In this document: piece after piece, positions 1 to 45,797 of the stretch | Numbering within the stretch: position 1 is the stretch's first letter | How the letters are laid out: each line of letters starts with the position of its first letter | NCBI GenBank assembly: GCA_025056745.1 | Contig: JANWVQ010000098.1 | Location: forward strand, 1-45,797 | Reading direction: 5' to 3' | DNA: 45,797 nucleotides | Source: Ignavibacterium sp. | GTDB lineage: Bacteria; Bacteroidota; Ignavibacteria; Ignavibacteriales; Ignavibacteriaceae | Notes under the pieces: generated by a model | The model's database searches: none | What the model was told of the DNA's origin: nothing | What the model saw: only the letters and a program-made list of their open reading frames with translations | Translations under genes and position numbers: made by a program

Positions 1-820
1 AGTTCCATTTGCACAGACAAGCAAAATAATCTATGGACCTTATTACACTCAGGAGAATGATTATGTTGTTAAGATATTTCCCAATGATTACCGAACTGTT
101 AAATATATAGCAGACTTTGAACTAATGTTAGAGAAGAACGATGAATATCCACATACAGATTCAACTGTTTATTCAATGACAGAGCCGATTTGCAGTTTAC
201 AGGTTACAGCAAGTAAGATAGTTTACAGAAATAACAACTGGGTGATAGATAGTGTATTTATTATAAAAGAAACATTACTTACGAGAGGTTCATTCAGCGA
301 TTTGAACACATTCATAAAGTTTCCATTGCAATACACACTGGCTAATGTTCCCAAAGAATTTACGACAGCAAAATACAGGGACAACACAGAAGGAGTAAAG
401 TGGAGCGGTGCATCAACGAATAATATAGAATTCAAAGTCATCTGGCTTGGCAGAGAAAAATACCGGCTCTCAGTAAATAAAATTACTGTATATGATCATA
501 GGGGACTTGAAATAAAAACAGATAGTCTAGAAGTTGCCCGTAAGATAGAATTTGAAGAAATTGAAACAATAAGAAATTCTAATCGTATTGCATACAATTC
601 AACAGTATTGGGTTGGCACGGAATAGATGAAGTTGTATCAATTGATAACTTTGAACCGATAAGAATAGTTGCAGGTATATTGAAACAACAGGATTTAAGA
701 TTGTATTTACCAATGATGGGTTTCTGGAACGGTATCTGGGAGAATGAACATTATGTTAAGAATCCATTTAGCTCAAATGGACTTAGTCCTTGGAAAGTAT
801 TAAAGAAAAGAACTAAGTAA
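1..820 (+). CDS. Unrecognised protein, 5'-truncated by the window edge
   Basis: The reading frame is open from base 2 to the stop at 818-820, so the ATG at 125 is probably internal and the gene begins outside the window. About 272 residues are visible. I do not recognise a family. The visible part has no obvious membrane segment or catalytic motif; it is rich in aromatic and beta-prone stretches (for example EFKVIWLGREKYRLSVNKI and RLYLPMMGFWNGIW), which would suit an extracytoplasmic or beta-sandwich protein, but that is inference. The stop lies 19 bp before the terminus of an IS256-type remnant, so the 3' end could have been reshaped by that insertion. High confidence that it is coding, none for function. 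Confidence 0.6.
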   Translation, partial: VPFAQTSKIIYGPYYTQENDYVVKIFPNDYRTVKYIADFELMLEKNDEYPHTDSTVYSMTEPICSLQVTASKIVYRNNNWVIDSVFIIKETLLTRGSFSDLNTFIKFPLQYTLANVPKEFTTAKYRDNTEGVKWSGASTNNIEFKVIWLGREKYRLSVNKITVYDHRGLEIKTDSLEVARKIEFEEIETIRNSNRIAYNSTVLGWHGIDEVVSIDNFEPIRIVAGILKQQDLRLYLPMMGFWNGIWENEHYVKNPFSSNGLSPWKVLKKRTK

Positions 821-838
821 GATAATCTTCATATTTGG

Positions 839-1025
839 CGAGACTGTAAAATAATTTGTGTAAATCGATTTTACTGTCAAAGAAAATCAACAAGTCTCTG
901 TTCAAAAATAATAGATAAATGAGATAAAGCAACAGTCCAATTTTGTACCGGCATAACATTCCATTTTTTAGATATGTCTCTATAAGCCAGAAAAAGCATT
1001 TTTTTCGAGACTGTATAATTATTTT
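839..1025 (+). repeat. Direct pair of terminus-like cgagactgta motifs bracketing the IS256 remnant
   Basis: cgagactgtaaaataattt at 839-857 and cgagactgtataattatt at 1006-1023 share their first ten bases and are similar afterwards. They lie in the same orientation, whereas the two ends of one IS should be inverted. The second copy sits exactly where the transposase homology stops, suggesting two element ends brought together by nested insertion or deletion. Confidence 0.5.
840..1005 (-). mobile_element. IS256-family (mutator-type) transposase 3' remnant with terminal repeat
   Basis: On the minus strand an open frame from 999 to the stop at 879-877 encodes 40 residues, including LAYRDISKKWNV and NWTVALSHLSIIFEQRL. 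This is the conserved C-terminus of IS256-family transposases (K-K-W-x(5)-NW-x(4)-L-x(3)-I-x-FE-x-RL). Just beyond the stop, 840-866 reads gagactgtaaaataattt then gtgtaaat, the form of an IS256-family terminal inverted repeat. The 5' nine-tenths of the transposase is missing: homology ends around 1005, where a second gagactgta motif begins. It is a dead fragment. A 76-residue ORF in another frame of this strand (813-1043) is a shadow. Confidence 0.75.
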
Positions 1026-1030
1026 TTTAT

Positions 1031-1206
1031 AAACATTGAACAATCAACACTTAACATTAAAAATTATCCGTAGTATCCGTCAAATCCGTGTTCTATTCAA
1101 CTAACAATTAAGAATTTAGAATGTATAATGAAGAATTATTTTTCTATACACATTGAACATTTAACACTTAACATTAAACATTATCTAAGTTAAATCCGTG
1201 TTCTAT
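1031..1206. repeat. Two copies of an AT-rich intergenic repeat
   Basis: Copy A (1031-1096) and copy B (1148-1206) share acattgaac, then aacacttaacattaaa, then aaatccgtgttctat. Copy A carries a few extra bases before the last block. Between them, at about 1107-1139, lies a stretch of the form aagaatttagaatgtataat. No coding potential and no palindromic repeat-spacer regularity. Confidence 0.6.
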
Positions 1207-1216
1207 ATTTTTCTTG

Positions 1217-1240
1217 CCACGAAGACACAAAGGCACGAAG
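1217..1240. repeat. Short cacgaag-type interspersed repeat
   Basis: The sequence is built from the alternating units cacgaag, acacaaag and gcacgaag. From memory, near-identical ccacgaag/acacaaag strings occur between genes in many uncultured-bacterium genomes; their function is not known. Only one copy lies in this window. Confidence 0.45.
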
Positions 1241-1260
1241 AAATTTATCAAATAAGTAAA

Positions 1261-1350
1261 TCAGAAAACTTTAATCACCATCAACGTTATATCATCTGAT
1301 TGTTGAGTGCCAAAGGTAAATTGTAATGTTTCAGAAGGAAATGGAATTGC
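1261..1350 (-). pseudogene. Possible C-terminal tail of a SpoIIE/RsbU-type protein phosphatase
   Basis: The minus strand from 1350 to the stop at 1263-1261 encodes 29 residues ending in TQQSDDITLMVIKVF. The QSDDIT-L-x-V-I-K-V string is the typical C-terminal strand of PP2C-like SpoIIE/RsbU serine phosphatases, whose second Asp helps bind metal. A stop codon (positions 1353-1351) lies immediately upstream in frame, so only the last strand survives. The match is short, so this is tentative; the position beside other gene debris supports a relic. Confidence 0.4.
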
Positions 1351-1387
1351 CTAAATCTGTTTAATGTAAAAAAGAAAGGAAATTCTT

Positions 1388-1533
1388 ATGTCTGAAATCA
1401 AAAAAGAAAGAAAACATATTCACCAGAACAAAAGGTTCTTATTCTTAGAAAACTTCTTGAAAACAATGTTCCTATCAGCCAGATTGCCGAAAAATACAAC
1501 GTGCCACGGCAAGTCATTACATATTTAATTTAG
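1388..1533 (+). pseudogene. Frameshifted transposase OrfA (helix-turn-helix) stub
   Basis: ATG at 1388 follows a good ribosome site (aagaaagga, 1372-1380) and encodes MSEIKKER; the frame then shifts in an A-rich run near 1400-1414. From about 1396 the next frame encodes KRKKTYSPEQKVLILRKLL, then ENNVPISQIAEKYNVPRQVI, ending at a TAG at 1531-1533. This is the N-terminal helix-turn-helix of transposase OrfA of the IS3/IS66-associated type (typically K-x-Y-x-x-EQK...IL...L-x-x-N-x-x-V-S-x-I-A-x-x-Y-x-V). The rest of the transposase is absent, so it is a truncated, frameshifted relic. A programmed frameshift is unlikely because no downstream catalytic ORF follows. Confidence 0.65.
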
Positions 1534-1562
1534 TCAGCTTTATGTTTAATAATTTTTATTAA

Positions 1563-3119
1563 CTACAACCTCAAATAATTTTTAACTGCATTTGCAACAT
1601 TCTCACCATCAATTGCAGCAGAGACAATTCCACCAGCATAACCTGCACCTTCTCCACACGGGAAAAATGCATCTATCTGAGTGTGCATAAAAGTTAATTT
1701 GTCCCTTGGAATTCTTATCGAAGAACTTGTTCTCGATTCAGGAGCTACTAAAATTGCTTCTTCAGAATAATATCCTTTCATTTTATTATTAAAAACGAAT
1801 AACGACTTTTTCAATCTTTCTGTTATAAATTTCGGAAACAATAAATTTAAATCAGAAGAAGTCAAACCGCTTATGTATGAAGACTTTGGTAGTGAGGATG
1901 AAATTTTATTATTTACAAAATCAGTAACTCTTTGAGCTGGAGCAGATTGCGTACAATTAGCCATCAGGTATGCGTTCTGTTCAATTTCTCTCTGAAGTTG
2001 AATAGCATTGAATGGATAATACTTTTGATAAGAAGTAAAATCTTTCTCATTTATTTCAACAACTAATCCTGAATTAGCAAAAGGTGAATCTCTTCGTGAA
2101 ACAGACATACCATTTACAACAATTTCATCATTTGATGTTGAAGCAGGCACTATAATTCCACCGGGACACATACAAAATGAATAAACTCCACGACCATTTA
2201 CATTACAAGCAATCGAATAACTCGCAGCGGGCAAATTCTCCTGTTTATTTTTTGTATGATATTGAATTTCATCAATCAGTTTTTGTGGATGTTCAATTCT
2301 AACTCCCAGTGCAAATGGTTTCGGTTCGATTAAAATATTTTTTTTATGAAGTAAATAATAAATATCTCTTGCTGAATGTCCTGTTGCTAAAATTACTGCA
2401 TCAGCCAAATAATCCTCATTATCATTTACAACAACTCCAATCATTTTGTTTTTCTTCAGAATAAAATCAGTTAATTTTGAATTGAAATGAATTTCGCCAC
2501 CACAGTTAATAATTGTTTGACGTATTTGTTGAACAATCTTTGGTAATTTATTTGAACCGATATGTGGATGAGAGTCAATTAGAATATCTCTGCTTGCACC
2601 GTGTTGAACAAGCACTGAAAGGATTTTTTTTACATCACCTCTTTTTGTTGAACGAGTATAGAGTTTACCATCACTAAATGTTCCAGCTCCACCTTCGCCA
2701 AAACAATAATTAGATTCTGAATTAACAAAATGTTCCTGATGAATAGCCCGAATATCTCTGCGTCTGCTTCGAACATCTTTCCCACGTTCAATAATAATTG
2801 GTTTAATTCCAAGTTCAATCAGCCTTAGTGCTGCAAACATTCCAGCCGGACCTAAACCGATTATCAAGACTTTTTTATTGTCTGAAACAGGTTTGTATTC
2901 AATAAAAATATTTTCTTCTTTTGGCTTTTCATCTAAATAAGCATTAAAACTAATTTTATAAACGACATTTCTGCTTCTTGCATCAATTGACCTTCGTGTT
3001 GGAATTAAAGCAGAAATTCTCTCTGCTTTTGTATTAAGTAATGATGCAGCTTTATGAAGGATATAATTATGATTGTATAACTCCTCAGGAGGAATGCTTA
3101 ATTCGATTTTTTTTATCAT
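1563..3119 (-). CDS. FAD-dependent dehydrogenase of the COG2509 family
   Basis: A 518-residue flavoprotein. Residues 83-111 form a Rossmann beta-alpha-beta unit with GLGPAGMFAALRL and a terminal acidic residue (IIIERG), the FAD-binding signature; a second conserved region is NYCFGEGGAGTFSDGKLYT, typical of this family. A C-terminal FFPCGEGAGYAGGIVSA segment closes the FAD site, and the first 80 residues form the family's own N-terminal domain. The family is widespread and annotated as uncharacterised NAD(P)/FAD dehydrogenases; the substrate is unknown. It is the last gene of the minus-strand run, 33 bp after the SDR gene. Length and motifs are complete. Family assignment is firm, the reaction is not. 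Confidence 0.85.
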   Translation of the reverse strand: MIKKIELSIPPEELYNHNYILHKAASLLNTKAERISALIPTRRSIDARSRNVVYKISFNAYLDEKPKEENIFIEYKPVSDNKKVLIIGLGPAGMFAALRLIELGIKPIIIERGKDVRSRRRDIRAIHQEHFVNSESNYCFGEGGAGTFSDGKLYTRSTKRGDVKKILSVLVQHGASRDILIDSHPHIGSNKLPKIVQQIRQTIINCGGEIHFNSKLTDFILKKNKMIGVVVNDNEDYLADAVILATGHSARDIYYLLHKKNILIEPKPFALGVRIEHPQKLIDEIQYHTKNKQENLPAASYSIACNVNGRGVYSFCMCPGGIIVPASTSNDEIVVNGMSVSRRDSPFANSGLVVEINEKDFTSYQKYYPFNAIQLQREIEQNAYLMANCTQSAPAQRVTDFVNNKISSSLPKSSYISGLTSSDLNLLFPKFITERLKKSLFVFNNKMKGYYSEEAILVAPESRTSSSIRIPRDKLTFMHTQIDAFFPCGEGAGYAGGIVSAAIDGENVANAVKNYLRL

Positions 3120-3152
3120 TGTAATGTCCTCTATTTATGAGGAAAATATTAT

Positions 3153-3944
3153 TTAGAAAATAGATTTTATTGAACCACCATCAACCTGAATTGTAGTTCC
3201 TGTTATGTAAGAAGCTTGTTTGGAAGCAAGAAAGACCACTACAGATGCAATTTCTTCCGGACTGCCTAAACGATTCATTGGAACATCTTTTGCCATTTCT
3301 GTTAAAATTTCCTCGTGAGATTTTCCAGATGTCTTTGCTCGATTAACAGCTAATTCGTATAGTCTGTGAGTGAGAGTGTATCCTGGTGCAACGTTATTTA
3401 TTGTAATGTTCTTATTTGCAAATTCAGTGCTTAAAGTTTTAGATAAACCTGTAACTGCGGCTCTGAATGAGTTTGAAAGTATAAGATTGTGAACAGGTTG
3501 CTTTACGGCAATAGAGGTAATATTTATAATTCTTCCCCATTGATTATTAATCATATCGGGAAGAACTAAATGGATAAATCTGGTAACACTTAGAAGAACT
3601 TGTTTGTAAGCATCATCCCAAGCTTCTTCAGGTAGTTCAAGGAAATAGCCTGGGACAGGTCCCCCGCAATTGTTAACTAAAATATCTACTTTACCAAGAT
3701 TTGAAACAACTGCATTATAAAATGTTTCAATATCTCTTTTTGAATTTAAGTCACATACTCCCCAGAAAGGTTCAACGCCGAACTTATTTTTTATATCGCT
3801 TGCGGCATCGATTAATTTTTTCCTTGATCTAGAGCAGATTGCGACGTTCGCTCCTTCGGAGGCGAAGGTATCGGCAACAGCTTTTCCAATGCCAGTGCTA
3901 GCTGCAGTTACAATTACGTTTTTTCCTTTTAATCCCAAGTCCAT
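3153..3944 (-). CDS. SDR-family oxidoreductase with a non-canonical active site
   Basis: A 263-residue short-chain dehydrogenase/reductase-fold protein. The cofactor loop TAASTGIG is at 13-20, and NNCGGP (91-96) replaces NNAG. The C-terminal GTTIQVDGG is the usual SDR ending. The catalytic YxxxK is absent: in the aligned stretch LILSNSFRAAVTG the Tyr position is Ser157 and the Lys position Arg161; the upstream Ser (NITS, 144) is kept. From memory a branch of FabG-like SDRs shows this pattern. Chemistry is therefore uncertain: it may be a reductase with an altered mechanism or a binding protein. It sits 2 bp from ackA and 33 bp before the FAD dehydrogenase, so it is probably co-transcribed with both. 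Confidence 0.8.
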   Translation of the reverse strand: MDLGLKGKNVIVTAASTGIGKAVADTFASEGANVAICSRSRKKLIDAASDIKNKFGVEPFWGVCDLNSKRDIETFYNAVVSNLGKVDILVNNCGGPVPGYFLELPEEAWDDAYKQVLLSVTRFIHLVLPDMINNQWGRIINITSIAVKQPVHNLILSNSFRAAVTGLSKTLSTEFANKNITINNVAPGYTLTHRLYELAVNRAKTSGKSHEEILTEMAKDVPMNRLGSPEEIASVVVFLASKQASYITGTTIQVDGGSIKSIF

Positions 3945-3946
3945 AT

Positions 3947-5146
3947 TTATTTATTCATTTTTGATACGATTTCTGCAGTATCAAGAGCAATAACTAATTC
4001 TTCATTTGTAGGAATTCGAAAAACTTTAACATTCGATGAATCGGAAGAAATTAACTCTTCGTTATTTGTATTTCGAAGTTCATCGAGTTTAATTCCTAAG
4101 AATTCAAGATTTTTACAAACTTCCTCTCTAACTTCCACAGCGTTTTCACCGATTCCACCAGTAAAAACAAGTGCATCCAAACCACCCATTTCAGCTGCAT
4201 AAGCTCCAATATATTTTTTAATTCTCTGACAGAAAATTTCAAAAGCATATCTTGAACGAGTATGTTGATCTTTAACTGCAGCTAAGATTTCACGCATATC
4301 ACTGCTTTCGCCGCTAATTCCGATAAGTCCGCTATGCTTATTTAACATTGTTGCTGCTTCATTTAATGATAGTCCTTCTTTGCCCATAACATACAAAATT
4401 ACTTGTGGATCTAAATCTCCGCATCTTGTTCCCATCAATAAACCTTCAAGCGGAGTAAATCCCATTGTTGTATCAATAGAAGTTCCATTTTTAACTGCAG
4501 CCATACTACATCCATTACCAAGATGAGCAGTGATGATTTTTAATTCCTCAATTTTTCTGTTCATCAGTTCAGCAGCTCTTCTTGAAACATAAAGATGAGA
4601 GGTTCCGTGAAATCCATATCGTCTTATTTTATACTTTTTATAAAGTTCATAAGGAATTCCATATAAGTAAGAACTTGGTGGCATTTGCGAATGAAATGCT
4701 GTATCAAAAACTCCAACTTGAGGAGTTCCGGGAAGAATTCTTGTAACTGCATGAATACCTTTAATGTTTGGTGGATTGTGTAATGGAGCCAATTCAATGT
4801 TTTCTTGAAGTACGCTTATAACTTCATCAGTAATCAAAACAGAACCTGTAAAACTTTCGCCTCCGTGAACAACCCGATGCCCAACTGCTTCAATATCTTT
4901 TTTATCATCAATAACACCGTGATTTTTACTTAATAAGACTGCAAGAACATATTCAATAGCGATTTGATGGTCAAGGATTTCACCACTAATTTTTATTTTG
5001 TTTCCATCATAACGTGATTGTGAAAGAACAGCACCAGACATTCCAATTCTATCAACCATTCCTTTAGCAAGAGCGAATTTTTTGTCTGTGTCTATAAACT
5101 GATATTTTATTGATGAGCTACCACAGTTTAATACTAAAACTTTCAT
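3947..5146 (-). CDS. ackA: Acetate kinase
   Basis: Transfers phosphate between ATP and acetate to give acetyl phosphate, or makes ATP from acetyl phosphate during fermentation; cytoplasmic. The 399-residue length matches the family. The signatures are present: LNCGSSSIKYQF at the N-terminus (Asn7), Arg91 in GHRVVHGG, His123, Asp148 in VFDTAFH and His180 in YGFHGTSHLYV, plus FTGGIGENA and a C-terminal NEEL. These match the known catalytic and substrate residues of acetate kinases. No phosphotransacetylase gene is nearby. It lies 18 bp after the 3-hydroxyacyl-CoA dehydrogenase gene and 2 bp before the SDR gene, suggesting a catabolic acyl-CoA/acetate operon. Confidence 0.97.
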   Translation of the reverse strand: MKVLVLNCGSSSIKYQFIDTDKKFALAKGMVDRIGMSGAVLSQSRYDGNKIKISGEILDHQIAIEYVLAVLLSKNHGVIDDKKDIEAVGHRVVHGGESFTGSVLITDEVISVLQENIELAPLHNPPNIKGIHAVTRILPGTPQVGVFDTAFHSQMPPSSYLYGIPYELYKKYKIRRYGFHGTSHLYVSRRAAELMNRKIEELKIITAHLGNGCSMAAVKNGTSIDTTMGFTPLEGLLMGTRCGDLDPQVILYVMGKEGLSLNEAATMLNKHSGLIGISGESSDMREILAAVKDQHTRSRYAFEIFCQRIKKYIGAYAAEMGGLDALVFTGGIGENAVEVREEVCKNLEFLGIKLDELRNTNNEELISSDSSNVKVFRIPTNEELVIALDTAEIVSKMNK

Positions 5147-5164
5147 TTAATTACCTTAAAAAAA

Positions 5165-6100
5165 TTATTGAATTTTATTTCCATATTCATCGTATTTATA
5201 AAAACCTTCTCCAGTTTTTCTACCTAATTTTTTTTCACGTACTAATTTTCTGAGAATTGGACAAGCTCTATATCGTGGTTCCCCGAGTGTTTTCCAAAGA
5301 GTTTCCATCCAAGCAAGTACTTCATCAAGACCCATCATATCTGCCATTTCCAAAGGTCCATATTGGAAATTATATCCAAGTCTCATCGCGGTATCAATAT
5401 CTTTTGCTGTTGCAACCCCTTCAAGAAGAATATACATTGCTTCATTAAGTAAAGGGACTATTGCTCTTGTTGTTACAAATCCAGGATATTCATAAACTTC
5501 AACCGGGGTTTTACCAATCTTTTGTGCAAATTCTTTTACTTTAGTGACAGTTTCATTTGAAGTGTGTAAACATTTAACAATTTCAACTACTGTTACTTTG
5601 GGCACAGGATTTAAGAAATGAATGCCGATAACTTTATCAGGTCTTTTTGTAAATTCAGAAATTTTGGTCAAGCTTAAGGTTGAAGTGTTTGATACAAAAA
5701 TAGCCTCTTTTTTTGCAATTGCATCCATATCCTTGAAAATTTTAACCTTGAGGTCAAAGTCTTCATCAACGGCTTCAATCATTAAGTCACAATCGTTTAC
5801 TTTACTTATATCTATTTCCCAGTTTATTCTGCTGAATATTGCTTTTTTTTCTGAATTAGTCATTGCCCAGCGTTTAATTTCTTTATCAATATTGTCGCTG
5901 AGTTGGTTTTTAGCTTGTTCCAATCTTTCTTGATTTTTTTCTATGATCACTACATCATATCCAGCAGCAGCAACTGTCTGTGCAATACCTTGTCCCATAA
6001 TTCCAGCGCCGATAATAGCCACTTTGTTTATTTTATCATCCTTTTCTGGTAGGATAGCATTACTGAGAATGTCCTCTAGTGATAATTTTTCTTCTTGCAT
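5165..6100 (-). CDS. 3-hydroxyacyl-CoA (3-hydroxybutyryl-CoA) dehydrogenase
   Basis: NAD-dependent oxidation of 3-hydroxyacyl-CoA to 3-oxoacyl-CoA, or the reverse, in beta-oxidation or butyrate-type metabolism. The Rossmann loop GAGIMGQGIAQ is at 31-41; catalytic residues are Ser140 (SNTST), His161 (GIHFLNP) and Glu173, followed by the C-terminal helical domain with YGPLEMADMMGLD. It has 311 residues against about 280 for stand-alone enzymes; the excess is an N-terminal extension of about 24 residues (MQEEKLSLEDILSN) before the Rossmann fold. It is the first gene of the minus-strand run and faces the yceD operon across a 190-bp divergent intergenic region. Whether it acts like PaaH or Hbd cannot be told from sequence. 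Confidence 0.92.
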   Translation of the reverse strand: MQEEKLSLEDILSNAILPEKDDKINKVAIIGAGIMGQGIAQTVAAAGYDVVIIEKNQERLEQAKNQLSDNIDKEIKRWAMTNSEKKAIFSRINWEIDISKVNDCDLMIEAVDEDFDLKVKIFKDMDAIAKKEAIFVSNTSTLSLTKISEFTKRPDKVIGIHFLNPVPKVTVVEIVKCLHTSNETVTKVKEFAQKIGKTPVEVYEYPGFVTTRAIVPLLNEAMYILLEGVATAKDIDTAMRLGYNFQYGPLEMADMMGLDEVLAWMETLWKTLGEPRYRACPILRKLVREKKLGRKTGEGFYKYDEYGNKIQ

Positions 6101-6233
6101 AAGACTTTTCGATTAATTTTCAAATAAATTTTTAATTTTGTGGCAAATTTAACTAAATCTAAAATGATTTAGAGGATAATAATTTTTATAGAAATTTACA
6201 TTTGGAATTGATAAAATTATTGACAAATTAACT

Positions 6234-6265
6234 TTTGATTATCAGCTTCTGTAATCATATATTTG
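6234..6265 (+). promoter_or_regulatory. Bacteroidetes-type promoter for the yceD-rpmF-fab operon
   Basis: TTTG at 6234-6237 and TATATTTG at 6258-6265 are separated by 20 nt, matching the Bacteroidetes sigma consensus TTTG-N(19-21)-TAnnTTTG exactly. The predicted start of transcription is about 6272, leaving a leader of about 20 nt before ATG 6291, which has no Shine-Dalgarno. A TTGACA at 6220-6225 has no sigma70 -10 box at the right distance. Confidence 0.55.
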
Positions 6266-6290
6266 AAGCCAATTTTTAATATAACTTTTT

Positions 6291-6809
6291 ATGGTTATTA
6301 AAATATCTAATTTAGAACTGGGGGAGCATTTATTTAACTTTTTGGAAAAAGTTGAAAATATTGAGCTTGAAGATCCTTTTTTCGGAGAATTTTCAACTAA
6401 AGTAAAGTTAAATAAACTAACTGATCAGATTATTGCTGATGTTAGTTCTGAATTAAAAGTAGAATTTGAATGCGATAGATGTACACGTAAATATGAAGAT
6501 AAAATTATTAGCACTTATCAGATGATTTATATGGTAAAAAGCGGAAATTATGAAGGTGAGGATATAAACATAACTTTTATTACGCGAGAGACTGATAAAA
6601 TAAAATTAGATAACGATGTCAGAGAATTTGCAATTCTTTCAATTCCAATGAAAAAACTTTGCAAAGAAGATTGCAAAGGATTATGTCCAAGATGCGGTGT
6701 TGATTTGAACTTTGAAGAATGTAAATGTCAAAAAGAAGATATAAATCCAGTTTGGTTACCTTTATTAGATATAAAAGATAAATTAAGAAATAACAAAAGG
6801 AATAGATGA
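6291..6809 (+). CDS. yceD: DUF177/YceD family protein
   Basis: 172 residues of the DUF177 family, almost always encoded immediately before rpmF; in plants and bacteria it has been linked to 23S rRNA accumulation and ribosome biogenesis. Cys61 and Cys64 (FECDRC) form one pair, and a second group lies near the C-terminus in [18 protein letters not shown] and EECKC, so a zinc site is likely. It ends one base before the rpmF start, so the two are probably translated together. ATG 6291 has no clear ribosome site, as is common in this phylum. Confidence 0.88.
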
Positions 6810-6810
6810 A

Positions 6811-6990
6811 ATGCCAAATCCGAAACGAAAAATGTCGAAAAGTCGTAGGGATAAAAGACGAACTCATTACAAAGCTTCAGTCCCAACATTAAGCAAATGT
6901 TCAAACTGTGGTGAAATGAAATTGTCCCACAGAGCTTGCCCTTCTTGCGGTTACTACGACAAAAGGTCTGTTTTCGTTCCTAAAAGTTAA
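6811..6990 (+). CDS. rpmF: 50S ribosomal protein L32
   Basis: 59 residues beginning [20 protein letters not shown], the L32 signature, with a zinc-binding CxxC...CxxC (Cys30, Cys33, Cys43, Cys46) and the ending KRSVFVPKS. It is a structural protein of the large ribosomal subunit. Start ATG 6811 follows the yceD stop by one base, and plsX begins 15 bp downstream. The order yceD-rpmF-plsX-fabH is conserved across many bacteria and ties ribosome synthesis to lipid synthesis. Confidence 0.97.
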
Positions 6991-7005
6991 TTAGTCTTTT
7001 TTGAG

Positions 7006-8040
7006 ATGACTTCTGAGTCAAAGAAAAAATGTACGATTGCAATTGACGCAATGGGGGGCGACTTCGCCCCTGATAATGTAGTTTTAGGAACTATTGATGC
7101 TTTGTCTAAATTAACTAATGCAAACCTTATATTAGTAGGAAATAAGAACTCAATCCTATCCGTTCTTAAGAAAAATAACTTGTCCTTTGATGAAAATAAT
7201 ATAGTTCATACCTCAGAAGTCATTGAAATGGGAGAATCACCAACTACTGCACTCAAATCTAAACCAGATTCATCGATTGTTGTTGGGGCAAGATTGGTAA
7301 AAAAGAAAATAGCAGATGCCTTTGTAAGTGCTGGAAATACTGGTGCGATGATGGCAGCTTCAACACTAATAACGGGCAGGATTGATGGAGTCGGAAGACC
7401 AACAATTGGAGCTCAACTTCCTAATATTTTTGGAATATGTTCTTTGTATGATGTTGGTGCAGGTAAGGATGCAAAAGCAATTCATCTTCTTGAATATGCT
7501 ATTATGGGCTCAATTTATGCTAAAGAGATCGATGGTATTCAAAATCCAAAAGTTGGATTATTGAGTATGGGAGAAGAAGAAGGTAAAGGCAATGAAGTTG
7601 CTAACGAAGCTTATGATTTATTAAAAAAATCTAATTTGAACTTTATTGGAAATGTTGAAGGAAGAGACCTACTAACAAAAGAGGTTGATGTCGTTGTATG
7701 TGATGGCTTTGTTGGAAATATCATATTAAAATTTGGTGAATCAGTACCAAAATTATTAAAACATCTTCTTCAGCAAACTGCAAAGAAGAATATCTTTGAT
7801 GCAATAAAAATAATGTTAATAAAAGGAACACTTAGAAAAGCTCTCAAAAGTTTGGATTATCAGGAATACGGAGGAGTGCCACTTCTTGGAATAGATGGTA
7901 TTTCAATTATCGGGCACGGTTCAAGCACTCCAAAAGCCATAACTAATATGATCTTAAAAGCAAAAAAAATGTATGATAACCAATTAGTTGATAAAATTAA
8001 AAATTCAATTTCTGATTTTAAAAAGAGGAACGTTTCATAA
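7006..8040 (+). CDS. plsX: Phosphate acyltransferase PlsX
   Basis: Makes acyl phosphate from acyl-ACP, the donor for PlsY in phosphatidic acid synthesis; peripheral at the membrane. 344 residues, normal length. Signatures are AIDAMGGDFAPDNVVLGT near the N-terminus, SAGNTGAMMAASTL in the middle, and VVCDGFVGNIILKFGE plus GIDGISIIGHGSS toward the C-terminus. ATG 7006 is chosen although the upstream ribosome site is weak; there is no better start before the conserved TIAIDAMGG. Its TAA overlaps the fabH start (TAATG), implying translational coupling. Confidence 0.97.
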   Translation: MTSESKKKCTIAIDAMGGDFAPDNVVLGTIDALSKLTNANLILVGNKNSILSVLKKNNLSFDENNIVHTSEVIEMGESPTTALKSKPDSSIVVGARLVKKKIADAFVSAGNTGAMMAASTLITGRIDGVGRPTIGAQLPNIFGICSLYDVGAGKDAKAIHLLEYAIMGSIYAKEIDGIQNPKVGLLSMGEEEGKGNEVANEAYDLLKKSNLNFIGNVEGRDLLTKEVDVVVCDGFVGNIILKFGESVPKLLKHLLQQTAKKNIFDAIKIMLIKGTLRKALKSLDYQEYGGVPLLGIDGISIIGHGSSTPKAITNMILKAKKMYDNQLVDKIKNSISDFKKRNVS

Positions 8041-9041
8041 TGGCAGAAAAGAAATTTAATGCAATTGTAACTGCAGTAGGAATGTATTTCCCAGAAAAAA
8101 TTTTAGACAACAAATATTTTGAGCAAATAGTCGAAACATCAGATGAATGGATTGTAACACGAACCGGTATAAAAGAAAGAAGAATTTTAGAAAATGGAGC
8201 AACCAGCGATCTCGCTACTCTTGCAGCTGAAGATTTAATAAAAGCTCACAATATCAACAAAGATGAGATAGATGCTCTAATAATTGCAACCGTTACACCA
8301 GATATGTTTTTCCCCTCAACTGCAGCACTGGTTCAATTAAAACTTGGTTTGCCTAATGTCTGGGGATTTGATTTATCTGCAGCTTGCTCTGGATTTTTAT
8401 TTGCACTTCAAACTGGAGCAACTCTTGTTGAATCAGGACGTTATAAAAAAGTCCTTGTAATAGGTGCTGATAAAATGAGCTCTATCGTTGATTATACAGA
8501 TAGAAACACTTGTATATTATTTGGAGATGGAGCTTCCGCATTTTTACTTGAACCAACTGAAGATCCAAATTTGGGTTTGAAAAAATCTATTCTAAGAATT
8601 GATGGTTCGGGTAAAGATTATTTAAATATGCTTGGTGGTGGAAGTTTGAATCCAGCTTCACACGAAACAGTCGATAAACGATGGCATTATATATATCAGG
8701 ATGGAAAAGCAGTTTTCAAAGTGGCTGTTAAAGGTATGGCTGATGTCTCTGTTGAATTAATGGAACTCAGTGGTTTGAAATCAGAAGACGTTGCTTACCT
8801 CGTTCCTCATCAAGCTAATTTGAGAATAATTGATGCAACTGCTGAAAGAATGGGAGTTTCTAAAGACAAGGTTATGATTAACATTGATAAATATGGTAAT
8901 ACCACTGCTGCAACTATTCCTTCCTGCATTACTGAATACTATCGAGCAGGTAAATTAAAAAAGGGTGATAATCTTATTTTGGCTGCTTTTGGTGCAGGCT
9001 ATACTTGGGGAGCCTCTCATTTAGTTTGGGCAATAGATTAG
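8040..9041 (+). CDS. fabH: 3-oxoacyl-ACP synthase III (KAS III)
   Basis: Condenses acetyl-CoA with malonyl-ACP to begin fatty acid synthesis. 333 residues with the full KAS III triad: Cys117 in DLSAACSGFLFAL, His in LVPHQANLRI, and Asn in KYGNTTAATIP. The N-terminal TSDEWIVTRTGIKERR is also diagnostic and includes the CoA-binding arginine region. The start overlaps the plsX stop by one base. Substrate range (acetyl or branched starters) cannot be read from the sequence. Confidence 0.97.
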   Translation: MAEKKFNAIVTAVGMYFPEKILDNKYFEQIVETSDEWIVTRTGIKERRILENGATSDLATLAAEDLIKAHNINKDEIDALIIATVTPDMFFPSTAALVQLKLGLPNVWGFDLSAACSGFLFALQTGATLVESGRYKKVLVIGADKMSSIVDYTDRNTCILFGDGASAFLLEPTEDPNLGLKKSILRIDGSGKDYLNMLGGGSLNPASHETVDKRWHYIYQDGKAVFKVAVKGMADVSVELMELSGLKSEDVAYLVPHQANLRIIDATAERMGVSKDKVMINIDKYGNTTAATIPSCITEYYRAGKLKKGDNLILAAFGAGYTWGASHLVWAID

Positions 9042-9051
9042 GAGTTTGACT

Positions 9052-9966
9052 ATGTCAAAGAAAGCTTTCATATTCCCAGGTCAAGGATCTCAATATGTTG
9101 GGATGGCTAAAGACCTCTATGAAAATTCTGTTGAAGCCAAAGAAATGATCAAAACCGCTGATAATGCTATAGGTGTTAATTTATCATACATTATGTTTAA
9201 TGGACCAGAGGAAGAATTAAAACAAACCGAATTCACACAACCAGCTATTTTTCTACACAGTGTAGTTCTTTCAAGTCTTATTAGAACATTAAGACCAGAT
9301 GCAGTCGCTGGTCATTCATTGGGTGAATATTCAGCATTGGTTGCCGCAGGTGCAATTCAGTTTTATGAGGCTATAAAATTAGTTAGACAAAGAGGTCTGG
9401 CTATGCAATATGCAGGAAAAGTAATGAGAGGCACAATGGCAGCTATAATTGGTTTAGAACAAGAAGTAGTAGATGATGTTTGTAAACAAGCCTCAGAAGT
9501 AGGAATAGTTCAATGTGCAAACTATAATTCACCAGGACAAATTGTAATCTCTGGCTCTGTTGATGGAGTTTACAAAGCAATGGAAATTTGCAAATCCAAA
9601 GGAGCTAAACTTGTTAAAGAGTTAGTTGTAAGCGGGGCTTTTCACTCACCTTTAATGGAACCCGCAGTAGAAAAACTATCCGTTGCACTTGAGCAAACAA
9701 ATTTTTATGAGCCCCGTATTCCAGTTTATTCTAATGTTACTGCAAAACCATTTAACAATAAAGATGAAATTAAAAATTTACTTCTTCAACAATTAAATGC
9801 GCCAGTCCGTTGGCAAGAGATAATTGTTAATATGATTAACGACGGAATTGAAGAGTTTTATGAAATTGGTCCCGGAAAAGTTCTTCAAGGGTTGGTTAAA
9901 AGAATAAATCCTAAAGTAAAATGTTTTGGAATAGATACTTACTCAGACGTTTACAATTATCTATAA
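9052..9966 (+). CDS. fabD: Malonyl-CoA:ACP transacylase
   Basis: Moves malonyl from CoA to ACP. 304 residues starting MSKKAFIFPGQGSQYVGMA; nucleophile Ser89 in the GHSLGEYS elbow, catalytic His in VSGAFHSPLM, and the GQIVISG region. A longer frame could begin at TTG 9046, but the AGGAG at 9040-9044 is 7 nt from ATG 9052 and only 1 nt from the TTG, so 9052 is chosen. It lies 10 bp after fabH and 4 bp before the DUF3109 gene. Confidence 0.96.
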   Translation: MSKKAFIFPGQGSQYVGMAKDLYENSVEAKEMIKTADNAIGVNLSYIMFNGPEEELKQTEFTQPAIFLHSVVLSSLIRTLRPDAVAGHSLGEYSALVAAGAIQFYEAIKLVRQRGLAMQYAGKVMRGTMAAIIGLEQEVVDDVCKQASEVGIVQCANYNSPGQIVISGSVDGVYKAMEICKSKGAKLVKELVVSGAFHSPLMEPAVEKLSVALEQTNFYEPRIPVYSNVTAKPFNNKDEIKNLLLQQLNAPVRWQEIIVNMINDGIEEFYEIGPGKVLQGLVKRINPKVKCFGIDTYSDVYNYL

Positions 9967-9970
9967 TTCT

Positions 9971-10540
9971 ATGGAATTAAAATCGGTTAAAGGGATAAAA
10001 ATAGATCCAAAAATTTTCACTTTTAAATTTAGTTGTGATTGTAAAGGTGAATGTTGCAATTATGGTGTTTATACTGACTTCAAAGAATATAACAGGATAA
10101 TTTCTCTAAAAGAAGAAATAATAAATTTGATGGATGAATCTCAATCAAAGAATATAAAAGAGTGGTTCGAAGAACCTCAGAAAGATGAGGATTTTGATTC
10201 AGGTATTGCAGTCGGTACTGAAATAATTAATGATAAATGTACTTTTTTGGACAAAAATGGACTTTGTGTTTTACAGAGGTTAGCAATTCAAAAAGGGCTT
10301 CATAAATGGTCTTTCAAACCCATTTATTGTATATTGTTTCCATTAACGATTTATGAAAATACTTTGACAATAGATGATGAACACATTGATAGGCTAAGCA
10401 CTTGCAATAAAAATAACATTAATAATCGAACTATTTTCGAGCATTGCAAAGAAGAATTGCTTTATTTTTTTGGTGAAGATGGATTTAATGAACTATTAAA
10501 AATCAAAGATGAAATTTTAGTTAATAATGGAGTAGTATAA
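9971..10540 (+). CDS. DUF3109 cysteine-cluster protein inserted in the fab operon
   Basis: 189 residues of the DUF3109 family, related in style to the YkgJ/UPF0153 cysteine-cluster proteins. Cysteines at 22, 24, 28 and 29 (SCDCKGECCNYG) are followed by KCTFLDKNGLCVLQ, IYCILFPL, STCNKN and EHC, enough to bind a metal or Fe-S cluster. No characterised function is known to me. It lies 4 bp after fabD, and its TAA directly abuts fabG ATG, so it is embedded in the lipid operon. A role in lipid metabolism or metal handling is only suggested by position. Confidence 0.8.
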   Translation: MELKSVKGIKIDPKIFTFKFSCDCKGECCNYGVYTDFKEYNRIISLKEEIINLMDESQSKNIKEWFEEPQKDEDFDSGIAVGTEIINDKCTFLDKNGLCVLQRLAIQKGLHKWSFKPIYCILFPLTIYENTLTIDDEHIDRLSTCNKNNINNRTIFEHCKEELLYFFGEDGFNELLKIKDEILVNNGVV

Positions 10541-11299
10541 ATGGAAATCAGAAATAAACGTGCAATTGTAACAGGTGGAACAAGAGGTATTGGAAGAGCT
10601 ATTGTTAAAGAATTAGCATCAAGAAGTTGTTGTGGAGTTTTATTCTCTGATGTTGCATTTGTTTATAACTCTTGTGATGAATGTGCCGAAGAATTAATGT
10701 CAGAGATTCCCGAGCCGACAAAAATTTACGCTTTCAAAGCAGATGCTTCTTCATTTCAGGATGCTCAAGCTACAGTGGAAGCAGCAATTGAAAAATTAGG
10801 TGGAGTTGATATACTTATAAATAATGCCGGGATAACTCGAGACAACCTTTTGATAAGAATGTCTGAAAAAGATTTTGATGATGTAATTAATGCAAACCTG
10901 AAATCAGTTTTCAATTATACAAAAGCTGTTTTGAAATATATGATCAATCAAAGATACGGGCGTATAGTAAATATTGCATCTGTTGTTGGTTTGATTGGAA
11001 ATCCGGGCCAAGCAAATTATGTGGCTTCAAAAGCTGGAGTTATAGGTTTCACTAAAGCCGTTGCTCGGGAGGTCGCTTCGCGTGGTATAACAGTTAATGC
11101 AGTTGCTCCTGGTTTTATTGAAACTGATATGACTAAAAAGCTAACCGAAGAACAAAGGAAGAGACTTCTTCAGAACGTTCCAATGCAAAGGATGGGTGTT
11201 CCTGAAGATGTAGCTAAAGTTGTAGCGTTCCTATGCAGCAAAGATGCTGATTATATAACTGGACAGGTGATCGCAGTTGATGGTGGTTTGACTATGTAA
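10541..11299 (+). CDS. fabG: 3-oxoacyl-ACP reductase
   Basis: NADPH-dependent reduction of 3-oxoacyl-ACP in elongation. 252 residues with the cofactor loop [10 protein letters not shown] (11-20), NNAGI (94-98), catalytic Ser147, Tyr160 and Lys164 (YVASK), and the C-terminal [11 protein letters not shown]. Odd feature: after the first helix, residues about 27-38 ([14 protein letters not shown]) are some 8 residues longer than in E. coli FabG and contain two adjacent cysteines, close to the NADPH adenine-binding loop. A GGAG lies upstream, inside the end of the DUF3109 gene. Confidence 0.95.
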
Positions 11300-11384
11300 C
11301 TTTTTTCAAATAGAAATCATTTTTATTAAATTTACATTTAATAAATAACAAAAACATAAATCACTAAAAATATAGGAGTAAAAA

Positions 11385-11618
11385 ATGGATATAGAAGCAA
11401 AGGTAAAGGAGATCATCATTGACAAATTGGGTGTTGAAGAATCTCAAATTACCCCAGAAGCATCATTTACAAATGATCTTGGTGCCGATTCTCTGGATAT
11501 AGTAGAATTAGTTATGGGATTTGAATCAGCTTTCAATATCCAGATTCCTGATGAAGACGCTGAGAAAATCAGCACTGTTGGTGATGCAATTAATTATTTG
11601 AAAAACAAAATTTCTTAA
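11385..11618 (+). CDS. acpP: Acyl carrier protein
   Basis: 77-residue acidic four-helix carrier. The phosphopantetheine attachment site is Ser36 in [13 protein letters not shown]. It carries growing acyl chains for FabD, FabH, FabG and FabF here. ATG 11385 follows a clear ribosome site (taggag, about 8 nt upstream), stronger than those of its neighbours, consistent with the high expression usual for ACP. An 85-bp gap separates it from fabG, and a hairpin follows it. Confidence 0.98.
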
Positions 11619-11629
11619 TTTCATTATTT

Positions 11630-11676
11630 GACTATCCCTTAAGTTAATCAAACTTTAGGGATAGTCTTTCCTCCTT
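11630..11676 (+). terminator. Terminator-like hairpin between acpP and fabF
   Basis: gactatcccttaag (11630-11643) pairs with ctttagggatagtc (11653-11666), giving a 14-bp stem with one mismatch and a loop of about 9 nt. It is followed by a pyrimidine-rich tail (tttcctccttt). It lies 11 bp after the acpP stop and 24 bp before fabF, so it may act as a partial terminator or an mRNA-stabilising structure that raises acpP output over fabF-rnc. Confidence 0.6.
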
Positions 11677-11690
11677 TAAACTTCTTGACT

Positions 11691-12938
11691 ATGCATAAAA
11701 GAAGAGTAGTTGTAACTGGTTATGGTGCAGTTACTCCAATTGGGATTGGAGTAAAAAATTTTTGGCAAGGATTAGTCTCGGGAGAAAACGGAGTTGATCT
11801 TATTACCAAATTTGATACAACTAATTTTGAAACCAAGTTTGCGGCTGAAGTCAAGAATTTTGACCCACTAAATTATTTTGATAAAAAAACTTTAAAGAGA
11901 ATAGATCCTTTTACTCAATATGCACTAGTATCAGCTCAGGAAGCTATTGATACAGCAGGATTGGATTTAGAGAAAGTTGATAAAGACAAGTTTGGTGTCA
12001 TCTTTGGTAGCGGAATTGGTGGTATGGAAGCTCTACAAAATGAGCATTTCAAGTATTTCTCTGCAAAAAATCCAAGTGTTATCAGTCCGTTCTTTATTCC
12101 AATGATGATAGCTGATTTAGCTGCAGGTCAGATATCTATTAAGTATGGTTTGAAAGGTCCTAATTATGCTACTACATCAGCTTGTGCCACAGCATCGCAC
12201 GCGATTGCTGATGCATTTATGATTATTCAAAAGGGTTTAGCAGATGTTATGCTGTGTGGTGGAAGTGAAGCAGCTATTTCCGAAATGTCAATAGGTGGTT
12301 TTAATGCAATGAAAGCTCTCTCAACCTGGAATGATAGATACAAAGAAGCATCTCGACCTTTCGATAAAGATAGAAATGGTTTTGTGATGGGGGAAGGCGC
12401 TGGTATTTTGTTAATAGAAGAACTTGGTCACGCAATTAAACGTGGTGCTAATATAATAGCTGAAATCGCAGGTATTGGCTTAACCGCAGATGCTTATCAC
12501 ATAACAGCTCCAGCCCCTGGAGGTGAGGGTGCAGTCAGATCTATGAAAATGGCTATTGAAGATGCAGGACTATCTATATTCGATATTGATCATATTAATG
12601 CTCACGGGACTTCGACACCATATAATGATGTAACAGAGACAATGGCAATTAAAACTCTCTTTGGTGATCACGCTTATAAAATTGTGGTGAATTCTACTAA
12701 GTCAATGACTGGTCATCTTTTAGGTGCTGCAGGAGGAATTGAAGCAATTGCTACAATTCTTGCTATTCAACACGATACTGTCCCACCAACTATTAATCTT
12801 ACAAATCCAGATCCCGAATGTGATTTGAATTATTCACCATTAAAACCAACTTACAAAAGAATAAATGCTGCTATCAGCAACACTTTTGGTTTTGGTGGAC
12901 ATAATGCATCTTTATTATTCAAAAAGTTTGAGGAATAA
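11691..12938 (+). CDS. fabF: 3-oxoacyl-ACP synthase II
   Basis: Elongating ketosynthase of fatty acid synthesis. 415 residues from ATG 11691, beginning MHKRRVVVTGYGAVTPIGIG. Nucleophile Cys165 is in TTSACATASHAI; the two active-site histidines are in INAHGTSTPYND and KSMTGHLLGAAGG; NTFGFGGHNAS closes the site. The frame also allows TTG 11685, two codons earlier; neither start has a good ribosome site and the upstream tail is pyrimidine-rich, so 11691 is chosen by family alignment. Two bases separate its stop from rnc. Confidence 0.96.
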   Translation: MHKRRVVVTGYGAVTPIGIGVKNFWQGLVSGENGVDLITKFDTTNFETKFAAEVKNFDPLNYFDKKTLKRIDPFTQYALVSAQEAIDTAGLDLEKVDKDKFGVIFGSGIGGMEALQNEHFKYFSAKNPSVISPFFIPMMIADLAAGQISIKYGLKGPNYATTSACATASHAIADAFMIIQKGLADVMLCGGSEAAISEMSIGGFNAMKALSTWNDRYKEASRPFDKDRNGFVMGEGAGILLIEELGHAIKRGANIIAEIAGIGLTADAYHITAPAPGGEGAVRSMKMAIEDAGLSIFDIDHINAHGTSTPYNDVTETMAIKTLFGDHAYKIVVNSTKSMTGHLLGAAGGIEAIATILAIQHDTVPPTINLTNPDPECDLNYSPLKPTYKRINAAISNTFGFGGHNASLLFKKFEE

Positions 12939-12940
12939 TA

Positions 12941-13711
12941 TTGCGAGAACTATTTTCCCGCATCAAGAAGTTTTTAGGGTGGGGGAAATCAAATCAAAAA
13001 AATATCAGTAAATATCACCTAACTAACGAACAAATTACAGAATTAGAAAAAAGGCTTGGTTTCCCTTTCATAGATAAATCTCATTACATTCAAGCTCTCA
13101 TTCATCGCTCATATTTAGAAAAAACTGATATATATGATTATTCAAATGAGAGATTAGAATTTTTAGGAGACGCAGTTCTGAATTTAGTTGTAGCTGATTA
13201 TCTTTTTCATAAATTCCCAGATGAGGATGAAGGATTTCTTACAAAAGTCAGATCAAAATTAGTTAATAGACAAACTCTTTCTCAGTGTGCAGAGAAATTA
13301 AACCTAAATGAGTTTTTATTCCTAAATAGAAATTTAAATGAAAAATCGGATAGAGGAATTAAGACAATTTTATCAGATGCATTTGAGGCTATCATTGGAG
13401 CAATTTATCTAGATCTTGGATTGGACACGTGCAAAAAATTTTTACACAATGTTTTAATATTACCATTTATTAATTCAGGTGAGCATTTAATTGATCAAAA
13501 TTATAAAAGTCAGTTATTAGAATATGCTCAATCTGAAAAATTAGAATTGCCAGTTTATAAAATTATTAATGAAGAAGGACCTCAACACGACAGAACTTTT
13601 ACCATACAAGTAAAATTGGGAGAAAACTTAATCGGAGTAGGAACTGGTAAGAATAAAAAGGAAGCAGAACAGGAGGCAGCAAAGAATTTAATAAATCAGA
13701 TTAAGAAGTAA
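12941..13711 (+). CDS. rnc: Ribonuclease III
   Basis: Double-stranded RNA endonuclease for rRNA and mRNA processing. 256 residues: a short basic N-terminal extension (about 30 residues), the RNase III catalytic domain with NERLEFLGDAVLNLVVADYL carrying the metal-binding acidic residues and a second acidic site in LSDAFEAIIGAIYLD, then a C-terminal dsRNA-binding domain (about 182-254) ending in KKEAEQEAAKNLINQ. The start is TTG 12941, supported by AGGA 6 nt upstream, inside the end of fabF. It is the last gene of the operon; the fabF-rnc order is common in this phylum and others. Confidence 0.95.
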   Translation: MRELFSRIKKFLGWGKSNQKNISKYHLTNEQITELEKRLGFPFIDKSHYIQALIHRSYLEKTDIYDYSNERLEFLGDAVLNLVVADYLFHKFPDEDEGFLTKVRSKLVNRQTLSQCAEKLNLNEFLFLNRNLNEKSDRGIKTILSDAFEAIIGAIYLDLGLDTCKKFLHNVLILPFINSGEHLIDQNYKSQLLEYAQSEKLELPVYKIINEEGPQHDRTFTIQVKLGENLIGVGTGKNKKEAEQEAAKNLINQIKK

Positions 13712-13795
13712 TAAAATTTTTTATATTCATCTTTAAAAAATCAAGAAAAATTCCTTAAGATTTTTACTGTGTTTTATATTGTTTCTATTCAAAAT

Positions 13796-13812
13796 AATTC
13801 CAGCGGAATTTT
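13796..13812. terminator. Weak hairpin between convergent rnc and the GNAT gene
   Basis: aattcc, loop agc, ggaatt (13796-13810), with A-rich bases before and T-rich bases after, so it could work in either direction between the convergent transcription units. The stem is only 6 bp and AT-rich. Confidence 0.3.
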
Positions 13813-13822
13813 GTTGAGGATC

Positions 13823-14332
13823 TTAATAATTATTTATTAATTTGATTCCAATAAAGTGATTAACAACCGTATCACCCATTTTGAAGGGCTCTTCTTTTAT
13901 AAAATTAAATCCAAGTTTTTTATACCAATTTAATGTTCTCTCATTCTGTTCCATAACTCCAATCCATAATTCATTGTAGCTTTTCTCTTTGGCTTTTGCC
14001 TCTGCTAAATCCATTAGTTTTTTCCCAATACCAAGTCTCTGATACTTGGGATGAATATATAATGAATTAATAAAAATTTTTTTCTCAATTTGATTATCAA
14101 ATAATTTCATCCATCCGATAATACTACCATCGTTTTCTACTGAGAAACAAAAAAATCTAAAATCTTGATATATACTTTCTAATTTTTCTATACTATAAAA
14201 GTTATTTAGATAATTCATCAAGTCTTTCTCAGGGATGAAATGATATGTTTCGTGCCAGGTTATGGCGAGTAATTTTCTGATTTCTTCAAAATCTTTTCTT
14301 TGCCAAATTCTAATTGAGAAATTATTATTCAA
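13823..14332 (-). CDS. GNAT-family N-acetyltransferase
   Basis: 169 residues with the GNAT fold: motif A in YIHPKYQRLGIGKKLMDLAE gives the acetyl-CoA pyrophosphate loop (Q-x-x-G-x-G/K), and NERTLNWYKKLGFN is motif B with the usual aromatic residues. The acceptor is unknown; it may be a small amine or a protein N-terminus. The only in-frame start upstream of the conserved region is TTG 14332, with no clear ribosome site, so the N-terminus is the least certain part. It lies 4 bp after gatA at the end of the minus-strand run. Confidence 0.8.
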   Translation of the reverse strand: MNNNFSIRIWQRKDFEEIRKLLAITWHETYHFIPEKDLMNYLNNFYSIEKLESIYQDFRFFCFSVENDGSIIGWMKLFDNQIEKKIFINSLYIHPKYQRLGIGKKLMDLAEAKAKEKSYNELWIGVMEQNERTLNWYKKLGFNFIKEEPFKMGDTVVNHFIGIKLINNY

Positions 14333-14336
14333 TATT

Positions 14337-15749
14337 TTAATATTTAAAGTTTGTTGAAAAAGAAATTAGTTTTTCTTCGGAGAATTGTTGAGCAATAACC
14401 TGCATTCCAATTGGTAATCCATCTTTATTTTTTGCAATAGGAATATTTATTGCAGGGATACCTGCCAAATTTGCTGAGGTTGTATAAATATCACTCAAAT
14501 ACATTTCCAATGGATTTTCGTATTTTTCACCAATTTTGAATGCAACTGTTGGAGTCGTTGGAGTAATCAACAAATCAACCTTATTGAAAACTTTATCGAA
14601 ATCTTCTTTAATTAAACGACGAACTTTTTGCGCTTTTCTGTAATAAGCATCATAATAACCGGAGGATAAGACGTAAGTTCCAAGCATTATTCTTCTTTTG
14701 ACTTCCGAGCCAAAACCCTCTGACCGAGAATTAAGATACATATCTTCCAAATTAGTTGAATTTTCGGAGCGATAACCATATCGAGCACCATCGTATCTCG
14801 CAAGGTTTGATGAAGCTTCAGCAGTTGTTAAAATATAGTAAGTTGCTATTGTGTATTCAGTCATTGGTAAAGAAACTTCTTCTATTTGATGACCCTCTAG
14901 ACTAAGTTTTTCTATTTGATTATCAATTGCAATTTTAATTTCATTATCAAGCCCTTCTGTAAAATATTCTTTAGGTAATCCAATTCTAAATTTCTTTTTT
15001 TCATTAAGAGCTTCTATGTAGTCTGGAACTGGATAATTAACTGATGTTGAATCTTTTGAATCTTTACCTGAAATAACATTCAATACAAGGGCAATATCGT
15101 CAATGTTTTTTGCAAAAGGTCCGATTGTATCAAAAGAAGATGCAAATGCGGTTAAACCATATCTAGAAACTCTGCCATAAGTTGGTTTTAATCCAAATAA
15201 TCCACAAAAAGCTGCTGGTTGTCTAATTGAACCTCCGGTGTCTGTCCCAATTGAAAAGTCACATAAATCTGCGGCTACAGCTACAGCAGAACCTCCACTT
15301 GAACCTCCAGGGACTCTGGACTCATCATAAGGATTCAATACAATTCCAAAGTAAGAGTTCTCATTGGAAGAACCCATAGCGAATTCATCGCAGTTTGTTT
15401 TACCAATTATTATAGCATCTTCATCGATTAATTTTTGAACAGCAGTAGCAGTGTATATGGAATAAAAATTTCTAAGAATTTTTGATGAGCAAGTCAAAGG
15501 ATAATTTTTTAATGCCAAAACATCTTTGATTGCAACAACAGCGCCAGCTAATCTGCCGTGTTTTCCACTTATAATTTTCTTTTCTATTTCTATTGCTCTG
15601 GAAATAGCATCCTGTTCAAAGACGAAATTAAAGGCATTTAATTTTTTCTTCTCTTCAATTCGAGCTAAAAAAAACTTTACATTTTCAACAAGGCTAATTT
15701 TTTTTGACTTTATTAAATCGATTTTCTCTTTAATTGTTGAATACTTCAT
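14337..15749 (-). CDS. gatA: Asp-tRNA(Asn)/Glu-tRNA(Gln) amidotransferase subunit A
   Basis: Glutaminase subunit of GatCAB, which releases ammonia to convert misacylated Glu-tRNA(Gln) or Asp-tRNA(Asn). 470 residues of the amidase-signature family. The Ser-cisSer-Lys triad is visible as Lys75 (VVAIKD), Ser150 (VPGGSSGGSA) and Ser174 (TDTGGSIRQP), at the spacing of known GatA proteins. gatB and gatC are not in the window. It lies 20 bp after tatA and 4 bp before the GNAT gene. Confidence 0.96.
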   Translation of the reverse strand: MKYSTIKEKIDLIKSKKISLVENVKFFLARIEEKKKLNAFNFVFEQDAISRAIEIEKKIISGKHGRLAGAVVAIKDVLALKNYPLTCSSKILRNFYSIYTATAVQKLIDEDAIIIGKTNCDEFAMGSSNENSYFGIVLNPYDESRVPGGSSGGSAVAVAADLCDFSIGTDTGGSIRQPAAFCGLFGLKPTYGRVSRYGLTAFASSFDTIGPFAKNIDDIALVLNVISGKDSKDSTSVNYPVPDYIEALNEKKKFRIGLPKEYFTEGLDNEIKIAIDNQIEKLSLEGHQIEEVSLPMTEYTIATYYILTTAEASSNLARYDGARYGYRSENSTNLEDMYLNSRSEGFGSEVKRRIMLGTYVLSSGYYDAYYRKAQKVRRLIKEDFDKVFNKVDLLITPTTPTVAFKIGEKYENPLEMYLSDIYTTSANLAGIPAINIPIAKNKDGLPIGMQVIAQQFSEEKLISFSTNFKY

Positions 15750-15769
15750 TCAGTATTAGACTGTTTAAA

Positions 15770-15964
15770 TTATTTGTTGTCACTCTTTTTTAAATCATCA
15801 TCAGTTTTTTTGATTTCATCTTCAACATCTCTGACAGCTTTCTTAAATTCTTTCATACCTTTGCCCAAACCTTGAGCAAGCTCAGGAATTTTTTTTGCTC
15901 CGAATAAAAGAAGAATTACGAGGATTATTAAAATAATTTCTCCTGCTCCTAAATTTCCAAACAT
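15770..15964 (-). CDS. tatA: Twin-arginine translocase subunit TatA/TatE
   Basis: 64 residues: one membrane helix (about residues 7-21, [20 protein letters not shown]), the conserved FG-x-K-K-x-P hinge, an amphipathic helix ([17 protein letters not shown]) and a charged C-terminal tail. TatA oligomers form the path for folded proteins across the inner membrane. No tatC is in the window. It lies 11 bp after purQ, so it belongs to the same minus-strand run. TatA and TatE cannot be separated by sequence. Confidence 0.93.
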
Positions 15965-15975
15965 TTTATCACCTT

Positions 15976-16683
15976 TTAGTTATTTTTAATTAAATTACTG
16001 ATTACAGATCTAAAAATAAATTGCCCATCTGTTTTTCTAAGAATCGGATCGCACGCACGTTCAGGATGTGGCATCATACCTAATACATTGCCGCGTTTGT
16101 TTATAATACCTGCAATATTCATCATTGAACCATTTGGATTAAAATCTTCAGATAAATCTCCATCAGGTCCACAGTATTTGAACACGATTTGATTATTATT
16201 GATCAATTCTTTTAATATTTCTTCAGTTGCAAAATAATTACCTTCACCGTGAGCAATTGGTATTTTTAATGATTTTTTTTCAGATGGAATACCATTTGTA
16301 AAAATTGTATTACAATTTTCTACACTTAAATAAACATCTTTACAAATAAATTTAAGAGATATATTTTGAAGCATAACCCCAGGTAATAAACCAGCTTCAA
16401 GTAAAATTTGAAATCCATTGCAGATGCCAATTACAATTCCACCATCTTCTGCAAATTTTATGACGGATTCCATAATTGGGGAAAATCTTGCAATGGCTCC
16501 GGTTCTCAAATAATCACCATAAGAAAAACCACCAGGTAAAATTATAACATCACAATTTTTCAAATCTGAATTTTTGTGCCAAAGAAATTCTGCTTCACAA
16601 TTCATAATCTTTTTTATAACATAATAAGCATCGTGATCGCAGTTTGATCCCGGAAAAACAACGATACCAAATTTAGGTTTCAT
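15976..16683 (-). CDS. purQ: FGAM synthase glutaminase subunit PurQ
   Basis: Class I glutamine amidotransferase that supplies ammonia to PurL in purine synthesis (FGAR to FGAM). 235 residues. Nucleophile Cys88 is in [18 protein letters not shown]; the His/Glu of the triad are in [11 protein letters not shown]; the [17 protein letters not shown] motif is typical of PurQ. The start overlaps the end of purS by 4 bases (ATGA). purL is not in the window. The enzyme works as a PurS-PurQ-PurL complex, as in Gram-positive bacteria and archaea. Confidence 0.96.
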
Positions 16684-16946
16684 TTGTTGTCGTAACTGTT
16701 TAAATCAATTAAGTTGAATTGATAATCTTCCATAATTGGATTAGAAAGCAATTTACTACAGTATTCATTAACTTCTTTCTCAGCTTCTTCTCTATTATTT
16801 GAAATAACATCAAATTCAATGTATTTACCAATTCTTGTGTTTTTTATATTGGTCAGACCAAGGTGTTGAGCACCTTTTTCTACTGCTTTTCCTTGTGGAT
16901 CCAGTATTGATGGTTTTCTTTTAATTATTACTTGAGCTCTAAACAT
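16680..16946 (-). CDS. purS: FGAM synthase subunit PurS
   Basis: 88-residue bridging subunit of the PurS-Q-L complex. It shows [18 protein letters not shown] and GKYIEFDV, the PurS core (V-x-D-P-Q-G-x-A...L-G). The start lies 8 bp inside the 3' end of pssA and its stop overlaps purQ, so translation is coupled on both sides. It is slightly longer than the usual 80-84 residues. Confidence 0.95.
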
Positions 16947-17664
16947 TTTTTAGCAAAAATTTACTTTGTATTTTATTAAATATGTGTCTAAAAATACCAA
17001 ACAAGATTACCAAAACAAACGCAAAGAAAAGTCCTTTTATTTTTAGAACTATGACCATAACAATAAAAAATAAAATCAACACATACTTTAATGGGTTTGA
17101 TTTTATCTCCGAGATTTTAATTTTGGGAAGAGTATCATATTTAACTTTACTTATCATTAAAAAAGACAAAATAATCACCATACCTGGTAAAATTTTCTCA
17201 AAAAATTCTTTATCACTTTCAAAAAAAGATAAATAAAATGTAATGAAAGTCAGAGCGCACATAGGAATTGGAAGTCCAGTAAAAAACTTTTTATCAAATC
17301 CAACTAGTTGAACATTGAATCTCGCAAGTCTGAATGCTCCTGTAATAACTGGTAAAGCACTTATAAGTATTCCAATGGAATTTAGTTGATGAAAATAAAT
17401 TGAATACAATAGGAAAGATGGAGCTAGCCCAAAAGAGATTACATCTGATAATGAATCTAATTCAACACCAAGCTCACTGCTTGATTTTGTTAATCGTGCC
17501 ATAAAACCATCCAATGCATCGAAAATTGCTGCGGCAACGATCAACCAAGCAGCATTTTCAAAATTTCCTTTACTGGATTGTATTACAGATAAGAAACCAC
17601 AAAAAATATTTAATGATGTAAATAAGTTCGGTATTATAGAAGGAGTTACTCTCAATCTGATCAT
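16939..17664 (-). CDS. pssA: CDP-diacylglycerol-serine O-phosphatidyltransferase
   Basis: Integral membrane enzyme making phosphatidylserine from CDP-diacylglycerol and serine. 241 residues, multiple membrane helices. The CDP-alcohol phosphotransferase motif D-G-x(2)-A-R-x(8)-G-x(3)-D-x(3)-D is visible across DALDGFMARLTKSS and ELGVELDSLSDVISFG. It starts MIRLRVTPSIIPNLFTSLN, and overlaps psd by 4 bases (ATGA), so precursor and product steps are co-translated. A phosphatidylinositol-type synthase is excluded mainly by its pairing with psd. Confidence 0.93.
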   Translation of the reverse strand: MIRLRVTPSIIPNLFTSLNIFCGFLSVIQSSKGNFENAAWLIVAAAIFDALDGFMARLTKSSSELGVELDSLSDVISFGLAPSFLLYSIYFHQLNSIGILISALPVITGAFRLARFNVQLVGFDKKFFTGLPIPMCALTFITFYLSFFESDKEFFEKILPGMVIILSFLMISKVKYDTLPKIKISEIKSNPLKYVLILFFIVMVIVLKIKGLFFAFVLVILFGIFRHIFNKIQSKFLLKNV

Positions 17665-18308
17665 TTTATCTCAAATAAAATAGTTTCACCAGCACGAACG
17701 ATGTCATTTTCCTTAACTTTTGGTGTCCAATTAGAGGGTACGATTACATCAACCCTACTACCAAATCTGATCATTCCAAATCTTTCGCCTATTTTAACTT
17801 CATCTCCAATTTTCAAATCTGAAACGATTCTTCTCGCTACAAAGCCTGCAATTTGTATGAACAAAACTTTACCAAATTTGCTTTCTATTCCGATCTCATT
17901 TCTTTCATTTTTTTCGGATGCCTTTTCTTCAAAAGCAGCTATGAATTGACCAGGATGATACTTCAAATATTTAATCTTACCAGAAATTGGGATTCTATTG
18001 ACGTGAACATTTAATGGGGACATAAAAATCGCAACAATTTTGGCATTACCATTAATGAATCTATTATCAATTATTTCTTTGACAAATAAAACCTTTCCAT
18101 CAGCAGGGGAAACAACTATATTTTCTAATTCAGGAGTGTTTCGATCGGGATCTCTGAAAAAATTTAATGTGAAAATCATTAGTAATATTGAAAATGATAT
18201 CAATCCATATTTCAAAAAGTAATTGTTTGAAAGTATTCCAATAATTATTAAAACAATTGAGATTATTGCAATTATAGCAACAACTGAATAACCATATTTA
18301 GTAATCAT
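17661..18308 (-). CDS. psd: Phosphatidylserine decarboxylase proenzyme, short form
   Basis: Makes phosphatidylethanolamine from phosphatidylserine. 215 residues, the short form found in Bacteroidota and archaea. An N-terminal hydrophobic segment (about 6-48) holds it at the membrane. FRDPDR, SPADGKV, FMSPLNVHVNR and the C-terminal RFGSRVDV are diagnostic. Self-cleavage before Ser184 in GS would create the pyruvoyl group and split off a small alpha chain of about 32 residues. It abuts the PurC-like gene with a one-base overlap. Confidence 0.95.
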   Translation of the reverse strand: MITKYGYSVVAIIAIISIVLIIIGILSNNYFLKYGLISFSILLMIFTLNFFRDPDRNTPELENIVVSPADGKVLFVKEIIDNRFINGNAKIVAIFMSPLNVHVNRIPISGKIKYLKYHPGQFIAAFEEKASEKNERNEIGIESKFGKVLFIQIAGFVARRIVSDLKIGDEVKIGERFGMIRFGSRVDVIVPSNWTPKVKENDIVRAGETILFEIK

Positions 18309-18982
18309 TATTTTGGACTCACAATATTGTAGAGAAAATCAGTGTATTTTTTTATATCAGATGCTGTTTTCATTTTATTTGGGTCAGTCCATTTTGAATT
18401 TTCTTGTGAAGGAAAAACTTTAATTACAAAGGGTGAAAAATCTCCGCAGAGGTATACTTTATCTTGAAATTTCCCAAATCGTAAATCTAACTCAGTCAAT
18501 ACTTCATTTCTTCTTTCAAAAAAGGACTTCAGCACGGCATTAATTTTTGATGATATTCTCATAATAACTCTCAAATCTTCAGAATTACACAATTCAAAAG
18601 ACAGGAGGTGGCTTTCATTAATTAAGTTATCTTTTGAATTTCCATACCTGAATTCATAAATCGGAAGTTTTAATTCTTGATGTTCTTTTATACCAAATAT
18701 TTTGGAAATTCTTTTATCTGCGTGATTCAAAACTTTCACTATAAAAGAAAATTCGGAATAATCAACATACTTTAGAATATTTGTACTATCTCTTTTGACA
18801 TAAGCAGTTGGAACTTGGTAACCAGTCAAATATTCAAAAAAATAAGTGCTTAATTCAGTGACTTTCAAACCCAAATCTTTAATCTTAAATTTGTTATTAT
18901 CAATAATAACTGTGTCAAGAAACTCGACTTGAATATACTTTTCATCCAGTGGAGCTTGTTTATGTATGATAGTTTGAATCAT
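18308..18982 (-). CDS. Divergent PurC (SAICAR synthetase)-like protein
   Basis: 224 residues from ATG 18982. An alternative start at 19042 adds 20 hydrophobic residues that would sit before the PurC fold and is disfavoured. The middle and C-terminus follow PurC: STYFFEYLTGYQVPTAYVKR, then FSFIVKVLNHADKRISKIFG, then LPIYEFRYGNSKDNLINESH and INAVLKSFFERR. Key motifs have drifted: the VVRN-type region reads IVKVLN without Arg, the ADEISPDT-x-R motif reads CGDFSPFVIKVF, and the usual glycine-rich N-terminal loop is not visible. Position with purS and purQ supports a purine link, but activity is doubtful. It heads the minus-strand run. Confidence 0.7.
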   Translation of the reverse strand: MIQTIIHKQAPLDEKYIQVEFLDTVIIDNNKFKIKDLGLKVTELSTYFFEYLTGYQVPTAYVKRDSTNILKYVDYSEFSFIVKVLNHADKRISKIFGIKEHQELKLPIYEFRYGNSKDNLINESHLLSFELCNSEDLRVIMRISSKINAVLKSFFERRNEVLTELDLRFGKFQDKVYLCGDFSPFVIKVFPSQENSKWTDPNKMKTASDIKKYTDFLYNIVSPK

Positions 18983-19051
18983 ATTTATTATAAAATTCTG
19001 AAATTTTGTTATCAAAAAAAATAAAAGAAAACAATAAATCAAATCTATAAT

Positions 19052-19059
19052 TATATTTG
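19052..19059 (+). promoter_or_regulatory. TATATTTG -7 box before ybaB
   Basis: TATATTTG matches the Bacteroidetes -7 consensus TAnnTTTG and lies 34 bp before ATG 19094, but there is no TTTG at the expected -33 position. It lies in the short divergent region between the PurC-like gene and ybaB, where a promoter is required. Confidence 0.35.
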
Positions 19060-19093
19060 AAACTGTGAAATATCTAAAAATTTTGGAGCTAAA

Positions 19094-19417
19094 ATGAAAA
19101 ATTTACAAGCAATGTTACAACAAGTTCAGAAAATGCAAGCAGAAATTCAAAAAGTTCAGGCTGAATTGGTTAATAAAACCGTTTCCGAAGAGTCCGGTGG
19201 TGGAATGGTTAAAGCCACTGTAAATGGTGCAAAAGAGCTTATTTCTATAGAAATAGATCCGCAGGTTATTAACAAAGATGAGAAAGATATTTTAGAAGAT
19301 TTGGTAGTTGCTGCAGTAAATAAAGCAATCAAATCTGCTGCTAAGATGGCAGAGGACGAGTTATCCAAAGTAACCAAAGGTATGCTACCTTCTGGCTTTA
19401 ATTTTCCGGGTCTATAA
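19094..19417 (+). CDS. ybaB: YbaB/EbfC family nucleoid-associated protein
   Basis: 107 residues, dimeric DNA-binding protein. The N-terminal helix is Gln-rich (MLQQVQKMQAEIQKVQAEL), then the strand GGGMVKATVNGAKELISIEI, a second helix, and a GMLPSGFNFPGL C-terminus, all typical. GGAG (19084-19087) lies 6 nt upstream. It is coupled to recR, one base apart, an arrangement conserved across bacteria, and it begins a run of 19 plus-strand genes. Confidence 0.96.
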   Translation: MKNLQAMLQQVQKMQAEIQKVQAELVNKTVSEESGGGMVKATVNGAKELISIEIDPQVINKDEKDILEDLVVAAVNKAIKSAAKMAEDELSKVTKGMLPSGFNFPGL

Positions 19418-19418
19418 A

Positions 19419-20015
19419 GTGCAAATAGCTGAACCTTTATCAATTGCAATTGAAGAGTTTAGCAAGCTTCCAGGAATTGGTAAAAAGACTGCTCAAAGGT
19501 TGGCTCTTTTCATTGTTAAAAATGAAACTAATTTTGCTGAAAGATTAGCAAATTCGATTATTGGACTTAAGACAAAGTTAAAGTTATGTGAAAGATGCTT
19601 TAATCTATCCGAAGAGCAATTATGTTCAATTTGTAAAAGCAATAAAAGAGACCACACAACTCTATGCATTGTTGAGGATATTAATGATGTAATTGCAATC
19701 GAAAAAGCAAATGAATTTGATGGTGTTTATCACGTTTTAGGTGGTGTATTATCCCCACTCTCAGGTGTAACTCCAGATGATTTAAAAATTAAGGAACTAT
19801 TAAAGCGCTTTGAAAATGAAAACTTCAAAGAAATAATTTTAGCCCTTAATCCTGATACAGAAGGAGAAACAACAACGCTCTATTTAGCAAAATTGATAAA
19901 ACCTTTTGGTGTTAAAGTTACTAGAATTGCAAGAGGAATTCCAATCGGGGGAGACTTGGAATTTACTGATGAAGTTACAATTGGTAAAGCGTTATTAAAT
20001 CGCATTGATCTATGA
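19419..20015 (+). CDS. recR: Recombination protein RecR
   Basis: Loads RecA at gaps with RecF/RecO. 198 residues, standard length: N-terminal HhH (FSKLPGIGKKTAQRLALF), a C4 zinc finger (Cys57, 60, 69, 72), a Toprim domain (about 80-174, with IVEDINDVIAIE and ALNPDTEGETT) and a C-terminal ARGIPIGGDLEFTDEVT. It starts at GTG 19419; no ATG precedes the conserved region. It overlaps the next gene by four bases. Confidence 0.96.
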   Translation: MQIAEPLSIAIEEFSKLPGIGKKTAQRLALFIVKNETNFAERLANSIIGLKTKLKLCERCFNLSEEQLCSICKSNKRDHTTLCIVEDINDVIAIEKANEFDGVYHVLGGVLSPLSGVTPDDLKIKELLKRFENENFKEIILALNPDTEGETTTLYLAKLIKPFGVKVTRIARGIPIGGDLEFTDEVTIGKALLNRIDL

Positions 20016-20749
20016 AAAAAAACTGGTTCGATGAATGGTTTAATACTAATGAATACTTAGAAGTATATAAACACAGAAATGAAATTGATGCAGAGCGACA
20101 TATAAATTTCATACTTTCAAAAGTTGACTTGAAACCTAAATCTAAGATCCTTGATATGGCTTGTGGCTCTGGAAGACATTCGATTTTATTAGCTAAGAAA
20201 GGTTATGAACTTACTGGAATTGATTTAAGTGAAAATTTACTTTCAGAAGCAAGAAGAATAGCGGAATCCGAAAAATTGAATATTAAGTTCGTAAAAGCAG
20301 ATATTAGAAATTTTTATACAAATGAAAAATTTGATTTAGTATTAAATTTATTTACAAGTTTCGGATATTTTGAAAAGGATGAAGAAAATTTTTTGATCAT
20401 TAAAAAAGCTTATGATTTTTTAGAATGCTCTGGTATTTTCATTTTGGACTTTTTCAACAAAGAATTTCTTTTGAAAAATCTAATACCTCTATCTAAAGAA
20501 AAAAACAATGGTAAAACAATAATTCAGAAACGTTTTGTTAGGAGCGGAAGGATAGAAAAAATTATAGAGATTATTAAGGATGATTCTAAAAAAACTTTTT
20601 ATGAATCTGTAAAACTTTATTCACCCGAACAATTAAAGAATAGATTAGTTGAGTACGGATTTAAGATTTTGAATATCTATGGTAATTTTGATGGTAGTGA
20701 CTTTCAAGAAAATATTTCTGAAAGATTTATTGCAATCTGTAAAAAATGA
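20012..20749 (+). CDS. Class I SAM-dependent methyltransferase
   Basis: 245 residues. Motif I ILDMACGSGRHSILLAKKG (about 46-64) binds SAM, with GIDLSENLL after it as the acidic strand-2 motif, and DIRNFYTNEKFDLVLNLFTS as motifs II-III. The C-terminal half resembles small-molecule methyltransferases of the UbiE/BioC kind, but no acceptor can be assigned. It starts inside recR (ATGA) and its end overlaps the first lipoprotein gene by four bases, so it is part of the ybaB-ftsX run. Confidence 0.85.
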   Translation: MKKNWFDEWFNTNEYLEVYKHRNEIDAERHINFILSKVDLKPKSKILDMACGSGRHSILLAKKGYELTGIDLSENLLSEARRIAESEKLNIKFVKADIRNFYTNEKFDLVLNLFTSFGYFEKDEENFLIIKKAYDFLECSGIFILDFFNKEFLLKNLIPLSKEKNNGKTIIQKRFVRSGRIEKIIEIIKDDSKKTFYESVKLYSPEQLKNRLVEYGFKILNIYGNFDGSDFQENISERFIAICKK

Positions 20750-21330
20750 TAAAAGTTAAATCAGCATTATTCTTTTTGATTATTTTCTCTTTGGTAAGTT
20801 GTGATTTATTCAATACAAGAGAACCACAAGCCCCGGATCAAGGACGTTCTAACTTTATTCCACCAACAGAGCCACAGATTGTTATTCAAAATTTGAAGAA
20901 TTCTTTCATAGATAAAAATGTTCAAAATTATTTAGCTTGTTTAGTCGATACAATTTTTGTCAATAAAAAATTTAAGTTTTTACCATCGAGTGAAGCTGCA
21001 TCATCATTTGCTTTTCTTGTTCTTGATTGGAATATCGCTGATGAAAGAAAGTATTTTAATAGTGTAGTTTCTAAAGTCCCAAAAGATTTTCCAATTTCAC
21101 TGAATTTGAATGACGAAAATTACAGTAGTTTAACTGCTGATACTTTAGTATATACTGCAAGTTACTTTATCAATGTTCCTCATAGTTCATCTGAGCCTAA
21201 AAATTATGCAGGTAACGTGCAATTTAACTTAGTAAGAGATAGTCGTTCAAATTGGTCAATTTATTATTGGAAGGATACAAGAAGTAGCAATCTTCCAAGT
21301 TGGAGTGAATTGAAAGGGTATTTTTATTAA
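20746..21330 (+). CDS. Small predicted lipoprotein, first of a pair
   Basis: 194 residues. The N-terminus MIKVKSALFFLIIFSLVSC is a type II signal peptide with lipobox LVSC, so the mature protein starts at Cys19 with a lipid anchor. The mature region (QIVIQNLKNSFIDKNVQNYL, then later WSIYYWKD) looks like an NTF2/SnoaL-like alpha+beta fold and shares its plan with the next gene: short helix, then DKNV...YL.CLVD, then a W near the end. No known function. It overlaps the methyltransferase by four bases, and its own stop overlaps the next gene's AUU start. Confidence 0.8.
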   Translation: MIKVKSALFFLIIFSLVSCDLFNTREPQAPDQGRSNFIPPTEPQIVIQNLKNSFIDKNVQNYLACLVDTIFVNKKFKFLPSSEAASSFAFLVLDWNIADERKYFNSVVSKVPKDFPISLNLNDENYSSLTADTLVYTASYFINVPHSSSEPKNYAGNVQFNLVRDSRSNWSIYYWKDTRSSNLPSWSELKGYFY

Positions 21331-21826
21331 AAAAATTTTTTTAGCAACAGTTTTAATTTTTTTTGGATGTAAAAATCCTTTTGCTCCAAAAATCGATGAG
21401 AAACTCGGCGGGGAACAGTCCGTTATTTCAGATCAAAAAGACATTAATGGTGTATTTCAAAATTTTTATTATGCCTATACTTTCAAGGATACGACAATCT
21501 ACGGGAGATTGTTATCAGAAGACTTTGTATTTACTTATCGCGACTATGAAAATGGTTACGATGTATCTTGGGGAAGACAAGACGAAATGAGAACAACTTA
21601 TGGATTATTTCAAAATGCACAAAGATTAGATTTGATTTGGAATAATATTTTTCTAATCACTCAAGATTCAACTTCAGCTGTTGTTGTGAGGGCATTTAAT
21701 CTTACAATAGCATTGAATCCTACAGATATTATAAGAGTTGATGGTAGGGTTAATCTCTCCTTGAGAAAAGATGGTGAAAATCAAATATGGAAAATTACAA
21801 AGTGGATTGATGAATCAAATTTTTAG
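21326..21826 (+). CDS. Small predicted lipoprotein, second of a pair, apparent AUU start
   Basis: 166 residues. In frame upstream of the first TTG (21509) the sequence reads KKIFLATVLIFFGCKNPFAP, a clear lipoprotein signal with lipobox FFGC, but no ATG, GTG or TTG precedes it after the in-frame stop at 21311. The best start is ATT 21326, 7 nt after the gaaaggg ribosome site and overlapping the previous stop (ATTAA). Changing ATT to ATG would remove the upstream stop, so a simple base error is not the easiest explanation. The mature region resembles the previous lipoprotein (GVFQNFYYAYTFKDTTIYGR, WKITKWID), NTF2-like. Function unknown. Confidence 0.7.
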   Translation: MKKIFLATVLIFFGCKNPFAPKIDEKLGGEQSVISDQKDINGVFQNFYYAYTFKDTTIYGRLLSEDFVFTYRDYENGYDVSWGRQDEMRTTYGLFQNAQRLDLIWNNIFLITQDSTSAVVVRAFNLTIALNPTDIIRVDGRVNLSLRKDGENQIWKITKWIDESNF

Positions 21827-21837
21827 CGGAGAAAAGT

Positions 21838-22707
21838 GTGTTCATATTAAGTGAAACTATTAAAATTATTTTAAGATCAAAACTTCATTTTGTCTTAAAC
21901 CTTATCTCTATGAGTCTTGCTGTTATACTAATTATAGTATCTTTGCTTTTAATATTTGCCTCTGATTTGATTGATAAATTTATTGAAGAAAATATTTCTG
22001 TAAGTGTTTTTATTAATGAAGATTTTGCCGAAGACAAAATTATTGAGATTGAAAAATCACTAATGTCAAAACATTATGTTTCTAAAGTTGAGTATATTTC
22101 AAAGGAAAAAGCCTATGAAATTTTTATTGATGAAACCGGAGAAGACTTTAAAAAGATTTTAGAAGTTAATCCACTACCAAGATCTTTTAATATATTTTTG
22201 AAAAAAGATTATCTTAACTCAAGAAAGTTGAAATCAATTGAGAATGAATTGTTGAACATACCAGGGATTAGTGAGGTTTATTCTAAAATAAATCTTTTTG
22301 AAAGGGTCTTATTTTTAGCTAAAAGAATAAAAAACTATATTATAATTTCAACTATAGTAATCATCATTATTTCGATTTATTTAGTTCTGAGTACTAATAA
22401 ACTTATAATTAGTTCTAATCACGAAAAATATGAAACTATGAAACTCGTTGGAGCAAAATTGTCAACTATTAAATTGCCTATTATACTTAACAATTTTTTA
22501 GTCGGATTTTTAGCCGGATTAATTTCTTTAGGATTAATTTATTTTATCACAAAGATTTTTAACTTGAACATCATATTAATTTCAAATTATTTGAATATAA
22601 ACATTGATATGGCTTTTGTATTTATTCTTATGATCGGACCTATTTTAGGAGTTATGGTCTCTTTAATTAGTCTTAGAAAAATTACATTGAAAGTAAAATC
22701 TTTTTAA
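21838..22707 (+). CDS. ftsX: FtsX-like cell division ABC permease
   Basis: 289 residues: an N-terminal membrane helix (about 20-45), an extracytoplasmic domain (about 46-165), then three helices ending in a permease domain. In other bacteria FtsX with the FtsE ATPase gates peptidoglycan hydrolases at the septum. ETMKLVGAKLSTIKLPIILNN is the conserved coupling region (MKLVGA). The start is GTG 21838, with GGAG 6 nt upstream. ftsE is not adjacent here; the gene sits between two lipoproteins and the polysaccharide export gene. FtsX is the best call, a MacB-type relative the alternative. Confidence 0.85.
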   Translation: MFILSETIKIILRSKLHFVLNLISMSLAVILIIVSLLLIFASDLIDKFIEENISVSVFINEDFAEDKIIEIEKSLMSKHYVSKVEYISKEKAYEIFIDETGEDFKKILEVNPLPRSFNIFLKKDYLNSRKLKSIENELLNIPGISEVYSKINLFERVLFLAKRIKNYIIISTIVIIIISIYLVLSTNKLIISSNHEKYETMKLVGAKLSTIKLPIILNNFLVGFLAGLISLGLIYFITKIFNLNIILISNYLNINIDMAFVFILMIGPILGVMVSLISLRKITLKVKSF

Positions 22708-22712
22708 TTCAA

Positions 22713-24311
22713 ATGAGTAAATTATTACTAAACATCAAAGTAATTTTGATTTTCTTATTTTCTTTTACTTCAAAAAATTTAGCACAGCCATTACCATCCT
22801 ATCCTGAGAGAACTTTATTTGATGGAAAAGACACCACATTTTTAAGCCTGTCTCTCTTAGAATCCTCTGAAGGTCCAATAATTCCACAAGAGTATTTCTT
22901 AGGGCCAGGGGACATTTTATTTGTTTCAATAAGTGGAATTCAAGAAAGAAGCTTCAGTCTAAAAATAAATCCTGATGGTAATGTTTATATACCACAAGTT
23001 GGGGTTTTGGAATTAAGTGGACGAAACTTAAAAGAAGCTAAAGATATTATTAAAGAAAGATTGCTCCGGAGCTTTAAAGATGTCGAAATATATGTAACGT
23101 TACAAAACTTTAGAAGAATTAAAGTCTCTCTAATCGGTAATGTTATGAAAGTTGGAAATTTCATAATATCTGCAAACGCAAGATTATTAGATGTATTCTT
23201 AATGTCTAAAGGAATTACTCCATCGTCTGATTTAAGAAATATCAAGATAATTTCAAGGAATGGACAAGAAAAGAAGTATGATTTATTAAGATTTATTCGT
23301 CTTGCTGATATTTCTCAAAATCCCAAAATGATGGACGGTGATATAGTTGTTGTTGATAAATCAGAAAGGTATGTTTCTTTGATGGGGCATATTAAATATG
23401 CCGGTAATTATGAGTTCAAACCAAATGAAACAATATCGGAAATATTGGATCTTGCCGGAGGGCTGATGTTTAAAGCATTTAAAGACTCTATTGAAATCAT
23501 AAGGTTTACTGATGATGGCAAATCTCAATTTAGTATATACTACAGTTATGAATATATTCAAAACAACAAGGTATTTACTAAACCTAATGATATAATTATT
23601 GTTAGGGAAATTCCAGACTATTTTGATATTCAATATGTTACCGTAACTGGCGAGGTAAAATATCCAGGGGTTTATAAAATCAAAAAAGATGTCACACGTT
23701 TATCTGACATAATAAAAGAAGCAGGTGGATTTTTAGAAAAAGCATCTCTAGTAAATTCAACAGTTTATAGAACTTTAGCCGATACCACTTATGATCCAGA
23801 ATATGAAAGAATCAAAAGTATCCCTCGCTCTGAGATGACAGATGATGAGTATGATTATCTAAAAGCTAAATCTCGTCTTAAGGTAGGTAGAGTCGTTGTG
23901 GATTTTGAGAATGTATTTTTGAAAAACGATAAAGAAGATGATATAATTCTTAGAAGTGGAGATTTAATAAATGTTCCTGAAGAGAAAGATTATGTTACTC
24001 TAATCGGTCAGGTTGTAAATCCCGGAAACGTTCCATATAAAAAACATATGAAGGTTGAAGATTATATAAATTTATCCGGAGGATTTGGTTGGAGAGCGGT
24101 TGAAGGAGATGTAAGAGTAATTCGCTCAAGTACTGGAGAATGGATTGAGGCAGATGATGTTGAAAAACTCTATCCAGGTGATATAATTTGGGTTCCAGAA
24201 AAGAGTCCACCACCTAAATTCTGGGATGTTTTTACTACTTCTCTTCAAGTTATTGGTCAGATTGCATCAGTAATAGCGGCAACAGTAGCTGTAATTGTGG
24301 CAACGAGGTAA
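22713..24311 (+). CDS. Polysaccharide export protein with SLBB repeats (Wza-like)
   Basis: 532 residues. An N-terminal signal peptide (MSKLLLNIKVILIFLFSFTS, cleavage near LAQ) is followed by a Poly_export domain (YFLGPGDILFVSISGIQE, about 60-140) and about four SLBB units, seen as repeats of V.GEV..PG.Y (VSLMGHIKYAGNYEF, VTVTGEVKYPGVYKI, VTLIGQVVNPGNVPY). A C-terminal hydrophobic helix (VIGQIASVIAATVAVIVA) may be the outer-membrane helix seen in Wza. It forms the outer-membrane channel for a Wzy-dependent polymer. No lipobox Cys is visible, unlike E. coli Wza. First gene of the polysaccharide locus, 2 bp before the Wzz gene. Confidence 0.92.
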   Translation: MSKLLLNIKVILIFLFSFTSKNLAQPLPSYPERTLFDGKDTTFLSLSLLESSEGPIIPQEYFLGPGDILFVSISGIQERSFSLKINPDGNVYIPQVGVLELSGRNLKEAKDIIKERLLRSFKDVEIYVTLQNFRRIKVSLIGNVMKVGNFIISANARLLDVFLMSKGITPSSDLRNIKIISRNGQEKKYDLLRFIRLADISQNPKMMDGDIVVVDKSERYVSLMGHIKYAGNYEFKPNETISEILDLAGGLMFKAFKDSIEIIRFTDDGKSQFSIYYSYEYIQNNKVFTKPNDIIIVREIPDYFDIQYVTVTGEVKYPGVYKIKKDVTRLSDIIKEAGGFLEKASLVNSTVYRTLADTTYDPEYERIKSIPRSEMTDDEYDYLKAKSRLKVGRVVVDFENVFLKNDKEDDIILRSGDLINVPEEKDYVTLIGQVVNPGNVPYKKHMKVEDYINLSGGFGWRAVEGDVRVIRSSTGEWIEADDVEKLYPGDIIWVPEKSPPPKFWDVFTTSLQVIGQIASVIAATVAVIVATR

Positions 24312-24313
24312 AT

Positions 24314-25450
24314 ATGGACTTTCATTCTATTCTTCATACCTTGATAACAAACTGGAAAAAGATTTTTAGTGTAACTTTTCTAACGACTTTATTCCTCTTA
24401 TTAATATTTTTATTTATCTATCCACACACTTACCGTGCTACTGCAGTTTTGCTTCCTCCTGAAAAAAGTTCTTCATTATTGGGATTGAGTAATATTCTAT
24501 TTCAACAGAATATGACTTCCTTATTGACACCAAGTCTGTCTAATGCAAGTTCTCAATTATACGCTGAAATTTTGCGAAGTCGAAGTGTTTCTTTATATGT
24601 CATAGAAAAATTAAAAATTCAAGATCAATATGATGAGAATAATTTAATTGAAGCTGCAAACAAGCTCAGCAAAGATGTAAATATCGAATTGACAAAAGAA
24701 GGTCTGTTAAAAGTATCTGTGGATTATACTTCAAAATTTTTACCATTATTTACTGATGATTTGAAATATCGAAAAGAGTTCTCAGCAAAGTTGACAAATA
24801 CATTTGTTGAAGCTTTGGATAAAATTAATAATCAGAAGATAGCTTCAAGATCAAAGAAGGCAAGAATGTTTTTAGAGAATCAAATCAAACAAACCAAAGC
24901 TGTATTGGATTCAGTTGAATTAAAACTTCAAGAATTTCAAAAAAAGAATAAGACAATTTCTCTTCCTGATCAACTTAAAGCTTCTATTGAGAATGCAGCG
25001 AAATTAAAAGCTGAGATTAGTCAAACAGAGATTGAACTTGGATTGCTTAAATATAATGTTCAATCAGATGATAAGATTTATCAATCAGTTCAAAAGAAGC
25101 TCGAGCAATTAAAAGAGCAATACAAAAAGATAGAATCTGAAAATCAAGATTTTCTACTTAATTTTAGTTTAATCCCACAATTAGGAAGAGAACTTGGAGA
25201 ATTATATCGTGAGTTAAAAATACAAAATGAGGTTTATTCATTCCTTCAACAACAATATTACAAAGAAAAAATTGAAGAGAACCGTGATTTACCAACAGTA
25301 GAAGTTTTAGATCCAGCTGTGCCACCGAATAGACCAGTTAGTCCAAGAATATTATTTTATAGTTTTCTTGGAGGTTTATTCGCATTTCTTTTTACATCAG
25401 CAATATCAATTTTCAAAGCAGATAAGTTTAAGATAAAAAAGTCAATGTAA
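24314..25450 (+). CDS. Polysaccharide chain-length determinant (Wzz/GumC type)
   Basis: 378 residues: membrane helix about 19-38, a periplasmic domain with long coiled coil (about 195-290, SRSKKARMFLENQIKQTKAV and following), then PAVPPNRPVSPRILFYSFLG before the second helix (about 347-365). This is the Wzz family layout controlling chain length. No tyrosine kinase domain follows, and none is encoded in the window. It directly follows the export gene, 2 bp apart. Confidence 0.9.
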   Translation: MDFHSILHTLITNWKKIFSVTFLTTLFLLLIFLFIYPHTYRATAVLLPPEKSSSLLGLSNILFQQNMTSLLTPSLSNASSQLYAEILRSRSVSLYVIEKLKIQDQYDENNLIEAANKLSKDVNIELTKEGLLKVSVDYTSKFLPLFTDDLKYRKEFSAKLTNTFVEALDKINNQKIASRSKKARMFLENQIKQTKAVLDSVELKLQEFQKKNKTISLPDQLKASIENAAKLKAEISQTEIELGLLKYNVQSDDKIYQSVQKKLEQLKEQYKKIESENQDFLLNFSLIPQLGRELGELYRELKIQNEVYSFLQQQYYKEKIEENRDLPTVEVLDPAVPPNRPVSPRILFYSFLGGLFAFLFTSAISIFKADKFKIKKSM

Positions 25451-25470
25451 CATTCACTCTTTGATAAAAA

Positions 25471-26205
25471 ATGTCAATTAAAAGTCGAGAGATTTTATAT
25501 TCAAAATATCACAGCTCATTCAAATCTATTACTTCTTCAGATGATAAAAAGAATATTAAAAACTTATTTGAACATTATGATTATAAAATCTATCCATTGA
25601 TAAAGGGTTTTGATAAGTCCTCTAATATTCTTGAATTAGGTTGTGGTCCAGGTTATTTAATCAATTATTTATCTTCCAAAGGATTTAATAAAATAAAGGG
25701 AATTGATATATCAAAAGAGCAAATTCAAATTGCAAAGGCGGCTAATTACGATGTTATGGAAATTGATGTATTCGAATTTTTTAAGAACAATAATGAAAAG
25801 TATGATCTGATTTTTGCTTTTGATTTTTTAGAGCATTTTACAAAAGATGAATTAATTGAATTATCTCATATTATTTATGAAAATCTCAATGATAATGGAA
25901 TTTTTCTTGCCAGAACGCCTAATGGACAAGGTGTATTTGCTGGATATGTTATTTACGGTGATTTAACTCATCAAACAATTTTCAATCCGAATTCATTTAT
26001 TCAACTTATGAGTCAAGCTGGATTCGAAAAAATTGTCTGCTTCGAAAATGGACCGGTAGCAAAAAATCTGAAAGGTTTAATTAGAAAAATTGTTTGGGAA
26101 TATTTTAAGTTAAACTTAAATATTTTCAGATTAAGTGAAATAGGTGGTAGAACAGATATTCTTACACAAGATTTCTATGGTATTTGTTATAAAAAAAGTT
26201 TATGA
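25471..26205 (+). CDS. Class I SAM-dependent methyltransferase in the polysaccharide locus
   Basis: 244 residues, motif I NILELGCGPGYLINYLSSKG with GIDISKEQI after it and a DLIFAFDFLEHF motif, as in UbiG-like methyltransferases. Genes of this type in surface polysaccharide clusters often methylate sugar residues, which is the likely role here by context. ATG 25471 starts 20 bp after the Wzz gene; the stop overlaps the flippase start by four bases. The acceptor is unknown. Confidence 0.85.
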   Translation: MSIKSREILYSKYHSSFKSITSSDDKKNIKNLFEHYDYKIYPLIKGFDKSSNILELGCGPGYLINYLSSKGFNKIKGIDISKEQIQIAKAANYDVMEIDVFEFFKNNNEKYDLIFAFDFLEHFTKDELIELSHIIYENLNDNGIFLARTPNGQGVFAGYVIYGDLTHQTIFNPNSFIQLMSQAGFEKIVCFENGPVAKNLKGLIRKIVWEYFKLNLNIFRLSEIGGRTDILTQDFYGICYKKSL

Positions 26206-27713
26206 GCTATAAATCATTTATTGGTAGAGCTGCAATAATAGTCACTTTGATAAGTCTTTTGAGCAGATTATTGGGTTTTGTTAGAGAAATTCTTTTCGCT
26301 AACTACTATGGAACAAATCAAGAGTATGATAAATATCTTGTTGCTTCAATTATTCCATTGACAATCAATACTATCTCCATTTTCTTTTACCAAAATTATT
26401 TCATACCAAATTATGCAAAAGTAAAAAATGAAAATGAAGGTTATGAAGAAGGATTTACTTATAAAATATTTATTAGATCAATTTTATTTTCAATTATAAT
26501 TCTGTTTTTTTTAATCAATTTTAGAAAGCAAATTCTTTATTTATATACTGGTAAAAGTTTTGTTGATTATCAGATTGAATTGATTTTTATTTACTTCTCA
26601 TTGACTATTTTCCCATCAATAATTTCTTCTTTCTTTTCTGCATACCTGAATATTAAAAATGAATTCTCAGTTCCTTCTTATTCTATTTTATCTTTGAATA
26701 TTTTGACAATACTGGCAATAATTTATTCAAATGGAGAAAATATAATTTTAATCTCAATTGGATATTTGATTGGATCTATTTTGCAGCTAATATTTTTAGT
26801 CTTCAAAGTAGATTTATCAAAGATCACTTCAGGTAGATATTACGCAAAAAATAAATTGATAAAATTGTCTTTTAATTCTTTTATTTCAGTTCTATTAATA
26901 GAATCGATTGGACAATTATATTCAATCGCTGATAGATATTTTTATTCTGAATTGGACTCTGGTGGAATAGCATCTCTTAATTATGCAACAAGCATTTATT
27001 TGTTGCCAGTTACCATTTTTACATTTTCTTTATCGACAGTAATTATGCCAAAGATCTCTGAGCTTTTTGCCAATAAGAAAATTGAAGAAATGAATTCCAT
27101 ACTAGATAGGGTTATTTCATTATCAATTTTCTTCTTCATCCCAATAATTATTCTATTTACTTTTTGGGGTGAAAAAATTGTTAGGATCTTTTTTGAACGT
27201 GGTTCGTTTAGTGAATTAAGTACAAAGATGACAACGGATGTTCTTTTTTATCTTTCATTAAGCTTGGTGTTTTATGTTGTATATGGCTTATTAAACAAAT
27301 ATTTGTATTCTCTTAGAGAAAGTTTCTTTCTTTTGGTAATTACAATAATGATTATAATTACAAAAATTATTTTCAATTACACTTTAGTTGGTTATTATAA
27401 GCAGAACGGTTTGGCAATATCTACAACCATTAGCTATTTATTGTTTTTTGTTTTAGCTTTTATGAAAATTAAAGCGAAATTAGATTATAAATTGAATAAA
27501 AAACTATTCAGCGATTTAATGTTTTATTTATTCAACACAGTTTTATCATCTATCATAGCATTAATTCTATCTTCACTAATAAATGTCTCAAATATTTTTC
27601 ACGATTATCTATTTATCATCATATTTTTTGTTATTTACTTTATTAATAATATGATATTAGGAGAGAAGAATCAGATGATGATTTTATCACAAATTAGAAT
27701 GATGATAAAATGA
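26202..27713 (+). CDS. MurJ-family (MOP superfamily) lipid-linked sugar flippase
   Basis: 503 residues, about 14 predicted membrane helices. The N-terminal ISLLSRLLGFVREILFANYYG is a strong MurJ/MviN signature (S-R-x-x-G-x-x-R-D/E), and FFERGSFSELSTKMTT resembles the conserved F-x-R-G-x-F segment. By family it would flip lipid II, but in this locus it more likely translocates the polysaccharide repeat unit, the role usually taken by Wzx; no separate Wzx is present. The overlap with the methyltransferase (ATGA) and with the epimerase supports belonging to this locus. Confidence 0.85.
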   Translation: MSYKSFIGRAAIIVTLISLLSRLLGFVREILFANYYGTNQEYDKYLVASIIPLTINTISIFFYQNYFIPNYAKVKNENEGYEEGFTYKIFIRSILFSIIILFFLINFRKQILYLYTGKSFVDYQIELIFIYFSLTIFPSIISSFFSAYLNIKNEFSVPSYSILSLNILTILAIIYSNGENIILISIGYLIGSILQLIFLVFKVDLSKITSGRYYAKNKLIKLSFNSFISVLLIESIGQLYSIADRYFYSELDSGGIASLNYATSIYLLPVTIFTFSLSTVIMPKISELFANKKIEEMNSILDRVISLSIFFFIPIIILFTFWGEKIVRIFFERGSFSELSTKMTTDVLFYLSLSLVFYVVYGLLNKYLYSLRESFFLLVITIMIIITKIIFNYTLVGYYKQNGLAISTTISYLLFFVLAFMKIKAKLDYKLNKKLFSDLMFYLFNTVLSSIIALILSSLINVSNIFHDYLFIIIFFVIYFINNMILGEKNQMMILSQIRMMIK

Positions 27714-28666
27714 AATTAGCTTTATATTGGAATAAGATAAAAGTTTTCTTAAATCCTGAAAGTGCATCTTACTGGCACACAATCACTCGTTGCACGATCG
27801 ATAAAACCCCAGAGAGGCTTGGAAGATATTATTTAAATTTTGAGTCTAAATTATTTTATCCTGAGAAAATGGATGATAATGGGATCCCGTTATGGAAAAT
27901 AAATAATGAGCCTTATTTTCATCATCCTATAGTAATTGCGCAATATGCCTTAGGAATTTATGAACACTATTTACAAAGTGGGTTTAGTGATGAAGAGCTA
28001 AAGAGAAAATTTTTAGTGCAAGTTGATTGGTTTAAGAAAAACTTTAAAGAAACAAATTGTGGAAAAGTTTGGTACATTTACTACGACATACCTTATTATA
28101 AACTTTATAAACCCTGGTATTCTGCTTTGTCACAAGGAGAAGCTGTATCGGTATTAACGAGAGCCTTTTTAATTAATAAGGATGAAAGTTTAATAGAATT
28201 ATGCGAAGCAGCTATTAATCCTTTTTTTGTTGAAGTAAGTAATGGTGGATTATTAAACTACTTTGATGGCATTCCAGTTTTTGAAGAATATCCTTCACCC
28301 ATAAAGACTGTAGCTGTTCTAAATGGTTTTATATTTTCTCTTTTTGGCTTGTATGATCTATTTCTTCTCAGTAAAAGTAAAAAAGCAGAAGAATTATTCG
28401 CTCGAGGTGTAAAATCCATAAAAAAATTACTACCTTATTATGATACTGGTTATTGGGTAAGATATTTTCTCTATGACTATCCTAAAGAATATGTAGCATC
28501 CTTTACTTATATTTCATTAATGTATGAACAATTAAGGGTTCTTTATCATCTGACTGATGACAAAATATTTAGTGATTATTCTGAAAAATGGAGACAATAT
28601 TCTGAAAACAAATTTTTCAAGATGAGAGCATTAGTAAAGAAGATCATTTATGCAAATAGTTTTTGA
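27710..28666 (+). CDS. D-glucuronyl C5-epimerase domain protein
   Basis: 318 residues matching the C-terminal domain of animal heparan sulfate glucuronyl C5-epimerase (GLCE). Shared signatures in order: SALSQGEAVSVLTRAFL (138-154), FEEYPSPIKTVAVLNGFIFS (191-210), LFGLYDL (211-217), YYDTGYW (243-249) and YISLMYEQLRVLYHL (267-281). The last two correspond to the region of catalytic Tyr in the human enzyme. It would convert D-glucuronic to L-iduronic acid units or a related uronate. No signal peptide is visible, so it is probably cytoplasmic, acting on lipid-linked or nucleotide intermediates. Overlaps both neighbours. Confidence 0.85.
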   Translation: MKLALYWNKIKVFLNPESASYWHTITRCTIDKTPERLGRYYLNFESKLFYPEKMDDNGIPLWKINNEPYFHHPIVIAQYALGIYEHYLQSGFSDEELKRKFLVQVDWFKKNFKETNCGKVWYIYYDIPYYKLYKPWYSALSQGEAVSVLTRAFLINKDESLIELCEAAINPFFVEVSNGGLLNYFDGIPVFEEYPSPIKTVAVLNGFIFSLFGLYDLFLLSKSKKAEELFARGVKSIKKLLPYYDTGYWVRYFLYDYPKEYVASFTYISLMYEQLRVLYHLTDDKIFSDYSEKWRQYSENKFFKMRALVKKIIYANSF

Positions 28667-29786
28667 TTATTTAATGTATAAAAGTATTACTAAAAAAATA
28701 TCTGGAAATTTCATTATTGAAAATTTACTTCAATTTTTCTTTGATGTAGTCTTAAAGTTAATTCGATTTTTATCTAAATTATTTTCCAAAAAGGGAGGAA
28801 GTGTTTGCATAATAAGCATTCACAAGTTAGGCGATTCAATTTTTACTTTTGATACTATAAATTCAATCAAAACTTATTATAAAAATAGAGATGTATTCAT
28901 AATTTGTAATTATAATTCAAAGGATATTTACAATTTAATCCATCCAAAGGAATTTGTGTTAAATTTACCAAAAAGTTGTTTCCATTTTAATGATAGATAT
29001 TTAGATTCAAAAGCAAGAAAAATCTTAAGGTCTTTAAATCCTGAAATAATCATAGACATCACTGGAGTTATGACATCTGCAAGTTTGATTTTTAACTCAA
29101 CTGCAAAAGAAATATTTGGAATTAATAGAAAATTATTTAGATCAATTTATGATAAATTCATTGAGACAAATACAAACCTTGTATCAAAACAAATTTATTT
29201 AAATGCTATCAAAGAAATAATTCCGATAAATCCAATTATAACTAACAAAGTAAGAAACAATAACTCAAATTCAATAAAAACAATACTAATAGCTCCATTC
29301 GCAGGATGGAAATCAAGAGAATGGGGACTTGGAAAATACATAACATTGAGTGAGAGATTATCGAACGATTATGAGGTTGAATTATTATTTGATCAAACAT
29401 TTATAACAAGAGAAATTATTGATTATCTCTCAATAAATGGTATCAAGTATTATATATCAAAATCCGTAAATGAATTAATTAACAAAATAAAGGAATACGA
29501 CCTTGTAATTGGTAATGATTCTGGTCCGATTCACATAGCAGAATTTTTAGGTAAATACACTTTCACAATTTACGGTCCAACAAATCCTTATTATCATAAG
29601 GAAGAGGGAGAAAATCACGAATTCATTCAAAAAGTATTACCGTGTTCTCCTACTTCAAGCGAAAGACTTTGTTTTACTGATGGAGGTAAAGATGGATGTC
29701 CATCTTTTGAATGTATGAGTTTATTATCAGTTGATGAAGTTTATGAAAAATTATTAAAATCAATTTCGAAATGGAATTCAGATTGA
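28650..29786 (+). CDS. Glycosyltransferase family 9 (heptosyltransferase-like)
   Basis: 378 residues with a GT-B fold. VCIISIHKLGDSIFTFD is the N-terminal beta-strand and loop of GT9, and VIGNDSGPIHIAEFLGKYTF with YGPTNP is the donor-binding region shared with WaaF/WaaC. An N-terminal extension of about 50 residues includes a hydrophobic stretch and is unusual. The start overlaps the epimerase by 17 bases; ATG 28674 would avoid the overlap but has no ribosome site. The sugar added is unknown; in this locus it assembles or anchors the polymer. Confidence 0.85.
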   Translation: MQIVFDYLMYKSITKKISGNFIIENLLQFFFDVVLKLIRFLSKLFSKKGGSVCIISIHKLGDSIFTFDTINSIKTYYKNRDVFIICNYNSKDIYNLIHPKEFVLNLPKSCFHFNDRYLDSKARKILRSLNPEIIIDITGVMTSASLIFNSTAKEIFGINRKLFRSIYDKFIETNTNLVSKQIYLNAIKEIIPINPIITNKVRNNNSNSIKTILIAPFAGWKSREWGLGKYITLSERLSNDYEVELLFDQTFITREIIDYLSINGIKYYISKSVNELINKIKEYDLVIGNDSGPIHIAEFLGKYTFTIYGPTNPYYHKEEGENHEFIQKVLPCSPTSSERLCFTDGGKDGCPSFECMSLLSVDEVYEKLLKSISKWNSD

Positions 29787-31207
29787 TTAAAGAAAATATA
29801 AAATCATTGATATCTTATTTTAATGTTAATAAAAAGGAAATAGTTGCTTATTCTTTTTTAGCAGCCATAATGTTTGCAGTTTTTGCAGATATATATTACT
29901 TGCCTTTTGCTCTATTAGTAGCAATAATATTATATAATTACTTAAATGAAAAGACATTCATTTTTTTTAGCATAATAATTTTAATTTCATTTACAGGAGA
30001 AGCTGTAGAAAATTTAAGAGATTATTTTACAATACTTGCGATAATAGGACTCACACTTTTTTTTATTAAAAAATACGGACTTAACTTTAATGATTATCCT
30101 AAGCCACCAAAATTAATTTTGAGGCTTTGGTTTCTTTTTATTTTTACGTTAGCTTTCAGCACTATTATAAATGGCTTTCACTTTGCAGGAATTGATGTCC
30201 TATTCAAAGCAATTGTATTCTTTTCAATTTGTTATTTCTTGTATGCATTTTTAGAGGAGAAAGACAATAAATTTAATCACTACTATTTGATATTAAGCCT
30301 TTTCTCAGCTAGTTTGATTCTTAGTATTACAGTTTATTATGAATTGATTTCAGCTGGGTTCACTGTTTTTCTTGTTGAAGGATTTTTTGCAAGATTTGCA
30401 GGTGTTTATGGAAATTTCAATACTTTAGCTTTGGTAATATCTCTTAACGTAATTCTATCTATAATAGCAATCTACACTGAAAACGTTCCCGGATGGGTTA
30501 AAAAATATTTCATACCATTCTATTTAATAAATAATTTTTTCATAATCTTTCTTACAAACTCAAGAGCAGCTATACTTGCATTATCCGTTGCGCTACTATT
30601 TCTTTTTTATCATTTGAATAAAAAAATAATCTTATTATTTGTTGGATTAGTAGCTTCTGTATTACTTCTTTATTTAATTGATCCATTTACTCAGTCTTTG
30701 ATTGATGCTTATATTAGACTTGACACAGTATCACAAAGAGATTATCTGTGGGCTGCTGGAATAGAGGTTATGAAAGACTATCCAATCTTTGGTGTTGGTA
30801 CTGAAATGTTTCATCATAAGTTTTACACGTATGTTCCTACTGCTGGTGCTTATATGTTTGATTTGTTTAGAATACTTCAAAAACCTCATCCACATAATTA
30901 TTCACTATGGCTTATCACAGAAAATGGAATATTAGGTTGGATATGTGCTTTTGCAATTTTTGGATTTTACTTTTATATGGGATTTAAATTGATAAAAAAA
31001 TTATCTATTCAAAAAGATGAACCCTATTATTTTTCTTTAGGATTAACTGCAGTTGGTATCTTGGTTTTTGTGAGATCTTTCTTTGAAGTTGAAGGAATTT
31101 TTTCTTATGGCTATATCTCAAGGGATTTACCATTTTGGATAAATTACATTTTGTTAGGTTATTATTATAAAAAATATTTTGAAAATCAGGAGGCTCAAAG
31201 CTCTTGA
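29771..31207 (+). CDS. O-antigen polymerase/ligase family membrane protein (Wzy/WaaL-like)
   Basis: 478 residues with about 10-12 membrane helices and the large loop characteristic of Wzy_C proteins, including NNFFIIFLTNSRAAILALS and the PHPHNYSLWLITENGILG segment, which match O-antigen ligase/polymerase homologues. It would polymerise repeat units or ligate the finished polymer. Family alone cannot separate the two roles. The start overlaps GT9 by 16 bases and the stop overlaps the next gene. Confidence 0.85.
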   Translation: MEFRLIKENIKSLISYFNVNKKEIVAYSFLAAIMFAVFADIYYLPFALLVAIILYNYLNEKTFIFFSIIILISFTGEAVENLRDYFTILAIIGLTLFFIKKYGLNFNDYPKPPKLILRLWFLFIFTLAFSTIINGFHFAGIDVLFKAIVFFSICYFLYAFLEEKDNKFNHYYLILSLFSASLILSITVYYELISAGFTVFLVEGFFARFAGVYGNFNTLALVISLNVILSIIAIYTENVPGWVKKYFIPFYLINNFFIIFLTNSRAAILALSVALLFLFYHLNKKIILLFVGLVASVLLLYLIDPFTQSLIDAYIRLDTVSQRDYLWAAGIEVMKDYPIFGVGTEMFHHKFYTYVPTAGAYMFDLFRILQKPHPHNYSLWLITENGILGWICAFAIFGFYFYMGFKLIKKLSIQKDEPYYFSLGLTAVGILVFVRSFFEVEGIFSYGYISRDLPFWINYILLGYYYKKYFENQEAQSS

Positions 31208-32325
31208 AAAGAAATATTAAAGTTCTGATTCTGTCTGATCCTTCTTCAAGTCATACTTCAAAATGGGTAAATTCTTTATTTGATGCTGGAATAGATTTAA
31301 TTCTTATAGGACTGGCTGATTATGACTTTAATGAGTATAACAGAAATATAAAAATAGAAGTCATAGATTTCTCCAAATCTGCTAAAGGTAAACCTGATGG
31401 TGATCCAAGAAAATTAGTTTATTTGAGATCTATTTCATTCGTAAAAAAAATTATAAAATCTTTCAAGCCTGATATTTTGCACGCCCACTATGCATCAAGT
31501 TATGGTTTGATTGGTGCTTTATGCGGATTTCAACCTCTTTTAGTTTCAGTTTGGGGTAATGATGTATATGATTTCCCTAAAAAATCTTTTATTCATAAAA
31601 AGTCCTTTGAATATGTTTTAAAGAAGAGTTACAGAATATTCTCAACAAGTAAGATAATGGCTGATGAAATTAGCAAATACACAAATAAAAACATTAAAAT
31701 AATCCCTTTTGGAATTGATGTTAGTATATTTAAACCTTTTGAAACAGAAAAATTATTTCCTGGTGATACTATAATTTTAGGTGCAGTTAAATCTTTATCA
31801 TATAAATATGGAAACGACAAAGTAATCAAAGCATACAAAATCGTTAAAGAGAAATTACCTGAATATAATTTAAAGCTACTTTTAGTTGGTGATGGAATAT
31901 TAAAACAAAAGATGGAAGAATTGGTGGTAAGTCTTGGATTAACTGATGATGTAAAATTTATTGGCAAAGTGCCTCATAGTCAGGTTACTAAATACCACAA
32001 TATGATAGACATTCATATTTATCCATCAATTTGGGAAAGCTTTGGAGTTTCAAACTTAGAGGCTGCAGCGTGTGAAAAGGTTCAAGTTGCTTCTAATATC
32101 GGAGGATTTAAAGAAATACTTAATGATGGCATTGATTCGTTTTTAGTTGATCCAAATTCTCTAGAGGATATTGTAGATAAAATCATTTTGCTGATTAAAA
32201 ATAAAGAGCTCAGAATCAAAATGGGAAAAGAAGCAAGAAATAATGTTATAAAAAAATTCAATTGGCAAGATAACGTCAAAGATATGATTGAAGAATATTA
32301 TTCTGTATTAAAAGGTTATAAATAA
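31204..32325 (+). CDS. Glycosyltransferase family 4
   Basis: 373 residues, GT-B fold. DPSSSHTSKWVNSLFDAGID starts the N-terminal Rossmann domain, PDILHAHYASSYG follows, and PSIWESFGVSNLEAAACEKV contains the E-x7-E donor-binding motif of GT4. Starts at TTG 31204, overlapping the previous stop by four bases, after gaaaatcaggaggctc (strong AGGAGG). Ends sharing its last base with asnB (TAATG). Sugar unknown. Confidence 0.9.
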   Translation: MKRNIKVLILSDPSSSHTSKWVNSLFDAGIDLILIGLADYDFNEYNRNIKIEVIDFSKSAKGKPDGDPRKLVYLRSISFVKKIIKSFKPDILHAHYASSYGLIGALCGFQPLLVSVWGNDVYDFPKKSFIHKKSFEYVLKKSYRIFSTSKIMADEISKYTNKNIKIIPFGIDVSIFKPFETEKLFPGDTIILGAVKSLSYKYGNDKVIKAYKIVKEKLPEYNLKLLLVGDGILKQKMEELVVSLGLTDDVKFIGKVPHSQVTKYHNMIDIHIYPSIWESFGVSNLEAAACEKVQVASNIGGFKEILNDGIDSFLVDPNSLEDIVDKIILLIKNKELRIKMGKEARNNVIKKFNWQDNVKDMIEEYYSVLKGYK

Positions 32326-34172
32326 TGTGTGGAATTTTTGGCGCAGTATCTTTCGATATTCCCTTCAATAAAAAAGATTTTGAAAAATTCTGTGTGCTTA
32401 CTGATATGATTTCTTATCGAGGACCTGATGCATCAGGGTATAAGGGATTTGATTCAAAATCTAAAATTATATCAGATGAGAGATTTAATGTTTTTTTTGG
32501 TCATCGAAGACTTTCAATAATTGATTTGTCTTCAGAAGGAAATCAACCACTTCACTCCGATGGATGTTGGATTATATACAATGGAGAAATTTTTAATTAC
32601 ATTGAATTAAGAGATGAATTAAAATTAAAAGGCTGTGTATTTAGTACCAATACTGATACAGAAGTAATAACAAAGGTTTACAAAAACTATGGTGTTGATG
32701 GTTTTGATAAGCTCAATGGTATGTGGGCTTTTGCAATTTATGATCAGGAAAAAAATATAGTTGTTTTATCACGTGATAGATTTTCTATAAAGCCTTTGTT
32801 TTATTATCAGTTAAATAATTACTTCTATTTCTCAAGCGAAATAAAACAATTATTACCTCTTCTTGATAAAAAAGAAATTCACTTTGAGACGATGCAAAAT
32901 TTTCTTCAACAAGGACTTTTAGAAATTGATGAGAATTCTTTTTTCAATGGTATTAAGAGAATTAAACCTAAAAGTTATTTGATAATAAATTTGAACAATA
33001 ATAAAATCCAGAGCGGTATTTACTGGAATTACTCTGAACCATCTTTTGATATTTCATACCAACAAGCAAAAGAAAAATTTTTAGAGCTATTTTTTGATAG
33101 CGTTAAAATCAGATTAAGAAGCGATGTTTCCTTAGGTTCTTTGCTTAGCGGAGGTATTGACTCTTCGGCAATAACTGCAGTTGCTACGAAATTATCTCCA
33201 AATAAAATTTCTACTTTTTCAATTATATCAAATGAAAAAAAAGTCAGCGAGGAAAAATTCATAGACATCTTCAATGAAAATTTTCAAACGAATAATAAGA
33301 AACTTTTAGTTGAATCAAATTTTTTGAATGAACAATTTGATAAAGTATTATTTCATCAAGATGAACCGTTTAATTACCTAATAGTATTTGCACATTATCA
33401 ACTAATTAAAACATTAAATGAAAATTCAGATATAGTTGTAATATTAAATGGTCAAGGTGGAGATGAAGTAATGCTCGGATACTTAAGATTTTATTTTTTC
33501 TACCTAAAGTATTTATACAAAAGTAGAAATTTATCAAGACTATTTAATGAAATATTTCATTCTTTAATAAATAGAACTGCTTTATATCAAATTAAAATTA
33601 ATGCAGCTAAAAGATATTTACCTAAAGTCTTGTTATCAGACAAAACTTTTCTAACCAAGAAAAAAGATTTAGTAGAGGTTTGGAAGTTTAATAATTTGAG
33701 GGAAGTTCAAATTAATGAAATAGATAAATTCTCAATACCTTATATTAATAGATATGAAGATAGAAATTCTATGGCATTCTCAAAAGAGATTCGATTACCT
33801 TTTTTGGATCATAGATTAGTTGACTTTTTAATTAATATTCCAGATTCATATAAAATAAACAAAGGATGGAGTAAGTACATATTGAGGGATTGTATTTCTT
33901 TATTACCAAAAAAAATCAGATGGCGAAGAGATAAAAAAGGTTTTTCATTACCTGAAGAAAAATGGGTTAAAGAAGACTTGAAAAATGAAATTATTAAGAC
34001 ATTTTCGAACAATGAAAGTATTTTATCTCAACTAGGTTTTATTAGCGATAGAAAATTTATGGATTACTTTTCAAGATTTTTAAGCGGTGATCAAAGAACT
34101 CACTCAACGGATATAAGTCGTGTTTATATACTTGAAAGATGGGCAAGAAAATATTTTGGTTATAACTTATGA
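32325..34172 (+). CDS. Asparagine synthetase-type amidotransferase, probably sugar-modifying
   Basis: 615 residues. Starts MCGIFGAVSF with Cys2 as N-terminal nucleophile of the glutaminase domain, including RLSIIDLSSEGNQPLH and YNGEIFNYIELRD; then the synthetase domain with PP-loop SLLSGGIDSSAITAVA and C-terminal RLPFLDHRLVDFLINIP. This is the AsnB fold (class II Gln amidotransferase). AsnB itself is possible, but homologues inside O-antigen loci (such as WbpS) amidate uronic acids, and here it lies between glycosyltransferases in a locus with a uronate epimerase. I infer that role, with moderate confidence. Confidence 0.9.
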   Translation: MCGIFGAVSFDIPFNKKDFEKFCVLTDMISYRGPDASGYKGFDSKSKIISDERFNVFFGHRRLSIIDLSSEGNQPLHSDGCWIIYNGEIFNYIELRDELKLKGCVFSTNTDTEVITKVYKNYGVDGFDKLNGMWAFAIYDQEKNIVVLSRDRFSIKPLFYYQLNNYFYFSSEIKQLLPLLDKKEIHFETMQNFLQQGLLEIDENSFFNGIKRIKPKSYLIINLNNNKIQSGIYWNYSEPSFDISYQQAKEKFLELFFDSVKIRLRSDVSLGSLLSGGIDSSAITAVATKLSPNKISTFSIISNEKKVSEEKFIDIFNENFQTNNKKLLVESNFLNEQFDKVLFHQDEPFNYLIVFAHYQLIKTLNENSDIVVILNGQGGDEVMLGYLRFYFFYLKYLYKSRNLSRLFNEIFHSLINRTALYQIKINAAKRYLPKVLLSDKTFLTKKKDLVEVWKFNNLREVQINEIDKFSIPYINRYEDRNSMAFSKEIRLPFLDHRLVDFLINIPDSYKINKGWSKYILRDCISLLPKKIRWRRDKKGFSLPEEKWVKEDLKNEIIKTFSNNESILSQLGFISDRKFMDYFSRFLSGDQRTHSTDISRVYILERWARKYFGYNL

Positions 34173-35107
34173 TTACTGTAGTATGTCCTGTATTTAATGA
34201 AAGAGAACACATTGAGGATGTTCTTAATTTCTTTATCTCGGCAAAACCAGATGATAAAGAATTAATTATAATTGATGGAGGCTCAAATGATGGGACAATT
34301 GAATTATTAGAAAAATGGATAAAGAAATACTCAAACATTAAACTATTTCATAATCCAAATAAATACGTTCCATTCGCATTAAACTTGGCTATTAAGAATA
34401 GTATTGGCGATCCAATAATTAGATTGGATGCACATACCAAATATTCAATTGATTACTTCGAAAAAATACTTGAAACCTTTAAGCGAACAGATGCAGATAT
34501 TGTTGGTGGCCCAATGATTAAAAAAGGCATTACAGATTTTCAGAAAGCTGCAGCGATTGCGACATCTTCATTATTTGGAATTGGGGATAGCAAAATTCAC
34601 AATAAAAATTATGAGGGCTACAGTGACCACGTTTATTTAGGTGCTTGGAAGCGTTCATTGTTTGATGAAATTGGTTACTTCGATGAAAGATTAATTCGTA
34701 ATCAAGATGATGAATTTCATTATAGAGCTAGAAGTTTAGGGAAAAAAATTTATTTATCTCCAGACATTAAGTCTGAATATTTACCAAGAAAATCCTTTTC
34801 ACAACTATTTAAGCAATACTTTCAATATGGTTTATATAAACCATTAGTTTTAAGAAAAATTAAATCCGAGATTAAATTAAGACATCTAGTCCCTATGATT
34901 TTTACATTGTATCTTATATCACTTCCTGTTTTGATTTTTATAAGTTGGTTTTTAATTTTTCCATTGATTTTATATGTGCTCATAGGCTTGATTATTTCGT
35001 TTAATGCAGATAAAAATATTAAAATTAAGTTATTAACTTTTATCATTTTCCCTGTTATTCATTTAGCGTATGGTTCAGGATTTTTAATTGGTCTATTCAA
35101 AAAATGA
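34169..35107 (+). CDS. Glycosyltransferase family 2 with C-terminal membrane anchor
   Basis: 312 residues. GT-A fold: ITVVCPVFNEREHIEDVL (strand 1), ELIIIDGGSNDGTIELLEKW, a DxD-type IRLDAHTKYS and a later NQDDEFHYRARSLGKK. Two or three hydrophobic helices after about residue 230 anchor it, as in ExoA-like enzymes. It overlaps asnB by four bases. An 80-bp AT-rich gap follows, the largest in the locus. Confidence 0.9.
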   Translation: MITVVCPVFNEREHIEDVLNFFISAKPDDKELIIIDGGSNDGTIELLEKWIKKYSNIKLFHNPNKYVPFALNLAIKNSIGDPIIRLDAHTKYSIDYFEKILETFKRTDADIVGGPMIKKGITDFQKAAAIATSSLFGIGDSKIHNKNYEGYSDHVYLGAWKRSLFDEIGYFDERLIRNQDDEFHYRARSLGKKIYLSPDIKSEYLPRKSFSQLFKQYFQYGLYKPLVLRKIKSEIKLRHLVPMIFTLYLISLPVLIFISWFLIFPLILYVLIGLIISFNADKNIKIKLLTFIIFPVIHLAYGSGFLIGLFKK

Positions 35108-35186
35108 TTAAAAAAATATTTTTAAAAAATTATTTAATTAGTTAGATTAAAAAGCAATTTTAGAATTTTTAGTAAAAAAATTATTT

Positions 35187-36356
35187 ATGAACAAAGAGAA
35201 TAAAGACTATCTTTTATTCCATAAGCCATACATAACAGAAGAAGAAATAAATGAAATGGTCGATACCCTTCGTTCTGGATGGTTAAGTATGGGTCCTAAA
35301 ACAATAAAATTCGAAAATGAATTTAATAAATACATAGGTTCTAAAAGGTCTGTTGCAGTTAGTTCTTGGACAGCAGCTGGTCACTTAACTTTAGAAGCAT
35401 TTGGAATTCAACAAGGTGATGAAGTTATAGTTCCAACTATGACTTTTCCTGCCACTGCTGAGATAGTATGTTATTTCGGTGCTAAACCTGTGATTGTTGA
35501 TGTTGATGAGGACACTCTCAATATATCTTTGGAAAATATCGAAAAAGCTATTACAAAAAAGACTAAAGCAATAATTCCCGTTCACTATGGTGGACAACCC
35601 TGCGATTTAGATGAAATCAATGAAATTGCAAAAAAATACAATCTTAGAGTTCTAGAAGATGCTGCTCACTCTTTACCTGCAACTTATAAAGGACGTAAAA
35701 TAGGTACAATCTCAGAAGTTACTTGTTTTTCTTTTTATGCGACTAAAACTCTCTCTACAGGTGAAGGTGGAATGATATGTACGGACAATGAAGAATTAGC
35801 TGAAAGATGCGCTATAATGAGATTGCACGGAATAAATAGGGACGCTTGGAAAAGATATTCTGAATCTGGTTCTTGGTACTATGAAGTAGTTGCTCCTGGA
35901 TATAAATATAATTTCACTGATCTTCAAGCTTCTTTGGGTTTACCTCAGTTGAAAAAAGTCGATTTTATGTGGGAATCTAGAAAATATATTGCCAATAGAT
36001 ATAATGAAGCATTTAAGGATTTTGATTTAATAACCCTTCATACCATAAAACCAGACAGAGAATCATCGTGGCATTTGTATCCTATCAGATTAAATCTTGA
36101 TATGTTAAAAGTTACAAGAGCTCAGATAATCGATGAATTAAAGCAAAACAATATTGGTGTTGGTGTTCATTTTATGCCAGTAAATAAACATTTGTTCTAT
36201 CAAGAAACATTCAAGTTAGAGGATAAAGATTTTCCAGTAGCAAATTCCGTATTTCCAAGATTGTTGTCTTTACCAATTTATCCCGGAATGACTGATAAAA
36301 ATATTGATAAAGTCATAAACGTCTTCACTGATATTCTCAAAAAATATAGAAGGTAA
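35187..36356 (+). CDS. DegT/DnrJ/EryC1/StrS-family sugar aminotransferase
   Basis: 389 residues of the PLP-dependent aminotransferase family acting on nucleotide-linked keto sugars. PLP Lys187 is in SFYATKTLSTGEGGM, and Asp158 in VLEDAAHSLPATYKGRKIG pairs with the pyridine nitrogen; VPTMTFPATAEIV is also typical. It makes an amino sugar for the polymer. WbpE-type or ArnB-type substrate cannot be told apart by eye. The conserved N-terminal FHKPYITEEEINE supports ATG 35187. Confidence 0.93.
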   Translation: MNKENKDYLLFHKPYITEEEINEMVDTLRSGWLSMGPKTIKFENEFNKYIGSKRSVAVSSWTAAGHLTLEAFGIQQGDEVIVPTMTFPATAEIVCYFGAKPVIVDVDEDTLNISLENIEKAITKKTKAIIPVHYGGQPCDLDEINEIAKKYNLRVLEDAAHSLPATYKGRKIGTISEVTCFSFYATKTLSTGEGGMICTDNEELAERCAIMRLHGINRDAWKRYSESGSWYYEVVAPGYKYNFTDLQASLGLPQLKKVDFMWESRKYIANRYNEAFKDFDLITLHTIKPDRESSWHLYPIRLNLDMLKVTRAQIIDELKQNNIGVGVHFMPVNKHLFYQETFKLEDKDFPVANSVFPRLLSLPIYPGMTDKNIDKVINVFTDILKKYRR

Positions 36357-36367
36357 CCATTCCCTTA

Positions 36368-36943
36368 ATGGGCAAGCAAGGCAGTTTCATTAAGAGATTT
36401 ACGGATATAATAATTAGTCTTTTTGTCTTAACTATTTCCTTCCCTCTTTTCATAATTGCGATGATTGCGATAAAATTAGATTCTAAGGGTCCGGTATTTT
36501 TTATTCACGAAAGGACTGGCTTAGGAGGAAAACCTTTTAAGATGATCAAATTCAGGGGAATGATCGATAATGCATTAGCACACGGTCCTGTTTTGACACA
36601 AGAAAATGATCCACGAATAACCCGAGTTGGAAAAATATTAAGAAGAACAAGTTTTGATGAAGTACCTCAATTTATAAATGTGCTAATTGGTAATATGAGT
36701 GTAATAGGTCCTCGTCCTGAGATGATAAGCATAACTGAAACTTACGATGAATATCAGAGAAAAGTCTTCGAATTTAAGCCTGGTATTACTGGTATTTCAC
36801 AAGTTAATGGTAGGCAGCGATTAACTCCTGAAGAAAGGACCAAAATGGAGATTGAATATTATCAAAAAGAAAACTTCTGGGATGATCTTAAAATTATCTT
36901 AAAGACCTTCAAGGTTATATTTACTAACGAGGGAAATATTTGA
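36368..36943 (+). CDS. Undecaprenyl-phosphate sugar-1-phosphate transferase
   Basis: 191 residues of the bacterial sugar transferase family (short, PglC-like form, about 200). The membrane segment is about 12-35; then FFIHERTGLGGKPFKMIKFR and TSFDEVPQFINVLIGNMSVI, then GPRPEMI and KPGITGISQVNGRQ. These are the catalytic core with the DE motif and P-R-P. It starts the repeat unit on the lipid carrier. Two bases separate it from the next gene. Confidence 0.93.
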   Translation: MGKQGSFIKRFTDIIISLFVLTISFPLFIIAMIAIKLDSKGPVFFIHERTGLGGKPFKMIKFRGMIDNALAHGPVLTQENDPRITRVGKILRRTSFDEVPQFINVLIGNMSVIGPRPEMISITETYDEYQRKVFEFKPGITGISQVNGRQRLTPEERTKMEIEYYQKENFWDDLKIILKTFKVIFTNEGNI

Positions 36944-36944
36944 T

Positions 36945-37943
36945 TTGAAATCAATTTTATTAACTTCAACTCTCATTTTATTATTAGTACTTGTTTCACT
37001 ACCTCGTTTTAATTGGAGACCTTTGCCAGAGCCACTCAATAGTTTTGTCGGTGGGAAACCTTTTGATGTCGAACAATATGAAAAATATGTTAGCTATTTT
37101 CGAGGAAATCAAATAGTCAGAGAAGAGTTAGAGTCACCATTTTCTCATAGACCACTTATACCATTTCTTGCCTCACTATTGCCATTTGATGAATTAACTT
37201 CATTGAATTTGATTAATATTCTAATTATATCAATTGGTATGATTTATCTACTTAAGTTTTTATGGTCTTTGAAGTTTTCTAATAAAATGGTATTTATTGG
37301 AGGATTATTATTTGTTGTATCATTTCCTGCATTTTATTATACAACGAGTGGTTATATCGATGCATCTTTAGTGGGTATGATATTAATATTTAACTATTTC
37401 CTATATACAAATAAGTATTATTTATTTTTGATATTTTTTTTAATAGCATCATTAATAAAAGAAACTGTCATTGTAACTTTTCTTGCTAGTGTAATTTATA
37501 TAAACTACAAAGAAAAAGGCGTTAACAAATATTATAAAAATTTATTGACTCTAATCTTGTTCTTTCTAATACAAAGCCTCATTAAATATTTTGCTCCAAG
37601 TAAAAATATTTTCTTTTGGAAACCAAATTTTGAAACTATAATCTATAATTTGGAAAGAATAAAGACTTACGTAAGTTTCATATTAACTTTGGGAATCCCA
37701 GGATTTTTTACAATTCTTAATTTGATAAATTTTAAGAAATTTTTTATCCCTTATGAAATTTTTTTATCATTAATAGTTGGAGCACTTTCAGGTTTCATTT
37801 TATGGTTTTATTCAATTTTTTCTGCTCACGCTGATGGGAGGCATTTATGGGTTATTTACCCTTATACTGTTCCAATAGCTACAAATTTTATAAATTATTT
37901 ATTCGAAGAAAAATTTTCACAAACTTATAAACTCTCAAAGTAA
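36945..37943 (+). CDS. Polytopic membrane protein, possibly a GT-C-fold glycosyltransferase
   Basis: 332 residues, about 8-9 membrane helices. A loop after the first helix holds SFVGGKPFDVEQYEKYVSYF and SHRPLIPFLASLLP; this arrangement (first helix, acidic-aromatic loop, short RPLxPFL) resembles GT-C polyprenyl-sugar transferases, but I see no decisive motif. The start is TTG 36945, 10 nt after a gaggga site. It is the last gene of the locus before a 90-bp gap. Function is by context only. Confidence 0.65.
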   Translation: MKSILLTSTLILLLVLVSLPRFNWRPLPEPLNSFVGGKPFDVEQYEKYVSYFRGNQIVREELESPFSHRPLIPFLASLLPFDELTSLNLINILIISIGMIYLLKFLWSLKFSNKMVFIGGLLFVVSFPAFYYTTSGYIDASLVGMILIFNYFLYTNKYYLFLIFFLIASLIKETVIVTFLASVIYINYKEKGVNKYYKNLLTLILFFLIQSLIKYFAPSKNIFFWKPNFETIIYNLERIKTYVSFILTLGIPGFFTILNLINFKKFFIPYEIFLSLIVGALSGFILWFYSIFSAHADGRHLWVIYPYTVPIATNFINYLFEEKFSQTYKLSK

Positions 37944-37952
37944 TTAGGCACT

Positions 37953-37976
37953 AAAAGTCAGTATTTTTGACCTTTT
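37953..37976 (+). terminator. Possible terminator hairpin at the end of the polysaccharide locus
   Basis: aaaagtca (37953-37960) can pair with tgacctttt (37968-37976) with one bulged C and a 7-nt loop. It lies 10 bp past the last gene of the locus. It is AT-rich and lacks a strong T-run, so weak. Confidence 0.3.
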
Positions 37977-38032
37977 AACAACTTTTATCGAATTTTACTT
38001 TGCTAAAAATAAAATAAATTATTAGGGAAAAA

Positions 38033-41000
38033 ATGATCAAGAAGCTAGTTCTATTATCATTTATTATTCTATCTTCAATTATATTATCTCAGAATAAAAG
38101 TTATTTGAAAATAATAGAATCGAATCTAAATTATTCAATTATAGAATGTGACTTTTCAACTCAATTTTCGATTGTTGATACTTCATTTAATGGAATCAGA
38201 TACACAATAATTAATGATAATGAATTATCTTACAATGAACCCGGAAAGCCATTTCTGCCTAATAGGATGTTTCAATATGGCATTCCATTCAATTCAAAAG
38301 TTAAAATTAATCTTATTGAACTTCAAAGTGAGACTTACTACAATAAATTTATCTTACCAACTCCAGATTCCTTAAATCAACCTATTGATAAACTTAATTA
38401 CGATTTTGAGATTTATAGTCAGAATTTGTATTTCCCAAACCAAATCATTGAATCCAAAGAACCGGCAATTTTCAGATTCTCAAAATTCACTTCAATATTG
38501 GTATCGCCTTTTCAGTTTAATCCAGTGGAACGAAAATTAATTTTTCATAGAAAAATCAAGTTTAGAATAGATTTTATAGATGATTTATCATTTGTTGGAA
38601 ATATAAAACCCTTTACTGAAGATAAGTTGACAAATGAATTTATTAATTCTCAATTGGTCAATTCTCAAGTTGCAATAAATTTCGCTGGAAAAGTAGTTGA
38701 TGAAACTTTTTCACAAACAAATTCAAACTATTGGTATAGTCCAAATAAGGATTGGTATAAGATTTATCTTAATAAAAGAGGAGTTTATAGAATAACATTT
38801 GATCAGTTAGTTCAATTAGGAATAAATCCTAATGGGCAGATCAGGAACGGGAAATTAGAACTTTATAACAACGGTGAAAAAATTCCAATTGATATTGTTG
38901 ATAAAAATCAGGATGGAGTTTTTAATTCTGGAGATTATTTTCAATTCGTTGGAGATAAAGTAAAACCAACACCTTTTTCTGGATTAAATATATACAATCT
39001 TACAAACGTTTATTGGTTTTCATATCAAGCTGATTCAGTTTATAAATATTTGCCAAAGAATGGTCAGCCTGAGAATACATTTTTCCCGGTTATCTCATCT
39101 GTTTCAACAATTCATTGGGAAGAAGATAAGATTTATGATAATTACGGATATGCTCCAAACGATCAGAGAGATTATTGGAGTTGGGGAACATCTGATTTAC
39201 GAAATACAGTCCCTGTATCATTCTTTAATTTTTGGATTAAAGATAGCATAGCTTATTATAGAGATCCTACACGTCCTCAATCCAGAATAAGAGTTAGTTT
39301 GCACGGTTTGACAGCATCATCTTGTCCAACTGCTCATAATGCTTGGATAAAATGGAATTTTAAGAAAATAGGAGAATCATTATCCTGGGGTGGCCAAAAT
39401 TCTGCTTTGATTGATCAACAATTTTTATGGGGTATCGGTGGTGATAGTGTTTATTGCTCGCCCGATAGTAATTACATTATTGTTGGTGTTGATTCAACAA
39501 ACTGCAATTTTAATACAGATATCATAAGAATAAATTGGGTTGAGCTCGACTACTGGCGTTTGCACAAAGTAAGAGGTCCTTACTTCGAGTTTAAAAATCC
39601 TCCTAACAGATTTGGAATATTAAATTATTATTTATATGAATATCCGTTCCTTCAAATGAAAATATACATTCCTCAAACTGGAAGAATGATAACAAATCCA
39701 GATATTAGAAATGATGCTGACCAGAGTGTTTGGTTTACGGATACAGTCAGTGCACCAACTGAGTATTTTTGTGTTTATCCAGAGTATTTTTTAGTTCCTG
39801 ATTCAATTAGAAGAGATGTTGTTAGTGATTTAAGAAATGTAAATAATGGAGTTGATTATTTAATCATTACCCACAGAAAGTTTCAAACACAAGCACAACA
39901 GTTAGCAAATTTCAGATCACAAAATCTACACGGATTTAACAACCCACGAGTAATGCTGGTTGATGTTCAAGATGTTTATGATGAGTTCAATTTTGGTTTG
40001 CGTGATCCAAAAGCGATAAGAGATTTTATTAAATACGCATTTGATAATTATTCAGGTAATACTCTCAGTTATGTTACTTTAATTGGAGATATGAGTAGAG
40101 ACTATAGGGGAATTTTACCAAACAGTAAAATAAGTTATATGCCTTCTATGCCATATCACGCTATTCTCTATGGTCAATTAGCAAGTGATAATTTATTTGC
40201 CTGCATTGTTGGTAATGATTTTATTCCTGATCTTGCTTTAGGTAGAATTTCCTGTGAAGATGAACAAGAAGCTAATATTCTTATCTCAAAGATTTTGAAT
40301 TATCCTGCTGATAACTCAAAAGAATGGAAAAAAACTGTTGGGCTTTATTCAGGTGGACTTAATGAAAACGATGAAAACTCATTTAAGTTTAACGATAGTA
40401 ATATATTCTTAGAAGAGAATTATCTTAATCCGTTTGGTGCAATAACATCTAAAGTTTTCCGATATCCTAACAAACCTGAGTATTTACCTTTTGCTGGTAG
40501 TGGACCTGAGATTAGACAATCGATAAACAAAGGAACAGTATTAGTAAGTTATTATGGCCACGGTGGAGGATATCAATGGGACTTTGTTTTTACTGATGAT
40601 GATATATATGCATTAAACAATCAAAATAGATTACCATTTGTCATCAGTGTAACTTGTTATACCTCACATTTTGATAATCAAAAAGTGTTTGGAGAAATAT
40701 TTAATTCTGTGCCTAATAAAGGAAGTATAGCAACTTTTGGAAGTTCGGGGGTTACACTTTGGCCTACAGCGAAATTTTTTAATCAAGAATTATTCAGAGA
40801 AATATTCAATAATAGAAGATATACCATTGGAGACGCAATTCTTGTTGCAAAAGCAAATCCAGCTTATGGAACAATGACACAAGTTTTAACTTTATTAGGT
40901 GATCCTGCTCAGAGATTAGCTTTGCCAGAATATCCTGACTTTGTTGTAAGGAGCTCTGATATTTCAATATCTCCAAGAAATCCTTTGGTAAATGACACTG

Positions 41001-43750
41001 TTAAAGTTAAAATTTTCATTAGAAATATGGGAACAGCTTTCAGAGGAGATTCTGTTACTGTTCAACTTTACAAATATTCAATTTCTGATACTAATTTGAT
41101 TGGTAGTACTAAATTAAAAAGCTTTAATTTTATAGATTCGACAGAGTTTAATTGGATCACTACTGAAGATGGGCTTATTCCTTTAATAGCAGTTGTTAAT
41201 AAAGTTGATACACTTATGGAAATAGATCAAACCGATAATGTTGCCTCAGCAAGTTTTCCAGTATTTAATATTAGTAAGCCAAACATAATTAAACCTAGTG
41301 ATAATTTCTTTACCAGTTCAAGAAATGTAGATTTTAGATTTGTTGACGTTGGAACTTATGTTCAACAAAATTTTAGATATCAGGTTGTTATTGATACTAC
41401 AAAATTATTCAATTCATCGAGAAGAATTATCTCTCCAATATTAAGGCCTGAGGAGGGAATAATAAGTTGGCGCTCCCCTCAACTGTCAGATGGAATTTAT
41501 TATTGGAGAGCTTTTATTTACTCAGGCTCAGATACTAACTACAGTGATATAAAAACATTCAGTATTATTAATGAATCTGGGTTTGGTTTCTATGCTCATC
41601 AAAAACAATTACTTGATTTTACAACGACTAACATTTTATATTCTGATTCTCTTAAAAGTTTAATATTAAATACATCAGTTAATCCTCCTTATCCAATTGA
41701 AGAGAATCTTTTAGACTCAATAATGGTTCCTATACCAGTGGATTCTACATATTTTACCGCTTCTGCAACTGATGGGACTTATATTTATTTTGGAAACATA
41801 GTAGATCATAACTTCGGAAGGAAAAGTAAAATTTATAAAGTGGGAACTGGATTTAATGGAACTGTAAAAGGTCAAGTTTATGGCACTCTTGGAAATTTAG
41901 AAGTAACAATAAAAAATCAAATGTTTTATCATTCAGATGGATTTTTATATGTAGCAACAGGTGATAGTCTTTCCTTATTGAGGATTAATCCTTTAACTGC
42001 TGATACTACAAGAATTTATTTAGGAGATGAATTATTGCCTAATTTGGATGGATTACTAAGTAATTCAGGGTATTATGTGACTTCTGATGGTAGATACGTT
42101 TATAATTTAACTGGCGGTTATTCTGGTAAGAGAGAAAAATATGTATTAAGAAAATTTGATCCTCAAAATAATTGGTCGAAAGTTGGAGAAGATGTTGAGT
42201 TCTTAGGAAAGTCTCAGAGAGGTTTTTCAAACTTTTTTGTAAGTGATGGATATGTTATAACGATTGAAAGTTTTGAAAATCACTATATGAGAAAATATAG
42301 GCTGGATGGTTTCTATGAAGGTGAATGGGTTCCGCTAAATAGACCTAATATTCTTTATTCAATAGCATTTGATAGACAGAACAATAGATTGTACATAAGT
42401 ACCTATAAACCACCTCAATTTTTATATCAATCTGGATTTTTCGTCTATAAAGGAAGTTACGTGAATGCTTCTGGTCAATTTGAAACTCCGGAGATAGGAC
42501 CTGCATTAAAATTTAATCAATTGAATTATCTCGTTGATAATACCAATTCATTAGGTAAGTACACTAATATCCTTTTAGCTCGAAGTTCAAATTCCCAACA
42601 GTGGGATACAGTTGCAACTAATATTCCACAATCATTTAATTTATCAAACCTTCCGGGAGGATATGAATTTATAAAAATGAACTTTTCATTCATTGATACA
42701 TCCACTCAAGCTTCTGAGCCATTAAAATTTAAGTTCATTAAAGTTGATTATTCTTTATTCCCTGAAATTCATTTTGCTCCAGATTATTTAAAATTTCAAT
42801 CAGATACTTTAATGCAAGGATTTGATAATAGTTTAACACTCAGAGCGAAAAATATTGGCCTTTCAGATGTTGATTCAGTTCGATTTGATTTTTATTTCAA
42901 TAACTCAGATAGACCAGCATTTACGACGTTTCAAAAAATTAAAACTGATAGCACATTACTATTCTCAAGAATTATTCCCACAGATACTTTACTTTATACT
43001 GCTCCACTTACGGATATAAATATAAAAGTTACGATCACTTCACCTGTTAAGGAATTTTATACTTTCAATAACATAACTGAAAATAATTTTTATGTTTCAA
43101 GAGATTCAATCTCTCCAATTTTCAAGATAACTTTTGATGGTAGAGAAATATTAAATGGAGATTTAATTTCAGCAGAACCAGAGGTAATTATTACCCTTGA
43201 AGATAATAGTCCTTTACCTTTAGATACATCAAGGTTTTCAATTATTCACAACAATGTTCCAATAAGATTTTCAAATCCAGCGATAAGCTTTAATTACAAT
43301 CCATTTCCAAACTCAAAAGCGATAGTCAAGTGGAAACCAAAATTGAAGGATGGAAGACACATTCTTGAAGTATTAGCCAAAGATGCATCTAACAATTATT
43401 TCGATACAGTTTCTTACAGAGTGTTCTTTTTTGTAAGTAATAAATCTGATATGAAAAATGTTTATAATTATCCAAATCCCTTTAAAGATAACACTTATTT
43501 TACATTTGAAATTAGAGGCATATCTCCTCCAGAGAAACTAAAAATTAGTATATTTACAATAGCTGGTAGATTGATTAGGGAAATCACCGTTCCAACCTCA
43601 ATGTTGAATATGGGCTTTAATAAAGTTTTTTGGGATGGTAGAGATGAGGACGGTGATGAAATTGCTAATGGAATCTACTTTTATAAAATTACTTCTAAAT
43701 TTAAAGATAAGACCATTACTACAACCGAAAAATTATCTAAAATAAAGTAA
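38033..43750 (+). CDS. porU: PorU-like type IX secretion sortase, C25 (gingipain) family, very long
   Basis: 1905 residues. Signal peptide about 1-20. Propeptide-like N-terminal half (NEPGKPFLPNRMFQYGIP). C25 catalytic domain starts at about 608 (VDYLIITHRKFQTQAQQL), with His843 in SYYGHGGGYQW and Cys875 in VISVTCYTSHFDN, the gingipain dyad. After it come CARDB-like and beta-rich segments, including a propeller-like middle (about 1210-1480) and a second CARDB-like unit. The C-terminus (about 1808-1905: NYPNPFKDNTYFTFEI, WDGRDEDGDEIANGIYFYKI) is a FlgD-like T9SS sorting domain. P. gingivalis PorU is about 1158 residues, so roughly 700 are extra. PorU removes the signal of T9SS cargo and attaches it to A-LPS; another C25 protease is the alternative. 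Ribosome site aggga. Confidence 0.8.
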   Translation: MIKKLVLLSFIILSSIILSQNKSYLKIIESNLNYSIIECDFSTQFSIVDTSFNGIRYTIINDNELSYNEPGKPFLPNRMFQYGIPFNSKVKINLIELQSETYYNKFILPTPDSLNQPIDKLNYDFEIYSQNLYFPNQIIESKEPAIFRFSKFTSILVSPFQFNPVERKLIFHRKIKFRIDFIDDLSFVGNIKPFTEDKLTNEFINSQLVNSQVAINFAGKVVDETFSQTNSNYWYSPNKDWYKIYLNKRGVYRITFDQLVQLGINPNGQIRNGKLELYNNGEKIPIDIVDKNQDGVFNSGDYFQFVGDKVKPTPFSGLNIYNLTNVYWFSYQADSVYKYLPKNGQPENTFFPVISSVSTIHWEEDKIYDNYGYAPNDQRDYWSWGTSDLRNTVPVSFFNFWIKDSIAYYRDPTRPQSRIRVSLHGLTASSCPTAHNAWIKWNFKKIGESLSWGGQNSALIDQQFLWGIGGDSVYCSPDSNYIIVGVDSTNCNFNTDIIRINWVELDYWRLHKVRGPYFEFKNPPNRFGILNYYLYEYPFLQMKIYIPQTGRMITNPDIRNDADQSVWFTDTVSAPTEYFCVYPEYFLVPDSIRRDVVSDLRNVNNGVDYLIITHRKFQTQAQQLANFRSQNLHGFNNPRVMLVDVQDVYDEFNFGLRDPKAIRDFIKYAFDNYSGNTLSYVTLIGDMSRDYRGILPNSKISYMPSMPYHAILYGQLASDNLFACIVGNDFIPDLALGRISCEDEQEANILISKILNYPADNSKEWKKTVGLYSGGLNENDENSFKFNDSNIFLEENYLNPFGAITSKVFRYPNKPEYLPFAGSGPEIRQSINKGTVLVSYYGHGGGYQWDFVFTDDDIYALNNQNRLPFVISVTCYTSHFDNQKVFGEIFNSVPNKGSIATFGSSGVTLWPTAKFFNQELFREIFNNRRYTIGDAILVAKANPAYGTMTQVLTLLGDPAQRLALPEYPDFVVRSSDISISPRNPLVNDTVKVKIFIRNMGTAFRGDSVTVQLYKYSISDTNLIGSTKLKSFNFIDSTEFNWITTEDGLIPLIAVVNKVDTLMEIDQTDNVASASFPVFNISKPNIIKPSDNFFTSSRNVDFRFVDVGTYVQQNFRYQVVIDTTKLFNSSRRIISPILRPEEGIISWRSPQLSDGIYYWRAFIYSGSDTNYSDIKTFSIINESGFGFYAHQKQLLDFTTTNILYSDSLKSLILNTSVNPPYPIEENLLDSIMVPIPVDSTYFTASATDGTYIYFGNIVDHNFGRKSKIYKVGTGFNGTVKGQVYGTLGNLEVTIKNQMFYHSDGFLYVATGDSLSLLRINPLTADTTRIYLGDELLPNLDGLLSNSGYYVTSDGRYVYNLTGGYSGKREKYVLRKFDPQNNWSKVGEDVEFLGKSQRGFSNFFVSDGYVITIESFENHYMRKYRLDGFYEGEWVPLNRPNILYSIAFDRQNNRLYISTYKPPQFLYQSGFFVYKGSYVNASGQFETPEIGPALKFNQLNYLVDNTNSLGKYTNILLARSSNSQQWDTVATNIPQSFNLSNLPGGYEFIKMNFSFIDTSTQASEPLKFKFIKVDYSLFPEIHFAPDYLKFQSDTLMQGFDNSLTLRAKNIGLSDVDSVRFDFYFNNSDRPAFTTFQKIKTDSTLLFSRIIPTDTLLYTAPLTDINIKVTITSPVKEFYTFNNITENNFYVSRDSISPIFKITFDGREILNGDLISAEPEVIITLEDNSPLPLDTSRFSIIHNNVPIRFSNPAISFNYNPFPNSKAIVKWKPKLKDGRHILEVLAKDASNNYFDTVSYRVFFFVSNKSDMKNVYNYPNPFKDNTYFTFEIRGISPPEKLKISIFTIAGRLIREITVPTSMLNMGFNKVFWDGRDEDGDEIANGIYFYKITSKFKDKTITTTEKLSKIK

Positions 43751-43758
43751 AGGGAATT

Positions 43759-45591
43759 ATGTGTGGAATAATTGGTTATATTGGAAATAAAAACTGCGTC
43801 CCTCTATTAATAGAGGGGCTAAAACGTCTTGAATATCGAGGATATGACTCCGCAGGTATTGGAGTTATAAAAGATGGCCAATCTATTATTGTTAAAAATA
43901 AAGGCAAAGTTTCAGAGCTTCAAGCAAAAGTTGAACAACTTGATTTAGAAGCTAATATTGGTTTAGGACATACAAGATGGGCCACACACGGGATACCAAA
44001 TGAAATTAATGCTCACCCACACCAAAATTCTGATGGCACTATTTTTTTAATTCATAATGGAATAATAGAAAACTATAAACCTTTGAAAAAAATATTATCA
44101 CAAGAAGGATATAAGTTCTCAAGTGAAACAGATACAGAGGTTATAGCTCATTTAATAGACTCATTTCTGAAAAAAGGATTTGATTTTTTCAAAGCAACTC
44201 GTCTCGCATTATTAGAAATTGAAGGAACCTATGGTCTTGCAGTATTATACACCAGAGAACCTGATAAAATAATTGTTGCAAGAAAAGGCTCTCCAATAAT
44301 TCTTGGAATAGGTAATAATGAAAATTTTGTAGCCTCTGATGTTTCTGCTGTATTAGCGCATACAAAAAATGTCATTTATTTAGAGGATGGGGAAATTGCA
44401 TTATTGAAAAAAGATGATTATTTAGTTAGAACTATAACTGATGATGAAGTTATCAAAGAAGTTCAAGAGATTTCAATGACTCTTGATGAGATAGACAAAG
44501 GTGGATATCCTCATTTTATGTTAAAAGAGATAATGGAGCAGCCTGAGTCTTTAAGAAATTCAATTCGAGGAAGGCTACTATTAGAAGAGGGGACAGCAAA
44601 ATTAGGTGGATTAGACAATATCATTGATGACTTATTAGATGTTGATCGTTTTATCATTACAGCTTGTGGAACAAGTTGGCACGCAGGCTTAGTTGCTGAA
44701 TATATGTTTGAACAATTTATTAGAATTCCAACAGAAGTTGAATATGCTTCAGAATTTAGATATAGAAATCCTGTGATTAACAAAAGAGATGCTGTTTTCT
44801 TTATTTCACAAAGTGGTGAAACAGCAGATACATTAGCTGCACTAAGAGAAACAAAACTTCGTGGCGGAATTGCAATTGGAATATGTAATGTAGTAGGTAG
44901 CTCGATTGCTAGAGAAAGTGATTCTGGTGTTTATATTCACGCCGGCCCTGAAATTGGAGTAGCATCAACAAAAGCTTTTACATCTCAACTAATAGTTTTA
45001 GCATTAATTACACTTTTAATAGCAAGAAGAAAAAATCTTAGTTTAGAAAATGGACGTGAGATTGCTAAAGCAATATCAAGGATTCCAGATCAAGTAGCTG
45101 AGATTCTCAAATTAAATGATAAAATTGAAGAAATAGCCGAAAAATTCAAAGATGCTAAAAACTTCTTATATCTTGGTAGAGGATATAATTTTCCGGTCGC
45201 TTTAGAAGGTGCGTTGAAGCTTAAAGAAATATCTTACATTCACGCAGAAGGATACCCGGCTGCCGAAATGAAACACGGTCCAATTGCATTAATTGATGAG
45301 AATATGCCAGTTGTTTTTATAGCACCTAAAGATGCAACATATGATAAAATCATTAGTAACATTCAAGAAGTCAAAGCTCGTGGTGGAAGAATAATTGCAA
45401 TAGCAAGTGAAGGTGATGAAGAAATTAAAGATCTAGTAGAATATGTAATATACATTCCACATACAATAGCAATGCTTAAACCAATTTTAACTGTAATCCC
45501 ATTACAACTATTAGCATATCACATAGCTGTTAAAAAAGGTCTTAATGTTGATCAACCAAGGAATTTAGCTAAAAGCGTTACAGTTGAATAA
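43759..45591 (+). CDS. glmS: Glucosamine-fructose-6-phosphate aminotransferase
   Basis: Makes glucosamine-6-phosphate, the entry to UDP-GlcNAc for peptidoglycan and surface polymers. 610 residues: Cys2 nucleophile (MCGIIGYIGNKNCVPLLIEG), glutaminase domain with HTRWATHG, then two SIS domains (ACGTSWHAGLVAEYMFEQF, FISQSGETADTLAALRE) and the C-terminal DQPRNLAKSVTVE. Starts 8 bp after porU with a gggaatt site. No glmS ribozyme: the 8-bp gap cannot hold one. Confidence 0.97.
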   Translation: MCGIIGYIGNKNCVPLLIEGLKRLEYRGYDSAGIGVIKDGQSIIVKNKGKVSELQAKVEQLDLEANIGLGHTRWATHGIPNEINAHPHQNSDGTIFLIHNGIIENYKPLKKILSQEGYKFSSETDTEVIAHLIDSFLKKGFDFFKATRLALLEIEGTYGLAVLYTREPDKIIVARKGSPIILGIGNNENFVASDVSAVLAHTKNVIYLEDGEIALLKKDDYLVRTITDDEVIKEVQEISMTLDEIDKGGYPHFMLKEIMEQPESLRNSIRGRLLLEEGTAKLGGLDNIIDDLLDVDRFIITACGTSWHAGLVAEYMFEQFIRIPTEVEYASEFRYRNPVINKRDAVFFISQSGETADTLAALRETKLRGGIAIGICNVVGSSIARESDSGVYIHAGPEIGVASTKAFTSQLIVLALITLLIARRKNLSLENGREIAKAISRIPDQVAEILKLNDKIEEIAEKFKDAKNFLYLGRGYNFPVALEGALKLKEISYIHAEGYPAAEMKHGPIALIDENMPVVFIAPKDATYDKIISNIQEVKARGGRIIAIASEGDEEIKDLVEYVIYIPHTIAMLKPILTVIPLQLLAYHIAVKKGLNVDQPRNLAKSVTVE

Positions 45592-45641
45592 TTTTTGCGA
45601 AGTTCTAAAAAATATTTATTTTTGAATCCGAAATTTTAATG

Positions 45642-45714
45642 GGGCAGGTAGCTCAGTCGGTAGAGCGAAGGACTGAAAATCCTTGTGTCGGCGGTTCGAT
45701 TCCGTCCCTGCCCA
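45642..45714 (+). tRNA. tRNA-Phe (GAA)
   Basis: Full cloverleaf of 73 nt: acceptor gggcagg (45642-45648) pairs with cctgccc (45707-45713), D arm gctcagtcggtagagc, anticodon stem aagga/tcctt with loop ctgaaaa giving anticodon GAA, and T arm with ttcgatt. The discriminator is A at 45714 and CCA is not encoded. It lies 50 bp after glmS. The last 83 bases of the window after it show no feature I can support. Confidence 0.97.
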
Positions 45715-45797
45715 CACCCTCCAAATAAAATCAAGCAATTCTTTTCTTTATATAATCTTTTAAGAAATTTATAATAGTTAATAATTTTAGTTCAAAA

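Follow-up and report, generated by a model that had tools for sequence, protein, structure and literature searches.

A T9SS-secreted, PorU-like C25 protein encoded at the end of a polysaccharide locus in Ignavibacteria: a candidate dedicated sortase

Described systems for joining secreted proteins to glycans

In Porphyromonas gingivalis, PorU conjugates T9SS cargo to A-LPS through a sugar of the Wbp/Vim pathway (PMC7468200). In Prevotella intermedia, an N-alanyl deoxyhexose serves as linking sugar and is formed without WbpB, WbpD, VimA and VimE, and according to the same study several different linking-sugar pathways may exist (PMC11969387); a linker independent of Wbp/Vim is hence possible in the T9SS. 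For polysaccharide A of Bacteroides fragilis, the initiation order is PglF/UngD2, WcfR and WcfS, resulting in lipid-linked AATGal, a 4-amino sugar, with ungD2 located outside the operon (PMC13063421). A further system is that of the exosortases, putative transpeptidases that accompany many C-terminally tagged PEP-CTERM proteins: 90% of the EpsH family members lie in exopolysaccharide loci (PMC1569441). The titles and abstracts of the open-access literature on the T9SS in Ignavibacteria comprise few items, none of them on a sortase-glycan pairing.

The window analyzed here, a stretch of 45,797 nucleotides, belongs to an Ignavibacterium-like genome of 2.74 Mb in 185 contigs, which encodes three C25 proteins. 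In a profile search of the whole genome, the T9SS type A sorting domain was matched 89 times, and the C25 protein of the window itself carries a Por_Secre_tail match (29 bits).

The locus and its C25 protein

All genes from the Wza/SLBB gene to glmS lie on the forward strand, with short gaps or overlaps, in the following order (domains of the C25 protein, here named SORT1905 after its 1905-residue family, are listed below its gene):

22713..24311, + strand, Wza/SLBB-type outer-membrane polysaccharide export protein (PF10531, PF02563)
24314..25450, + strand, Wzz/GNVR chain-length protein, no match for a kinase domain (PF02706, PF13807)
25471..26205, + strand, SAM methyltransferase (PF13489)
26202..27713, + strand, Wzx-type flippase of the MurJ family (PF03023, 184 bits)
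27710..28666, + strand, D-glucuronyl C5-epimerase domain protein, a variable gene of the locus (PF06662, 150 bits)
28650..29786, + strand, GT9 glycosyltransferase (PF01075)
29771..31207, + strand, Wzy polymerase/O-antigen ligase family (PF04932)
31204..32325, + strand, GT4 glycosyltransferase (PF00534, 134 bits)
32325..34172, + strand, AsnB-type glutamine amidotransferase of the exopolysaccharide clade, a variable gene (PF00733 and GATase_7)
34169..35107, + strand, GT2 glycosyltransferase (PF00535)
35187..36356, + strand, DegT sugar aminotransferase, ArnB/PseC-like (C4), a core gene (PF01041, 430 bits)
36368..36943, + strand, initiating phosphoglycosyltransferase (PGT), PglC/WcfS-like small form, a core gene (PF02397, 214 bits)
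36945..37943, + strand, multi-membrane-span protein found in few related loci (no Pfam match; NF046093 weak, 21.5 bits)
38033..43750, + strand, SORT1905, T9SS-secreted PorU-like C25 protein (PF01364, 263 bits)
39857..40918, + strand, C25 catalytic domain of SORT1905, residues 609-962
41675..42472, + strand, predicted beta-propeller of SORT1905, residues about 1215-1480, glutaminyl-cyclase/olfactomedin-like fold
43469..43720, + strand, T9SS C-terminal domain (CTD) of SORT1905, PorU-type and not cargo-type
43759..45591, + strand, glmS, conserved neighbor directly downstream of SORT1905 (PF01380/PF13522)

The C25 gene starts 90 bp past ORF 36945-37943, and glmS begins 8 bp past the C25 stop codon. 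Pfam matches for an initiating PGT, a Wzx flippase, a Wzy polymerase, Wza and Wzz identify a Wzx/Wzy-dependent polysaccharide locus. The original prediction had named an AsnB at 32325, a DegT at 35187, an epimerase at 27710, the C25 gene and glmS, and Pfam confirmed each of them; the polymer locus it described is present as well, but reaches further upstream than claimed, to the Wza/SLBB gene at 22713. Elsewhere in the window, a lipoprotein-like ORF (20746-21330) is followed by a short ORF (21509-21826), which may be its continuation or a relative: a frameshift or a tandem pair is possible.

SORT1905 belongs to peptidase family C25, with the catalytic His843 (codon 40559-40561) and Cys875 (codon 40655-40657) kept and invariant in the aligned orthologs, within the motifs GHGGGxQWD and SVTCYTxHF. 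It had been described as a PorU-like C25 sortase. The resemblance holds, but SORT1905 is not the PorU of this organism: it scores 315.8 bits with the PorU equivalog model NF033707, under the cut-off of 420, and the PorU of this genome is found on contig C172 with 970.9 bits, adjoining a PorV-family protein. PorZ is encoded on contig C171 (374 bits, cut-off 260). With the model for PorU2, a putative T9SS sortase (NF052324), SORT1905 reaches 230.6 bits, again under the cut-off (450). The C25-domain tree places SORT1905 and PorU in separate clades with a support of 100/100, and with phmmer the C25 core is equally close to gingipain proteases (49.5 bits) and to PorU (50.7 bits).

The predicted structure of the N-terminal half (pLDDT 85, pTM 0.86) has PorU (6za2) as its best Foldseek match, with an E value of 1.5e-27 over 837 columns, and VIA-align superposes 580 residues on the same structure with a Z of 21.6. 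Within this model, the C25 core matches gingipain R (Z 40), and residues 355-510 resemble CBM jelly-rolls (Z 8-9). The C-terminal half (pLDDT 86, pTM 0.61) is predicted to contain a five-bladed-type propeller with a Z of about 17 to glutaminyl cyclases and olfactomedin domains, along with CARDB and Ig domains, the last domain being the T9SS CTD; Ig-rich proteins dominate the Foldseek ranks of this half, which are not counted as evidence of kinship. A fusion of PorU and PorZ was considered and rejected, as the propeller region matches the cyclase and olfactomedin propellers, PorZ appears only as a low-ranking multi-domain match, and the true PorZ is encoded elsewhere.

The CTD was compared with two profiles, one built from PorU CTDs and one from the 30 best-scoring cargo CTDs, a small set from this single genome. 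The PorU profile is preferred by 49 of 49 SORT1905 and 12 of 12 PorU2 proteins and by none of the 30 cargo domains; the SORT1905 medians are 89 bits (PorU profile) and 39 bits (cargo profile). The CTD of PorZ is reportedly not cleaved, unlike those of cargo (PMC8545088). Taken with the PorU-type CTD, this suggests from sequence that SORT1905 is a component of the T9SS machine rather than a cargo protease. The cargo domains themselves, judged on the 30 best of this genome, are very uniform, and subclasses matching different sortases were not visible by eye.

Orthologs of SORT1905 were gathered from 34 of 59 relative genomes, and the 63 named loci all come from Ignavibacteria or close MAGs. Upstream genes were counted in the 37 named loci that have 5 kb or more of preceding sequence, glycan genes being sought within 7 kb, and downstream genes in the 52 loci with 2 kb or more on that side. 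Recognized glycan genes precede SORT1905 in 34 of the 37 loci (PGT in 30, DegT in 26); in seven, no PGT was seen nearby, and in three, no recognized glycan gene. The next gene is glmS in 45 of the 52. The order of locus, C25 protein and glmS, for which the original prediction had proposed a comparison of related genomes, is thus kept across the class Ignavibacteria. The glycosyltransferase content differs between species, and PGT and DegT form the common core, the least variable genes of the locus. SORT1905-glmS and the genes past glmS are conserved blocks; general gene-order conservation in the class contributes to the SORT1905-glmS link.

Canonical PorU served as the negative control. The same kind of search found upstream glycan genes in 0 of 19 PorU loci, using a reference gene set drawn from SORT1905 and PorU2 loci; two PorU loci were hence rechecked by Pfam, and their upstream genes encode ExbB, TonB, SPOR, HhH-GPD, HD, carbon-nitrogen hydrolase, peptidyl-arginine deiminase and metal ATPase proteins. 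DegT orthologs (at least 55% identity) occur only in genomes carrying SORT1905, in 21 of 34 against 0 of the 25 without it. The p-values for the glycan linkage of SORT1905 versus PorU (4e-12), for this co-inheritance (2e-7) and for the co-inheritance within the family alone (0.003) overstate independence, as the counts are of related species. The tie between locus and SORT1905, put forward originally as inference, is strongly supported.

Two features vary among these loci. A Wzi-like outer-membrane protein of about 557 residues (25 loci, for example L147 and L114), assigned on a Pfam match of 27 bits that lies just under the cut-off of 30.1, is encoded between PGT and SORT1905 in many related loci; it is present in 14 of the 37 loci and absent from the window. 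Loci L124 and L166 each have two consecutive SORT1905-like ORFs, through a split gene, an assembly error or a tandem duplication.

The third C25 protein of the genome (contig C144) is closer to PorU2, with 373.7 bits under a cut-off of 450; its gene is cut by the contig end. The term PorU2 was not met in the openly accessible literature searched. Besides this copy, the PorU2-type loci examined were L104 and L224-L243, from G030 and 20 other Ignavibacteria loci. In 19 of 21 Ignavibacteria loci, the paralog ends another glycan operon: TPR, DUF4292, M23 peptidase, Wzx, UDP-galactopyranose mutase, glycosyltransferases and a WecG/TagA-type transferase. His and Cys are kept in all three paralogs despite differing motifs, GHG(N/S)P..W and AATCDF in PorU, GHSGT..WD and DFGCST in PorU2. 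SORT1905 and PorU2 are paralogous C25 proteins that both end glycan operons, but they differ in these motifs and in the operon content, and the PorU2-type protein with its operon makes up a second sortase-glycan pair. Compared with PorU, SORT1905 has the same His/Cys pair, a PorU-like N-terminal region in the predicted structure and a PorU-type CTD; it differs by its clade, by its glycan locus in place of a neighboring PorV and by its length, with the added propeller and CARDB/Ig domains.

The sugar enzymes of the locus

The adjacent DegT-PGT pair is conserved across related loci. The window DegT scores 306 bits with ArnB, 222 with perosamine synthetase, 172 with PseC (2fn6) and 162 with WbpE. 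Being nearest to ArnB and then to perosamine synthases, it is indicated to aminate at C4; identification as the C3 enzyme WbpE, as originally predicted, or as PglE was rejected on the lower scores, and DegT probably acts in a pathway other than Wbp/Vim. The best solved relatives of the PGT are PglC and WbaP. A PglF/CapD-type dehydratase lies beside the PGT in 13 of 18 loci with a diverged PGT, versus 1 of 25 loci with a window-like PGT. There is no 4,6-dehydratase in the window locus and no full-length PglF-type enzyme in the genome, so the substrate of DegT must come from elsewhere; an RmlB is encoded on contig C37. Judged by gene types and order, the arrangement may correspond to polysaccharide A initiation in B. 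fragilis, with a conserved pair of 4-aminotransferase and small PGT and a dehydratase sometimes outside the operon; unlike here, no sortase is present in that system. From the C4-type DegT, the PglC-like PGT and the B. fragilis order, the first sugar is most plausibly a 4-amino-4,6-dideoxy sugar, whose amine may serve as the acceptor.

AsnB, the only full-length one in the genome, had been taken for a WbpS. In the tree it joins the AsnB of an exopolysaccharide locus from Azospirillum (98/94), while WbqG (29% identity) and E. coli AsnB (27%) branch elsewhere, so that it does not fall within the true asparagine synthetases either. The window protein scores 415.8 bits with TIGR01536 and 319.3 with TIGR03108, against 459.8 and 528.5 for WbqG of E. 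coli O121; WbqG itself is under the TIGR03108 cut-off, which alone decides nothing. Given the tree and the preference for TIGR01536, a uronamide-forming amidotransferase of the WbpS/WbqG type was rejected, and so was an E. coli-type housekeeping asparagine synthetase B, on the tree and on an NF006949 score of 212 bits (cut-off 499; 1050 for E. coli AsnB). Asparagine synthesis is still possible, since the protein passes the generic TIGR01536. AsnA was not found in the source genome. All 59 relatives (G000-G058) encode AsnRS, but only three have AsnA, and 12, nearly complete ones among them, lack any Asn_synthase match; members of this order seemingly do not depend on AsnB for their asparagine.

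Among SORT1905 loci, AsnB occurs only in the genus of the window and in two other loci (L119, L122), being absent from most, and the C5-epimerase is present in a minority. These two genes would account for variable tailoring of the polymer and not for the linking chemistry. A uronic acid of the polymer may plausibly be amidated, but this step is not shared by the system in general, and the amidated amino-uronic linking sugar foreseen for AsnB and DegT is not supported by the tree and the profile scores.

A possible sortase function and its alternatives

From the gene content, the conserved linkage, the co-inheritance, the intact catalytic pair, the PorU-like predicted fold and the PorU-type CTD, we infer a transpeptidation, with the neighboring glycan as putative acceptor and one of its amines as the probable site. 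There is about an even chance that SORT1905 acts as a surface transpeptidase ("sortase") of the T9SS, dedicated to joining cargo to the polysaccharide encoded upstream. The repeat unit would be built on undecaprenyl phosphate by the enzymes of the locus, DegT and the PglC/WcfS-like PGT starting it with a 4-amino-4,6-dideoxy sugar; Wzx would flip it, Wzy polymerize it and Wza export the glycan. SORT1905 would cross the outer membrane via the T9SS and retain its PorU-type CTD. Its Cys875/His843 pair would then cleave the C-terminal domain of cargo, and the acyl-enzyme would be handed to an amine of the glycan, be it the 4-amino group or an amino acid attached to this group.

The same linkage would be expected of a surface C25 peptidase or adhesin that serves the capsule machinery and attaches no cargo. 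Such a protein would mature capsule-associated outer-membrane proteins, for example the Wzi-like one found in 14 of the 37 loci, and bind polysaccharide via its propeller and CBM-like domain, both typical binding modules; the gingipain-like C25 core fits this too. A third C25 protein in addition to PorU, with PorZ and PorV encoded elsewhere, may have a non-sortase role. The PorU architecture over 580 N-terminal residues and the PorU-type CTD argue against it, and the PorU2-type protein, tied to another glycan operon, speaks more for a sortase-glycan principle common to both than for a task with a single capsule protein; the capsule role is rather unlikely. It is also unlikely that the neighborhood is one of history, a variable polysaccharide locus caught between SORT1905 and glmS with no functional tie. 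Conserved blocks on that side are what the borders of a locus would look like, but DegT orthologs follow the presence and absence of SORT1905, the adjacent PGT and DegT vary least among the genes of the locus, and the PorU2-type paralog shows an independent glycan link that was seen at none of the canonical PorU loci.

Very improbable is a linking sugar of Wbp/Vim type, an amidated amino-uronic acid formed by AsnB as WbpS and DegT as WbpE and used by PorU. AsnB, DegT and a glucuronate C5-epimerase do occur together in the locus, the genome encodes UDP-glucose and WbpA-type nucleotide-sugar dehydrogenases, and two other DegT proteins are nearer to WbpE (240 and 256 bits), yet QdtB or related aminotransferases match these two better. 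The locus has no wbpABED cluster, the WbpA-type gene lies by itself on a small contig (C23), AsnB lies off the WbqG branch and is missing from most SORT1905 loci, DegT is ArnB-like, and the C25 protein is not PorU. Common to the proposed SORT1905 sortase and the Wbp/Vim pathway is the notion that T9SS cargo has a glycan acceptor of its own; enzyme branch, neighborhood and sugar genes differ. In its logic, the closest analogy for the SORT1905-glycan pairing would be the association of exosortases with exopolysaccharide loci, although exosortases reside in the inner membrane as integral proteins and have no kinship with C25, and SORT1905 is secreted by the T9SS.

PorU would run with PorV and PorZ, PorU2 with the UDP-galactopyranose-mutase operon and SORT1905 with the putative 4-amino-sugar locus. 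That these are three parallel T9SS C25 enzymes, each perhaps with its own glycan, and the SORT1905 acceptor possibly the amine of a 4-amino-4,6-dideoxy sugar, is a tentative extension and somewhat doubtful. Should every one of them couple cargo to a separate glycan, a single T9SS would supply several anchors at the cell surface, and the SORT1905 branch could do without the Wbp/Vim pathway. How the C-terminus of T9SS cargo is anchored to glycan is known chemically from a few oral Bacteroidota. The conserved link between C25 paralogs and glycan operons helps to match glycans to enzymes from genome data, singles out the DegT aminotransferase and the phosphoglycosyltransferase as candidate sugar genes, and has a parallel in the exosortases and their exopolysaccharide loci, where the enzymes belong to an unrelated family.
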